The notes below the pieces were generated by a model. It was not told the DNA's origin. It worked only from the letters and a program-made list of their open reading frames with translations, and did not search any database. Positions 1 to 64,000 of a stretch of DNA of 64,000 nt are shown piece by piece. The position numbers were made by a program, and so were the translations under genes. How positions within the stretch are numbered: the first letter of the stretch is position 1; every line of letters begins with the position of its first letter. Source of the DNA: Arbacia lixula (lineage: Eukaryota; Echinodermata; Echinoidea; Arbacioida; Arbaciidae); assembly GCA_963669155.1 (NCBI GenBank), contig OZ022593.1, forward strand, positions 19,945,683 to 20,009,682. The letters run 5' to 3'.

Positions 1-195
1 TTTGGTGATGTTTTTTCCAGTTTGGGCAAAGTTCATTGACCTTTAACCTCAAATCTTATCCACCTATCTCCACGCAGTAATCCATTGTTGTGCTACTTTG
101 AGTTGAACATTGAGAAAATTATGTTTGAGCACAGGACAGTTTACTCTTAACTTAGGTAAAAACTCATTTGAAAAAGAGAGACAAAAATAATTTAC

Positions 196-3100
196 CTAAG
201 AAAGCAAGTTTCTTCTTTATGTCAATCTTTTCAGGCATCAGGCTGGCAGCATTGAAGATGAATTCTTTTCCACAAGCAAGCTTCACTTTGACATCTAGCC
301 CATCAACGTGAACAACCTTACCAACTTTTCCGATTGCCTTGGGATTAAAAGTCATTGTACAAAGAATTACAGAGAAAAATTATTACATCAATGTGAACAA
401 CTTTATCCCCATCCTTCCACTGGTCTTGGGAAGAGAATGAAAGATACAAAGACTCGAGTTACTGAGGCAGACATTTACATCTAGTGTATCAATGTAAAAA
501 CCCTCTCTGACCCTTCTGATGGCCTTGTGATAAACGTTCATGACACAAAGTATTTTTATGACATTTTGAGATATTTCATTTTTTATTTTTTATTCAAATT
601 TATTAAAATTTTATTAAAATACAGACTGAAATTTTGTGTGACTTCATACAGACTCTATGATGCTGGCTATATAGTTACAAGTGAGAGGTCAACTGTGGTC
701 AGATTACGGTTGCTTTCTCACATGTTTCATGTTGGTTGTCCACCCTCCGTGTCCAGTCTGCAACCTCTTGACCATCTGCACATCCTCACTCACGCGCACC
801 GGCTGACACAACACAAACCGATGAAGCTAGGCATGCATGCAACAGGCAGGAGATCAAAGTGGAAATATTAGATTGTCTTATCCTGGTAAGGCTTTGTGCA
901 AGGAGAAGTTCAACTCATGGAACGAGGAGGGGATAGATGTTAGACTTGCCGATTATTCCTGCAGAATGTCATGCGAGGTCCTAATCCCACCCACCCGGTC
1001 CCCGCCTGCTCCCTATGATACTCGAGGACTCTGGAATTTATTACAGACTTCTAAGGCCCATATGTAGCTTCTTGTGGTGATCACTGTGTTACTGCATCAC
1101 ACAATGCCAAAGTAGTCAAAAATGATGTAAATTTTTATCATCCTTAATGTTTGATTTGCTTGCGTTGTTTATGGTAATTACAGTACGACATCTCCAATTT
1201 TCATTGCAATATCAGTATGGGTAAAATGCAGTACTAGATTCAGAGATTGGCTTTAAATTGTGGCTGAACTGTTTATCCAGAAATATTGGGGTCGTATATA
1301 AGGGAAGCACTCATTATTCCGAAGGCTCGTTATTCCGAACGCTATGCGACAAATGCTCGGATTAACGGACCCTTTTTCGTTTTCGAACTAACGAGGTATA
1401 GGCAATTTACTTGTTTCGGAATGTCGAACCTTCGGAATATCGAACTGTAACCGTATATAATACCAGAATCATCAAATCGAAAGCACATACCCTCATCCTT
1501 ATCAATCTTAAATCATTGCCCTTCATCCTCCATCCTACATCCTAGATATTTACTTATGGGATGGGATAAACCAGGCAGCAATCCACTTGTCATAGTCGTA
1601 TCACAGTGCAATCAATGCTTAACCCAACATGCAACCCTCACAGACATGTATATCAAACATCTCAAAGCAATACTATTATTCCTCGGCTAGCCACCTCGTG
1701 ATAAAAGTATTGTTTTGAGATTCATTTATGCCTGTAGTTTTAACCCATGTACCTCTGATCAATCTCTTTTTGTATATCTTTGCCATGCAGTTTGTTTCTC
1801 CTGTTATGGCATCCTACAAACTAATTACTTTCACCACACTATTGCAGTGTACATTAGGACTGGTATACACCACCTTTCTCAGAGCGCAAGGGTGAACAGG
1901 ATGCACTCTCTCAGAACCTTTGAAGGTTACCACAAGGTCACCAAGATCAGTCTTTCCACTGACCACACCCTGTTTCCCAATAATCTGAAGAATAAGGAGA
2001 GAGCAACATAAACAAAACATTCTGATCGTACACAATAATGGGATAAAGTGTTCTCCATTAAATTATTATACACAATACGTTGATGAAATCAATGTAAAAT
2101 AACCATCATTGTTCATCGTCCGATTTACTTTCCTGAGGGAATATTTAGAAGGCAAGTCTCTAATCACAGAAAAAATATCAATGCAAGTTCTAAAGGTAGC
2201 AGGCGTATATATTCATAATGTCCAAGATCATCGACAAATGCACATGAACTTGTCCTATTACCACAATGATGAATCGGTTCCTGCCATATCTCCTTCAGGG
2301 AGAGGTATTACCCCCTGTATCCTTCGACCATTTATATATTTTGTGCAACTTTGGGTTCTCTTGAACTGAAATTGCTGCGCTAACGTAAAAAGGGCCAAAA
2401 CCTGTAGCTTAGAGGTGAGTTGTATAGCCACCTGCATTATGTACCTCTTCCATGTGCGGTTCCCAGAGGCCTCTGCGCGTTTGGAGTTTTTCCAGCTCTG
2501 TGACGGATGCTGATACCAACACTTTGTCACCGTCATTGATCGTTGGTTCGTAGCCTGTGAGTGTGGAGGGAAAAGATACCAGTAAACAATCTTAGTGTTT
2601 TCAAATTCTGAACTCCACCTTCCATAAAATTCATGTTTCAATTAAAATGTACACATGTGTGGGAAGTAGTGTGGTATAGTGGTGGCACTGGAGGTGATGT
2701 TGTGGTGGTGGTTGTGCGGTGGTGGCAGTTGTTGTGGTGGTGGTGTTGGTGTGGTGGAGGTGCCTGGTAGTATAGTGGTGGTGGTTGTGTGTTATGAGGA
2801 TGGTGGTGGTGGTAGCGGTGGTGTGGTGAGTTTTTGATGGTGTGTGGTGTGGAGATTGTTGCAGTGATGGTAGTGTGGTAGCGGTGTGGTGGTAGTCCTG
2901 TGATGGTAGTGATGGTTTGGTGATGGTATGGTGTCGGTGTGGTGTGGTGTTGTAACCTCATGTCTGCATGAAATTGTCCTTTCCTGATTTCTTTCTCTAG
3001 GCCGGCCTATTGCTTAAACATGTATTTATGTTTGAGACTATGTGGAGCTGCAAACAAAGCGACTGTTAAATACACCCATTGCGTGCTGTATTTTGAAATG

Positions 3101-6100
3101 TTAGTCCAGAGAATTAAACACAAATGTTAGCCTGCCCCTGTAAGGAAGGGGTCATAAACGGAGCTTGCACTACTTTGGTCAGCCTTCTGGGCAGACAGCC
3201 ACAAGGAGCTGGGGGCATATTTGCCCCTAACCCTATCCCTGCTGCTGTATCAGGAAATGTCAATTGCCACCAGTGGTAACCCATTCCCACACCTCCCACC
3301 CCCTGCCCTCGAATTCGAGCAGTGTGCTGAATTCTCACCAAGGACTGGCAAGTGGCCCTCGTACACGCAACCACCTGATGCAGGTACAATGCAGGCTATG
3401 GGAGCGTGTCCTGTCTCAGACAGCTGTCGCAGTGGACTGGTCTCTCCCTGAACCACTCTTGTCACTGTGTTCTGCCTGTGGCTGTCCTGACCTAGTCAGC
3501 GAGAAAGGAACATCATAGACAGGTATTAACATGGACACATGGACAAAATATATGTGAAGATTGCAACTATTCACGCCGAGCATCGCAAAGGCACACTAAA
3601 GTCCCCCAAAAGGAAGAATCATCAGAAGAGTAGTGAGAGGACTTAATACTTTTAATAGACTTTAAAATGCTCTTTTAAGGTAAATTTTTACAATCCCTTT
3701 CCATTTTTATTCCATTGTGATTATTTGGATGAGGTTTTGTAACTATTTCTGATTGTTTACCTTTCTTGAACCAAGCTGGAAAGTTGACGACCTTTGCTCC
3801 TGAGAAGATTCCATGAATTAGTCGGAAAGGAGAGATACGCCTTGGGTGCATCTTTGGACTGCAGCAGAAACAATAAGAAAACAACAAGGCACCAGATCTA
3901 ATCCATAGATGTTCTCTTATACCCTTCCCCTTGGACCTACCCCATAGATATTCTCTACTGTCCTTTCGCTTCGACGTATCCCATAGATGTTCTCTGCTTC
4001 CCTTCTCTTGAACCAACCACATAGATGTTCTCCACTATCATTTCTCTTGGACTTTCCACATAGATGTACTCTACTACCCTTTCTCTTGGACCTACCACAT
4101 AGATGTTCTCTATTAGCCTTTCTCTTGGACCTACCACGTAGATGTTCTCTATTAGCCTTTCTCTTGGAACTCCTTCATATATGTTCTATACTACCATTTC
4201 TCTTGGACCTTTCCCATAGATATTCTCTACTACCCTTTCTCTTGGATTTACCACATAGAGGTTCTCTGCTCTCCTCACTCTTTGACCTACTACATAGGTA
4301 TACTCTATTATGCTTTCTCTTGGACCTACCACATATATATTCTCTACTACCCTTTCTCTTGAACCTATCCCATAGATGTTCTTTACTACCTTTTCTCTTG
4401 AACCTACCACATAGATGTTGTCTATTAGCCATTCTCTTGGACCTACCACACAGATGTTCTCTACTAACCCTTCTCTTGGACCTAACACATAGATGTTCTC
4501 TATCAGCCTTTCTCTCCGCCTCCTTCATAGATGTTCTCTGCTATCATTTCTCTTCGGCCTACCACATAGATGTTCTCTACAACCCTTTCTCTTGGACCTA
4601 CCACATAGATATTCTCTACTACCATTTCTCTTGAACCTATCCCATATATGTTCTATACTACCATTTCTCTTGGACCTACCACAAAGATGTTCTCTATTAG
4701 CCTTTCTCTTTGAACTCCTTCATATATGTTCTATACTACCATTTCTCTTGGACCTACCACAAAGATGTTCTCTACTACCTTTTCTCTTGGACCTACCACA
4801 TAGAGTTTCTCTGCTCTCCTCACTCTTTGACCTACTATATAGGTATACTCTATTACGCTTTTTCTTGCACCTACCACATAGATATTCTCTATTACCCTTT
4901 CTCTTGAACCTATCCCATAGATGTTCTTTACTACCCTTTCTCTTGGACCTAACACATTGATGTTCTCTATTACCCTTTCTCTTGGTCCTACCACATAAAT
5001 GTTCTCTAATACCCATTCTCTTGGACCAATCCCATAGATGTTCTCTACTTCCCTTTTTCTTGGACTTACCCCATAGAGGTTTTCTGCTCTCCTTTCTCTT
5101 GGACCTATCCTATAGATGTTCTCTAATACCCATTCTCTTGGACCTAACACATAGATGTTCTCTATTACCCTTTCTCTTGGTCCTACCACATAAATGTTCT
5201 CTATTACCAATTCTCTTGGACCTTTCCCATAGATGTTCTCTACTATCCTTTCTCTTGGACCTCCCACATCGATGTTCTCTAGGGTATTACCCTTTTTCTT
5301 GGACCTACCACATAGATGTTCTCTAATACCCATTCTCTTGGACCAATCCCATACATGTTCTCTACTTCCCTTTTTCTTGGACTTACCCCATAGAGGTTTT
5401 CTGCTCTCCTTTCTCTTGGACCTATTATATAGATATTCTCTAAGTACCCTTTCTCTTGGACTTACCACATATATATTCTCTACTATACTCTTTCTCTTGA
5501 ACCTACCCTATAGAGGTTCTCTGCTCTCCTTACTCTTAGACCTATACCTATATGTTCTCTACTATCCTTTCCCTTTTTTCGTTAGGACCTACCCCATAGC
5601 GGTTCTCTGCTCTCCTTTCTCTTGGACGTATCCCATAGATATTCTTTACTACTCTTTCTCTTGGACCTACCACAAAGATGTTCTTTACGACCCTTTCTCT
5701 TGAACCTACCCTATAGAGGTCCTCTACTCTCCTTACTCTTGGACGTACCACATAGTAGTTTCCTATTACCCTTTCTCTTGGACCTACCACATGGATGTTC
5801 TGTACTACCCATTCTCTTGGACCGATCCCATAGATGTTCTGTACTCCCCTTTCCCTTAGACTTACCCCATAGAGATTCTCTACTCTCCTTTCTCTTGGAC
5901 CTATCCTATAGATGTTCTTTAGTACCCTTTCTCTTGGACCTACCCCATAGATATTCTCTATTACCCTTTTTTCTGGACCTATCCCATAGATGTTCTGTAC
6001 TACCCATTCTCTTGGACTGATCCTATAGATGTTCTCTAGTCCCCTTTCTCTTGGACCTACCACATAGATGTTCTCTATTAGCCTTTCTCTTGGAACTCCT

Positions 6101-8689
6101 TCATATATGTTCTCTCCTACCCTTTCTCTTGGACCTACCACATAGAGGTTCTCTGCTCTCCTCACTCTTTGACCTACTACATAGGTATACTCTATTATGC
6201 TATCTCTTGGACCTACCACATATATATTCTCTACTACCCTTCTCTTGGACCTAACACGTAGATGTTCTCTATCAGCCTTTCTCTTGGAACTCCTTCATAT
6301 ATGTTCTATACTACCATTTCTCTTGGACCTTTCCCATAGATATTCTCTACTATCCTTTCTCTTGGAACTACCACATAGAGGTTCTCTGCTCTCTTCACTC
6401 TTTGACCTACTACATAGGTATACTCTATTACGCTTTATCTTGGACCTACCACATAGATATTCTCAATTAAACTTTCTCTTGAACTTATCCCATAGATGTT
6501 CTGTGCTACCCTTTCTCTTGGACCTACCACATAGATGCTCTCCACTATCATTTCTTTTGGACTTTCCACGTAGATGTTCTCTACTACCCTTTCTCTTGGA
6601 TCGATCCCATAGATGTTCTCTACTCCCCTTTTTCTTGGACTTACCCCATAGAGGTTTTCTACTCTCCTTTCTCTTGGACCTATCCTATAGATGTTCTTTG
6701 CTACCCTTTCTCTTGGACCTTTCCCATAGATGTTCTCTACTATCCTTTCTCTTGGACTTCCCACATAGATGTTCTCTAGGGTATTACCGTTTTTCCTGGA
6801 CCTACCACATAGATGTTCTCTAATACCCATTCTCTTGGACAAATCCCATAGATGTTCTCTACTCCCCTTTTCCTTGGACTTACCCCATAGAGGTTTTCTA
6901 CTCTCCTTTCTCTTCGACCTATCCTATAGATATTCTCTAGTACCCTTTCTCTTGGACCTACCACATATATATTCTCTACTATACCCTTTCTCTTGAACCT
7001 ATCCCATAGACGTTCTCTACTATCCTTGCCCGTGGACCTACCCTATAGAGGTTCTCTGCCCTCCTTACTCGTAGACCTATACATAGAATACATACATGTT
7101 CTCTACTATCCTTTCCCTTTTTTCGTTTGGACCTACCCCATAGCGGTTATCTACTCTCCTTTCTCTTGGTCCTACCACATAGATGTTCTCTACTACCCAT
7201 TCTCTTGGATCGATCCCATAGATGTTCTCTACTCCCCTTTTTCTTGGACTTACCCCATAGAGGTCTTCTACTCTCCTTTCTCTTGGACCTATCCTATAGA
7301 TGTTCTCTACCATTTCTCTTGGACCTACCCCATAGAGGTTCTCTACTCTCCTTACTCTTGTACCTACCACATATATATTCTCTATTACTCTTTTTCTTGG
7401 ACCTATCCCATACATGTTTTCTACTCTCCTTACTCTTGTACCTACCACATATATATTCTCTATTACCCTTTTTCCTGGACCCATCCGATAGATGTTCTCT
7501 ACTACCCTATCTCTTGGACCCTTTCTCTTGTACCTACCACAGATATTCTCTATTACCCCTTTTCTTTGACTTATTCCATAGAGGTTTTCTACTCTACCTA
7601 CTCTTGGACCTACCACATAGATATTCTCTATTACCCTTTTTCCTGGACCTACTTCATATATGTTCTATATTACTTCTTATATTCAACCTACCCCATAGCT
7701 GCCCTCTCCTTCTCTTTATCTTGGAATCACCCCATTGATGTTCTGTACTGAATTTTATCTTGGACCTACCCCATAGATGTTAATGCTGAACTTTCAACCC
7801 TCATGAAGACATGGTGGACATCATGTTTGTTATTCATGTAGCAGTCTGTACAGAGGTCAATGGCTGTACATTCTGTGCATCTCCATCGGATCCCCGCAAT
7901 CTCATCCTTATCGCAACCATCGCACCAGATTTTGACATGCAGCACCCCTTCATGAGTAAGGAATTTTGAGAAGCAGAATAATTATATTTCTACATTATAG
8001 AATTAAACGATTGTGCTATAAAAGTACAAACCCACAGCAAACCATGAATTCCATTGCTCTAATTCAAATATGACAGTTATCTTGAGTAATTCATGGCCGT
8101 TGGCGTTTTTTAGCGGAACCTCTGGCTGGTGTACACCAAAATTGAGTTGTTTGCCTGTTTGGCAGCATGTGCACACTTAGTATTCCGCAAGTTAATCTAC
8201 AGTATCTCATAACAGGTCGACCCATAAGTAGAGACAAAAGTTTGTATATGACCAATGACTGATGCGATCCTTCACAGATTTAATTCCAGAGATTATCAGC
8301 TTAATCATTTTAGTTCCATGATTGATATTGAGGTAGCAAATTTGGTGTAAATATGTGCGGTATAAACTTCATTTGATTGCAAAAATTGTTTCGTAATACA
8401 TCAAGCACTGCAAATTTCTTGACGATATTCATATTTGAAAAGGGGATGAATGGAAGGCCATTGTACCTGATTCTGCACTACTAAGGATTCGGAGGTCGTA
8501 GGTGTTGTCGTATCCAGTGCGGTAGAGGCCCTTCCCGCCATTATCCCACTGCACCATGACAGTACGATCAGGAGGACGAGGGTGTGGACCCTTGACCAAG
8601 CTGATCACGGTACCCACATGACCCCGGCCCCCATCTTGGTTCTTGTAGGCCCAGTCAGGGCCCCGGATGACCAGAAGCCCAACTTCCAT
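196..8689 (-). CDS. MIB2-like: MIB2-like E3 ubiquitin ligase family, copy A (partial, exons 1-9)
   Basis: This is the N-terminal half of a Mind-bomb-2-like protein; the ankyrin and RING part lies off the left edge. Exons, high to low: 8689-8467 (MIB/HERC2), 7947-7770 (ZZ), 3858-3761 and 3491-3339 (second MIB/HERC2 region), 2554-2445, 1984-1874, 1541-1491 (tentative), 802-722, 337-196 (MIB repeats). All are bounded by AG/GT and phases agree throughout. Start codon is the ATG at 8689, which has an A at -3 and opens the MIB/HERC2 domain directly. Compared with copies B and C, exon 9 lacks 15 bases (five codons, in frame). The ZZ ligands are intact. MIB proteins act in the cytoplasm and at membranes on Notch ligands and signalling adaptors; that role is family knowledge, not shown here. 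No disabling mutation was seen in the visible exons. Confidence 0.88.
1301..1450. repeat. Palindromic TTCGTTATTCCGAA-type repeat, intron 7, copy A
   Basis: About 150 bases with repeated direct and inverted TTCCGAA / TTCGGAA motifs around a GAGGTATAGGCAATTTAC centre. Lies 40 bases from candidate exon 7. Confidence 0.7.
2657..2950. repeat. GTG-rich low-complexity tract, intron 4, copy A
   Basis: Irregular GTGGTGGTGAT repeats. Equivalents are 24980-25330 (B) and 49870-50145 (C), each with a different arrangement. Confidence 0.85.
3903..7790. repeat. 39-bp minisatellite filling intron 2, copy A
   Basis: About 100 monomers of 39 bases. On the gene strand each reads roughly AACATCTATGTGGTAGGTCC followed by AAGAGAAAGGGTAGTAGAG. 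The array's last monomer at its high end is the exon 2 donor itself. Sub-variants recur in blocks, for example at 4261, 4811, 6148 and 6390, which suggests higher-order repeats. Because 39 is a multiple of 3, long artificial open frames arise on both strands. Confidence 0.95.
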
Positions 8690-8880
8690 GTTTCTCTGTA
8701 AGCAGCCGGGCCTATGAGAAGAAAGAGATATTAAACGGATTGATTGATAGATAAGTTGAAAATACAAATGATAGGTACATAAGTGACAAAGCAGGTGACC
8801 AACATCCATTTGTCTGTCAGCAGCCCTGAGGGGAAAGGTATCAAAAGAGGCATGGAAAGATGAGCTGATGATACATATGA
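8690..8880. repeat. Exon 1-start repeat upstream of copy A
   Basis: A second, degenerate copy of the acceptor-ATG region lies near 8808 (reads MDVGHLLCH on the minus strand) above the true start (MEVGLL at 8689). Confidence 0.55.
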
Positions 8881-9072
8881 TTTGGTTTAGGCAGGTTAAC
8901 CACCTCCCCCCCCCCCCCCCCCCCCCCCCTCCCTTCCGCAGCTTAGCGAGTCTGTGCGGTTTTGAAAAGGGTCAGTTTTGTTGTACAGTCGAAGACCCAT
9001 GCGCAAAATCTCATGCCTAGCTGGTCTCTGCATGCACCTTGTCATCTCTGACCCCCCCCCCCCCTCCCTTGT

Positions 9073-9081
9073 ACACACACA

Positions 9082-9120
<39 letters not shown>
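9073..9120. repeat. (CA)n microsatellite with flanking C runs, unit 1
   Basis: Poly-C at 8906-8929 and 9052-9064, then CA repeats. Unit 3 has a longer CA tract (57688-57793); unit 2 a short one (31077-31105). Confidence 0.95.
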
Positions 9121-9122
<2 letters not shown>

Positions 9123-9318
9123 TAACAAAAAGCTATACGCCTGTATATGGCCGGTGGGTCCACACCATTGAAAATTTGTTCGATAGAAGAATTGTCCCAT
9201 CAGCCGAGCTGTACTCGAATGCATGTATTATTAAGTAAGTGAATCTGTATTTATGAAAACAAAATCCAAATAAGGAATAAGATAATAAGAAGATATATTG
9301 ACACTCGAGTTTACTTAC

Positions 9319-9420
9319 CGACGGCTCCGCTAGCCTGGCCTAACAACCAGCGTAATAAGTGATGACGAGACAGTCCCTGAACCACGCAGGGCACGACAGT
9401 TCGAGATCGGATGAGTCGAG
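9319..9420 (-). other. Candidate 5' UTR exon end of copy A
   Basis: A strong donor (GTCG|GTAAGTAA) occurs upstream of exon 1, and the coding exon is preceded by an acceptor-like CTGCTTACAG just before AGAAACATGG. Only the donor side at 9319 is supported; the upper boundary is a guess. The site is kept in the other copies at 31338 (B, GTAAGG) and 58027 (C). Confidence 0.35.
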
Positions 9421-9654
9421 AGTATACTTGCATCTAATTACTTGGTGACTCCACCTAAAACTAAACGTAATCCTGGGAAATATGATGAAATGTGCCACGC
9501 TCTAATTATGCCTCGATCATACTGAAATTCAATGTTAAATTGTTCAATATCCACGCGTACATACGAACACACGGCACGTATCTCAACTAGCTCCACATTC
9601 TGGGGTTTTTCAAGCTTATTTAGATACCCGTAGTCTTTGCACACTGTTCTGTTT

Positions 9655-10310
9655 ACAAACCACTTTCAAATTCAATGCTCTTTCTTTTATTATTGAGGTA
9701 TGAAACGTCTGTGTATTTCTTTAACCAGATGTATTCTTTGAAATACGACAGTTTTTCATCAAAATAGTGTAGGATTTTTCCCTTATATTCATAATTCATA
9801 TTTAATAGGCCCACTATAAGAGACTGAACCGCAAAGACTAGTCTGAGTTGCGGGGAATCCCCGGCAGCATTTTTTGCGGAACCGTTAACGCGTCAGATGG
9901 GTTTATTTTAACCGTAACGGCGATTTGTGTAGTACCACAGCGCACTATACATTGAGTGCACACACTCTCCACGGTGCTCGCGCGCTACTCAGAGACATAC
10001 ATTGGAAACACTGCATTCTGTTTATACATGTACCATAGAGTTATGTACAAATCAATATTTCATTTACAAATCAATTTTAAATTCAATATTATATCTTTTA
10101 TGATCGAGTTTGTGAAAGTACTGTGTATTTCTATGAGCTACTGTATTCCTTCAAATCTGATAGTTTTTCATCATATCAGGGTAAAATATTCAATTAGATT
10201 CATTATTCATATTCACTTAATAGTAGTGTATTCAATTGGCTCCCTCAAAGATACTGAACCACCAAGACTATTTTGCGTTGCAGGGGAAATCCTGGCTGGG
10301 CAGAGGTGAA
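9655..10310. repeat. Tandem duplication of about 240 bases, unit 1 intergenic
   Basis: 9655-9880 and about 10045-10310 are diverged copies (TTTACAAAYCAnTTT start; ACTGAACCnCnAAGACTA end). Also present in unit 3 (58365-58590 and 58755-59010), but single-copy in unit 2 (31745-31995). Confidence 0.7.
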
Positions 10311-11034
10311 AGTAACAACATAGCATTGCGCAATACACAGGGGCGGGAAGAGCGTATTAAAACAGATTTCGCAATATAGACTTCGCAAAATGTGTCATCA
10401 CGAATGTTGCACCGGTTTGAATATAATAGTTGAATCATCAATTTAAAGAGGTATGACATCCTGCTGATAAGCTGATTTGAATAGAAGCGGAAACAAAATC
10501 AAGAAACAGATTGAAAACAATTGTTTTTCGTTCATTTACAGGATGGAGCACGCTATCCTTACTACTGGATGTATGCCTAAAATTTCTTTGTAGATTGAAA
10601 ACAGTTTAAAAAAAAAATGTAAACACGACAGATGTTATTTATAACATCATGAAATTCTGAATCACTACCGACAATAGTTCTGTAATCTACATAGCTCTGT
10701 CATCTGGTCATAAAGCCAAGGTAGATAAATCAGGTTCTGAGTATTGCGTTATAAAGCATGGTACACATCGCATAATTCTGTTACTATGTAGTGTTACTAA
10801 TGATATTTAAACAAAATCCTAACTTCCATACTGTTGACAGTTTTTGTGCTTGTATTCCATTCAATTTAGCACGGTTTCGTTTTGCTGTAACAATCCTCAT
10901 TTAGAGTATTATTGCGATACTTTCACTGTTTTCATTATCAACGTGTCTGGCGTATTATATTCCCTGTAATTCCGGGAGGCGGGTTGATAAAGATACATGT
11001 ACCATCACTTTCATTCTCCTGACTGAATAGTTTC

Positions 11035-11480
11035 CATCCTTTCCTTCACCATCCTTCTAATTCCGTCTTCTTTGTCATGCCTATTTTCCTTTGTTTTCAT
11101 CTCTAGTTGTTCTATATTTATCCTTCCTTCTTTTCATCTTTTTCATATATTTCTTCTCTTCCATCTCTTTTCCCTTCCTCTTTTCCATGTTTCCTCTTTC
11201 TCTTGTACTTCTCCCTCTTCCTTCTCTTTTCGCTTCCTTCTTTTCATCTTTTTCATATACTTTTCCTCTTCCATCTCTTTTCCCTTCCTCTTTTCCATGT
11301 TTCCTCTTTCTCTCGTACTTCTCCCTCTTCCTTCTCTTTTCCTTCCCTTCTTTTCATCTTTTCCATGTCCTTTCTTGCTCTTGTCCTTCTCTTCTTCCTT
11401 CTCTCTCTCTTCTGCTCCTTGCCTTCTATTTCATATCTTCTTCCATCTTTTCCGCATTCTCCACTTCACACGTCCAGCTC
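11035..11480. repeat. CT-rich repeat, unit 1 (about 111-bp monomer)
   Basis: TTCTTTTCATCTTTTTCATA followed by CCATCTCTTTTCCCTTCCTC is repeated with a step of about 111 bases; unit 1 has the most copies. Predicted Phe/Ser/Leu-rich frames here are artefacts of composition. Confidence 0.8.
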
Positions 11481-12075
11481 TATGTCTGCTCTATGTTTTA
11501 CATGACATTATTCCTTAATCCAGATCTCTCTCATACCATCGACAATATCTCACCCACAGTATTCCAGAAAGCAGATCCACCAAACAGAAACGATCATGAC
11601 AAGATAAAGGACATTTCTTCATCAATTAACACCATTTTAATACTGAAGCTCTGTTGTTCGGCATACTTAATAAATGTTAATCACAACATGTATTTTTGTC
11701 CATGGTGTGTATATGGAAGACAGTTCAGAGTTTGAAGTCAGGTCTCCTCACTACTGCTAATATGCCGAGGTTCATGTTATCGTAAATAAGTGGGATCCAT
11801 ATCTGTATAATATGAGTACTGTGGGTACAAGCAACATAATCACGCATAGAAAAGGGTAAATGAATCGCTTGCGTTCACCACAAGCGTGAATTCATTATCT
11901 CTCACACACAATGCGTAAGCATTTTTTGTATAAACAGTATACACGCTGTATGAATACTGACATTGATATTGATTCCCGAAATGTCTTAATAGGTATTGCA
12001 TACTAGCAGCATTGACTACATATTATTAGAATCAATGACATTAAAGGGAAAGTCAACCTTGAAATTGAATTGGTT

Positions 12076-12499
12076 TTAAAGGGATGGTCCATCCTGAAAT
12101 GAAGTTGTTTTAAATACAAGCAGAAAAATAAAAGAAACATATTAGGGAAGGTTTAATGAAAATCCTTCAAAATATAAGAAAGTTATGATTGTTTAAAGTT
12201 TTAATTTCGTGTTTTTGATGAAGGAATCATCTTTTTTGTAGAGATTTGTGTGTAAAACGTGTGTCAAATGATATATCACATGCACAGAAAAAACCCGACA
12301 CATATTCTTTTAAGAAAATGGAAATTGAAAGAAAAAGAGCATAACATATGGGAGAGCATCTCGCAAGTGACGTCACAAAATAAGAACTTTAATAGATTGC
12401 AATTTTCTTCTTATCCTTTGAGGGATTTTCGTCAAACCTTCACTTATTTGTTGCATCGCGTTCATCTTTCTGCTTTTATCAAAAGCAATTCGACTTCAG
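12076..12499. mobile_element. Related MITE, unit 1 (first member, 3' end lost)
   Basis: Starts TTAAAGGGATGGTCCATCC and shares its interior with the 14902 element (AAAGAAACATATTAG, GTGACGTCACAAAA, TTTCTGCTTTTAT). The right terminal repeat is missing here. It is preceded by a solo end (about 12041-12075) of another member. Confidence 0.7.
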
Positions 12500-12949
12500 T
12501 CTTCCTTGCCCTCCTCTTTAATAATGAAAACTGTGGTAAAATGGTGAGAGATCTTGACTGGTGCAGAGAGATCCTGGGTTCCTGTCTGCTTTTTTTTGTA
12601 GCACTGGTAGAAAACTTGGTAGGATTTATTCCTTATCTAACATAATCAACGAGCTTCTAGTGATGACAACTGCTTGGCTTAAGGCCAGGCTACGAATCCA
12701 GGGGCCACCTTCATGAAACCTCACTAACCTAGTAAGTTACTAAAAATGTGTGTAGCTTGAGGAGGTTCTGAAGCCAACTAGGCTAGTAAGGTTTCATGAA
12801 GATGGCCCCAGTGCTCTGAGTGGTGCTGGGTACCAGAAAAGTGCGATATCAGGCTATCATCATTTCCAGTAAGCTCTATCTGGTTAACTGCAGTGTTTAC
12901 CAGAGAGGTTGAGTTGACATCTTTTTATAAGTGGAAATGATTCTTATTA

Positions 12950-12995
12950 GGTGGTCTGTCGTACGCCGACAGATCACCTTCCGATTTCGTCGGAA
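12950..12995. other. Pair of adjacent hairpins, unit 1
   Basis: GGTGGTCTGTCG pairs with CGACAGATCACC, directly followed by TTCCGA pairing with TCGGAA, then CTT repeats. Conserved at 35430-35475 and 61541-61586. It could mark a transposon end; the roughly 1.2 kb that follow contain alternating CGCG/GTGCGC stretches. Confidence 0.6.
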
Positions 12996-14160
12996 TTTTC
13001 TTTCTTCTTCTTCTTCTTATTTTTATTCCATACCCCCACTTTTTGGTTGTCATCTATATCTCAACAATGCATGTGTCATGCCTTATATTTTTGTCATGTA
13101 TAGGTATACATGTGAACTTGGCAAATTAAGATTTTCAAGGTCATAAAATAACCGTGACGTCATCTACGAGCAATTTAATGAAATTCTATTAACTTATATA
13201 TCTCTAGAACTGATCATCTTTAGCTAATGAAAATTGACATGCATAAAATTAATGAGAAGACAATTAATATCAATGAACAAAAACGCGCGCGTACACGTAC
13301 GTTAGTGCAATAACGTGCGCGCAAAATTTTAAAATGCTCCAAATCAACTAGAAATTGTTTTGCATATGTTTCAGGCCATTTCAAGCATTTCAACAATTTC
13401 CGCGCGTGCGCGCGTTTTTCCGTACACTACATATAGCACACCCTGTCATTTTGAACCATTTCCATGCAATAACAAGTTCGTGCGGATGCGTCAAAGTTGT
13501 AAGTCTGCGCGTGCGTCAATACGTTTTTGTGTGCAAATATCGCAAAAAACATGACTACCTTCAATCGGCCATAGCTCTTCAGAACGGCTGGTAACCCCCA
13601 TTTTTTTTAATATTCGAAAAGAATATGAAATGTAGATGTGATTTCATGTATCATTTTACCGTTAAGTACATCGAGACGTCATCGTATTGCCATGTAAAGG
13701 GAAAAAAAATGAATTTTCATGTATGACGTCATGAACTTTTTCACCCGTTTTTGCGTATCTCAGTAATCCTTCATCAATTTCCTCCCAAATTTCAGTATGT
13801 GATAGCTGAGACATTGCTCTATGAAAAAACTACCCTTAATTTTTTAATGTGATTCTTTCTTAATGGTTTAAATTTGATTATAGACATTAATGTCAAAATC
13901 GGACGGATGTACGTGTTATGTCAATGGAAGGGGTATTTGTGAAATGACATGACGACGACCTTCTTTGAGCTGTATCTCGCTTATGTTTGGCTCTGTTACT
14001 CTGAAAGTTTAGTATGTTGTAGCTGAGTCTACTAGCTTTCGGGGCAGTAGTCTCCATTTTTTAATCAGATGTCGGGATCTTGGCAAACTTTCAGCTTGAA
14101 TATTTATTTCTAAATTATTCTAGCCCCTGCTGGGCATTACGTGTTAAGTGAATGGGAAGA

Positions 14161-14220
14161 TTTGTGGCTCAATGGGTAAGGCGCTATCTCGAGGCCCCTG
14201 GTTCGATTCCTGAAGTGAGT
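14161..14220 (+). mobile_element. tRNA-derived SINE head, unit 1
   Basis: Contains an A box TGGCTCAATGG (14165-14175) and a B box GGTTCGATTCC (14200-14210) at tRNA-like spacing. No full cloverleaf with acceptor stem was found, so it reads as a SINE promoter rather than a tRNA gene. The body is followed by T-rich sequence to about 14350. Confidence 0.65.
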
Positions 14221-14901
14221 ACGGTCAGTTTGTTTATTCCTTTTGCAATGTTTATTTTGCCACCTTCTTCTGTTCTATCCCTCACTTTGTCATTCTCTTT
14301 GAGATTTTCTTTCCCATTTTTTTCTTCTCGCCATTTTATCATAAATGGCTGTTAATTACATATTGTTAGCACATACATGTCATTGAGGCCAGTCTCTTTC
14401 GTGTGTGCTGCCTTTGATTTCTAATGAATAGATGATGTCACCGTGGAAGGTCCATGGTGTCACCGTGCATTTACCATCCAATTTCTGTGTAAAAAATGCC
14501 ATACAGACCACATTATACTTGTCCACAAGTATGTCTCGTTTTCATTTGATTCCTTCCTGGGAGAATGGGATCCATGGTCATTACATCGAGCAGAGTTGTT
14601 AAATCCTTTCATTCATTCACCTTAAGTTCACTGTAGTGCATTTAAGCTGGCAAAGTTTCCTGCAATTACACATTCCTTATTTTGGCAATACTAAGAGCCT
14701 CTTTTTCTGAACAAAAATATTTTCTCTTTCAATTTTTCATAAGACAAAAATGTAGCATACAAATAAAACACAAATATAGAAATATAGAAACATGAAAAAA
14801 AAACATAATGAACATAGATGGTGAAGTAGAACATAAACTACTACATTGAATAACATATTTTCATACCAAAAAATGATGATCTTTGTCCCTCTTTTATCTA
14901 C

Positions 14902-15356
14902 TTAAAGGGATAGTTTACCCTAAAATTAAGTTGGTTCCAATAAAGGCAGACACATTAAAAGAAACATATTAGTGAAGGTTTGATGAAAATCCGTCAAAGG
15001 CTAAGAAAATTTTGATCATTTTATATTTTGACTTTGTGACGTCACGTGCGAGGTACTCTCTCATATGTTGTGTACAATTTCTAAGAACTGTTTGCATCCT
15101 TGTACCGATGTATCTTATTCATCATTAGAATTATGTTTTTACACACATACCTCTATGAAACAAAAAAAAAACAATTTATGGAATTTTATTGCACATGACG
15201 TATGGAAGAGCACCTCGAACGTGACGTCACAAAAATCGAATTTTCAAAAGATCATGAATCTTTTATCCTAAACGAATTTTGTCAAACCCTTACGTATATG
15301 TTTCTTTCACGTTTCTGCTTTTATTGAAACCAATGCATGGTGAACTATCACTTTAA
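14902..15356. mobile_element. TTAA-flanked MITE, unit 1 (second member)
   Basis: Bounded by TTAA; ends AGGGATAGTTTACC and, inverted, AGTGATAGTTCACC. Internal GTGACGTCAC motifs. About 455 bases and non-coding. Copies at 37413-37867 (unit 2) and 63499-63953 (unit 3). Confidence 0.75.
15320..15325 (-). promoter_or_regulatory. Candidate poly(A) signal for copy B
   Basis: AATAAA on the minus strand about 425 bases past the stop codon and just past the 85-bp array. It lies inside the right end of the TTAA MITE. The same hexamer serves copy C at 37831-37836. Confidence 0.3.
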
Positions 15357-15400
15357 GGTCTAACTTGCGATTTTACAAAATTGTTCCGAGGGCAATAGAA

Positions 15401-15830
15401 TGCTGCATTCCTAATGAGGGACGTCTTTCATGCTGCTCATTGGCTGATGTCAGAAATCGAGGACACTCAGAGATCAGCTTAGCAATGCTGCATTCCTAAT
15501 GAGTGACGCCTTTCGTGCTGCTGATTGGCTGGTGTCAGAGATCGAGGACACTCAGAGATCAGCTTAGCAATGCTGCATTCCTAATGAGGGACGTCTTTCA
15601 TGCTGCTGATTGGCTGGTGACAGAGATCGAGGACACTCAGGGATCAGCTTAGCAATTCTGCATTCCTAATGAGTGACGTCTTTTGTGCTGCTGATTGGCT
15701 GGTGTCAGAGATCGAGGACACTCAGGGATCAGCTTAGCAATGCTGCATTCCTAATGAGGGACGTCTTTCGAGCTGCTGATTGGCTGGTGACAGAGAGGAC
15801 ATTCAGAAGTTAGCTCAGCAATGGTGCAGT
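15401..15830. repeat. 85-bp tandem array at the 3' end of copy B (5 units)
   Basis: Monomers start at 15401, 15486, 15571, 15656 and 15741, an exact 85-base step. The last one overlaps exon 18 and encodes the final RING half and stop. The other four are 3' flank or UTR copies that still read CSIAKLIPECP in the same frame after the stop. Confidence 0.93.
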
Positions 15831-15956
15831 CTTTTACGTGGCCGCACATGAAAGTGATCCTCTTCCTCACGAGGTGTCTGGGACTAGTGTGGGCTCTGCT
15901 ATGCATTGATGCCAGCTCATCTTCAGCGGGCCGCACAATCGACCTTAGTCTCCCGA
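15751..15956 (-). CDS. MIB2-like: Copy B exon 18: partial C-terminal RING and stop
   Basis: 206 bases including the TAG stop at 15753-15751. Encodes FMCGHVKDCTIAELTSECPL followed by CHQPI, the second half of a MIB-type RING. Present: Cys-Gly-His, one following Cys and the last Cys-x2-Cys pair. Absent: the first Cys-x2-Cys pair and the sixth ligand (Ala instead). The preceding 222-base intron holds no cysteine-rich exon. Equivalent in C: 38552-38347. Confidence 0.85.
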
Positions 15957-18900
15957 CTAGCAAGAGGATAGAAGGGAGAGATATACATGTATGTTACTGG
16001 CTAGCTATCTATCAATCAAATATTTCCTAAGACATCGCATAAACCGTGACATTACCTAAAAATATCTTACCTGAAAATCTGACTGATTGTCACGTCAAGA
16101 TCATTTGCACAAAGTTTGAAGGAGAAAAGCAAATACATATCTTGAATATAAATGACAAAACCTTACTCGTATCATTACCTTGACCCTTGGCAAGGTCATA
16201 TGACCCACCCACGGTGAGACCAGAGAAGCCCATTGGACCCCTTGCTAGGTTCTCCCTCGTAGGTGCATTGGAACGTTTCTTGGACTGCTTATTCTTTGCG
16301 GCCTTTGCATCAGGTTTTGTCTCCCTGAAGGTTTTTGAGATTGAGGCCATTCCTGGGTCCTCGTCCTCAAGCTGCATTCTTCTCAAGGTGTCGGCCACGC
16401 TGGAGTGACACAGGCCTGCTCCACCCTCCAAATCCTCATCCAACGCCGCAGCAGCACCCGGTGGTGAGGCTGTGGATGCCCAGGTGTGTCCATCTCCCGT
16501 TCCATCAGGGGTTCTAGTCTGCTTCTCTTTCTCCTTTGATCCCTTCTTTGATCCTTTCTTTGACCTCTGGTTTGATGAGAGGTTCTCTGGTTTGGGGACA
16601 GCAGAGGCTGGTCCACCCTCTTTTGTGGGTCCTCTGGAGACTGAGCGCAGCGGAAGCTGCTGGGGGCTGACCTGTTGCTTGGAAATGTCATGCCTGAGGT
16701 ATAGAAATAGAACAACAGCAACAAACTAGCCCATGAAATGTCAGCAGCAGCAAAGTTGTTGATTTCATGTGATTATTAGGGAGAGGAGGGATGATTGATG
16801 ATGGGCGTCCCTAGCAAGGAATAAGGAAGGGTGGGAGGGGGTTGTCCACCCATGCATGGTAGGGTCTTTATGGAAAACTGATGCGTGCAAATCTTACTTT
16901 AGAGCATACTCAAATAATTTTCTATGTCATTATATGCAGTCCTCATTACATTTCTATATATTTTATACATTGATAATTTCCCATTTTTCAAACTCTTTTC
17001 ATCAAATTTTGTTTTTTGCATTAAACACTGACATTTCTTTTTATTGGACGACCTTTACGACCGAAAAATTGGGAGGGGGTAATTGCAAAGACCACCCTAA
17101 CCACTTAACGGAAACTATGACTAAAGTGCAGTATATGCACGTTCAATGAGAAAGGGGAAGGACAGCAATAGAAAGCAAATCAAAATGAGAAGCAGAGAGC
17201 GAGAAGATGACGGAGAAGAAGGAGAAACAGATATTAAGAATGAGGAAGTGAAGAGGAGAAACATGAAGCAGAATAAACCACCTCAATCTCTTCTCAATCT
17301 CGGTGAGTGCTGGTAAGATTCTGTCTCCATGGAACTGCATCATCTGTCGTATGGTGACTCCTCGGTAGTCAGGGACATCAAGGCTTGCCCCATGTGTCAC
17401 CAGATACGCCACCAGGGCATCTCGATTGGTCTGGACTCCAAGATGACCCCACTTCTCTTTCATCTGTGTGAGGGGTGGGATCAAATGTTGAGAGAGAATT
17501 GGTGTGATCATGTGTTTAGCATTTAGAGAGAGATTGTGTCATGATGGATAAGAAGGTAGAGGATTAGTGGGGTCGTAATGGATTAGAAGGTAGAGAGGAG
17601 GGTTTGGGGATCATTATGGGTTATAAGGTAGAGAGAGGATTAGTGGGGATCGTAATGGATTAGAACGAATTAGAGAGAGAGGAGAGAGGATTATAGTGGA
17701 TTAGAGGGTAGAGAGAGAATAATTTAAAATCATGGGTTTAGTATTAAGAAAGAGAGGGGATCATAATGAATTAAAAGTTAGAGAGAGGATTAGTGAGGAT
17801 CATGGTTTTATATTGTTTAGAAAGTGAGGGGATCATTATGAATTAGAAGGTACAAAGAGGAAGAATGAGGAGCAACACAGTGTTATGTGATCGTAGTGTC
17901 CATTTACGACTCCCCCACCTCAAATGATATTGTCCATGTTTATAACCACTTATCCCAGCTAGAAGCCCAATTACTCTGAAGGTTTTGCTGGCTTTTAGTG
18001 GAATTTGGAACTGTGACATAGGAAGGCCCAGCTTGTTATGAGTCATTATACATCAAAGAAACTGGCCCTGCTACCAATGAATTTCACGATAATTATTTAC
18101 TTGTTTCTTATTAGAGAACCATTATATTCAGAGGTATCAGAGAATTTGAATCAGACAGACATACTTTAGACAGATATTCTGTCATCCATCAAATTGAGAG
18201 AGATTCATCAATCACAGAGTAATATACCTGTGCAGCAGATATACAACAAGGTACAGAGCTATCAGAGCTACCATCGAGTTTAAGAGCTGAGTAACAGATA
18301 AAGCATAGTGCAATGTGTAATACACTTTGAGTCTACAAGTCCTTCTTAAACCAAAAACTTAGCAACACTACAGATCGTGATTTTTTTTTTTACCTTTGTC
18401 AGGAACTCCTTGTCAGGTAGTTGCTTGTCAGACATGTAGATGCGATGGTTGTGAGCAATGCGTAGGGTAGAGTAACCCCAGTCATTGGGTGTGTCACAAG
18501 TTGCCCCGCTCCGCACAAGAATCTCTACTATATCCATGTTGTCATTGATGACACCTTCAGAGACTGCTGTGTGATTGTGATTGTAGCATGCTACATCCAA
18601 ATTGCAGTGCCCCTGTAAAAGATCGAACAAGATTGTGGAGTCAAATGATTTTGTACATGACCTCGACCCATGACAGTTGGACCCCGTTGAAGTTATTTTG
18701 GCTGAGAATGTGTGTTTTGATCCTGTAGCAGCACTAAATTGCATATTGTATAATTATTTTGGATCGTAGATGGCGTCGTAGGTTGTTTATATATTGTTTG
18801 TATATCACCATGGTTGCTGGAACCTACTTTCACGCCCGCAGTTTCTCCAGCCTGTTCTGGATCCTAATTTGCATAAATGCTGATTTAGGCGGGCAATTAT

Positions 18901-21900
18901 CGTCCGCTAATTGGACGCCGCTGAAGCCCACGGATCCCGCGGTGGCAAAGGAGAAAAAGGCAAAGGAGAAGAGAAGGGAAAATAGCCTTGGGAGCAAGAA
19001 GAAGCAAAACTGAGAGATAGCGACATGAGAGAGAAATAACAAACAAAGATATTGAAAGTGATTATAACAAATCCAGCTTACCTTTCTGATCAGTATTTCT
19101 GCTGTTTTACAGCCAATCCACATTGCCGCACTCATAAGCGGGGTGTATCCTTCCCAACACCTTGCCTCCACCAGTCTAGGACATTTCTCTATCAGTACGG
19201 ATACAGCACTACGCAAGTTGAATGGGATGCGGTATGGGAGGGTGGAGAACAGTGTGTACGGGAAGAGGAGAGGGTGATGATAGGGTGTTAGATAGAGGTG
19301 ACTGACACACATTGGAGCATTAATACTGTGCATGGTAAATTTTCAATTGCAAACTAAGTTAAAATGTTCATCTCACTCCATGTTGTTACAGACCCACTTT
19401 TCTATATTGCCTTCTCTGCTCTAGCTCTTGTTGGAATATAATGTAAAGCGCGCTACCTCATACAATCCCCTGGGAATGACCCAGTCACATCATAGGTAAT
19501 ATTAAAGCCTTATAATTTACTTCCAGGTTCCCTATTTTACTCCAAGAAATTGAGACACAGGTCATGCAAATTTTTAGAGCATTTAAAATGAAGAGGTTTG
19601 AATACACAACCCTGGTCGTGAGAACGGGTACTAGCTGTGACCATCAAGCATCAGGGCTGCCACAGAACCAACATTCACCATTGTTTTATTAATAAAACAA
19701 ATTAAAAAGGGGAAGCACTCGTTATTCAGAAAGTTCGTTATTCCGAACGTTACGATATGTTACGTTTGTTTTCTGACTAAGGAGCATCGAGGTATAGGCA
19801 ATTTACGTGTATCAGAATTACGAACCTTCGGAATAAACAAACCTTCGGAATGTCGAACTGTAGGCCCCTAACCTAAAAAAGGATATATACTCACTGTGCA
19901 TTATCAACTCCTGCAGATAGTGCCATCACGGATCTCTGAGCTGTATTGACAGCTTTGAGATCAGCAGAACCTCCCATAAGCAGATCAAACATGGCTGGAG
20001 TCACACAATATGGTCTGCTGGCCGCATTCATCATAGGGGTGAACATGGCGTAAACCTTGCACTAGAAATGATATCACCAACACAATACAACACAATAAAA
20101 GCACTGGTTTCCATCGTATAGTCCATAGTCTCCCTATCACTTTGGACAGTCTTCCTATCAAGATACAAGACCTGGTTCCGATTACATAGTCCATTCCTAT
20201 TTGGACACAAGCCCTAGTTCCTATTACACTACATCACATAGTCCACAGTCCCTTGAAATTGGCAACCAGCCGTCCACAAGCCTTCCCTGTATTTGGTTAC
20301 AAGCCCTGACTTCTATTTCATAGTCAACATTCCTTCTTTCACGTTATCTCTGTGCTTCCCATGTCAAAGCCAACGTCTACCATCTTCTTTTGGTATCAAC
20401 CCTTGTTCTCATTACTTGGTCAATAGTCCTTCTCTTTGGATACAAACCATGGCTCCTACCTTCAAGTTGACGTCAGCACCATGCTGAAGTAGATGTCTGG
20501 CACACTCTTTGTGGCCCATAGTGCAAGCTATATCCAGACTAGTGAGCCCTGTAGGAGAAACAGCGCCAACATCCGCTCCATAGTTCAGAAGCAACTCCAC
20601 AATGCTGTGGTGGTTGCTAGATCAGTTCAAGACACAAACATGCACAATAGTTTTAAAAGTGTCGAAGACAGAATGCAAATTTTCATGGTTAATGGAGACC
20701 AGAAGTGAACAATTCTTTGGAAATGTTGTACCCCATCCATGTCACTAAAACCATATGCCACCCTTTCAACAACAAAAAAACATGAACCCAATAAAACTGA
20801 GGTAGTTAAAAAATTATAAACACATAAGTACAATTGATTGAGGGGAAGAGAAAGAATTTCTATGACAGAATGCACCAAAGCTTCTCATCAGCAGTTAAAA
20901 AACGTTATCATGATCCATATAATAAGTACTCAATTGAAGTGTTCACCATGTTCACAGTATATCCCGTAGCAAGAAAAATACATGTAAGTGTGCACATTAG
21001 CTTTACTGTTGGATCATTTCGCCCCACCCCCAGCTAGCCCCCTTAACATGAATTTGTCAACAATGTGATTACTCCATCAGCAACAAAAGAGCTATGTCCT
21101 TTTTAGGGAAGTGCTTTCCAAAACAAATCAACCTTTCGTTAACAATTCATAAGCTTTATTGCTTTATAACTTACAAGAGAGTTGCAATGTACAGAGATGA
21201 ATAACCCTCATGGTTCAGACTTTCTGTAAACGCCCCTCGTTCAAGAAACAGGTGCACCATCTCAACATTATTTTCCTCCACGTGCATTGTCAACAGACTA
21301 GATAGGCCAGGACCAATTTCCTCATTAACCTGCATCACATCAAACATAAAGAACGCATGTCATCTGCATGTACTCGGAGCATTCATATTTTTGTCAATCC
21401 AGACAGCCTTGCTAGAAGGATTGAAGTGAGACGTACATGAAGCTGGCATGTTTTACACAGACAAATATTCTTTGCCTAGTCCTTTACTCTTCATCAGGAC
21501 AGATGTGGCAAGAATCTATAGTCTAGCTGTTTGTACACGGTGGTAGATCTTGGAGCGTCAGACAACTCCTTCTACACCAACATTCATATAAACTCTTAAT
21601 GTGCCATGTGTGTATTTGCTTAATAAGTACACACACAATTCCAATATAGAATCCATTTGTCTGTAACGCAAAGTAGGCGTCATGACTGTTTGGACAATTT
21701 TATCTATTTTAGTAACATCAAAACATATACACAATTGGTATACAAGTATATTCCCCCTTCGCCCTTCCCTGGCTCCGATATCGGGCTTACCCATTCTGGA
21801 TGTACGTCTAAATACTCCTTCGTACTTTGAATGTCTTTCCGTTCAAGCGTAGCATCATAAAAATCCGTCTTCGGGTTTAAAGTCATTTGAAGGTACGCAT

Positions 21901-24900
21901 CTGGGATAGAAACAAGGGCAGAAAATAAAGGCCTTGTATGTCCATGCCAAACATGAATATTCTAGAAAATCTTACTTAAATTCATAACATTCTCAAACTT
22001 CATTCCACTAGGCAAAACTAGAGCAATTCGACTGCCACATACCATATACTACCGTGTACTACCATATACAATCAATAAATATGCCTTCATCTCTAAGTTA
22101 ACTTCATCTGGTCTGAATTGAAAATCTCCTATGGTCAGAGAACTTGGACATTTGGTTGAAATTAGTAGTATTGTAAACAAATATCTGTGAGGAAAAAATA
22201 TTACATTTCTGACAAGATTCATTGACCTTTCAACTACCTCGGTTTAACGATCTGTAATGGTATAGTACTATTTTGAGTTGAAATTGTACCATTGAACTTC
22301 TCTTTGGGTGATGTTTTTCCAATTTGGGCAAAGTTCATTGAACTTTAACCTCAAATCTCATCCATCTATCTCCACGCAGTAATCCATTGTTGTGCTACTT
22401 TGAGTTGAAAATTGAGAAAATTATGTTTGAGCACAGGACAGTTTACTCTTAACTTAGGTAAAAACTCATTTGAAAAAGGGAGACAAAAAGAATATTACCT
22501 AAGAAAGGTACGCGTTTTTCTGCAAGTTTCTTCGTTATGTCAATCTTTTCAGGCATCAGGCTGGCAGCATTGAAGATGAATCCCTTTCCACAAGCAAGCT
22601 TCACTTTGACATCTAGCCCATCAACGTGAACAACCTTACCAACTTTTCCGATTGCCTTGGGATTAAAAGTCATTGTACAAAGAATTACAGAGAAAAATGA
22701 TGTGAACAACTTTATCCCCATTCTTCCACTTTCCGTGGGAAGAAAATTAAAGATACAAAGTCTCGAGTTACTGAGGCAGACATTCACATCTAGTGTATCA
22801 ATGTAAAAACCCTCTCTGACCCTTCTGATGGCCTTGTGATAAACGTTCATGACACAAAGTGTTTTTATGACATTTTGAGATATTTCATTTTTTATTTTTT
22901 ATTCAAATTTATTAAAATTTTATTAAAATACAGACTGAAATTTTGTGTGACTTCATACAGACTCTATGATGCTGGCTATATAGTTACAAGTGAGAGGTCA
23001 ACTGTGGTCAGATTACGGATGCTTTCTCACATGTTTCATGTTGGCTGTCCACCCTCCGTGTCCAGTCTGCAACCTCTTGACCATCTCCACATCCTCACTC
23101 ACGCGCACCGGCTGACACAACACAAACCGATGAAGCTAGGCATGCATGCAACAGGCAGGAGATCAAAGTGGAAATATTAGATTGTCTTATCCTGGTAACG
23201 CTATGTACAAGGAGAAGTTCAATTCATGGAACGAGGAGGGGATAGATGTTAGACTTGCCGATTATTCCTGCAGAATGTCATACGAGGTCCTAATCCCACC
23301 CACCGTCGGTCCCCGCCTGCTCCCTATGATACTCGAGGACTCCGGCATTTATTACAGACTTCTATATAAGGCCCATATGTAGCTTCTTGTGGTGATCACT
23401 GCGTTACTGCACCACACAATGCCAAAGTATTAAAAAAATGACGTAAATTTTTATCATCTTTAATGTTTGATTTGCTTGCGTTGTTTATGGTAATTACAGT
23501 ACGACACCTCCAATTTTCATTGCAATATCAGTATGGGTAAAATGCAGTACTAGATTCAGAGATTGGCTTTAAATTGTGGCTGAACTGTTTATCCAGAAAT
23601 ATTGGGGTCGTATATAAGGGAAGCACTCATTATTCCGAAGGTTCGTTATTCCGAACGCTACGCGACAAATGCTCGGATTAACGAACCCTTTTTCGTTTTC
23701 GGACTAACGAGGTATAGGCAATTTACTTGTTTCGGAATGACGAGCCTTCGGAATATCGAACTGTAACCGTATATAATACCAGAATCATCAAATCGGAAGC
23801 ACATACCCTCATCCTTAGCAATCTTAAATCGTTGCCCTTCATCCTCCATCCTACATCCTAGATATTTACTTATGGTGAATATGAATATGGGATAAACCAG
23901 GCAGCAATCCACTTGTCATAGTCATATCACAGTGCAATCAATGCTTAACCCAACATGCAACCCTCAAAGACAAGTGTATCAAACATCTCAAAACAATACT
24001 ATTATTCCTCGGCTAGCCACCTCGTGATATAAGTATTGTTTTGAGATTAACTTATGCCTATAGTTTTAACCCATGTACCTCTGATCAATCTCTTTTTGTA
24101 TACTATATCTTTGCCACGCAGTTTGTTTCTCCTGTTATGACATTATACAAACTAATTACTTTCACCACACTATTGCAGTGTACATTACGACTGGTATACA
24201 CCACCTTTCTCAGAGCGCAAGGGTGAACAGGATGTACTCTCTCAGAACCTTTGAAGGTTACCACAAGGTCACCAAGATCAGTCTTTCCACTGACCACACC
24301 CTGTTTCCCAATAATCTGAAGAATAAGGAGAGCAACATAAACAAAACATTCTGATGGTACACACAATAATGGGATAAAGTGTTCTCCATCAAATTATTAT
24401 ACACAATACGTTGATGAAATCAATGTAAAATAACCATCATTGTTCATCGTCCGATTTACTTTCCTGAGGGAATATTTAGAAGGCAAGTCTCTAATCACAG
24501 AAAAAAATATCAATGCAAGTTCTCAAGATAGCAGGCGCATCTATTCATATGTCCATCATCGGCAAATGCACATGAATTTGTTCTATTACCACAATGATGA
24601 ATCGGTTCCTGCCATATCTCCTTCAGGGAGAGGTATTACATCCTTCGACCAGTTATATATTTTGTGCAACTTTGGGTTCTCTTGAACTGAAAAGGCTGCG
24701 CTAACGTAAAAAAAGGCCAAAACCTGGAGCTGAGAGGTGAGTTGTATAGCCACCTGCAATATGTACCTCTTCCATGTGCGGTTCCCAGAGGCCTCTGCGC
24801 GTTTGGAGCTTTTTCAGCTCTGTGACGGATGCTGATACCAACACTTTGTCACCGTCATTGATCGTTGGTTCGTAGCCTGTGAGTGTGGAGGGAAATGATA

Positions 24901-27900
24901 CCAGTAAACAATCTTAGTGTTTTCAAATTCTGAACTCCACCTTCCATACAATCAGGTTTCAATTAAAATGTACACATGTGTGGGAACTAGTGTGGAAGTG
25001 GTGGCACTAGAGGTGATGGTGTGGTGGTGGTTGTGGACCTGTGGTGGTCGTGTGGTGGTGGAGGTTGTTGTTGTTGTGGTGATGGTGGTGGTGTGGTGGA
25101 GATGCATGGTAGTATAGTGGTGGTGGTGTGTTATGAGGATGGTGGTGGTAGCGGTGGTGTTTTTTTTATGGTTTGGAGTGGAAATGTTTGTGGTGGTAGT
25201 GTGCGCATATGGTGGTGGTGGTGGTGGTAGTGGTGGTGGTGGTGATGGTAGTGTGGTAGTGGTGTGGTGGTAGTCCTGTGATGGTAGTGATAGTTTGGTG
25301 ATTGTATGGTGTCGGTGTGGTGGGGTGTTGTAACCTCATGTCTGCATGAAATTTTCCTTTCCTGATTTCTTTCTCTAGGCCGGCCTATTGCTTAAACATG
25401 TATTTATGTTTGAGACTATGTGGAGCTGCCCACACAAAGTGGTGTGCACCCATTGCGTGCTGTGTTTTGGAATGTTATTCCAGAGAATTAAACACAAACG
25501 TTGGCCTGCCCCTGTAAGGAAGGGGTCATAAACAGAGCTTGCACTACTTTGGTCATCCTTCTGGGCAGACATCCACAAGGAGGCGGCATATTTGCCCCTA
25601 ATCCTATCCCTCGCCTTGCCGATATATCAGAAAATGTCAATTGCCACCAGTGGTAACCCATGCCCCCACCTCCCATCCCCTGCCCTCGAATTCGAACAGT
25701 GTGCTGAATTCTTACCAAGGACTGGCAAGTGGCCCTCGTACACGCAACCACCTAATGCAGGTACAATGCAGGCTATGGGAACGTGTCCTGTCTCAGACAG
25801 CTGTCGCAGTGAACTGGTCTCTCCCTGAACCACTTCTGTCACTGTGTTCTGCCTGTGGCTGTCCTGGCCTAGTCAGCGAGAAAGGAACATCATAGACAGG
25901 TATTAACATGGACACATGGACAAAATATATGTGACGATTGCAACTATTCACGCCGAGCATCGCAAAGGCACAATAAAGCCAAAAAAAAAAAAGGAAAAAT
26001 CAGCAGAAGAGTAGTGAGAGGACTTTTTATATTTTTGATAGACTTTAAAATGCTCTTTTAAGGTAAATTTTTACAACCCCTTTCCACTTTTATTCCATTG
26101 TGATTATTTCGATGAGGTTTTGTAACTATTTCTGATTGTTTACCTTTCTTGAACCAAGCTGGAAAGTTGACGACCTTTGCTCCTGAGAAGATTCCATGAA
26201 TTTGTCGGAAAGGAGAGATACGCCTTGGGTGCATCTTTGGACTGCAGCAGAAAAAATAAGAAAACAACAAGGCACCAGATCTAATCCATAGATATTCTCT
26301 TATACCCTTCCCCTTGGACCTACCCCATAGATATTCTCTACTGCCCTTTCGCTTGGACGTATCCCATAGATGTTCTCTGCTTCCCTTCTCTTGAACCAAC
26401 CTCATATATGTTCTCTACTATTCTTTCTCTTGGACCTACCACATAGATGTTCTCCACTATCATTTCTCTTGGACTTTCCACGTAGATGTTCTCTACTACC
26501 CTTTCCCTTGGACCTACCACATAAATTCTCTCTACTACCCTTTCTCTTGGACCTATCCTATAGATGTTCTCTAGTCCCCTTTCTCTTGGACCTACCACAT
26601 AGATGTTCTCTATTAGCCTTTCTCTTGGAACTCCTTCATACATGTTCTATACTACCATTTCTCTTGGATCTTTCCCATAGATATTCTCTACTACCCTATC
26701 TCTTGGTTCTACCACATAGAGGTTTTCTGCTCTCCTCACTCTTTGACCTACTACATAGGTATACTCTATTACGCTTTCTCTTGGACCTACCACATATATA
26801 TTCTCTACTACCCTTTCTCTTGAACCTATCCCATAGATGTTCTTTACTACCTTTTCTCTTGAACCTACCACATAGATGTTCTCTATTAGCCTTTCTCTTG
26901 GACCTAGCACATAGATGTTCTCTACTAACGCTTCTCTTGGACCTAACACATAGATGTTCTCTATCAGCCTTTCTCTCCGCCTCCTTCATAGATGTTCTCT
27001 GCTATCATTTCTCTTGGGCCTACCACATAGATGCTCTCTACTACCCTTTCTCTTGGACCTTTCCCATAGATGCTTTCTACAACCCTTTCTCTTGGACCTA
27101 CCACCTAGAGGTTCTCTGCTCTCCTCACTCTTGGACCTACCACATAGGTATACTCTATTACGCTTCCTCTTGGACCTACCACATAGATATTCTCTACTAC
27201 ACTTTCTCTTGAACCTATCCCATAGATGTTCTTTACTACCCTTTCTCTTGGACCTACCACATAGATGTTCTCTATTATCCTTTCTCTTGGAACTCCTTCA
27301 TATATGTTCTATACTACCCTTTCTCTTGGACCTATCCTATAGATATTCTCTAGTCCCCTTTCTCTTGGACCTACCTCATAGATATTCTCTATGAGCCTTT
27401 CTCTTGGAACTCCTTCATACATGTTCTATACTACCCTTTCTCTTGGACCTATCCTATAGATGTTCTCTAGTCCCCTTTCTCTTGGACCTACCACATAGAT
27501 GTTCTCTATTAGCCTTTCTTTTGGACCTACCACATAGATTTTCTTTATAAGCCTTTCTCTTGGAACTCCTTCATATATGTTCTATACTACCATTTCTCTT
27601 GGACCTACCACAAAGATGTTATAGAGGTTCTCTGCTCTCCTCACTCTTTGACCTACTACATAGGTATACTCTATTACGCTTTCTCTTGGACCTACCACAT
27701 TTATATTCTCTACTACCCTCTCTCTTGAACCTATCCCATAGATGTTCTTTACTACCTTTTTTCTTGAACCTACCACATAGATGTTCTCTATTACCAATTC
27801 TCTTGGACAGATTCCATAGATGTTCTCTACTATCCTTTCTCTTGGACCTCCCACATCGATGTTCTCTAGGGTATTACCCTTTTTCTTGGACCTACCACAT

Positions 27901-30328
27901 AGATGTTCTCTATTACCCTTTCTCTTGGACCTACCACATAGATGTTCTCTATTACCAATTCTCTTGGACGGATTCCATAGATGTTCTCTACTATCCTTTC
28001 TCTTGGACCTCCCACATCGATGTTCTCTAGGGTATTACCCTTTTTCTTGGACCTACCACATAGATGTTCTCTAATACCCATTCTCTTGGACCAATCCCAT
28101 AAATGTTCTCTCCTCCCCTTTTTCTTGGACTTACCCCATAGAGGTTTTCTGCTCTTCTTTCTCTTGGACCTATCCTATAGATATTCTCTTAGTACCCTTT
28201 CTCTTGGACCTACCACATATATATTCTCTACTATACCCTTTCTCTTGAACCTATCCCATAGATGTTCTCTACTATCCTTGCCCTTGGACCTACCCTATAG
28301 AGGTTCTCTGCTCTCCTTACTCTTAGACCTATACATAGATGTTCTCTATTATCCTTTCCCTTTTTTTCGTTTGGACCTACCCCATAGCGGTTCTCTGCTC
28401 TCCTTTCTCTTGGACGTATCCCATAGATATTCTTTACTACTCTTTCTCTTGGACCTATCACATAGATCTTCTGTACTCCCCTTTCCCTTGGACTTACCCC
28501 ATAGAGGTTCTCTACTCTCCTTTCTCTTGGACCTATCCTATAGATGTTCTCTATTACTCCTTTTTCTGGACCTATCCTATAGATGTTCTGTACTACCCAT
28601 TCTCTTGGACCGATTCTATAGACGTTCTGTGCTCCCCCTTTCCTTGGACTTACCCAATATAGGTTCTCTACTTTCCTTTCTCTTGGACCTATCCTATAGA
28701 TGTTCTCTAGTCCCCTTTCTCTTGGACCTACCTCATAGATGTTCTCTATTAGCCTTTCTCTTTGAACTCCTTCATATATGTTCTATACTACCATTTCTCT
28801 TGGACCTAGCACAAAGATGTTCTCTACTACCTTTTCTCTTGGACCTACCACATAGAGGTTCTCTGCTCTCCTCACTCTTTGACCTACTACATAGGTATAC
28901 TCTATTACGCTTTCTCTTGGACCTACCACATAGATGTTCTCTACTACCCATTCTCTTGGACCGATCCCATAGATGTTCTCTACTCCCCTTTTTCCTGGAC
29001 TTACCCCATACATGTTTTCTACTCTACCTACTCTTGGACCTACCACAGATATTCTCTATTACCCTTTCTCCTGGACCCATCCGATAGATGTTCTCTACTA
29101 CCCTATCTCTTGGACCCTTTCTCTTGGATCTACCCCTTGAACCTACCCCTTTCTCTTGGAACTACCACATATATATTCTCTATTACCCCTTTTCTTGGAC
29201 TTATTCCATAGAGGTTTTCTACTCTATACCTACTCTTGGACCTACCACATAGATATTCTCTATTACCCTTTTTCCTGGACCTACTTCATATATGTTCTAT
29301 ATTACTTCTTATATTCAACCTACCCCATAGCTGCCCTCTCCTTCTCTTTATCTAGGAATCACCCCATTGATGTTCTGTACTGAATTTTATCTTGGACCTA
29401 CCCCATAGATGTTAATGCTGAACTTTCAACCCTCATGAAGACATGGTGGACATCATGTTTGTTATTCATGTAGCAGTCTGTACAGAGGTCAATGGCTGTA
29501 CATTCTGTGCATCTCCATCGGATCCCTGCAATCTCATTCTTATCGCAACCATCGCACCAGATTTTGACATGCAGCACCCCTGCATGAGTAAGGAATTTTG
29601 AGAAGCAGAATAATTATATTTCTACATTATAGAATTAAACGATTGTGCTATAAAAGTACAAACCCACAGCAAACCATGAATTCCATTGCTCTAATTTAAT
29701 TATGACAGTTATCTTGAGTAATTCATGGCCGTTTTACCTTTGGCGTTTTTTAGCGGAACCTCTGGCTGGTGTACACCAAAATTGAGTTGTTTGCCTGTTT
29801 GCCAGCATGTGCACACTTAGTATTCCACAAGTTAATCTACAGTATCCCATAACTGGTCAACCCATAAGTAGAGACAAAAGTTTGTATATGACCAATGACT
29901 GATGCGATCCTTCACAGATTTAATTCCAGAGATTATCAGCTTAATCATTTTAGTTCCATGATTGATATTGAGGTAGCAAGTTTGGTGAAATATGTGCGGT
30001 AGAAACTTCATTTGATTGCAAAAATTGTTTCGTAATACATCAAGCACTACAAATTTCTTGACGATATTCATATTTGAAAAGGGGATGAATGGAAGGCCAT
30101 TGTACCTGATTCTGCACTACTAAGGATTCGGAGGTCGTAGGTGTTGTCGTATCCAGTGCGGTAGAGGCCCTTCCCGCCATTATCCCACTGCACCATGACA
30201 GTACGATCAGGAGGACGAGGGTGTGGACCCTTGACCAAGCTGATCACGGTACCCACATGACCCCGGCCCCCATCTTGGTTCTTGTAGGCCCAGTCAGGGC
30301 CCCGGATGACCAGAAGCCCAACTTCCAT
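15751..30328 (-). CDS. MIB2-like: MIB2-like E3 ubiquitin ligase family, copy B (complete, 18 coding exons)
   Basis: Complete copy, about 999 residues after splicing. Approximate domains: MIB/HERC2 1-75, ZZ finger 76-133, diverged second MIB/HERC2 region 134-218, two MIB repeats 219-387, ankyrin repeats about 400-745, basic then acidic linker 760-931, partial RING 932-999. Each exon is listed separately. Exon phases match at all 17 junctions, which is strong support for the model. Start is the ATG at 30328 just downstream of a likely splice acceptor, so a non-coding first exon is likely. The gene lies head-to-tail with copies A and C. Odd points: intron 2 is a 39-bp minisatellite, the RING lacks its first cysteine pair, and the second MIB/HERC2 domain has lost its usual core. 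It could be an active adaptor or scaffold rather than an E3 enzyme (inference). A diverged MIB1 is the alternative family assignment, but MIB2 fits better by length and by the ZZ-to-second-domain spacing. Confidence 0.92.
16179..16693 (-). CDS. MIB2-like: Copy B exon 17: disordered linker before the RING
   Basis: 515 bases, 171 full codons, open throughout. Gly/Ser/Pro/Lys-rich stretch (SKKGSKKGSKEKEK), Ala-rich patch, then an acidic segment (RRMQLEDEDPG) and a second basic stretch (AAKNKQSKKR). No folded domain recognised; it probably spans ankyrin and RING regions. Equivalent in C: 39289-38775. Confidence 0.88.
17282..17463 (-). CDS. MIB2-like: Copy B exon 16: last ankyrin repeats
   Basis: 182 bases. 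DALVAYLVTHGASLDVPDY is ankyrin-like and leads into a helix (LPALTEIEKRL). Acceptor CTCACACAG. Equivalent in C: 40059-39878. Confidence 0.9.
17520..17870. repeat. GGATTAGAAGGTAGAGA-type repeat, intron 15, copy B
   Basis: Degenerate purine-rich repeat of about 40-50 bases just upstream (gene sense) of exon 16. Equivalent in C: 40080-40480. Confidence 0.7.
18394..18612 (-). CDS. MIB2-like: Copy B exon 15: ankyrin repeats
   Basis: 219 bases, exactly 73 codons. Includes HTAVSEGVINDNMDIVEILV and GATCDTPNDWGYSTLRIA, two ankyrin repeats. Acceptor TTTTACAG, donor GTAAAA. Equivalent in C: 41244-41026. Confidence 0.92.
19082..19208 (-). CDS. MIB2-like: Copy B exon 14: ankyrin repeat
   Basis: 127 bases. 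VSVLIEKCPRLVEARCWEGY followed by TPLMSAA is a clear ankyrin unit. The acceptor is TTGCGTAG in B and TTTCATAG in C (41840-41714). Confidence 0.88.
19708..19860. repeat. Palindromic TTCCGAA-type repeat, intron 13, copy B
   Basis: A second member of the same family, 35 bases from the exon 13 donor. It shares the GGGGAAGCACTC start and AACTGTA end. Confidence 0.7.
19895..20061 (-). CDS. MIB2-like: Copy B exon 13: ankyrin repeat
   Basis: 167 bases in B and 170 in C (42675-42506), an in-frame one-codon difference. FTPMMNAASR fits an ankyrin TPLMxAA start, followed by AMFDLLMGGSADLKAVNT. Donors are GTGAGT (B) and GTAAGT (C). Confidence 0.85.
20080..20459. repeat. Intron 12 minisatellite, copy B (short allele)
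   Basis: Degenerate repeat of about 40-55 bases with the core GATACAAGCCCTGGTTCC and CATAGTCCACAGTC. It abuts the exon 12 donor at 20459. Confidence 0.75.
20460..20616 (-). CDS. MIB2-like: Copy B exon 12: ankyrin repeats
   Basis: 157 bases, 52 full codons. Clear ankyrin consensus: SIVELLLNYGADVGAVSPTG, then GHKECARHLLQHGADVNLK. The donor GTAGGAG is where the intron 12 minisatellite begins. Equivalent in C: 45473-45317. Confidence 0.92.
21175..21329 (-). CDS. MIB2-like: Copy B exon 11: ankyrin repeats
   Basis: 155 bases ending at a strong GTAAGT donor. Contains NNVEMVHLFLERGAF and EGYSSLYIATL, both ankyrin-like. The early GT at the GAGG|GTTATT position was rejected because only the later donor keeps phase 2. 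Equivalent in C: 46196-46042 (His to Arg in the first helix). Confidence 0.86.
21791..21900 (-). CDS. MIB2-like: Copy B exon 10: entry to the ankyrin region
   Basis: 110 bases, acceptor TTTCTATCCCAG, donor GTAAGC. Encodes AYLQMTLNPKTDFYDATLER and then a helix ending VHPEW, typical of the segment before ankyrin repeats. Equivalent in C: 46766-46657, with one Thr to Ile change. Confidence 0.85.
22499..22655 (-). CDS. MIB2-like: Copy B exon 9: second MIB repeat, part 2
   Basis: 157 bases. AIGKVGKVVHVDGLDVKV matches the MIB-repeat second half. Phase 0 in, phase 1 out. Copy A (337-196) is 15 bases shorter, losing EKRVP near the end; copy C is 47521-47365. A decayed duplicate of this exon sits 177 bases upstream (see separate entry). 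Confidence 0.9.
22705..22832 (-). pseudogene. Decayed upstream duplicate of exon 9
   Basis: Lies between exons 8 and 9. It reads AIRRVREGFYIDTLDVNV behind a conserved acceptor (TTATCACAAG), beside exon 9's AIGKVGKVVHVDGLDVKV. The conserved Gly residues of the MIB repeat are lost. No clear donor was found, so it is probably a relic, though a mutually exclusive exon is possible. Equivalents start at 523 (copy A) and 47707 (copy C). In B the spacing to exon 9 is 177 bases, a multiple of 3, so one open frame runs through both. Confidence 0.6.
23031..23111 (-). CDS. MIB2-like: Copy B exon 8: second MIB repeat, part 1
   Basis: 81 bases, 27 codons: VRVSEDVEMVKRLQTGHGGW, the hallmark KRLQxGHGxW of MIB repeats. 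Acceptor TTGTGTCAG, donor GTGAGA. Equivalents: 802-722 (A) and 47987-47907 (C). Confidence 0.9.
23617..23766. repeat. Palindromic TTCCGAA-type repeat, intron 7, copy B
   Basis: Orthologue of 1301-1450. Confidence 0.7.
23807..23857 (-). CDS. MIB2-like: Copy B exon 7: tentative 51-bp micro-exon
   Basis: Needed to bridge the two MIB repeats. A 51-base reading (17 codons, containing GNDLRLLRMR) keeps phase 0 on both sides, and a 30-base version from a nearer AG is also possible. Donor is GTATGT. The acceptor's pyrimidine tract is weak. In this frame one A/B difference is silent and another is Leu/Ile. Equivalents: 1541-1491 (A) and 48729-48679 (C). Confidence 0.42.
24205..24315 (-). CDS. MIB2-like: Copy B exon 6: first MIB repeat, part 2
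   Basis: 111 bases, exactly 37 codons. IIGKQGVVSGKTDLGDLVV followed by HPCALRK matches the second half of a MIB repeat (IGxxGxV...DLxV...HPxAL.K). Acceptor is a pyrimidine-rich CTTATTCTTCAG. Equivalents: 1984-1874 (A) and 49182-49072 (C). Confidence 0.9.
24767..24876 (-). CDS. MIB2-like: Copy B exon 5: first MIB repeat, part 1
   Basis: 110 bases, 36 full codons. Shows the MIB-repeat pattern of a GDKV turn, a hydrophobic strand, then LEKLQxxxGxWxPxM. Phase 1 in, phase 0 out. Equivalents: 2554-2445 (A) and 49761-49652 (C). Confidence 0.88.
24980..25330. repeat. GTG-rich low-complexity tract, intron 4, copy B
   Basis: Same class as 2657-2950; any open frame here is composition-driven. Confidence 0.85.
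25716..25868 (-). CDS. MIB2-like: Copy B exon 4: diverged second MIB/HERC2 domain remainder
   Basis: 153 bases, phase 1 at both ends, 50 residues. Begins GQDSHRQ and ends CVYEGHLPVLG. The tail resembles the conserved segment ending HLPxLG that follows the second MIB/HERC2 domain in MIB proteins, as I recall the family. The core of the domain is hardly recognisable. Donor is GTAAGA in B and GTGAGA in A and C. Equivalents: 3491-3339 (A) and 50618-50466 (C). Confidence 0.72.
26144..26241 (-). CDS. MIB2-like: Copy B exon 3: start of second MIB/HERC2 region
   Basis: 98 bases after a good acceptor (TTCTGCTGCAG). Encodes 32 residues ending in HGIFSGAKVV then NFPAWFKK. The GIFxGAKVV motif is the usual opening of the second MIB/HERC2 domain, but the expected RGPDW-W-QDGG core is replaced. 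Equivalents: 3858-3761 (A) and 50992-50895 (C). Confidence 0.88.
26287..29422. repeat. 39-bp minisatellite filling intron 2, copy B
   Basis: About 80 monomers of the same family. Variant order matches copy C more closely than copy A, for example the duplicated AGGGTATTACC junctions near 27869 and 28030. Confidence 0.95.
29402..29579 (-). CDS. MIB2-like: Copy B exon 2: ZZ zinc finger
   Basis: 178 bases, phase 1 in and phase 2 out. Contains the zinc ligands CDGC, CTEC and CTDC followed by a His pair (HDVHH), so the ZZ finger looks intact. Equivalents: 7947-7770 (A) and 54270-54093 (C). The exon ends ...TSM then GG, and the donor reads ATGGG|GTAGGTCC. This donor is the sequence repeated through intron 2. 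Confidence 0.92.
30106..30328 (-). CDS. MIB2-like: Copy B exon 1: first MIB/HERC2 domain
   Basis: Residues 1-74 plus one base (phase 1). Shows the family signature: RGPDW, then QDGG, GHVGTV, VQWDNG, YRTG and YDLRIL. The donor reads CAG|GTACA. Equivalent exons are 8689-8467 (copy A) and 55020-54798 (copy C), each 223 bases. The domain in MIB proteins binds substrate (Notch ligand tails), by family knowledge. Confidence 0.92.
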
Positions 30329-31060
30329 GTTTGTCTGTCAGCAGCCCTGAATGGAACAGATATCAAAGGAGCCATGGATAGGTGAGCTAATAATGCAAAT
30401 GATAAGTACAAAAGTGACATAGCAGAAGACCAACTTTCATGTTTGTCTGTCAGCAGCCCTGAATGGAACAGATATCAGTTTAATTCAATTCTTTATTCAT
30501 TTAACAAACAAGAATAAACAACTTTCATGAACTATGAATATAAGGCATCACCAGAAAGCCGATGGTGATGGGATTTTGGGGATGTGTTTTTTTTCCCTTC
30601 ATTTTTTTTTTATCCCGCCCAGTCTCTGAAAATGCTCTGTGGAAGGGGGGGGGGGGGGGGGTGATGACTTTTTTCAAAAAAAAATTTAATCCGGGGGGGA
30701 CATTTGATATTGTGTCCCCCCCCCCCCCTTCGAAATGGTATGGGGATTATCGCCCATGTTGTGAGGTGTATCAAAGGAGCCATGGATAGGTGAGCTAATA
30801 ATACAAATGATAAGTACAAAAGTGTCATAGCAAAAGACCAACTTTCATTTTGTCTGTAGCACCCTGGCTTATGAGGAAAAAGAGATATGTAAACGGATTA
30901 ATTGATAGATAAGTTGATAATACAAATGATATCTGGTACAAAGTGACAAAGCTTGTGACCAACTTCCATTTCTGTCTGTCCGCATCCCAGAGGGCAAATT
31001 TATATCAAAAGAGGCATGGAAAGGTAAGTTGATAATACAAATGACACGGATTAGGCGATT
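30329..31060. repeat. Exon 1-start repeats upstream of copy B, with an insertion
   Basis: About 115-bp repeats carrying CTGTCAGCAGCCCTG and an ATG-like start are seen near 30330, 30446, 30845 and 30965. They are interrupted at about 30478-30768 by unrelated sequence with long G and C runs (30645-30661, 30716-30728). Confidence 0.65.
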
Positions 31061-31076
31061 TACCCCCCCCCCCCTT

Positions 31077-31105
31077 ACACACACACACACACACACACAC
31101 ACACT
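31077..31105. repeat. (AC)n microsatellite, unit 2
   Basis: Short AC tract after a C run at 31064-31073. Confidence 0.95.
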
Positions 31106-31337
31106 TAAAAAAAACAAACTATAGATCCACGCCATGGCGGGTGGGTCCACATCATCATGTTTCTGGACATTCAAAGTATCGTAAAGGGTTTCATCATAAG
31201 GCACATTGAGAAAAGGATTAATTGTGCCATCAGTCGAGCTGTAACAGACTCGAAGACATACAGTATATTACTAAGTGAATTTGTATGCATGAAAAAATCC
31301 AAATAAGGCCCTAAGAATTAAGATCAAGTTTCCTTAC

Positions 31338-31396
31338 CGGCGGCCCCGCAAGTCTGGCCTGTGACGGTGAATTAATGATGATGACACAACCAGTAA

Positions 31397-31440
<44 letters not shown>
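31338..31440 (-). other. Candidate 5' UTR exon end of copy B
   Basis: Donor GCCG|GTAAGGAA at 31338 aligns with the GTAAGTAA donors of copies A and C. In B a (TAG)n microsatellite is inserted within or next to the putative exon. Upper boundary unknown. Confidence 0.3.

Positions 31441-31446
<6 letters not shown>
31397..31446. repeat. (TAG)n microsatellite, unit 2 only
   Basis: About 16 TAG units inserted next to the candidate 5' UTR exon of copy B; units 1 and 3 have none. Confidence 0.95.
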
Positions 31447-32339
31447 AGTGATGACGAGACAGTCACTGCACCACACAGGCAGTAAAGACTACAGCGCACG
31501 ACAGTTCGAGATCGGTTGAGTCGAGAGGATACTTGCATCCAATTACTTGGTGACTCCACCTAAAACTATACGTGATCCTGGAAAACATGATGAAACGTGC
31601 CACGCCCAAATTATGCCTCGATCATACTGACATTTAATTTAAATTATTCAATATGCACGCGTACACATATACAGCCGGCTGGTATCTCACTTAGCTCAAC
31701 AAACTTTCCGAGCCCATTTAGATATCCGTAGTCTTTGCATACTGTTCTCTTTACAAATCAATTTTAAATTCAATGTTATATCTTTTATGATCGAGTTTGT
31801 GAAAGTACTGTGTATTTCTATGAGCTACTGTATTCCTTCAAATCTGATAGGTTTTCATCATATCAGGGTAAAATATGCACTTAGATTCATTATTCATATT
31901 CACTTAATAGTAGTGTATTCAATTGGCTCCCTCAAAGATACTGAACCACCAAGACTATTTTGCGTTGCAGCGGAAATTCTGGCAGGGCAGAGGTGAAAGT
32001 AACAAAAAAGCATTGCGCAATACACAGGGGCAGGAAGAGCGTATCAAAACAGATTTCGCAATATAGACTTCGCAAAATGTGTCATCACGAATGTTGCACC
32101 GGTTTGAATATATAGTTGAATCATCAATTTAAAGAGAAATGACATCCTGCTGATAAGCTGATTTGAATAGAAGTGGAAACAAAATCAAGAAACAGATTGA
32201 AAACAATTGTTTTTCGTTCATTTACAGGATGGAGCACGCTATCCTTACTACTGGGTGTATGCCTAAAATTTCTTTGTAGATTGAAAACAGTTTCAAAAAA
32301 ACATGTAAACACGACAGATGCTATTTGGCTGTTCACCAT

Positions 32340-32650
32340 CCTTCTAATAACTATCCGTTTTCTTTGTCATGCCTATTTTCCTTTGTTTTCATCTCTAGTT
32401 GTTCTATATTTATCCTTCCTTCTTTTCATCTTTTTCATATATTTCTTCTCTTCCATCTCTTTTCCCTTCCTCTTTCTCTCGTACTTCTCCCTCTTCCCTC
32501 TCTTTTTCCTCCCTTCTTTTCATCTTTTCCATGTCCTTTCTTGCTCTTGTCCTTCTCTTCTTCCTTCTCTCTCTCTTCTGCTCCTTGCCTTCTATTTCAT
32601 ATCTTCTTCCATCTTTTCCGCATTCTCCACTTCACAAGTCCAGCTCTATG
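32340..32650. repeat. CT-rich repeat, unit 2 (contracted)
   Basis: Shortest version. The roughly 400 bases that precede it in unit 1 (10640-11040) are deleted in unit 2. Confidence 0.8.
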
Positions 32651-33166
32651 TCTGCTCTATGTTTAAATGACATTATTCCTTAATCCAGATCTCTCTCATA
32701 CCATCGACAATATCTTACCCAGAGCATTCCAGAAAGCAGATCCACCAATCAGAAACGATCATGACAAGATAAAGGACATTTCTTCATCAATTAACACCAT
32801 TTTAATACTGAAGCTCTGTTGTTGGGCATACTTAATAAATGTTAATCACAACATGTATTTTTGTCCATGTTGTGTATATGGAAGACAGTTTAGAGTTTGA
32901 AGTCAGGTCTCCTCACTCCTGCTGATACGCCGAGGTTCATGTTATCGTAAATAAGTGGGATCCATATCTGTATAATATGAGTACTGTGGGTACAAGCAAC
33001 ATAACCACGCATAGAAAAGGGTGAATGAACCGCTTGCGTTCACCATAAGCGTGAATTAATTATCTCTCACACACAATGCGTAAGCATTTTTGTATAAACA
33101 GTATACACGCTGTATGAATACTGATATTGATATTGACTCCCGAAATCTCTTAATAGGTATTGCATA

Positions 33167-34482
33167 TTACATCCCTCATTAATATATTCCAGTTCGTTGA
33201 TTGGTTGAAAGGGTGTCAAATGACCACAAATAGATGAACTATTTGAAGGAAGAGAGCTCAGAGGGGAAAAAAGTACTATTTCGTGACGTCATGTCAAAAA
33301 TAGTATACAAATATTTCATGACTATGAGGGATCTTGTGGTATCTATTTGCACCGAGGTTAAGTGGAGGGCGTGCGGTACTATTTTCCCGAGACCGCAGGT
33401 CGAGGGAAAATGGTACTGCACGCCCTCCACTTCACCGAGGGGACCAATAGATTCCACAAAGTTCCCGAATTAAGATCATGAAATATTTGTTTTATATCCT
33501 TCATTAATATATTCTTTGTCCATTAATTAAATCCTTACGATGGACCTTGTAATATAATGCCCATGCTCCGAACGCAGAAGCCCGATTCAGATGTTTTGTT
33601 ATTTCCTGCGGCTTGAGCAAACCAACGGAAATTCAAGTTGCACCTCGGCCGCAACACCGCGGGAGTTCCGGTAGCGCGCCCAATGATTTTCCGCTAAAAC
33701 GCCACAAACCAGCTGGAAAGAAACGTATCGCGTTGATTTTGCGTGTTGCGCATTCACCTGGGATGAATTATGAAAATTGTATCGATCACCGATAGCCCGG
33801 ATATCGATACTCCAAAGGGAAAAATAAGACTATTTTTCACATGACGTCACGAAATAGTACTTTTTTTTCCCTCTGACGTCATGAAATAGTACTTTTCTTC
33901 CCTCTGAGCTCTCTTCCTTCAAATAGTTCATCTATTTGTGGTCATGTGACACCCTTTCAACCAATCAACGAACTGGAATATATTAATGAGGGATATAATA
34001 TTTTCTTTCCCTCTGGACTATCGATATCCGGGGTATCGGTGATCGATACAATTTTCATCGATTCATCCCAGGTAAAAGCGCGACACGCAAAATCTATACG
34101 AAACATTTCTTTCCAGCTGCGTTTTGGCGATTTAGTGGAAAATCATTGGGCGCGCTGCCGGAACTCCTGCGGTGTTGCGGCCGAGGTGCAACTTGAATTT
34201 CCGTTGGTTCGCTCAAGCCGCAAGAAATAACAAAACATCTGAATAGGGCTTCGGAGCTTAGAGCATGGGCACTATATTACAAGGTCCATGGTAAGGATTA
34301 AATTAATGAACAAAGAATATATTAATGAAGGATATAAAACAAATATTTCATGATCTTTATTCGGGAACTTTGTGGAATCTATTGGTCCCCTCGGTGGAGT
34401 GGAGGGCGTACCGCACGCCCTCCACTTAACCTCGGTGCAAATAGATTCCACAAGATCCCTCATGGTCATGAAATATTTGTAT
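33167..34482. mobile_element. Compound fold-back insertion (unit 2 intergenic)
   Basis: Absent from units 1 and 3, where GGTATTGCATACTAGC is uninterrupted. Structure is a, b, a-inverted, b-inverted. Arm a (33167-33302) pairs with about 33841-33997; arm b (33303 to about 33825) pairs with about 34003-34482. Arm b has an inner 69-bp palindrome (33362-33430) that is reduced to 27 bp in the inverted copy (34399-34425). Non-coding. A TA target duplication is possible. Confidence 0.8.
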
Positions 34483-34556
34483 ACTAGCAGCATTGACTAC
34501 ATATTATTAGAATCAATGACATTAAACGGAAGGTCAACCTTGAAATTAAATTGGTT

Positions 34557-34972
34557 TTAAAGGGATGGTCCATCCTGAAATGAAGTTGTTTTTAATACAA
34601 GCAGAAACATAAAAGAAACATATTAAATCCTTCAAAAGATAAGAAAGTTACAATTGTTTAAAGTTTTGATTTCGTGTTTTTGATGAAGGAATCATCTTTT
34701 TTGTAGAGATTTGTGTGTAAAACATGTGTCTAATGATATTTCATGTGCACAGAAAAAAACCTGACATGTATTCTTTTAAGAAAATGGAAATTGAGAGAAA
34801 CATATGGGAGAGCATCTCGCAAGTGATGTCACAAAATTAGAACTTTAATAGATTGCAACTTTCTTCTTATTCTTTGAGGGATTTTCGTCAAACCTTCACT
34901 TATTTGTTGCATCTGGTTCATCTTTCTGCTTTTATCAAAAGCAATTCGACTTCAGGCTGGACTTTTCCTTTA
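34557..34972. mobile_element. Related MITE, unit 2 (first member, right end kept)
   Basis: Unlike units 1 and 3, this copy keeps GGCTGGACTTTTCCTTTAGG at its right end, the inverted match of AAAGGGATGGTCCATCC, so it is the most complete member. Confidence 0.72.
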
Positions 34973-35476
34973 GGATCAGTCTTCCTTGCCCTCCTCTTTA
35001 ATAATGAAAACTGTGGTAAAATGGTGAGAGACCTTGACTCTTGCAGAGAGATCCTGGGTTTCTGTCTGCTTTTTTTGTAGCACTGGTAGAAAACTTGGTA
35101 GGATTTATTCCTTATCTAACATAATCAACGAGCTTCTAGTGGTGACAACTGCTTGGCTTAAGGCCAGGCTACGAATCCAAGGGCCACCTTCATGAAACCT
35201 CACTAACCTAGTAAGTTACTAAAAATGTGTGTAGCTTGATGAGGTTCTGAAGCCAACTAGGCTTAGTAAGGTTTCATGAAGATGGCCCCAGTGCTCTGAA
35301 TGGTGCTGGGTACCAGAAAAGTGCTATATCAGGCTATCATCATTTCCAGTAAGCTATATCTGGTTAAGTGCAGTGTTTACCAGAGAGGTTGAGTTGACAT
35401 CTTTATATAAGTGGAAATGATTCTTATTAGGTGGTCTGTCGTACGCCGACAGATCACCGTCCGATTTCGTCGGAAT

Positions 35477-35504
35477 CTTCTTTCTTCTTCTTCTTCTTCT
35501 TCTT

Positions 35505-35534
<30 letters not shown>
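35477..35534. repeat. (CTT)n microsatellite, expanded in unit 2
   Basis: About 18 units, against 5 in unit 1 (13004-13019) and 7 in unit 3 (61590-61613). Confidence 0.95.
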
Positions 35535-35535
<1 letters not shown>

Positions 35536-36666
35536 TTTTTATTCCATACCCCCACGTTTTGGTGTCATCTATATCTCAACAATGCATGTGTCATGCCTTA
35601 TATTTTTGCCATGTATAGGTATACATGTGAACTTGGCAAATTAAGATTTTCAAGGTCATAAGATAACCATGACGTCATCTACGAGCAATTTAATGAAATT
35701 ATATTAACTTATATATCTCTAGAACTGATCATCTTTAGGTAATGAAAATTGACATGCATAAAATTAATGAGAAGACAATTAATATCAATGAACAAAAACG
35801 CGCGTACAGGTACGTTAGTGCAATAACGTGCGCGCAAAATTTTAAAATGCTCCAAATCAACTAGAAATTGTTTTGCATATGTTTCAGGCCATTTCAAGCA
35901 TTTCAACGATTTCCGCGCGTGCGCGCGTTTTTCCGTACACTACATATAGCACACCCTGTCATTTTGAACCATTTCCATGCAATAACAAGGTCGTGCGGGT
36001 GCGTCAAAGTTGTAAGTCTGCGCGTGCGTCAATACGTTTTTGTGTGCAAATATTGCAAAAAACATGACTACCTTCAATCGGCCATAGCTCTTCAGAACGG
36101 CTGGTAACCCCCATTTCTTTTTAATATTCGAAAAGAATATGAAATGTAAATGTGATTTCATGTATCATTTTACCGTTAAGTACATCGAGACGTCATCATA
36201 TTGCCATGTAAAGGGAAAAAAATTAATTTTCATGTATGACGTCATGAACTTTTTCACCCGTTTTGGAGTATCTCTGTAATCCTTCATCAATTTCCTCCCA
36301 AATTTCAGTATGTGATAGCTGAGACATTGCTCTATGAAAAACTACCCTTATTTTTTTTAAATGTGATTCTTTCTTCATGGTTTAAATTCGATTATAGATA
36401 TTAATGTCAAAATCGGACGAATGTACGTGTTATGTCAATGGAAGGGGTATTTGTGAAATGACATGACGACCTTCTTTGAGCTGTATCTCGCTTATGTTTG
36501 GCTCTGTTACTCTGAAAGTTTAGAATGTTGTAGCTGAGTCTACTAGCTTTCAGGGCAGTAGTCTCCATTTTTTAATCAGATGTCGGGATCTTGGCGAACT
36601 TTCAGCTTGAATATTGATTTCTAAATCATTCTAGCCCCTGCTGGGCATTACGTGTTAAGTGAATGG

Positions 36667-36720
36667 GAAGATGGGTAAGGCGCTATCTCGAGGCCCCTGG
36701 TTCGATTCCTGAAGTGAGTA
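36667..36720 (+). mobile_element. tRNA-derived SINE head, unit 2 (A box deleted)
   Basis: Twelve bases covering most of the A box are missing, while the B box GGTTCGATTCC (36699-36709) is intact. Confidence 0.6.
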
Positions 36721-37412
36721 CGGTCAGTTTGTTTATTCCTTTTGCAATGTTTATTTTGCCACCTTCTTCTGTTCTATCCCTCACTTTGTCATTCTCTTTG
36801 AGATTTTCTTTCCCATTTTTTTCTTCTCGCCATTTTATCATAAATGACTGTTAATTACATGTTGTTAGCACATACATGTCACCATTGAGGCCAGTCTCTT
36901 TCGTGTGTGCTGCCTTTGATTTCTAATGAATAGATGATGTCACCGTGGAAGGTCCATGGTGTGATCGTGCATTTACCATCCAATTTCTGTGTAAAAAAAT
37001 GCCATACAGACCACATTATACTTAGACATACTTATACAAGTATGTCTCGTTTTCATTTGATTCCTTCCGGGGAGAATGGGATCCATGGTCATTACATCGA
37101 GCAGAGTTGTTAAATCCTTTCATTCATTCACCTTAAGTTCACTGTAGTGCATTTAAGCTGGCAAAGTTTCCTGCAATTGCACATTCCTTATTTTGGCAAT
37201 ACTAAGAGCCTCTTTTTCTGAACAAAAATATTTTCTCTTTCAATTTTTCATCAGACCAAAATGAAGCATACAAATAAAACACAAATATAGAAATATAGAA
37301 ACATGAACAAATAACATAATGAACATAGATTGTGAACTAGAACATAAACTACTACATCGAATAACATATCTTCATACCAAAAAATGATGATCTTTGTCCA
37401 TCTTTTATCTAC

Positions 37413-37867
37413 TTAAAGGGATAGTTTACCCTAAAGTTAAGTTGGTTCCAATAAAGGCAGACACATAAAAAGAAACATATTAGTGAAGGTTTGATGAAAA
37501 TCCGTCAAAGGATAAGAAAATTATGATCATTTTAAATTTTGACTTTGTGACGTCACGTGCGAGGTACTCTCTCATATGTTGAGTACAATTTCTAAGAACT
37601 GCTTGCATCCTTTTACCTATGTGTCTTATTCATCATTAGAATTAGGTTTTTACACACATACCTCTATGAAACAAAAAAAAAAAAAATTATGGAATTTTAT
37701 TGCACATGACATATGGAAGAGCACCTTCAACGTGACGTCACAAAAATCGAATTTTCAAAAGATCATAAATCATTTATCCCAGACGAATTTTGTCAAACTA
37801 TCACGTATATGTTTCTTTCACGTTTCTGCTTTTATTGAAACCAATGCATGGTGAACTATCACTTTAA
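37413..37867. mobile_element. TTAA-flanked MITE, unit 2 (second member)
   Basis: Orthologous to 14902-15356. Confidence 0.75.
37831..37836 (-). promoter_or_regulatory. Candidate poly(A) signal for copy C
   Basis: AATAAA on the minus strand about 510 bases past the stop, in the right end of a TTAA MITE, as in copy B. Confidence 0.3.
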
Positions 37868-37911
37868 GGTCTAACTTGCGATTTTACAAAATTGTTCCGA
37901 GGGCAATAGAA

Positions 37912-38426
37912 TGCTGCATTCCTAATGAGGGACGTCTTTCATGCTGCTGATTGGCTGGTGTCGGAAATCGAGGACACTCAGAAATCAGCTTAGCAATGCT
38001 GCATTCCTAATGAGGGACGTCTTTCGTGCTGCTGATTGGCTGGTGTTAAAGATCAAGGACACTCAGGGATCAGCTTAGCAATGCTGCATTCCTAATGAGG
38101 GACGTCTTTCGTGCTGCTGATTGGCTGGTGACAGAGATCGAGGACACTCAGGGATCAGCTTAGCAATGCTGCATTCCTAATGAGTGACGCCTTTCGTGCT
38201 GCTGATTGGCTGGTGTTAGAGATCGAGGACACTCAGGGATCAGCTTAGCAATGCTGCATTCCTAATGAGTGACGCCTTTCGTGCTGCTGATTGGCTGGTG
38301 TTAGAGATCGAGGACACTCAGAGATCAGCTTAGCAATGCTGCATCCCTAATGAGGGACGTCTTTCGAGCTGCTGATTGGCTGGTGACAGAGAGGGCATTC
38401 AGAGGTCAGCTCAGCAAGAGTGCAGT
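37912..38426. repeat. 85-bp tandem array at the 3' end of copy C (6 units)
   Basis: Monomers start at 37912, 37997, 38082, 38167, 38252 and 38337. One more unit than in copy B; the coding one is again the unit nearest the gene. Confidence 0.93.
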
Positions 38427-41400
38427 CTTTTACGTGGCCGCACATGAAAGTGATCCTCTTCCTCACGAGGTGTCTGGGACTAGTGTGGACTCTGCTATGC
38501 ATTGATGCCAGCTCATCTTCAGCGGGCCGCACAATCGACCTTAGTCTCCCGACTAGCAAGAGGATAGAAGGGAGAGATATACATGTATGTTACTGGCTAG
38601 CTATCTATCAATCAAATATTTCCTAAGACATCACATAAATCGTGACATTACCTAAAAATATCTTACCTGAAAATCTGACTGATTTTCACGTCAAGATCAT
38701 TTGCACAAAGTTTGAATGATAAAAGCAAATACATATCTTGAATATAAATGACAAAACCTTACTCGTATCATTACCTTGACCCTTGGCAAGGTCATATGAC
38801 CCACCCACGGTGAGACCAGAGAAACCCATTGGACCCCTTGCTAGGTTCTCCCTCGTAGGTGCATTGGCACGTTTCTTGGACTGCTTATTCTTTGCGGCCT
38901 TTGCATCAGGTTTTGTCTCCCTGAAGGTTTTTGAGATTGAGGCCATTCCTGGGTCCTCGTCCTCAAGCTGCATTCTTCTCAGGGTGTCGGCCACGCTGGA
39001 GTGACACAGGCCTGCTCCACCCTCCAAATCCTCATCCAACGCCGCAGCAGCACCCGGTGGTGAGGCTGTGGATGCCCAGGTGTGTCCATCTCCCGTTCCA
39101 TCAGGGGTTCTTGTCTGCTTCTCTTTCTCCTTTGATCCCTTCTTTGATCCTTTCTTTGACCTCTGGTTTGATGAGAGGTTCTCTGGTTTGGGGACAGCAG
39201 AGGCTGGTCCACCCCCTTTTGTGGGTCCTCTGGAGACTGAGCGCAGCGGAAGCTGCTGGGGGCTGACCTGTTGCTTGGAAATGTCATGCCTGAGGTATAG
39301 AAATAGAACAACAGCAACAAACTAGCCCATGAAATGTCAGCAGCAGCAAAGTTGTTGATTTCATGTGATTATTGGGGAGAGGAGGGATGATTGATGATGG
39401 GCGTCCCTAGCAAGGAATAAGGAAGGGTGGGAGGGGGTTGTCCACCCATGCATGGTAGGGTCTTTATGGAAAACTGATGCGTGCAAATCTTACTTTAGAG
39501 CATACTCAAATAATTTTCTATGTCATTATATGCAGTCCTCATTACATTTCTATTTATTTTATACATTGATAATTTCCCATTTTTCTAACTCTTTTCATCA
39601 AATTTTGTTTTTTGCATTAAACACTGACATTTCTTTTTATTGGACGACCTTTACGACCGAAAAATTGGGAGGGGGTAATTGCAAAGACCACCCTAACCAC
39701 TTAACGGAAACTATGACTAAAGTGCAGTATATGCATGTTCAATGAGGAAGGGGAAGGACAGCAATAGAAATCAAATCAAAATGAGAAGCAGAGAGCGAGA
39801 AGATGACGGAGAAGAAGGAGAAACAGATATTAAGGATGAGGAAGTGAAGAGGAGAAACATGAAGCAGAATAAACCACCTCAATCTCTTCTCAATCTCGGT
39901 GAGTGCTGGTAAGATTCTGTCTCCATGGAACTGCATCATCTGTCGTATGGTGACTCCTCGGTAGTCAGGGACATCAAGGCTTGCCCCATGTGTCACCAGA
40001 TACGCCACCAGGGCATCTCGATTGGTCTGGACTCCTAGATGACCCCACTTCTCTTTCATCTGTGTGAGGGCCCGGGTGGGATCAAATGTTGAGAGAGAAT
40101 TGGTGTGATCATGGGTTTAGCATTTAGAGAGAGATTGTGTCATAATGGATAAGAAGGTAGAGGATTAGTGGGGTCGTAATGGATTAGAAGGTAGAGAGGA
40201 GGGTTTGGGGATCATTATGGGTTATAAGGTAGAGAGAGGATTAGTGGGAATCGTAATGGATTAGAACGAATTAGAGAGAGAGGAGAAAGGATTATAGTGG
40301 ATTAGAGGGATGAGAGAGAATAATTTAAAATCATGGGTTTAGTATTAAGAAAGAGAGGGGATCATAATGAATTAAAAGTTAGAGAGAGGATTAGTGAGAA
40401 TCATGGTTTTATATTGTTTAGAAAGTGAGGGGATCATTATGAATTAGAAGGTACAAAGAGGAAGAAAGAGGAACAACACAGATTAGCAGGTAGTGTTATG
40501 TGATTGTAGTGTCCATTTACGACTCCCCCACCTCAAATGATATTGTCCATGTTTATAACCACTTATCCCAGCTAGAAGCCCAATTACTCTGAAGGTTTTG
40601 CTGGCTTTTAGTGGAATTTGGAACTGTGACATAGGAAGGCCCAGCTTGTTTGGAATTATGTATGAGTCATTATACATCAAAGAAACTGGCCCTGCTACCA
40701 ATGAATTTCACTATAATTATTTACTTGTTTCTTATTAGAGAACCATTATATTCAGAGGTATCAGAGAATTTGAATGAGACAGACATACTTTAGACAGATA
40801 TTCTGTCATCCATCAAATTGAGAGAGATTCATCAAACACAGAGTAATATACCTGTGCAGAAGATATACAACAAGGTACAGAGCTATCAGCATGATCAGAG
40901 CTACCATCGAGTTTAGAGCTGAGTAACAGATAAAGTATAGTGCAATGTGTAATACACTTTGAGTCTACAAGTCCTTCTTAAACCAAAAACTTAGCAACAC
41001 TACAGATCGCGATTTTTTTTTTTACCTTTGTCAGGAACTCCTTGTCAGGTAGTGGCTTGTCAGACATGTAGATGCGAAAGTTGTGAGCAATGCGTAGGGT
41101 GGAGTAACCCCAGTCATTGGGTGTGTCACAAGTTGCCCCGCTCCGCACAAGAATCTCTACTATATCCATGTTGTCATTGATGACACCTACAGAGACTGCT
41201 GTGTGATTGTGATTGTAGCATGCTACATCCAAATTGCAGTGCCCCTGTAAAAGATCAAACAAGATTGTGGAGTCAAATGATTTTGTACATGACCTCGACC
41301 CATGACATTTGGACCCCGTTGAAGTTATTTTGGCTGAGAATGTGTGTTTTGATCCTGTAGCAGCACTAAATTGCATATTGTATAATTATTTTGGATCGTA

Positions 41401-44400
41401 GATGGCGTCGTAGGTTGTTTATATATTGTTTGTATATCACCATGGTTGCTGGAACCTACTTTCACGCCCGCAGTTTCTCCAGCCTGTTCTGGATCCTAAT
41501 TTGCATAAATGCTGATTTAGGCGGGCAATTATCGTCCGCTAATTGGACGCCGCTGAAGCCCACGGATCCCACGGTGGCAAAGGAGAAAAAGGCAAAGGAG
41601 AAGAGAAGGGAAAATAGCCTTGGGAGCAAGAAGAAGCAAAACTGAGAGATAGCGACATGAGAGAGAAATAACAAACAGAGATATTGAAAGTGATTATAAC
41701 AAATCCAGCTTACCTTTCTGATCAGTATTTCTGCTGTTTTACTGCCAATCCACCTTGCCGCACTCATAAGCGGGGTGTATCCTTCCCAACACCTTGCCTC
41801 CACCAGTCTAGGACATTTCTCTATCAGTACGGATACAGCACTATGAAAGTTGAATGGGATGCGGTATGGGAGGGTGGAGAACAGTGCGTAAGGGAAGAGG
41901 AGAGGAGGATGATAGGGTGTTATAGAGAGGTGACTGACACACATTGGAGCATTAATACTGCGCATGGTAAGTTTTTCAATGTTCATCTCACTCCATGTTG
42001 TTACAGACCGACTTTTCTATATTGCCTTCTCTGCTCTAGCTCTTGTTGGAACATAATGTAAAGCGCGCTACCTCATACAATCCCCTGGGAATGACCCAGT
42101 CATATCATAGGTAATATTAAAGCCTTATAATTTACTTCCAGGTTCCCTATTTTACTCCAAGAAATTGAGACACAGGTCATGCAAATTTTTAGAGCATTTA
42201 AAATGAAGAGGTTTGAATACACAACCCTGGTCGTGAGAACGGGTACTAGCTGTGACCATCAAGCATCAGGGCTGCCACAGAACCAACATTCACCATTGTT
42301 TTATTTCAAAAAAAAATTAAAAAGGGGAAGCACTCGTTATTCAGAAAGTTCGTTATTCCGAACGTTACGATATGTTACGTTTTTTTTCTAAGGAGCATCG
42401 AGGTATAGGCAATTTACGTGTTTCAGAATTACGAACCTTCGGAATAAACGAACCTTCGGAATATCGAACTGTAGGCCCCTAACCTAAAAAAGGATATATA
42501 CTTACTGTGCATTATCAGCTCCTGCAGCTAGTGTCATCACGGATCTCTGAGCTGTATTGACAGCTTTGATATCAGCACAGCTTCCTCCCATAAGCAGATC
42601 AAACATGGCTGGAGTCACACAATATGTTCTGCTGGCCGCATTCATCAGAGGGGTGAACATGGCGTCAACTTTGCACTAGAAATGATATCACAAAGTCAAT
42701 ACTATACAAATATTTCATTACCATGAGGGATCTTGTGGAATCTATTTGCACCGAGGTTAACCCTACATAGCCCGGGCTATTTTGAAACCGCATAGCCCGG
42801 GGGGGGGGGGGGGGGGGGGTGGGGGGGTGGGAGGCAAAAACAGCCCCCCCCCCCCCCCCCCCTAAGATCTAGACCGTTGATCGCGCGATCGCGACTAAAA
42901 TTGGCACGTACGTCACCGATGCCGTAATCTCCGCAATTCAATTGTCAATTGCACCAAAATTATTCAAATTTATTTTTAATTAATTAATTATGCTAATTAA
43001 ATGCATACAAATCATAATTTGGTTGTAAATCTTTAAATATAGCCCCAAAACTGCTAGATATCAGTCCAGACACTCTTCTTAGGATTATTATCAAATTAGG
43101 CTTTTAAAAAATGGCAATATCAAAGTTTTTCTTATGTATTTTATTGTTTTTTGAATTTCTTTTGTATTTCTTTGTTTTTTCGACTTTATGTTTTTCATTG
43201 TTTTTTCGATGGAAATTGTTAGCAACACTATTTCAGTCATAAATAACATGAAATCTATTGTTTTTCATCAGTAAAAATAGATATAATGATACATTTATGA
43301 ATTTTGGCTAGATACAGAATTTGCATTGGATTTGTACATGAAATCACGTTTTTGAGCAATTTTGGGTCTGACATGCACTTACAAAATGTTACGTAACTTT
43401 GGAACCGTGTACCCCCGCGTTGCAAATTTGGTCTTAAAAGTTGCCTGAGACTTGAAGAAAAAAAGTCATGAAACGTCGCGGCGCGATCTTTTCGCGTTAC
43501 AAATTTATTGCGAAAAATGTCGAGGGGGGGGGGGCTGTTTTTGCCCCCCCCCCCCGGGCTAGTTAGGGTTAAGTGGAGGGCGTGCGGTACTATTTTCCCC
43601 GAGACCGCAGGTCGAGGGAAAATGGTACCGCACGCCCTCCACTTCACCGAGGGGACCAATAGATTCCACAAAGTTCCCGAATAAAGATCATGAAATATTT
43701 GTTTTATATCCTTCATTAATATATTCTTTGTTTATTAATATAATCCTTACCATGGACTTTGTAATATAGTGCCCATGCTCTAAGCTCCGAACGCAGGAGC
43801 CCGAGTCACATGTTTTGTTATATTTCCTGCGGCTTGAGCAAACCAACGGAAATTCAAATTGCACCTCGGCCGCAACACCGCATAAGTTCCGGCAGCGCGC
43901 CCAATGATTTTCCGCTAAAACGTCAAAAGGCAGCTGGAAAGAAATGTATCGCGTAGATTTTGCGTGTCGCGCATTTACCTGGGATGAATCAATGAAAATT
44001 GTATCGATCACCGATAGCCCAGATATCGATAGTCCAGAGGGAAAAATAAGACTATTTTTGGCATGACGTCACGAAATAGTACTTTTTTTCCCTCTGACGT
44101 CACGAAATAGTACTTTTCTTCCCTCTGAGCTCTCTTTCTTCAAATAGTTCATCTATTTGTGGTCATGTGACACCCTTTCAACCAATCAACGAACTGGAAT
44201 ATATTAATGAGGGATATAAAACACAATAAAAGCACTTGTTTCCATCGTATAGTCCATAGTCTTCCTATCAAGATACAAGACCTGGTTCCGATTACATAGT
44301 CACAGTCTTCGTATCACTTTAGATACAAGACTTGGTACCCATTACACAGTCCAGAATCTTCCTATTTGGGCACAAGCCCTGGTTCCCATCACATAGTCCA

Positions 44401-47400
44401 TATAATCTTTCTATCACTTTGCATACGAGCCCTGGATCCCATAACATAGTTCGCAGTCCTCTGATCAGTTTGGATACAAGTCCTGGTTACCACTACATAG
44501 TCCACAGTCTTCCTGTTTGGATGCAAGGCCTGGTTCCGGCCACTACGTAGTCCACAGTCTTCTTATTACTTTGGATACGAGCCCTGGTTCCGATCACATT
44601 GTCCACATTCTTTCTATTATTTTGGATACAAGCCCTGGTTCACAGTACACAGTCCTGTCTTCTTATTTGGATACAAACCCTGGTTCCTAGCACATAGTCC
44701 TTAGTGTTCCTATTATTCCTATGTGCATAACAGCTCTGGTTCACTCACGTAGTCCACAGTCGTCCTATTTGGATACAAGCCCTAATGCCCATCACATAGT
44801 TCAGAGTCCTATCATTTTGGATGCAAGTCCAGGTTCCCATAACATACTCCACTGTCTTTCTATCCTTTCAGATACCAGCCCTGGTTCCTATCTTTAAAGT
44901 CAAGTCCCTTTTTCCCTTTTCATAGAAGCCCTAGTTCCCATTCCATAGTCCACTTTTAACTTTGGATACAATCCCTGGAACTCATTATATGGTACACAGT
45001 CTTCCTATCAAGTTTCTATATAGCCCTGGTTCCCATTAGTATTGTCCACGGTCTACCTATAACTTTTGGTACAAGCACTGGTTCACATCACATAGTCCAC
45101 AGTCCCTTGGAATTGGCAACCATCCGTCCACAAGCCTTCCCCGTATTTGGTTACAAGCCCTGACTTCTATTTCATAGTCAGCATTCCTTCTTTCACGTTA
45201 TCTCTGTGCTTCCCATGTCAAAGCCAACGTTTTCCATCTTCTTAAATTGGTATCAACCCTTGTTCTCATTACTTGGTCAACAGTCCTTCTCTTTGGATAC
45301 AAACCATGGCTCCTACCTTCAAGTTGACGTCAGCACCATGCTGAAGTAGATGTCTGGCACACTCTTTGTGGCCCATAGTGCAAGCTATATCCAGACTAGT
45401 GAGCCCTGTAGGAGAAACAGCGCCAACATCCGCTCCATAGTTCAGAAGCAACTCCACAATGCTGTGGTGGTTGCTAGATCAGTTCAAGACACAAACATGC
45501 ACAATAGTTTTAAAAGTGTCGAAGACAGAATGCAAATTTTCATGGTTAATGGAGACCAGAAGTGAACAATTCTTTGGAAATGTTGTACCCCATCCATGTC
45601 ACTAAAACCATATGCCACCCTTTCAACAACAAAAAAAACATGAACCCAATAAAACTGAGGTAGTTAAAAAATTATAAACACATAAGTACAATTGATTGAG
45701 GGGAAGAGAAAGAATTTCTATGACAGAATGCATCAAAGCTTCTCATCAGCAGTTAAAAAACGTTATCATGATCCATATAATAAGTACTCATAACAGTCAA
45801 TTGAAGGGTTCACCATGTTCACAGTATATCCCGTAGCAAGAAAAATACATGTAAGTGTGCACATTAGCTTTACTGTTGGATCATTTCGCCCCACCCCCAG
45901 CTAGCCCCCTTAACATGAATTTGTCAACAATGTGATTACTCCATCAGCAACAAAAGAGCTATGTCCTTTTTAGGGAAGTGCTTTCCAAAACAAATCAACC
46001 TTTCGTTAACAATTCATAAGCTTTATTGCTTTATAACTTACAAGAGAGTTGCGATGTACAGAGATGAATAACCCTCATGGTTCAGACTTTCTGTAAACGC
46101 CCCTCGTTCAAGAAACAGGCGCACCATCTCAACATTATTTTCCTCCACGTGCATTGTCAACAGACTAGATAGGCCAGGACCAATTTCTTCATTAACCTGC
46201 ATCACATCAAACATAAAGAACGCATGTCATCTGCATGTACTCGGAGCATTCATATTTTTGTCAATCCAGACAGCCTTGCTAGAAGGATTGAAGTGAGACG
46301 TACATGAAGCTGGCATGTTTTACACGACAAATATTCTTTGCCTAGTCCTTTACTCTTCATCAGGACAGATGTGGCAAGAATCTATAGTCTAGCTGTTTGT
46401 ACACGGTGGTAGATCTTGGAGCGTCAGACAACTCCTTCTACACCAACATTCATATAACCTCTTAATGTGCCATGTGTGTATTTGCTTAATAAGTACACAC
46501 ACAATTCCAATATAGCATCCATTTGTCTGTAACGCAAAGTAGGCGTCATGACTGTTTGGACAATTTTATCTATTTTAGTAACATCAAAACATATACACAA
46601 TTGGTATACAAGTATATTCCCCCTTCGCCCTTCCCTGGCTCCGATATCGGGCTTACCCATTCTGGATGTACGTCTAAATACTCCTTCGTACTTTGAATGT
46701 CTTTCCGTTCAAGCGTAGCATCATAAAAATCCGTCTTCGGGTTTAAAATCATTTGAAGGTACGCATCTGGGATAGAAACAAGGGCAGAAAATAAAGGCCT
46801 TGTATGTCCATGCCAAACATGAATATTCTAGAAAATCTTACTTAAATTCATAACATTCTCAAACTTCATTCCACTAGGCAAAACTAGAGCAATTCGACTG
46901 CCACATACCATATACTACCGTATACTACCATATACAATCAATAAATATGCCTTCATCTCTAAGTTAACTTCATCTGGTCTGAATTGAAAATCTCCTATGG
47001 TCAGAGAACTTGGACATTTGGTTGAAATTAGTAGTATTGTAAACAAATATCTGTGAGGAAAAAATATTACATTTCTGACAAGATTCATTGACCTTTCAAC
47101 TACCTCGGTTTAACGATCTGTAATGGTATAGTACTATTTTGAGTTGAAATTGTACCATTGAACTTCTCTTTTGGTGATGTTTTTCCAGTTTGGGCAAAGT
47201 TCATTGACCTTTAACCTCAAATCTCATCCATCTATCTCCACGCAGTAATCCATTGTTGTGCTACTTTGAGTTGAAAATTGAGAAAATTATGTTTGAGCAC
47301 AGGACAGTTTACTCTTAACTTAGGTAAAAACTCATTTGAAAAAGGGAGACAAAAAGAATATTACCTAAGAAAGGTACGCGTTTTTCTGCAAGTTTCTTCT

Positions 47401-50400
47401 TTATGTCAATCTTTTCAGGCATCAGGCTGGCAGCATTGAAGATGAATTCTTTTCCATCAGCAAGCTTCACTTTGACATCTAGCCCATCAACGTGAACAAC
47501 CTTACCAACTTTTCCGATTGCCTTGGGATTAAAAGTCATTGTACAAAGAATTACAGAGAAAAATTATTACATCAATGTGAACAACTTTATCCCCATCCTT
47601 CCACTGGTCTTGGGAAGAGAATGAAAGATACAAAGACTCGAGTTACTGAGGCAGACATTTACATCTAGTGTATCAATGTAAAAACCCTCTCTGACCCTTC
47701 TGATGGCCTTGTGATAAACGTTCATGACACAAAGTATTTTTATGACATTTTGAGATATTTCATTTTTTTATTTTTTATTAAAATTTATTAAAATTTTATT
47801 TAAATACAGACTGAAATTCTGTATGACTTCATACAGACTCTATGATGATGGATATTTAGTTACAAGTGAGAGGTCAACTGTGGTCAAATTACGGATGCTT
47901 TCTCACATGTTTCATGTTGGTTGTCCACCCTCCGTGTCCAGTCTGCAACCTCTTGACCATCTCCACATCCTCACTCACGCGCACCGGCTGACACAACACA
48001 AACCGATGAAGCTAGGCATGCATGCAACAGGCAGGAGATCAAAGTGGAAATATTAGATTGTCTTATCCTGGTAACGCTATGTACAAGGAGAAGTTCAATT
48101 CATGGAACGAGGAGGGGATAGATGTTAGACTTGCCGATTATTCCTGCAGAATGTCATACGAGGTCCTAATCCCACCCACCGTCGGTCCCCGCCTGCTCCC
48201 TATGATACTCGAGGACTCTGGCATTTATTACAGACTTCTAAGGCCCATATGTAGCTTCTTGTGGTGATCACTGCGTTACTGCACCACACAATGCCAAAGT
48301 ATTAAAAAAATGACGTAAATTTTTATCATCTTTAATGTTTGATTTGCTTGCGTTGTTTATGGTAATTACAGTACGACACCTCCAATTTTCATTGCAATAT
48401 CAGTATGGGTAAAATGCAGTACTAGATTCAGAGATTGGCTTTAAATTGTGGCTGAACTGTTTATCCAGAAATATTGGGGTCGTATATAAGGGAAGCACTC
48501 ATTATTCCGAAGGTTCGTTATTCCGAACGCTACGCGACAAATGCTCGGATTAACGAACCCTTTTTCGTTTTCGGACTAACGAGGTATAGGCAATTTACTT
48601 GTTTCGGAATGACGAGCCTTCGGAGTATCGAACTGTAACCGCATATAATACCAGAATCATCAAATCGGAAGCACATACCCTCATCCTTATCAATCTTAAA
48701 TCGTTGCCCTTCATCCTCCATCCTACATCCTAGATACTTACTTATGGTGAATATGAATATGGGATAAACCAGGCAGCAATCCACTTGTCATAGTCCTATC
48801 ACAGTGCAATCAATGCTTAATCCAACATGCAACCCTCACAGACATGTATATCAAACATCTCAAAACAATACTATTATTCCTCGGCTAGCCACCTCGTGAT
48901 AAAAGTATTGTTTTGAGATTCATTTATGCCTGTAGTTTTAACCCATGTACCTCTGATCAATCTCTTTTTGTATATCTTTGCCATGCAGTTTGTTTCTCCT
49001 GTTATGACATCCTACAAACTAATTACTTTCACCACACTATTGCAGTGTACATTAGGACTGGTATACACCACCTTTCTCAGAGCGCAAGGGTGAACAGGAT
49101 GCACTCTCTCAGAACCTTTGAAGGTTACCACAAGGTCACCAAGATCAGTCTTTCCACTGACCACACCCTGTTTCCCAATAATCTGAAGAATAAGGAGAGA
49201 GCAACATAAACAAAACATTCTGATCGTACACACAATACATTGTAATGGGATAAAGTGTTCTCCATTAAATTATTATACACAATACGTTGATGAAATCAAT
49301 GTAAAATAACCATCATTGCTCATCGTCCGATTTACTTTCCTGAGGGAATATTTAGAAGGCAAGTCTCTAATCACAGAAAAAATATCAATGCAAGTTCTAA
49401 AGGAAGCAGGCGTATATATTCATAATGTCCAAGATCATCGACAAATGCACATGAACTTGTCCTATTACCACAATGATGAATCGGTTCCCGCCATATCTCC
49501 TTCAGGGAGAGGTATTACCCCCTGTATCCTTCGACCATTTATATATTTTGTGCAACTTTGGGTTCTCTTGAACTGAAATTGCTCCGCTAACGTAAAAAGG
49601 GCCAAAACCTGGAGCTTAGAGGTGAGTTGTATAGCCACCTGCATTATGTACCTCTTCCATGTGCGGTTCCCAGAGGCCTCTGCGCGTTTGGAGTTTTTCC
49701 AGCTCTGTGACGGATGCTGATACCAACACTTTGTCACCGTCATTGATCGTTGGTTCGTAGCCTGTGGGTGTGGAGGAAAATGATACCAGTAAACAATCTT
49801 AGTGTTTTCAAATTCTGAACTCCACCTTCCATAAAATTCATGTTTCAATTAAAATGTACACATGTGTGGGAAGTAGTGTGGTATAGTGGTGGCACTGGAG
49901 GTGATGTTGTGGTGGTGATTGTGCGGTAGTGGCAGTTGTTGTGGTGGTGGTGGTGGTGTGGTGGAGGTGCCTGGTAGTATAGTGGTGGTGGTTGTGTGTT
50001 ATGAGGATGGTGGTGGTGGTAGCGGTGGTGTGGTGAGTTTTTGATGGTGTGTGGTGTGGAGATTGTTGCGGTGATGGTAGTGTGGTAGCGGTGTGGTGGT
50101 AGTCCTATGATGGTAGTGATGGTTTGGTGATGGTATGGTGTCGGTGTGTCGGTTTTGTTTGAGACTATGTGGAGCTGCCCACAAAGCGACTGTTAAATAC
50201 ACCCATTGCGTGCTGCAGTTTGGAATGTTATTCCAGAGAATTAAACACAAATGTTAGCCTGCCCCTGTAAGGAAAGGGTCATAAACGGAGCTTGCACTAC
50301 TTTGGTCAGCCTTCTGGGCAGACAGCCACAAGGAGCTGGGGGCATATTTGCCCCTAACCCTATCCCTGCTGCTGTATCAAGAAATGTCAATTGCCACCAG

Positions 50401-53400
50401 TGGTAACCCATTCCCACACCTCCCACCCCCTGCCCTCGAATTCGAGCAGTGTGCTGAATTCTCACCAAGGACTGGCAAGTGGCCCTCGTACACGCAACCA
50501 CCTGATGCAGGTACAATGCAGGCTATGGGAACGTGTCCTGTCTCAGACAGCTGTCGCAGTGAACTGGTCTCTCCCTGAACCACTTCTGTCACTGTGTTCT
50601 GCCTGTGGCTGTCCTGACCTAGTCAGCGAGAAAGGAACATCATAGACAGGTATTAACATGGACACATGAACAAAATATATGTGACGATTGCAACTATTCA
50701 CGCCGAGCATCGCAAAGGCACAATAAATCCAAAAAAAAAAAAAGGAAGAATCATCAGAAGAGTAGTGAGAAGACTTTTTATATTTTTGATAGACTTTAAA
50801 ATGCTCTTTTAAGGTAAATTTTTACAACCCCTTTCCACTTTTATTCCATTGTGATTATTTCGATGAGGTTTTGTAACTATTTCTGATTGTTTACCTTTCT
50901 TGAACCAAGCTGGAAAGTTGACGACCTTTGCTCCTGAGAAGATTCCATGAATTTGTCGGAAAGGAGAGATACGCCTTGGGTGCATCTTTGGACTGCAGCA
51001 GAAAAAATAAGAAAACAACAAGGCACCAGATCTAATCCATAGATATTCTCTTATACCCTTCCCCTTGGACCTACCCCATAGATATTCTCTACTGTCCTTT
51101 CGCTTGGACGTATCCCATAGATGTTCTCTGCTTCCCTTCTCTTGAACCAACCTCATATATGTTCTCTACTATTCTTTCTCTTGGACCTACCACATAGATG
51201 TTCTCCACTATTATTTCTCTTGGACTTTCCACGTAGATGTTCTCTACTACCCTTTCCCTTGGACCTACCACATAAATTCTCTCTACTACCCTTTCTCTTG
51301 GACCTATCCTATAGATGTTCTCTAGTCCCATTTCTCTTGGACCTACCACATAGATGTTCTCTATTAGCCTTTCTCTTGGAACTCCTTCATACATGTTCTA
51401 TACTACCAATTCTCTTGGACCTTTCCCATAGATATTCTCTACTACCCTATCTCTTGGACCTACCACATAGAGGTTTTCTGCTCTCCTCACTCTTTGACCT
51501 ACTACATAGGTATACTCTTTTACGCTTTCTCTTGGACCTACCACATATATATTCTCTACTACCCTTTCTCTTGAACCTATCCCATAGATGTTCTTTACTA
51601 ACTTTTCTCTTGAACCTACCACATAGATGTTCTCTATTAGCCTTTCTCTTGGACCTAGCACATAGATGTTCTCTACTAACGCTTCTCTTGGACCTAACAC
51701 ATAGATGTTCTCTATCAGCCTTTCTCTCCGCCTCCTTCATAGATGTTCTCTGCTATCATTTATCTTGGGCCTACCACATAGATGTTCTCTACTACCCTTT
51801 CTCTTGGACCTTTCCCATAGATGCTTTCTACAACCCTTTCTCTTGGACCTACCACATAGAGGTTCTCTGCTCTCCTCACTCTTGGACCTACCACATAGGT
51901 ATACTCTATTACGCTTCCTCTTGGACCTACCACATAGATATTCTCTACTACACTTTCTCTTGAACCTATCCCATAGATGTTCTTTACTACCCTTTCTCTT
52001 GGACCTACCATACAGATGTTCTCTATTATCCTTTCTCTTGGAACTCCTTCATATATGTTCTATACTACCCTTTCTCTTGGACCTATCCTATAGATGTTCT
52101 CTAGTCCCCTTTCTCTTGGACCTACCTCATAGATGTTCTCTATTAGCCTTTCTCTTGGAACTCCTTCATACATGTTCTATACTACCCTTTCTCTTGGACC
52201 TATCCTACAGATGTTCTCTAGTCCCCTTTCTCTTGGACCTACCACATAGATGTTCTCTATTAGCCTTTCTTTTGGACCTACCACATAGATTTTCTTTATT
52301 ACCCTTTCTCTTGGAACTCCTTCATATATGTTCTATACTACCATTTCTCTTGGACCTACCACAAAGATGTTCTCTCCTACCCTTTCTCGTGGACCTACCA
52401 CATAGAGGTTCTCTGCTCCCCTCACTCTTTGACCTACTACATAGGTATACTCTATTACGCTTTCTCTTGGACCTACCACATATATATTCTCTACTACCCT
52501 TTCTCTTGAACCTATCCCATAGATGTTCTTTACTACCTTTTTTCTTGAACCTACCACATAGATGTTCTCTATTACCAATTCTCTTGGACAGATTCCATAG
52601 ATGTTCTCTACTATCCTTTCTCTTGGACCTCCCACATCGATGTTCTCTAGGGTATTACCCTTTTTCTTGGACCTACCACATAGATGTTCTCTAATACCCA
52701 TTCTCTTGGACCAATCCCATAAATGTTCTCTCCTCCCCTTTTTCTTGGACTTACCCCATAGAGGTTTTCTGCTCTTCTTTCTCTTGGACCTATCCTATAG
52801 ATATTCTCTTAGTACCCTTTCTCTTGGACCTACCACATATATATTCTCTACTATACCCTTTCTCTTGAACATATCCCATATATGTTCTCTACTATCCTTG
52901 CCCTTGGACCTACCCTATAGAGGTTCTCTGCTCTCCTTACTCTTAGACCTATACATAGATGTTCTCTATTATCCTTTCCCTTTTTTTCGTTTAGACCTAC
53001 CCCATAGCGGTTCTCTGCTCTCCTTTCTCTTGGACGTATCCCATAGATATTCTTTACTACTCTTTCTCTTGGACCGATCCCATAGATGTTCTGTACTCCC
53101 CTTTCCCTTGGACTTACCCCATAGAGGTTCTCTACTCTCCTTTCTCTTGGACCTATCCTATAGATGTTCTCTATTACCCCTTTTTCTGGACCTATCCTAT
53201 AGATGTTCTGTACGACCCATTCTCTTGGACCGATTCTATAGACGTTCTGTACTCCCCCTTTCCTTGGACTTACCCAATATAGGTTCTCTACTTTCCTTTC
53301 TCTTGGACCTATCCTATAGATGTTCTCTAGTCCCCTTTCTCTTGGACCTACCTCATAGATGTTCTCTATTAGCCTTTCTCTTTGAACTCCTTCATATATG

Positions 53401-55020
53401 TTCTATACTACCATTTCTCTTGGACCTAGCACAAAGATGTTCTCTACTACCTTTTCTCTTGGACCTACCACATAGAGGTTCTCTGCTCTCCTCACTCTTT
53501 GACCGATCCCACAGATGTTCTCTACTCCCCTTTTTCTTGGACTTACCCCATAGAGGTTTTCTACTCTCCTTTCTCTTGGACCTATCCTATAGATGTTCTC
53601 TACCATTTCTCTTGGACCTACCCCATAGAGGTTCTCTACCTCTCCTTACTCTTGTACCTATCACATATATATTCTCTATTGCTCTTTTTCTTGGACCTAT
53701 CCCATCCATGTTTTCTACTCTACCTACTCTTGGACCTACCACAGATATTCTCTATTAACCTTTCTCCTGGACCCATCCGATAGATGTTCTCTACTACCCT
53801 ATCTCTTGGACCCTTTCTCTTGGATCTACCCCTTGAACCTACCCCTTTCTCTTGGAACTACCACATATATATTCTCTATTACCCCTTTTCTTGGACTTAT
53901 TCCATAGAGGTTTTCTACTCTATACCTACTCTTGGACCTACCACATAGATATTCTCTATTACCCTTTTTCCTGGACCTACTTCATATATGTTCTATATTA
54001 CTTCTTCAACCTACCCCATAGCTGCCCTCTCCTTCTCTTTATCTAGGAATCACCCCATTGATGTTCTGTACTGAATTTTATCTTGGACCTACCCCATAGA
54101 TGTTAATGCTGAACTTTCAACCCTCATGAAGACATGGTGGACATCATGTTTGTTATTCATGTAGCAGTCTGTACAGAGGTCAATGGCTGTACATTCTGTG
54201 CATCTCCATCGGATCCCTGCAATCTCATTCTTATCGCAACCATCGCACCAGATTTTGACATGCAGCACCCCTGCATGAGTAAGGAATTTTGAGAAGCAGA
54301 ATAATTATATTTCTACATTATAGAATTAAACGATTGTGCTATAAAAGTACAAACCTACAGCAAACCATGAATTCCATTGCTCTAATTTAATTATGGCAGT
54401 TATCTTGAGTAATTCATGGCCGTTTTACCTTTGGCGTTTTTTAGCGGAACCTCTGGCTGGTGTACACCAAAATTGAGTTGTTTGCCTGTTTGCCAGCATG
54501 TGCACACTTAGTATTCCACATGTTAATCTACAGTATCTCATAACTGGTCGACCCATAAGTAGAGACAAAAGTTTGTATATGACCAATGACTGATGCGATC
54601 CTTCACAGATTGAATTCCAGAGATTATCAGCTTAATCATTTTAGTTCCATGATTGATATTGAGGTAGCAAGTTTGGTGTAAATATGTGCGGTAGAAACTT
54701 CATTTGATTGCAAAAATTGTTTCGTAATACATCAAGCACTGCAAATTTCTTGACGATATTCATATTTGAAAAGGGGATGAATGGAAGGCCATTGTACCTG
54801 ATTCTGCACTACTAAGGATTCGGAGGTCGTAGGTGTTGTCGTGTCCAGTGCGGTAGAGGCCCTTCCCCCCGTCATCCCACTCCACCATGACAGTACGATC
54901 AGGAGGACGAGGGTGTGGACCCTTGACCAAGCTGATCACGGTACCCACATGACCCCGGCCCCCATCTTGGTTCTTGTAGGCCCAGTCAGGGCCCCGGATG
55001 ACCAGAAGCCCAACTTCCAT
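38347..55020 (-). CDS. MIB2-like: MIB2-like E3 ubiquitin ligase family, copy C (complete, 18 coding exons)
   Basis: Complete tandem paralogue of copy B, about 1000 residues. Exons, high to low: 55020-54798, 54270-54093, 50992-50895, 50618-50466, 49761-49652, 49182-49072, 48729-48679 (tentative), 47987-47907, 47521-47365, 46766-46657, 46196-46042, 45473-45317, 42675-42506, 41840-41714, 41244-41026, 40059-39878, 39289-38775, 38552-38347. Splice sites and phases equal those of B. Exon 13 has one extra codon (Cys) relative to B. Exon 1 differs from A and B at three residues inside the MIB/HERC2 domain (Q to E, N to D, Y to H). Intron 12 is enlarged by a fold-back transposon with a nested piggyBac-type MITE, and by a longer minisatellite. 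All exons read open, so I see no evidence of pseudogenisation. The RING is partial, as in B. Confidence 0.92.
40080..40480. repeat. GGATTAGAAGGTAGAGA-type repeat, intron 15, copy C
   Basis: Orthologous to 17520-17870. Confidence 0.7.
42323..42475. repeat. Palindromic TTCCGAA-type repeat, intron 13, copy C
   Basis: Orthologue of 19708-19860. Confidence 0.7.
42703..44220. mobile_element. Fold-back insertion in intron 12 of copy C (b plus a-inverted form)
   Basis: Same family as 33167-34482 but with one b and one inverted a arm. Copy B has no such sequence at the matching place (20080). It contains a nested piggyBac-type MITE at 42761-43568. The inner palindrome is at 43573-43642. Confidence 0.8.
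42761..43568. mobile_element. piggyBac-type MITE with TTAA target duplication
   Basis: 808 bases flanked by TTAA at 42757-42760 and 43569-43572. Ends read CCCTACATAGCCCGGG and, inverted, CCCTAACTAGCCCGGG. Inside each end is a long G or C run and an inverted GGCAAAAACAGCCCC motif. No open frame for a transposase. The CCC-start ends plus TTAA are diagnostic of piggyBac elements. Confidence 0.85.
44222..45316. repeat. Intron 12 minisatellite, copy C (expanded)
   Basis: Same family as the copy B array but about 1.1 kb long. One monomer at about 44881-44910 keeps a degenerate image of the exon 12 end plus donor. Confidence 0.8.
48488..48640. repeat. Palindromic TTCCGAA-type repeat, intron 7, copy C
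   Basis: Orthologue of 1301-1450. Confidence 0.7.
49870..50145. repeat. GTG-rich low-complexity tract, intron 4, copy C
   Basis: Same class. About 65 bases that follow it in copies A and B (around 2950-3030 in A) are deleted. Confidence 0.85.
51037..54113. repeat. 39-bp minisatellite filling intron 2, copy C
   Basis: About 79 monomers, reaching from about 45 bases past the exon 3 acceptor to the exon 2 donor. Confidence 0.95.
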
Positions 55021-55143
55021 GTTTCTCTGTCAGCAGCCCTGAATGGAACAGATATCAAAGGAGCCATTGAAAGGTGAGCTAATAATACAAATGATAAGTA
55101 CAAAAGTGACATAGCAGAAGACCAACTTTCATTTTTGTCTGTT

Positions 55144-57330
55144 CCCAGGACGAAAAACCAGTAGAAACCAGTAGAGAAAAACCATTAGAATCTCTACTGG
55201 TTTCTACTGGAAATTTTCTACTGGTTTGAATATGGAAAGTTAAATGATTTCCAGTAGAAACCATTAGAAAAATACCAGTAGAATACCAGTAGAAACCAGT
55301 AGAAATCTCTACTGGATCCAATACAAGACCAATAGAAGACCAGTAGAATACCAGTAGAAACCAGTAGGAATCTCTACTGGATCCAATAGAAGACCAGTAG
55401 AAACCAGTAGGAATCTCTACTGGATCCAATAGAGCTTCCTATTGGTTTCTACTGGAATTTTTCTACTGGTTTGAATATGGAAAGTGAAATGATTTCCAGT
55501 AGAAACCATTAGAAAAATGCCAGTAGAAGACCAGTAGAAACCAGTAGGAATCTCTACTGGATCCAATAGAAGACCAGTAGAAGACCAGTAGAGACCAGTA
55601 GGAATCTCTACTGGATGCAATAGAGCTTCCTACTGGTTTCTACTGGAATTTTTCTGCTGGTTTGAATATGGAAAGTGAAATGATTTCCAGTAGAAACCAT
55701 TAGAAAAATACAAGTAGAGTGCCAGTAGAAACCAGTAGCAATTTCTCCTGGATCCATCAGAATACCAGTAGAAACTAGTAGAATACCTACTGGAGCCATC
55801 AGGAGACCAATAGGAATCAAAATTAAAAATATTGGTGAAATATCAATTTAAATTTAGTATATTATAATCCGAATTATGGCATATTTCCTTATTGTTTTAA
55901 CCTAATCCTATCCTATCCTACATTTATTCCTATCCTATCCTATACCTATCCTAACTCCTACTCTTTCCTTCACAGACTTTCATATATATAGCAGTACGGT
56001 TGTAAGGTTCATAAGATATTGGTTACTCTAACTTACATTTAAGAAGATCATTTTTGTTGTTGTTATCATTATTGTCTTCACTTAAGTAGGTGACATTCAC
56101 TATTTTACGTTTAAACTTGAAATCATTACTTGGTAAAATTCCTTTTATCTGGTTAGGTGGAGGTTATCTATTTAAAAGTACAAAATTAGGACACGTAAAT
56201 ACATGCATGAATATTCATGAGCATCTCTATTTCTATTGGTTTCTATTGGTTTCTACTGGTCTCCATTACCAGTAGAATTCAATGGTCTCTAATGGTTTCT
56301 ACTGGTTTGACTTAGTATTTTTCACACTCCTTTTCAAACCATTAGATCTCACTGGTTTCTATTGGTTTATACTGGTTTGACTTTGTATTTTTCATACTCC
56401 TTTTCCAAACATTATATCTCACTAGTTTTTATTGGTTTCTACTGGTTTGACTTTGAATTTTTGACACTCCTTTTCAAACCATTAGGTCTTACTGGTTTCT
56501 ATTGGTTTATACTGATCTCCAATACCAGGAGAATTCACTGGTCTCTAATGGTTTCTACTGGTTTGACTTTGTATTTTTCACACTCCTTTTCAAACCATTA
56601 GATCTCACTGGTTTCTATTGGTTTCTACTGGTTTGACTTTGAATTTTTGACACTCCTTTTCAAACCATTAGGTCTTACTGGTTTCTATTGGTTTATACTG
56701 GTCTCCACCAGTAGAATTCACTGGTCTCTAATGGTTTCTACTGGTTTGACTCTGTATTTTTCACACTCCTTTTCAAACCATTAAGTTTCACTGGTCTCTA
56801 ATGGTTTCTCCTGGTTTGACTTTGAATTTTTCACACTCCTTTTCAAAACATTATATCTCACTAGTTTCTATTAGTGTGAAAAAAACAAAGTCAAACTAGT
56901 AGAAACCATTAGAGACCAGTGGATTCAAATGGTATTGAAGACCAGTAGAAACCAATAGAAACCAGTGAGATCTAATGGTTTGAAAAGGAGTGTAAAAACA
57001 AAAACAAAGTCAAACCAGTAGAAACCATTAGAGACCAGTGGATTCTAATGGTTTCTACTGGTCTTCAATACCATTAGAATCCACTGGTCTCTAATGGTTT
57101 CTACTGGTTTGACTTTGTTTTTTTCACACTCCTTCTCAAACCATTAGATCTCACTGGTTTCTATTGGTTTCTACTGGTCTTCAACACATTAGACTCTACT
57201 GGTTTCTACTGGTTTCTATTGGTTTGATTTCGTAGTTCCTCTTCAGACCAGTAGACTCTACTGGACCAGTAGAAACCAGTAGACGGTCTCTACTGGTTTC
57301 TACTGGTTTCTATGGGAATTTCGACCTGGG
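55144..57330. mobile_element. 2.2-kb element built of CCAGTAGAAA-type repeats (unit 3 only)
   Basis: Ends are CCCAGGACGAAA and, inverted, CCCAGGTCGAAA, a probable terminal inverted repeat. Both arms are short tandem repeats: mainly CCAGTAGAAACCAGTAG on the left (to about 55810) and CTACTGGTTTCTATTGG on the right (from about 56220). About 400 bases of other sequence lie between, including CTATC-rich repeats near 55905-55950. The orientation flips again near 56880. Units 1 and 2 lack it at the matching site. No transposase frame seen, so it is non-autonomous. The exact target duplication is unclear. Confidence 0.7.
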
Positions 57331-57520
57331 TTAGCACCCGGGCCTATGAGAAGAAAGATATATTAAACGGATTGATTGATAGATAAGTTAAGAAATACAA
57401 ATGATAGGTACATAAAGCAGGTGACCAACATCCATTTGTCTGTCAGCAGCCCTGAGGGGAAATAGGTATCAAAAGAGGCATGGAAAGATGAGCTGATAAT
57501 ACATATAATTTGGTTTAGGC
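57331..57520. repeat. Exon 1-start repeat upstream of copy C
   Basis: Continuation of the same repeat family beyond the CCAGTAG element, with CTGTCAGCAGCCCTG at about 57440. The other side is at 55021-55143. Confidence 0.55.
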
Positions 57521-57687
57521 AGGTTAGCCACCCCCCCCCCCCCCTCTCCCCCTTCCGCAGCTTAGCTAGTCTGTGCGGTTTTGAAAAGGGTCAGTTTTGT
57601 TGTACGGTCGAAGACCCATGCGCAAAATCTCATGCCTAGCTGGTCTCTGCATGCACCTTGTCATCTCTAACCGCCCCCCTCCCTTAT

Positions 57688-57698
57688 ACACACACACA

Positions 57699-57793
<95 letters not shown>
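57688..57793. repeat. (CA)n microsatellite, unit 3
   Basis: About 106 bases of CA with three TA interruptions; the longest of the three. Confidence 0.95.
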
Positions 57794-57795
<2 letters not shown>

Positions 57796-58026
57796 TAACA
57801 AAAAGCTATACGCCTGTATATGGCCGGTGGGTCCACACCATCATGTCTCTGGACATTCAAATGTTTTATCAATAGCACATTGAAAATTTGTTAGATAGAA
57901 GATTGTCCCATCAGCCGAGCTGTACTCGAATGCATGTATTATTAAGTAAGTGAATCTGTATTTATGAAAAAATCCAAATAAGGAATAAGATAATAAGAAG
58001 ATATATTGACACTCGAGTTTACTTAC

Positions 58027-58130
58027 CGACGGCTCCGCTAGCCTGGCCTAACAACCAGCGTAATAAGTGATGACGAGACAGTCCCTGAACCACGCAGGGC
58101 ACGACAGTTCGAGATCGGATGAGTCGAGAG
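58027..58130 (-). other. Candidate 5' UTR exon end of copy C
   Basis: Donor GTCG|GTAAGTAA at 58027. If used, the first intron of copy C would contain the 2.2-kb CCAGTAG element. Upper boundary unknown. Confidence 0.35.
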
Positions 58131-59734
58131 TATACTTGCATCTAATTAGTTGGTGACTCCACCTAAAACTAAACGTAATCCTGGGAAATATGATGAAACG
58201 TGCCACGCCCTAATTATGCCTCGATCATACTGAAATTCAATGTTAAATTGTTCAATATCCACGCGTACATACGAACACACGGCACGTATCTCAACTAGCT
58301 CCACATTCTGGGGTTTTTCAAGCTTATTTAGATACCCGTAGTCTTTGCACACTGTTCTGTTTACAAACCACTTTCAAATTCAATGCTCTTTCTTTTATTA
58401 TTGAGGTATGAAACGTCTGTGTATTTCTTTAACTAGATGTATTCTTTGAAATACGAAAGTTTTTCATCAAAATAGTGTAGGATTTTTCCCTTATATTCAC
58501 AATTCATATTTAATAGGCCCACTATAAGAGACTGAACCGCAAAGACTAGTCTGTGTTGCGGGGAATCCCCGGCAGCATTTTTTGCGGAACCGTTAACGCG
58601 TCAGATGGGTTTATTTTAACCGTAACGGCGATTTGTGTAGTACCACAGCGCACTATACATTGAGTGCACACACTCTCCACGGTGCTCGCGCGCTACTCAG
58701 AGACATACATTGGAAACACTGCATTCTGTTTATACATGTACCATAGAGTTATGTACAAATCAATATTTCATTTACAAATCAATTTTAAATTCAATATTAT
58801 ATCTTTTATGATCGAGTTTGTGAAAGTACTGTGTATTTCTATGAGCTACTGTATTCCTTCAAATCTGATAGTTTTTCATCATATCAGGGTAAAATATTCA
58901 ATTAGATTCATTATTCATATTCACTTAATAGTAGTGTATTCAATTGGCTCCCTCAAAGATACTGAACCACCAAGACTATTTTACGTTGCAGGGGAAATCC
59001 TGGCTGGGCAGAGGTGAAAGTAACAACAAAGCATTGCGCAATACACAGGGGCGGGAAGAGCGTATTAAAACAGATTTCGCAATAAAGACTTCGCAAAATG
59101 TGTCATCACGAATGTTGCACCGGTTTGAATATAATAGTTGAATCATCAATTTAAAGGGGAATGACATCCTGCTGATAAGTTGATTTGAATAGAAGCAGAA
59201 ACAAAATCAAGTAGCAGATTGAAAACAATTGTTTTTCGTTCATTTACAGGATGGAGCACGCTATCCTTACTACTGGATGTATGCCTAAAATTTCTTTGTA
59301 GATTGAAAACAGTTAAAAAAAATGTAAACACGACAGATGTTATTTATAACATCATGAAATTCTGAATCACTACCGACAATAGTTGTGTAATATACATAGC
59401 TCTGTCATCTGGTCATAAAGCCAAGGTAGATAAATCAGGCTCTGAATATTGCGTTAGCATGGTACACATCGCATAATTCTGTTACTATGTAGTGTTACTA
59501 ATAATATTTAAACGAAATCCTAACTTCCATACTGTTGACAGTTTTTGTGCTTGTATTCCATTCAATTAAGCACGGTTTCGTTTTGCTGTAACAATCCTCA
59601 TTTAGAGTATTATTGCTACACTTTCACTGTTTTCACTATCAACGTGTCTGGCGTATTATACATGTATTCCCTGTAATTCCGGGAGGCGGGTTGATAAAGA
59701 TACCATCACTTTCATTCTCCTGACTGAATAGTTT

Positions 59735-60070
59735 CCATCCTTTCCTTCACCATCCTTCTAATTCCCTTTTCTTTGTCATGCCTATTTTCCTTTGTTTTCA
59801 TCTCTAGTTGTTCTATATTTATCCTTCCTTCTTTTCATCTTTTTCATATATTTCTTCTCTTCCATCTCTTGTCCCTTCCTCTTTTCCATGTTTCCTCTTT
59901 CTCTCGTACTTCCCCCTCTTCCTTCTCTTTTCCCTCCCTTCTTTTCATCTTTTCCATGTCCTTTCTTGCTCTTGTCCTTCTCTTCTTCCTTCTCTCTCTC
60001 TTCTGCTCCTTGCCTTCTATTTCATATCTTCTTCCATCTTTTCCGCATTCTCCACTTCACAAGTCCAGTT
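59735..60070. repeat. CT-rich repeat, unit 3
   Basis: Intermediate length between units 1 and 2. Confidence 0.8.
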
Positions 60071-60666
60071 CTACGTCTGCTCTATGTTTTACACGACATT
60101 ATTCCTTAATCCAGATCTCTCTCATACCATCGACAATATCTCACCCAGAGCATTCCAGAAAGCAGATCCACCAAACAGAAACGACCATGACAAGATAAAG
60201 GACATTTCTTCATCAATTAACACCATTTTAATACTGAAGCTCTGTTGTTGGGCATACTTAATAAATGTTAATCACAACATGTATTTTTGTCCATGGTGTG
60301 TATATGGAAGAGAGTTCAGAGTTTGAAGTCAGGTCTCCTCACTCCTGCTAATACGCCGAGGTTCATGTTATCGTAAATAAGTGGGATCCATATCTGTAGA
60401 ATATGAGTACTGTGGGTACAAACAATATAATCACGCATAGAAAAGGGTAAATGAATCGCTTGCGTTCACCACAAGCGTGAATTCATTATCTCTCACACAC
60501 AATGCGTAAGCATTTTTTGTATAAACAGTATAAACGCTGTATGAATACTGACATTGATATTGATTCCCGAAATGTCTTAATAGGTATTGCATACTAGCAG
60601 CATTGACTACATATTATTAGAATCAATGACATTAAAGGGAAAGTCAACCTTGAAATTGAATTGGTT

Positions 60667-61090
60667 TTAAAGGGATGGTCCATCCTGAAATGAAGTTGTT
60701 TTAAATACAAGCAGAAAAATAAAAGAAACATATTAGGGAAGGTTTAATGAAAATCCTTCAAAATATAAGAAAATTATGATTGTTTAAAGTTTTAATTTCG
60801 TGTTTTTGATGAAGGAATCATCTTTTTTGTAGAGATTTGTGTGTAAAACGTGTGTCAAATGATATATCACATGCACAGAAAAACCCCGACACATATTCTT
60901 TTAAGAAAATGGAAATTGAGAGAAAAAGAGCATAACATATGGGAGAGCATCTCGCAAGTGACGTCACAAAATAAGAACTTTAATAGATTGCAACTTTCTT
61001 CTTATCCTTTGAGGGATTTTCGTCAAACCTTCACTTATTTGTTGCATCGCGTTCATCTTTCTGCTTTTATCAAAAGCAATTCGACTTCAG
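60667..61090. mobile_element. Related MITE, unit 3 (first member, 3' end lost)
   Basis: Orthologous to 12076-12499, with the same missing right end. Confidence 0.7.
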
Positions 61091-62750
61091 TCTTCCTTGC
61101 CCTCCTCTTTGATAATGAAAACTGTGGTAAAATGGTGAGAGACCTTGACTCTTGCAGAGAGATCCTGGGTTCCTGTCTGCTTTTTTTTGTAGCACTGGTA
61201 GAAAACTTGGTAGGATTTATTCCTTATCTAACATAATCAACGAGCTTCTAGTGGTGACAACTGCTTGGCTTAAGGCCAGGCTACGAATCCAGGGGCCACC
61301 TTCATGAAACCTCACTAACCTAGTTAGTTACTAAAAATGTGTGTAGCTTGATGAGGTTCTGAAGCCAACTAGGCTAGTAAGGTTTCATGAAGATGGCCCC
61401 AGTGCTCTGAGTGGTGCTGGGTACCAGAAAAGTGCTATATCAGGCTATCATCATTTCCAGTAAGCTCTATCTGGTTAAGTGCAGTGTTTACCAGAGAGGT
61501 TGAGTTGACATCTTTATATAAGTGGAAATGAGTCTTATTAGGTGGTCTGTCGTACACCGACAGATCACCTTCCGATTTCGTCGGAATCTTCTTTCTTCTT
61601 CTTCTTCTTCTTCTTATTTTTATTCCATACCCCCACTTTTTGGTGTCATCTATATCTCAACAATGCATGTGTCATGCCTTATATTTTTGCCCATGTATAG
61701 GTATACATGTGAGCTTGGCAAATGAAGATTTTCAAGGTCATAAGATAACCGTGACGTCATCTACGAGCAATTTAATGAAATTATATTAACTTACATATCT
61801 CTAGAACTGATCATCTTTAGCTAATGAAAATTGACATGCATAAAATCAATGAGAAGACAATTAATATCAATGAACAAAAACGCGCGCGTACACGTACGTT
61901 AGTGCAATAACGTGCGCGCAAAATTTCAAAATGCTCCAAATCAACTAGAAATTGTTTTGCATATGTTTCAGGCCATTTCAAGCATTTCAACAATTTCCGC
62001 GCGTGCGCGCGTTTTTCCGTACACTACATATAGCACACCCTGTCATTTTGAACCATTTCCATGCAATAACAAGGTCGTGCGGGTGCGTCAAAGTTGTAAG
62101 TCTGCGCGTGCGTCAATACGTTTTTGTGAGCAAATATTGCAAAAAACATGACTACCTTCAATCGGCCATAGCTCTTCAGAACGGCTGGTAACCCCCATTA
62201 TTTTTATTATTCGAAAAGAATATGAAATGTAGATGTGATTTCATGTATCATTTTACCGTTAAGTACATCGAGACGTCATCATATTGCCATGTAAAGGGAA
62301 AAAATGAATTTTCATGTATGACGTCATGAACTTTTTCACCCGTTTTTGCGTATCTCAGTAATCCTTCATCAATTTCCTCCCAAATTTCAGTATGTGATAG
62401 CTGAGACATTGCTCTATAAAAAAAACTACCCTTAATTTTTTAATGTGATTCTTTCTTCATGGTTTAAATTCGATTATAGACATTAATGTCAAAATCGGAC
62501 GAATGTACGTGTTATGTCAATGGAAGGGGTATTTGTGAAATGACATGACGACCTTCTTTGAGCTGTATCTCGCTTATGTTTGGCTCTGTTACTCTGAAAG
62601 TTTAGTATGTTGTAGCTGAGTCTACTAACTTTCAGGGCAGTAGTCTTCATTTTTAATCAGATGTCGGGATCTTGGCGAACTTTCAGCTTGAATATTGATT
62701 TCTAAATCATTCTAGCCCCTGCTGGGCATTACGTGTTAAGTGAATGGGAA

Positions 62751-62815
62751 GATTTGTGGCTCAATGGGTAAGGCGCTATCTCGAGGCCCCCTGTTCGATT
62801 CCTGGAGTGAGTACG
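62751..62815 (+). mobile_element. tRNA-derived SINE head, unit 3 (B box mutated)
   Basis: A box intact (62757-62767); B box reads TGTTCGATTCC, with one changed base. Confidence 0.6.
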
Positions 62816-63498
62816 GTCAATTTGTTTATTCCTTTTGCAATGTTTATTTTGCCACCTTCTTCTGTTCTATCCCTCACTTTGTCATTCTCTTTGAGATTTT
62901 CTTTCCCATTTTTTCTTCTCGCCATTTTATCATAATTGACTGTTAATTACATGTTATTAGCACATACATGTCACCATTGAGGCCAGTCTCTTTCGTGTGT
63001 GCTGCCTTTGATTTCTAATGAATAGATGATGTCACCGTGGAAGGTCCATGGTGTCACCGTGCATTTACCATCCAATTTATGTGTAAAAAAAAAATGCCAT
63101 ACAGACCCCCTTATACTTGTCCACAAGTATGTCTCGTTTTCATTTGATTCCTTCCTGGGAGAATGGGATCCATGGTCATTACATCGAGCAGAGTTGTTAA
63201 CTCCTTTCATTCATTCACCTTAAGTTCACTGTAGTGCATTTAAGCTGGCAAAGTTTCCTGCAATTCACATTCCTTATTTTGTAAATACTAAGAGCATCTT
63301 TTTCTGAACAAAAATATTTTCTCTTTCAATTTTTCATCAGACAAAAATGTAGCATACAAATAAAACACAAATATAGAAATATAGAAACATGAACAAAATA
63401 CATAATGAACATAAATGGTGAACTAGAACATAAACTACTACATTGAATAACATATTTTTATACCAAAAAATGATGATCTTTGTCCATCTTTTATCTTC

Positions 63499-63953
63499 TT
63501 AAAGGGATAGTTTACCCTAAAATTAAGTTGGTTCCAATAAAGGCAGACACATTAAAAGAAACATATTAGTGAAGGTTTGATGAAAATCCGTCAAAGGCTA
63601 AGAAAATTATGATCATTTTAAATTTTGACTTTGTGACGTCACGTGCGAGGTACTCTCTCATATGTTGTGTACAATTTCTAAGAACTGTTTGCATCCTTGT
63701 ACCTATGTATCTTATTCATCATTAGAATTATGTTTTTACACACATACCTCTATGAAACAAAAAAAAAACAATTTATGGAATTTTATTGCACATGACGTAT
63801 GGAAGAGCACCTCGAACGTGACGTCACAAAAATCGAATTTTCAAAAGATCATGAATCTTTTATCCTAAACGAATTTTGCCAAACCCTCACGTATATGTTT
63901 CTTTCACGTTTCTGCTTTTATTGAAACCAATGCATGGTGAACTATCACTTTAA
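63499..63953. mobile_element. TTAA-flanked MITE, unit 3 (second member)
   Basis: Orthologous to 14902-15356; ends 47 bases before the window edge. Confidence 0.75.
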
Positions 63954-64000
63954 GGTCTAACTTGCGATTTTACAAAATTGTTCCGAGGGCAATAGAATGC

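Follow-up and report, generated by a model that had tools for sequence, protein, structure and literature searches.

How is an exon joined correctly when the intron behind it repeats the exon's own 5' splice site dozens of times, and how does such an intron come about? The question is raised by three tandem MIB2-like genes (copies A, B and C) on the minus strand of the window, the stretch of 64,000 nt analysed here, in each of which intron 2 is nearly all 39-bp array. The criteria for a MIB2-like E3 ligase were MIB_HERC2, ZZ, Mind bomb SH3 repeat and ankyrin repeats together with a C-terminal RING. The protein matched PF06701, PF00569, PF18346 and five Ank families in Pfam, with gene models that are approximate except for exon 2 and the start of exon 3; the ZZ match (PF00569) comes from the joined exon 1-3 protein with the letters of copy B. 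The last-exon piece gave no Pfam match, and its RING was called by eye from CGH...ECPLC.

Table 1. Features of the three MIB2-like copies around intron 2 (positions in the window)
Feature	Position	Strand	Remarks
Exon 2, copy A	7770..7947	-	ZZ domain; ends ...ACATCTATGGG, residues TSMG
Exon 2, copy B	29402..29579	-	Same sequence as copy C by comparison; differs from copy A at 2 of 178 nt
Exon 2, copy C	54093..54270	-	Sequence comparison among copies
Exon-end bases AACATCTATGGG	7770..7781	-	12 bases that also end the repeat unit
Intron 2, copy A	3859..7769	-	3911 bp; 98 units (last partial) and ~55-70 bp before the acceptor
Intron 2, copy B	26242..29401	-	3160 bp; 79 units (last partial)
Intron 2, copy C	50993..54092	-	3100 bp; 78 units (last partial)
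39-bp array, copy A	3904-7520		TRF
39-bp array, copy B	26287-29413		TRF
39-bp array, copy C	51037-54104		TRF
Exon 3, copy A	3761..3858	-	Starts PKMHPRR...; 3' end inferred from AAAG/GTAAAC

Intron 2 opens with GTAGGTCCAAG directly after ACATCTATGGG of exon 2 and closes with CTGCTGCAG before TCCAAAG of exon 3. The array begins at intron base 1, exactly at the exon 2 donor, in all three copies. Searches for ACATCTATGNGGTAGGTCCAAG with at most three mismatches gave 188 matches in the window (76, 57 and 55 in the arrays of A, B and C, against 98, 79 and 78 segmented units) and none in 100 shuffles (mean 0.00, maximum 0). Both the 39-bp array in intron 2 and the identity of the true donor with its first monomer, as proposed in the first-pass annotation, are borne out. 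Units are on average about 76-79% identical to each other. This identity does not vary with lag (0.76-0.79 for lags 1-30), and a higher-order repeat structure was rejected on that account.

The 12 bases that close exon 2, AACATCTATGGG, are found again, in register, in units of all three arrays. Unit ends agree with them at a mean identity of 84-85% (97, 78 and 77 units, partial units dropped), and none of 107,460 background 12-mers outside the arrays reaches 11 matches to the 12-base exon end. With this result, the exact register in three copies and the lack of matches in the shuffles, it is practically out of the question that donor and repeat unit resemble each other by chance. Further upstream in the exon the homology loses significance (for the best unit p is 0.086 by comparison with shuffles and 0.109 with window sites), and neither the consensus nor units 2-6 give any signal. 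A unit composed of 27 exon and 12 intron bases was rejected by global alignment as well as by this anchored extension. The tandem units are homologous to a real exon-intron boundary, on the exon side securely for 12 nt only. These comparisons support homology of the array with the junction of exon 2 and intron 2, with the true donor as the array's first unit.

Homologous proteins bear on the direction of the change. All ten echinoid proteins with a ZZ motif, from a set including S. purpuratus, Lytechinus and Diadema, align across the exon 2/exon 3 join with equal linker length; TSMGPKM is found in three and variants of it in seven, with no 13-residue insert or multiple thereof. The linker alignment comprises 32 of 34 proteins, as P0033 and P0034 (both S. 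purpuratus) were left out for want of a ZZ motif. Because the echinoid MIB2-like proteins cross the join with a constant linker, the donor is correctly placed and the array more likely derives from the exon. Had the array instead arisen first within the intron, with exon 2 later taking its donor from the first unit, it would have left the same 12 shared bases and the same units in register. Moreover, compared with 19 of 22 aligned non-echinoid proteins (P0014-P0016 have other, larger gaps) the echinoid linker has two extra residues, so the protein changed here once. Such a donor shift would, however, have to precede the split of S. purpuratus, Lytechinus and Diadema, which share the linker length of the window and similar residues, and it is considered unlikely. 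The first annotation's proposal that the array grew out of the junction is accordingly favoured by the constancy of the linker, though not proven, since homologues were compared as proteins.

Mirage minisatellites were reportedly described in amphioxus by Canestro et al. in 2002. The passages on them in PMC3087553 and PMC3902484 name Adh3, the globins BflGb6 and BflGb9, TnC and PGBD5, with units of 10-72 bp in Adh3, and in BflGb6 an acceptor-side boundary repeated in 6 and 3 units in two haplotypes. According to the same passages many units carry splice signals, yet splicing is undisturbed (PMC3087553, PMC3902484). Further criteria for a mirage are a homogenised interior, diverged edges and length instability, between alleles or in the soma. 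As far as the mirages are described there, the MIB2-like arrays resemble them in that tandem repeats extend across an exon-intron boundary and splice signals are copied in many units; here GT is in register in about half the units (55/98, 42/79 and 40/78), and the Adh3 range includes 39 bp. They differ from the BflGb6 mirage as depicted in those passages, with 78-98 units in three tandem paralogues. At the exon 2 edge, units 2 and 3 match the consensus at only 27-28 of 39 positions, lowest or tied lowest, which resembles the diverged cluster edges of the passages cited; unit 1 matches at 31/39 and the interior at a mean of 33.6-33.8. The signature of a homogenised interior is weak because the exon 3 edge is not clearly diverged (the last five full units match at 31-38/39, near the interior mean) and the units are so little alike.

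Human IFI6 (6-16) is the gene in which Turri, Cuin and Porter reportedly found, in 1995, a minisatellite with multiple splice donors. The minisatellite is located at the end of exon 2, which agrees with a published passage on exons two and three. Two downstream units serve as donors and give rise to three mRNAs, according to the passage on IFI6 in PMC4526556. The likeness, as far as that passage goes, lies in minisatellite units supplying splice donors within one transcript; unlike the downstream donors used in IFI6, read-through in the MIB2-like genes opens with an in-frame TAG and would, on sequence grounds only, truncate the protein. Tandem duplications that span a boundary also copy splice signals, but the MIB2-like array is confined to a single existing intron, and neither a new intron nor a new exon is seen. 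In a literature search on sea urchin intron minisatellites and splicing, none of the papers listed dealt with such an array by title, which does not prove absence, and MIB2 was not a search term. The first-pass annotation knew of no described case, a statement that does not stand beside the amphioxus and IFI6 passages (PMC3087553, PMC3902484, PMC4526556): the repeat type is already known from lancelets and one human gene, and the MIB2-like array is a large example.

The number of competing donors depends on how they are scored, with a donor weight matrix or by pairing with the 5' end of U1, and the scores are to be read as relative only. By weight matrix 41 of 321, 34 of 254 and 34 of 249 intron GTs equal or exceed the score of the true donor (6.97, the threshold for a donor-like site), and by U1 duplex energy 19, 11 and 12 do so, the true donor counted in each case. 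This leaves 40, 33 and 33 or 18, 10 and 11 decoys, respectively, instead of the 80-100 first suggested. The donor core ATGGGGTAGGTCC has 12 sites in the window, three true donors among them, and the places listed for exact copies are confirmed (low coordinates 3933, 5585, 5936, 7129, 7321 and 26316). That nearly every monomer carries the donor sequence was overstated, since the 22-mer is exact in only 4, 10 and 7 places, the true donor included.

Are the decoys maintained as a regulatory device, one that buffers splicing, switches to a short MIB-ZZ isoform or, as a platform for U1, protects the transcript or retains it in the nucleus? The density of donor-like sites in copy A (41 in 3.9 kb, true donor included) is about 10.5 per kb, compared with a background of 1.23 per kb of strand beyond the arrays, and the array is found in all three paralogues with a stop codon immediately behind the donor. 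The column conservation of 243 of 255 units (leaving aside the first three per copy and the incomplete final units) speaks against it: the donor window ranks 27th of 39 with six columns and 33rd with nine (1 = most conserved), and only three of the 39 columns are more variable than the in-register G at +1, which stands at just 62%. Nor do donor columns change more slowly than others, with 0.0145 v 0.0121, 0.0556 v 0.0353 and 0.0590 v 0.0408 substitutions per site in the three copy pairings (Fisher p 0.68, 0.07 and 0.12; 69/75, 50/68 and 49/70 paired units identical at 35/39 or more, partial unit dropped). GT status differs in 5 of 50 A-B and 7 of 49 A-C paired units, always with the GT in copy A, which is what loose drift would allow. 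To judge by its letters, the array thus gives no sign that the additional splice signals are maintained for any function; a maintained device is very unlikely, and the proposed splice buffer finds no backing. It is likewise very unlikely that 33-40 donor-like sites per intron (weight matrix), retained in three paralogues, act as a working U1-binding platform that tunes the full-length MIB2-like ligase against a short MIB-ZZ form or a message lost to nonsense-mediated decay, the length of the array being a heritable setting.

Read-through past the exon 2 donor meets an immediate in-frame TAG in all three copies. Use of a downstream donor would therefore truncate the protein, and productive use is unlikely; the earlier claim that decoy use or retention truncates after MIB-ZZ is supported. 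None of the 207, 177 and 169 YAGs in the arrays has 12 or more pyrimidines in the preceding 18 bases (maximum 10, 11 and 9; real acceptors 14, 15 and 15), and recursive splicing and pseudoexons were rejected by this simple pyrimidine test. AATAAA occurs 0, 0 and 1 times in the arrays, so there would be little need for protection from premature polyadenylation. RNA structure hiding the decoys was also rejected, as the true donor is predicted to be no more open than they are (unpaired probability 0.41, 0.45 and 0.47, against means of 0.47, 0.50 and 0.50 for 46, 39 and 38 decoy sites).

The explanation that we hold to be probable is a mirage-type minisatellite that was seeded at the junction and is tolerated, with exon 2 joined from the first donor. 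A 39-bp segment across the junction, with at least the last 12 exon bases and the first intron bases, would have been duplicated in tandem, and unequal exchange or slippage may then have expanded the array into the intron, either before the triplication of the MIB2-like gene or at a time when sequence was still being exchanged between the copies. As a working donor preceded by codons, the first donor would be unable to drift and would have stayed fixed, and the remaining units would be free to do so. It is most likely also the donor used in splicing, since it ends exon 2, a 178-nt exon that has an acceptor of its own, and the downstream donors, in a purine-rich stretch without acceptor-like sites by the pyrimidine test, would be unable to define exons of their own. 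As the decoys counted above are as strong as the true donor, which is predicted to be no more accessible, proximity or exon definition would have to choose the donor. Occasional decoy use or retention would lead by way of the immediate TAG to a truncated product or a message prone to nonsense-mediated decay.

The array appears to extend the amphioxus phenomenon to an echinoid-like genome, at a copy number far above that of the globin mirages. As the three paralogues carry different arrays beside a near-identical exon, they would constitute a natural test of how one donor is chosen among dozens of similar ones, and the read-out would be built in, since a stop codon follows at once on any wrong choice.

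Intron 2 of every MIB2-like copy in the window contains a 39-bp array (TRF) that begins at the exon 2 donor. Counted from the donor on, the array has 98 units in copy A, 79 in copy B and 78 in copy C, the last one partial in all three. Intron 2 (3911, 3160 and 3100 bp in A, B and C respectively) is all array except for about 55-70 bp ahead of the acceptor and, within some units, inserted stretches of 1-17 bases. The consensus of the unit is GTAGGTCCAAGAGAAAGGGTAGTAGAGAACATCTATGTG. A 22-base junction pattern with at most 3 mismatches gave 188 matches in the window versus 0 in 100 shuffles, and the matches listed were all inside the three arrays. The unit ends have a mean identity of 84-85% to the last 12 bases of exon 2, which recur exactly in 12/97 (A), 6/78 (B) and 5/77 (C) full units; none of 107,460 background 12-mers matched the exon 2 end at 11 or more of 12 positions. 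Upstream of these 12 bases, neither the consensus nor any of units 1-6 showed significant similarity to the exon (lowest p 0.086, for unit 1).

Exon 2 ends with ACATCTATGGG and intron 2 starts with GTAGGT, while exon 3 starts with TCCAAAG directly after CTGCTGCAG. The donor as placed in the first-pass annotation is very likely right because the codons across the join, TSMG followed by PKM, are matched in aligned echinoid proteins: TSMGPKM in P0001-P0003, TSVGPKM in P0004, TSKGIKM or TSKGVKV in P0005-P0008, and SSMGEKV and SSIGEKV in two Diadema proteins. The number of linker residues is the same in these ten proteins and in the MIB2-like genes of the window, and none of the ten has a 13-residue insert there, which argues against growth of the exon into a pre-existing array.

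The three genes are tandem copies on the minus strand, connected by long blocks of 95-97% identity; copy A is incomplete and extends past the window start. Their conceptual exons encode MIB_HERC2, ZZ, Mind bomb SH3 and ankyrin domains. A first protein search with exons 1-3 rendered only a Lytechinus pictus MIB2-like protein (61% identity). A wider search rendered 33 matches: the top nine were Strongylocentrotus, Lytechinus and Diadema proteins, MIB2 proteins of brachiopod, fish and crinoid origin came next, and two further S. purpuratus proteins were last. These matches suggest an echinoid, or a close relative of the echinoids, as the origin of the window. The exon 2 acceptor is ATGCAG in copies B and C and ATGAAG in copy A, where it could weaken exon 2. 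In the region of exons 1-2, copy A is closer to B (distance 0.014) than to C (0.021), and after exon 3 it is closer to C (0.040) than to B (0.069), as if gene conversion had occurred.

Positions of features in the window
Feature	Copy	Position	Strand	Full units
Exon 1 start	A	near 8.7 kb	minus	
Exon 1 start	B	near 30.3 kb	minus	
Exon 1 start	C	near 55.0 kb	minus	
Exon 2 acceptor	A	7948-7953		
Exon 2 acceptor	B	29580-29585		
Exon 2 acceptor	C	54271-54276		
Exons 1-2 region compared with B and C counterparts	A	7770-8701		
Region after exon 3 compared with B and C counterparts	A	3026-3760		
85-bp minisatellite, 3' of last-exon stop codon	B	15399-15738	minus	4
85-bp minisatellite, 3' of last-exon stop codon	C	37910-38334	minus	5
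51-bp array	C	44272-45105		
Complex repeat region upstream of exon 1	C	55271-57225		

An in-register GT is found in 55/98 (A), 42/79 (B) and 40/78 (C) units, and GTAGGT or GTAAGT in 46, 37 and 36, in each case with the true donor and the incomplete final unit counted. With relative donor scores based on human frequencies, 41 of 321 (A), 34 of 254 (B) and 34 of 249 (C) GTs in intron 2 equal or exceed the true donor, itself included; by U1 pairing energy the numbers are 19, 11 and 12. The true-donor score is attained by 2.2% of the 6105 GTs that lie outside the arrays (1.23 per kb of strand).

In each of the three copies, reading on past exon 2 gives GGG TAG, and therefore any decoy use or intron retention would end the protein after MIB-ZZ, as first proposed. 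The decoys could extend exon 2 but hardly create new exons because the array is rich in purines (69-70%) and its YAG sites lack a pyrimidine tract: at the 207 (A), 177 (B) and 169 (C) sites, the 18 bases before the site never contain 12 or more pyrimidines, against 14, 15 and 15 at the real acceptors. The natural reading is that the first donor would close exon 2 and the remaining donors would be skipped. Concealment of the decoys by RNA structure is unsupported, as the predicted structure leaves them unhidden.

No sign of upkeep of the decoys was seen in column conservation or paralogue substitution rates in the three copies. Column +1 (G 62%, A 34% in the 243 units used) is the fourth most variable, and the six and nine donor columns rank only 27th and 33rd in conservation among 39 windows. 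Columns +3, +5 and +6 are well kept (91-97%), but so are many non-donor columns. In the better-matching unit pairs, substitutions per site in donor columns versus the rest of the unit were 0.0145 and 0.0121 for B-C (Fisher p 0.68), 0.0556 and 0.0353 for A-B (p 0.07) and 0.0590 and 0.0408 for A-C (p 0.12). These rates are of about the same order as in flanking DNA (0.013-0.021 from exon 1 to exon 2, 0.040-0.069 after exon 3). A slight bias toward decoy loss is possible.

The last exon ends with SECPLCHQPISSSKDVPH and a stop codon, and the 85-bp units resemble, by eye, its RING-like coding end including the stop. The first unit seems to be pinned by coding sequence with the others in non-coding DNA, which fits the view of the extra units as passengers, with duplications tolerated on the non-coding side of a boundary. 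Comparing copies C and B (the matching part of A is outside the window), the 51-bp array of C has a TRF score of 353 and the matching part of B near 20 kb has no TRF listing. In the complex region, CCAGTAGAAA and CTACTGGTTTC repeats are interleaved and partly inverted.

The first-pass annotation knew of no described case, which is wrong because amphioxus mirages and a multi-donor minisatellite have already been published. Mirages are tandem, minisatellite-like repeats created by duplication of an exon-intron boundary. Their units measure 10-72 bp at Adh3 and about 150-160 bp in two globin genes; splice signals occur in many of the units, and regular splicing is reported to be undisturbed (PMC3087553). 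Further amphioxus mirages are found at TnC and PGBD5 (PMC3902484), two downstream units of the human IFI6 minisatellite act as donors (PMC4526556), and related events have been described (PMC2812944, PMC4974935). The MIB2-like array is a further, large member of this known kind, apparently in a different phylum.
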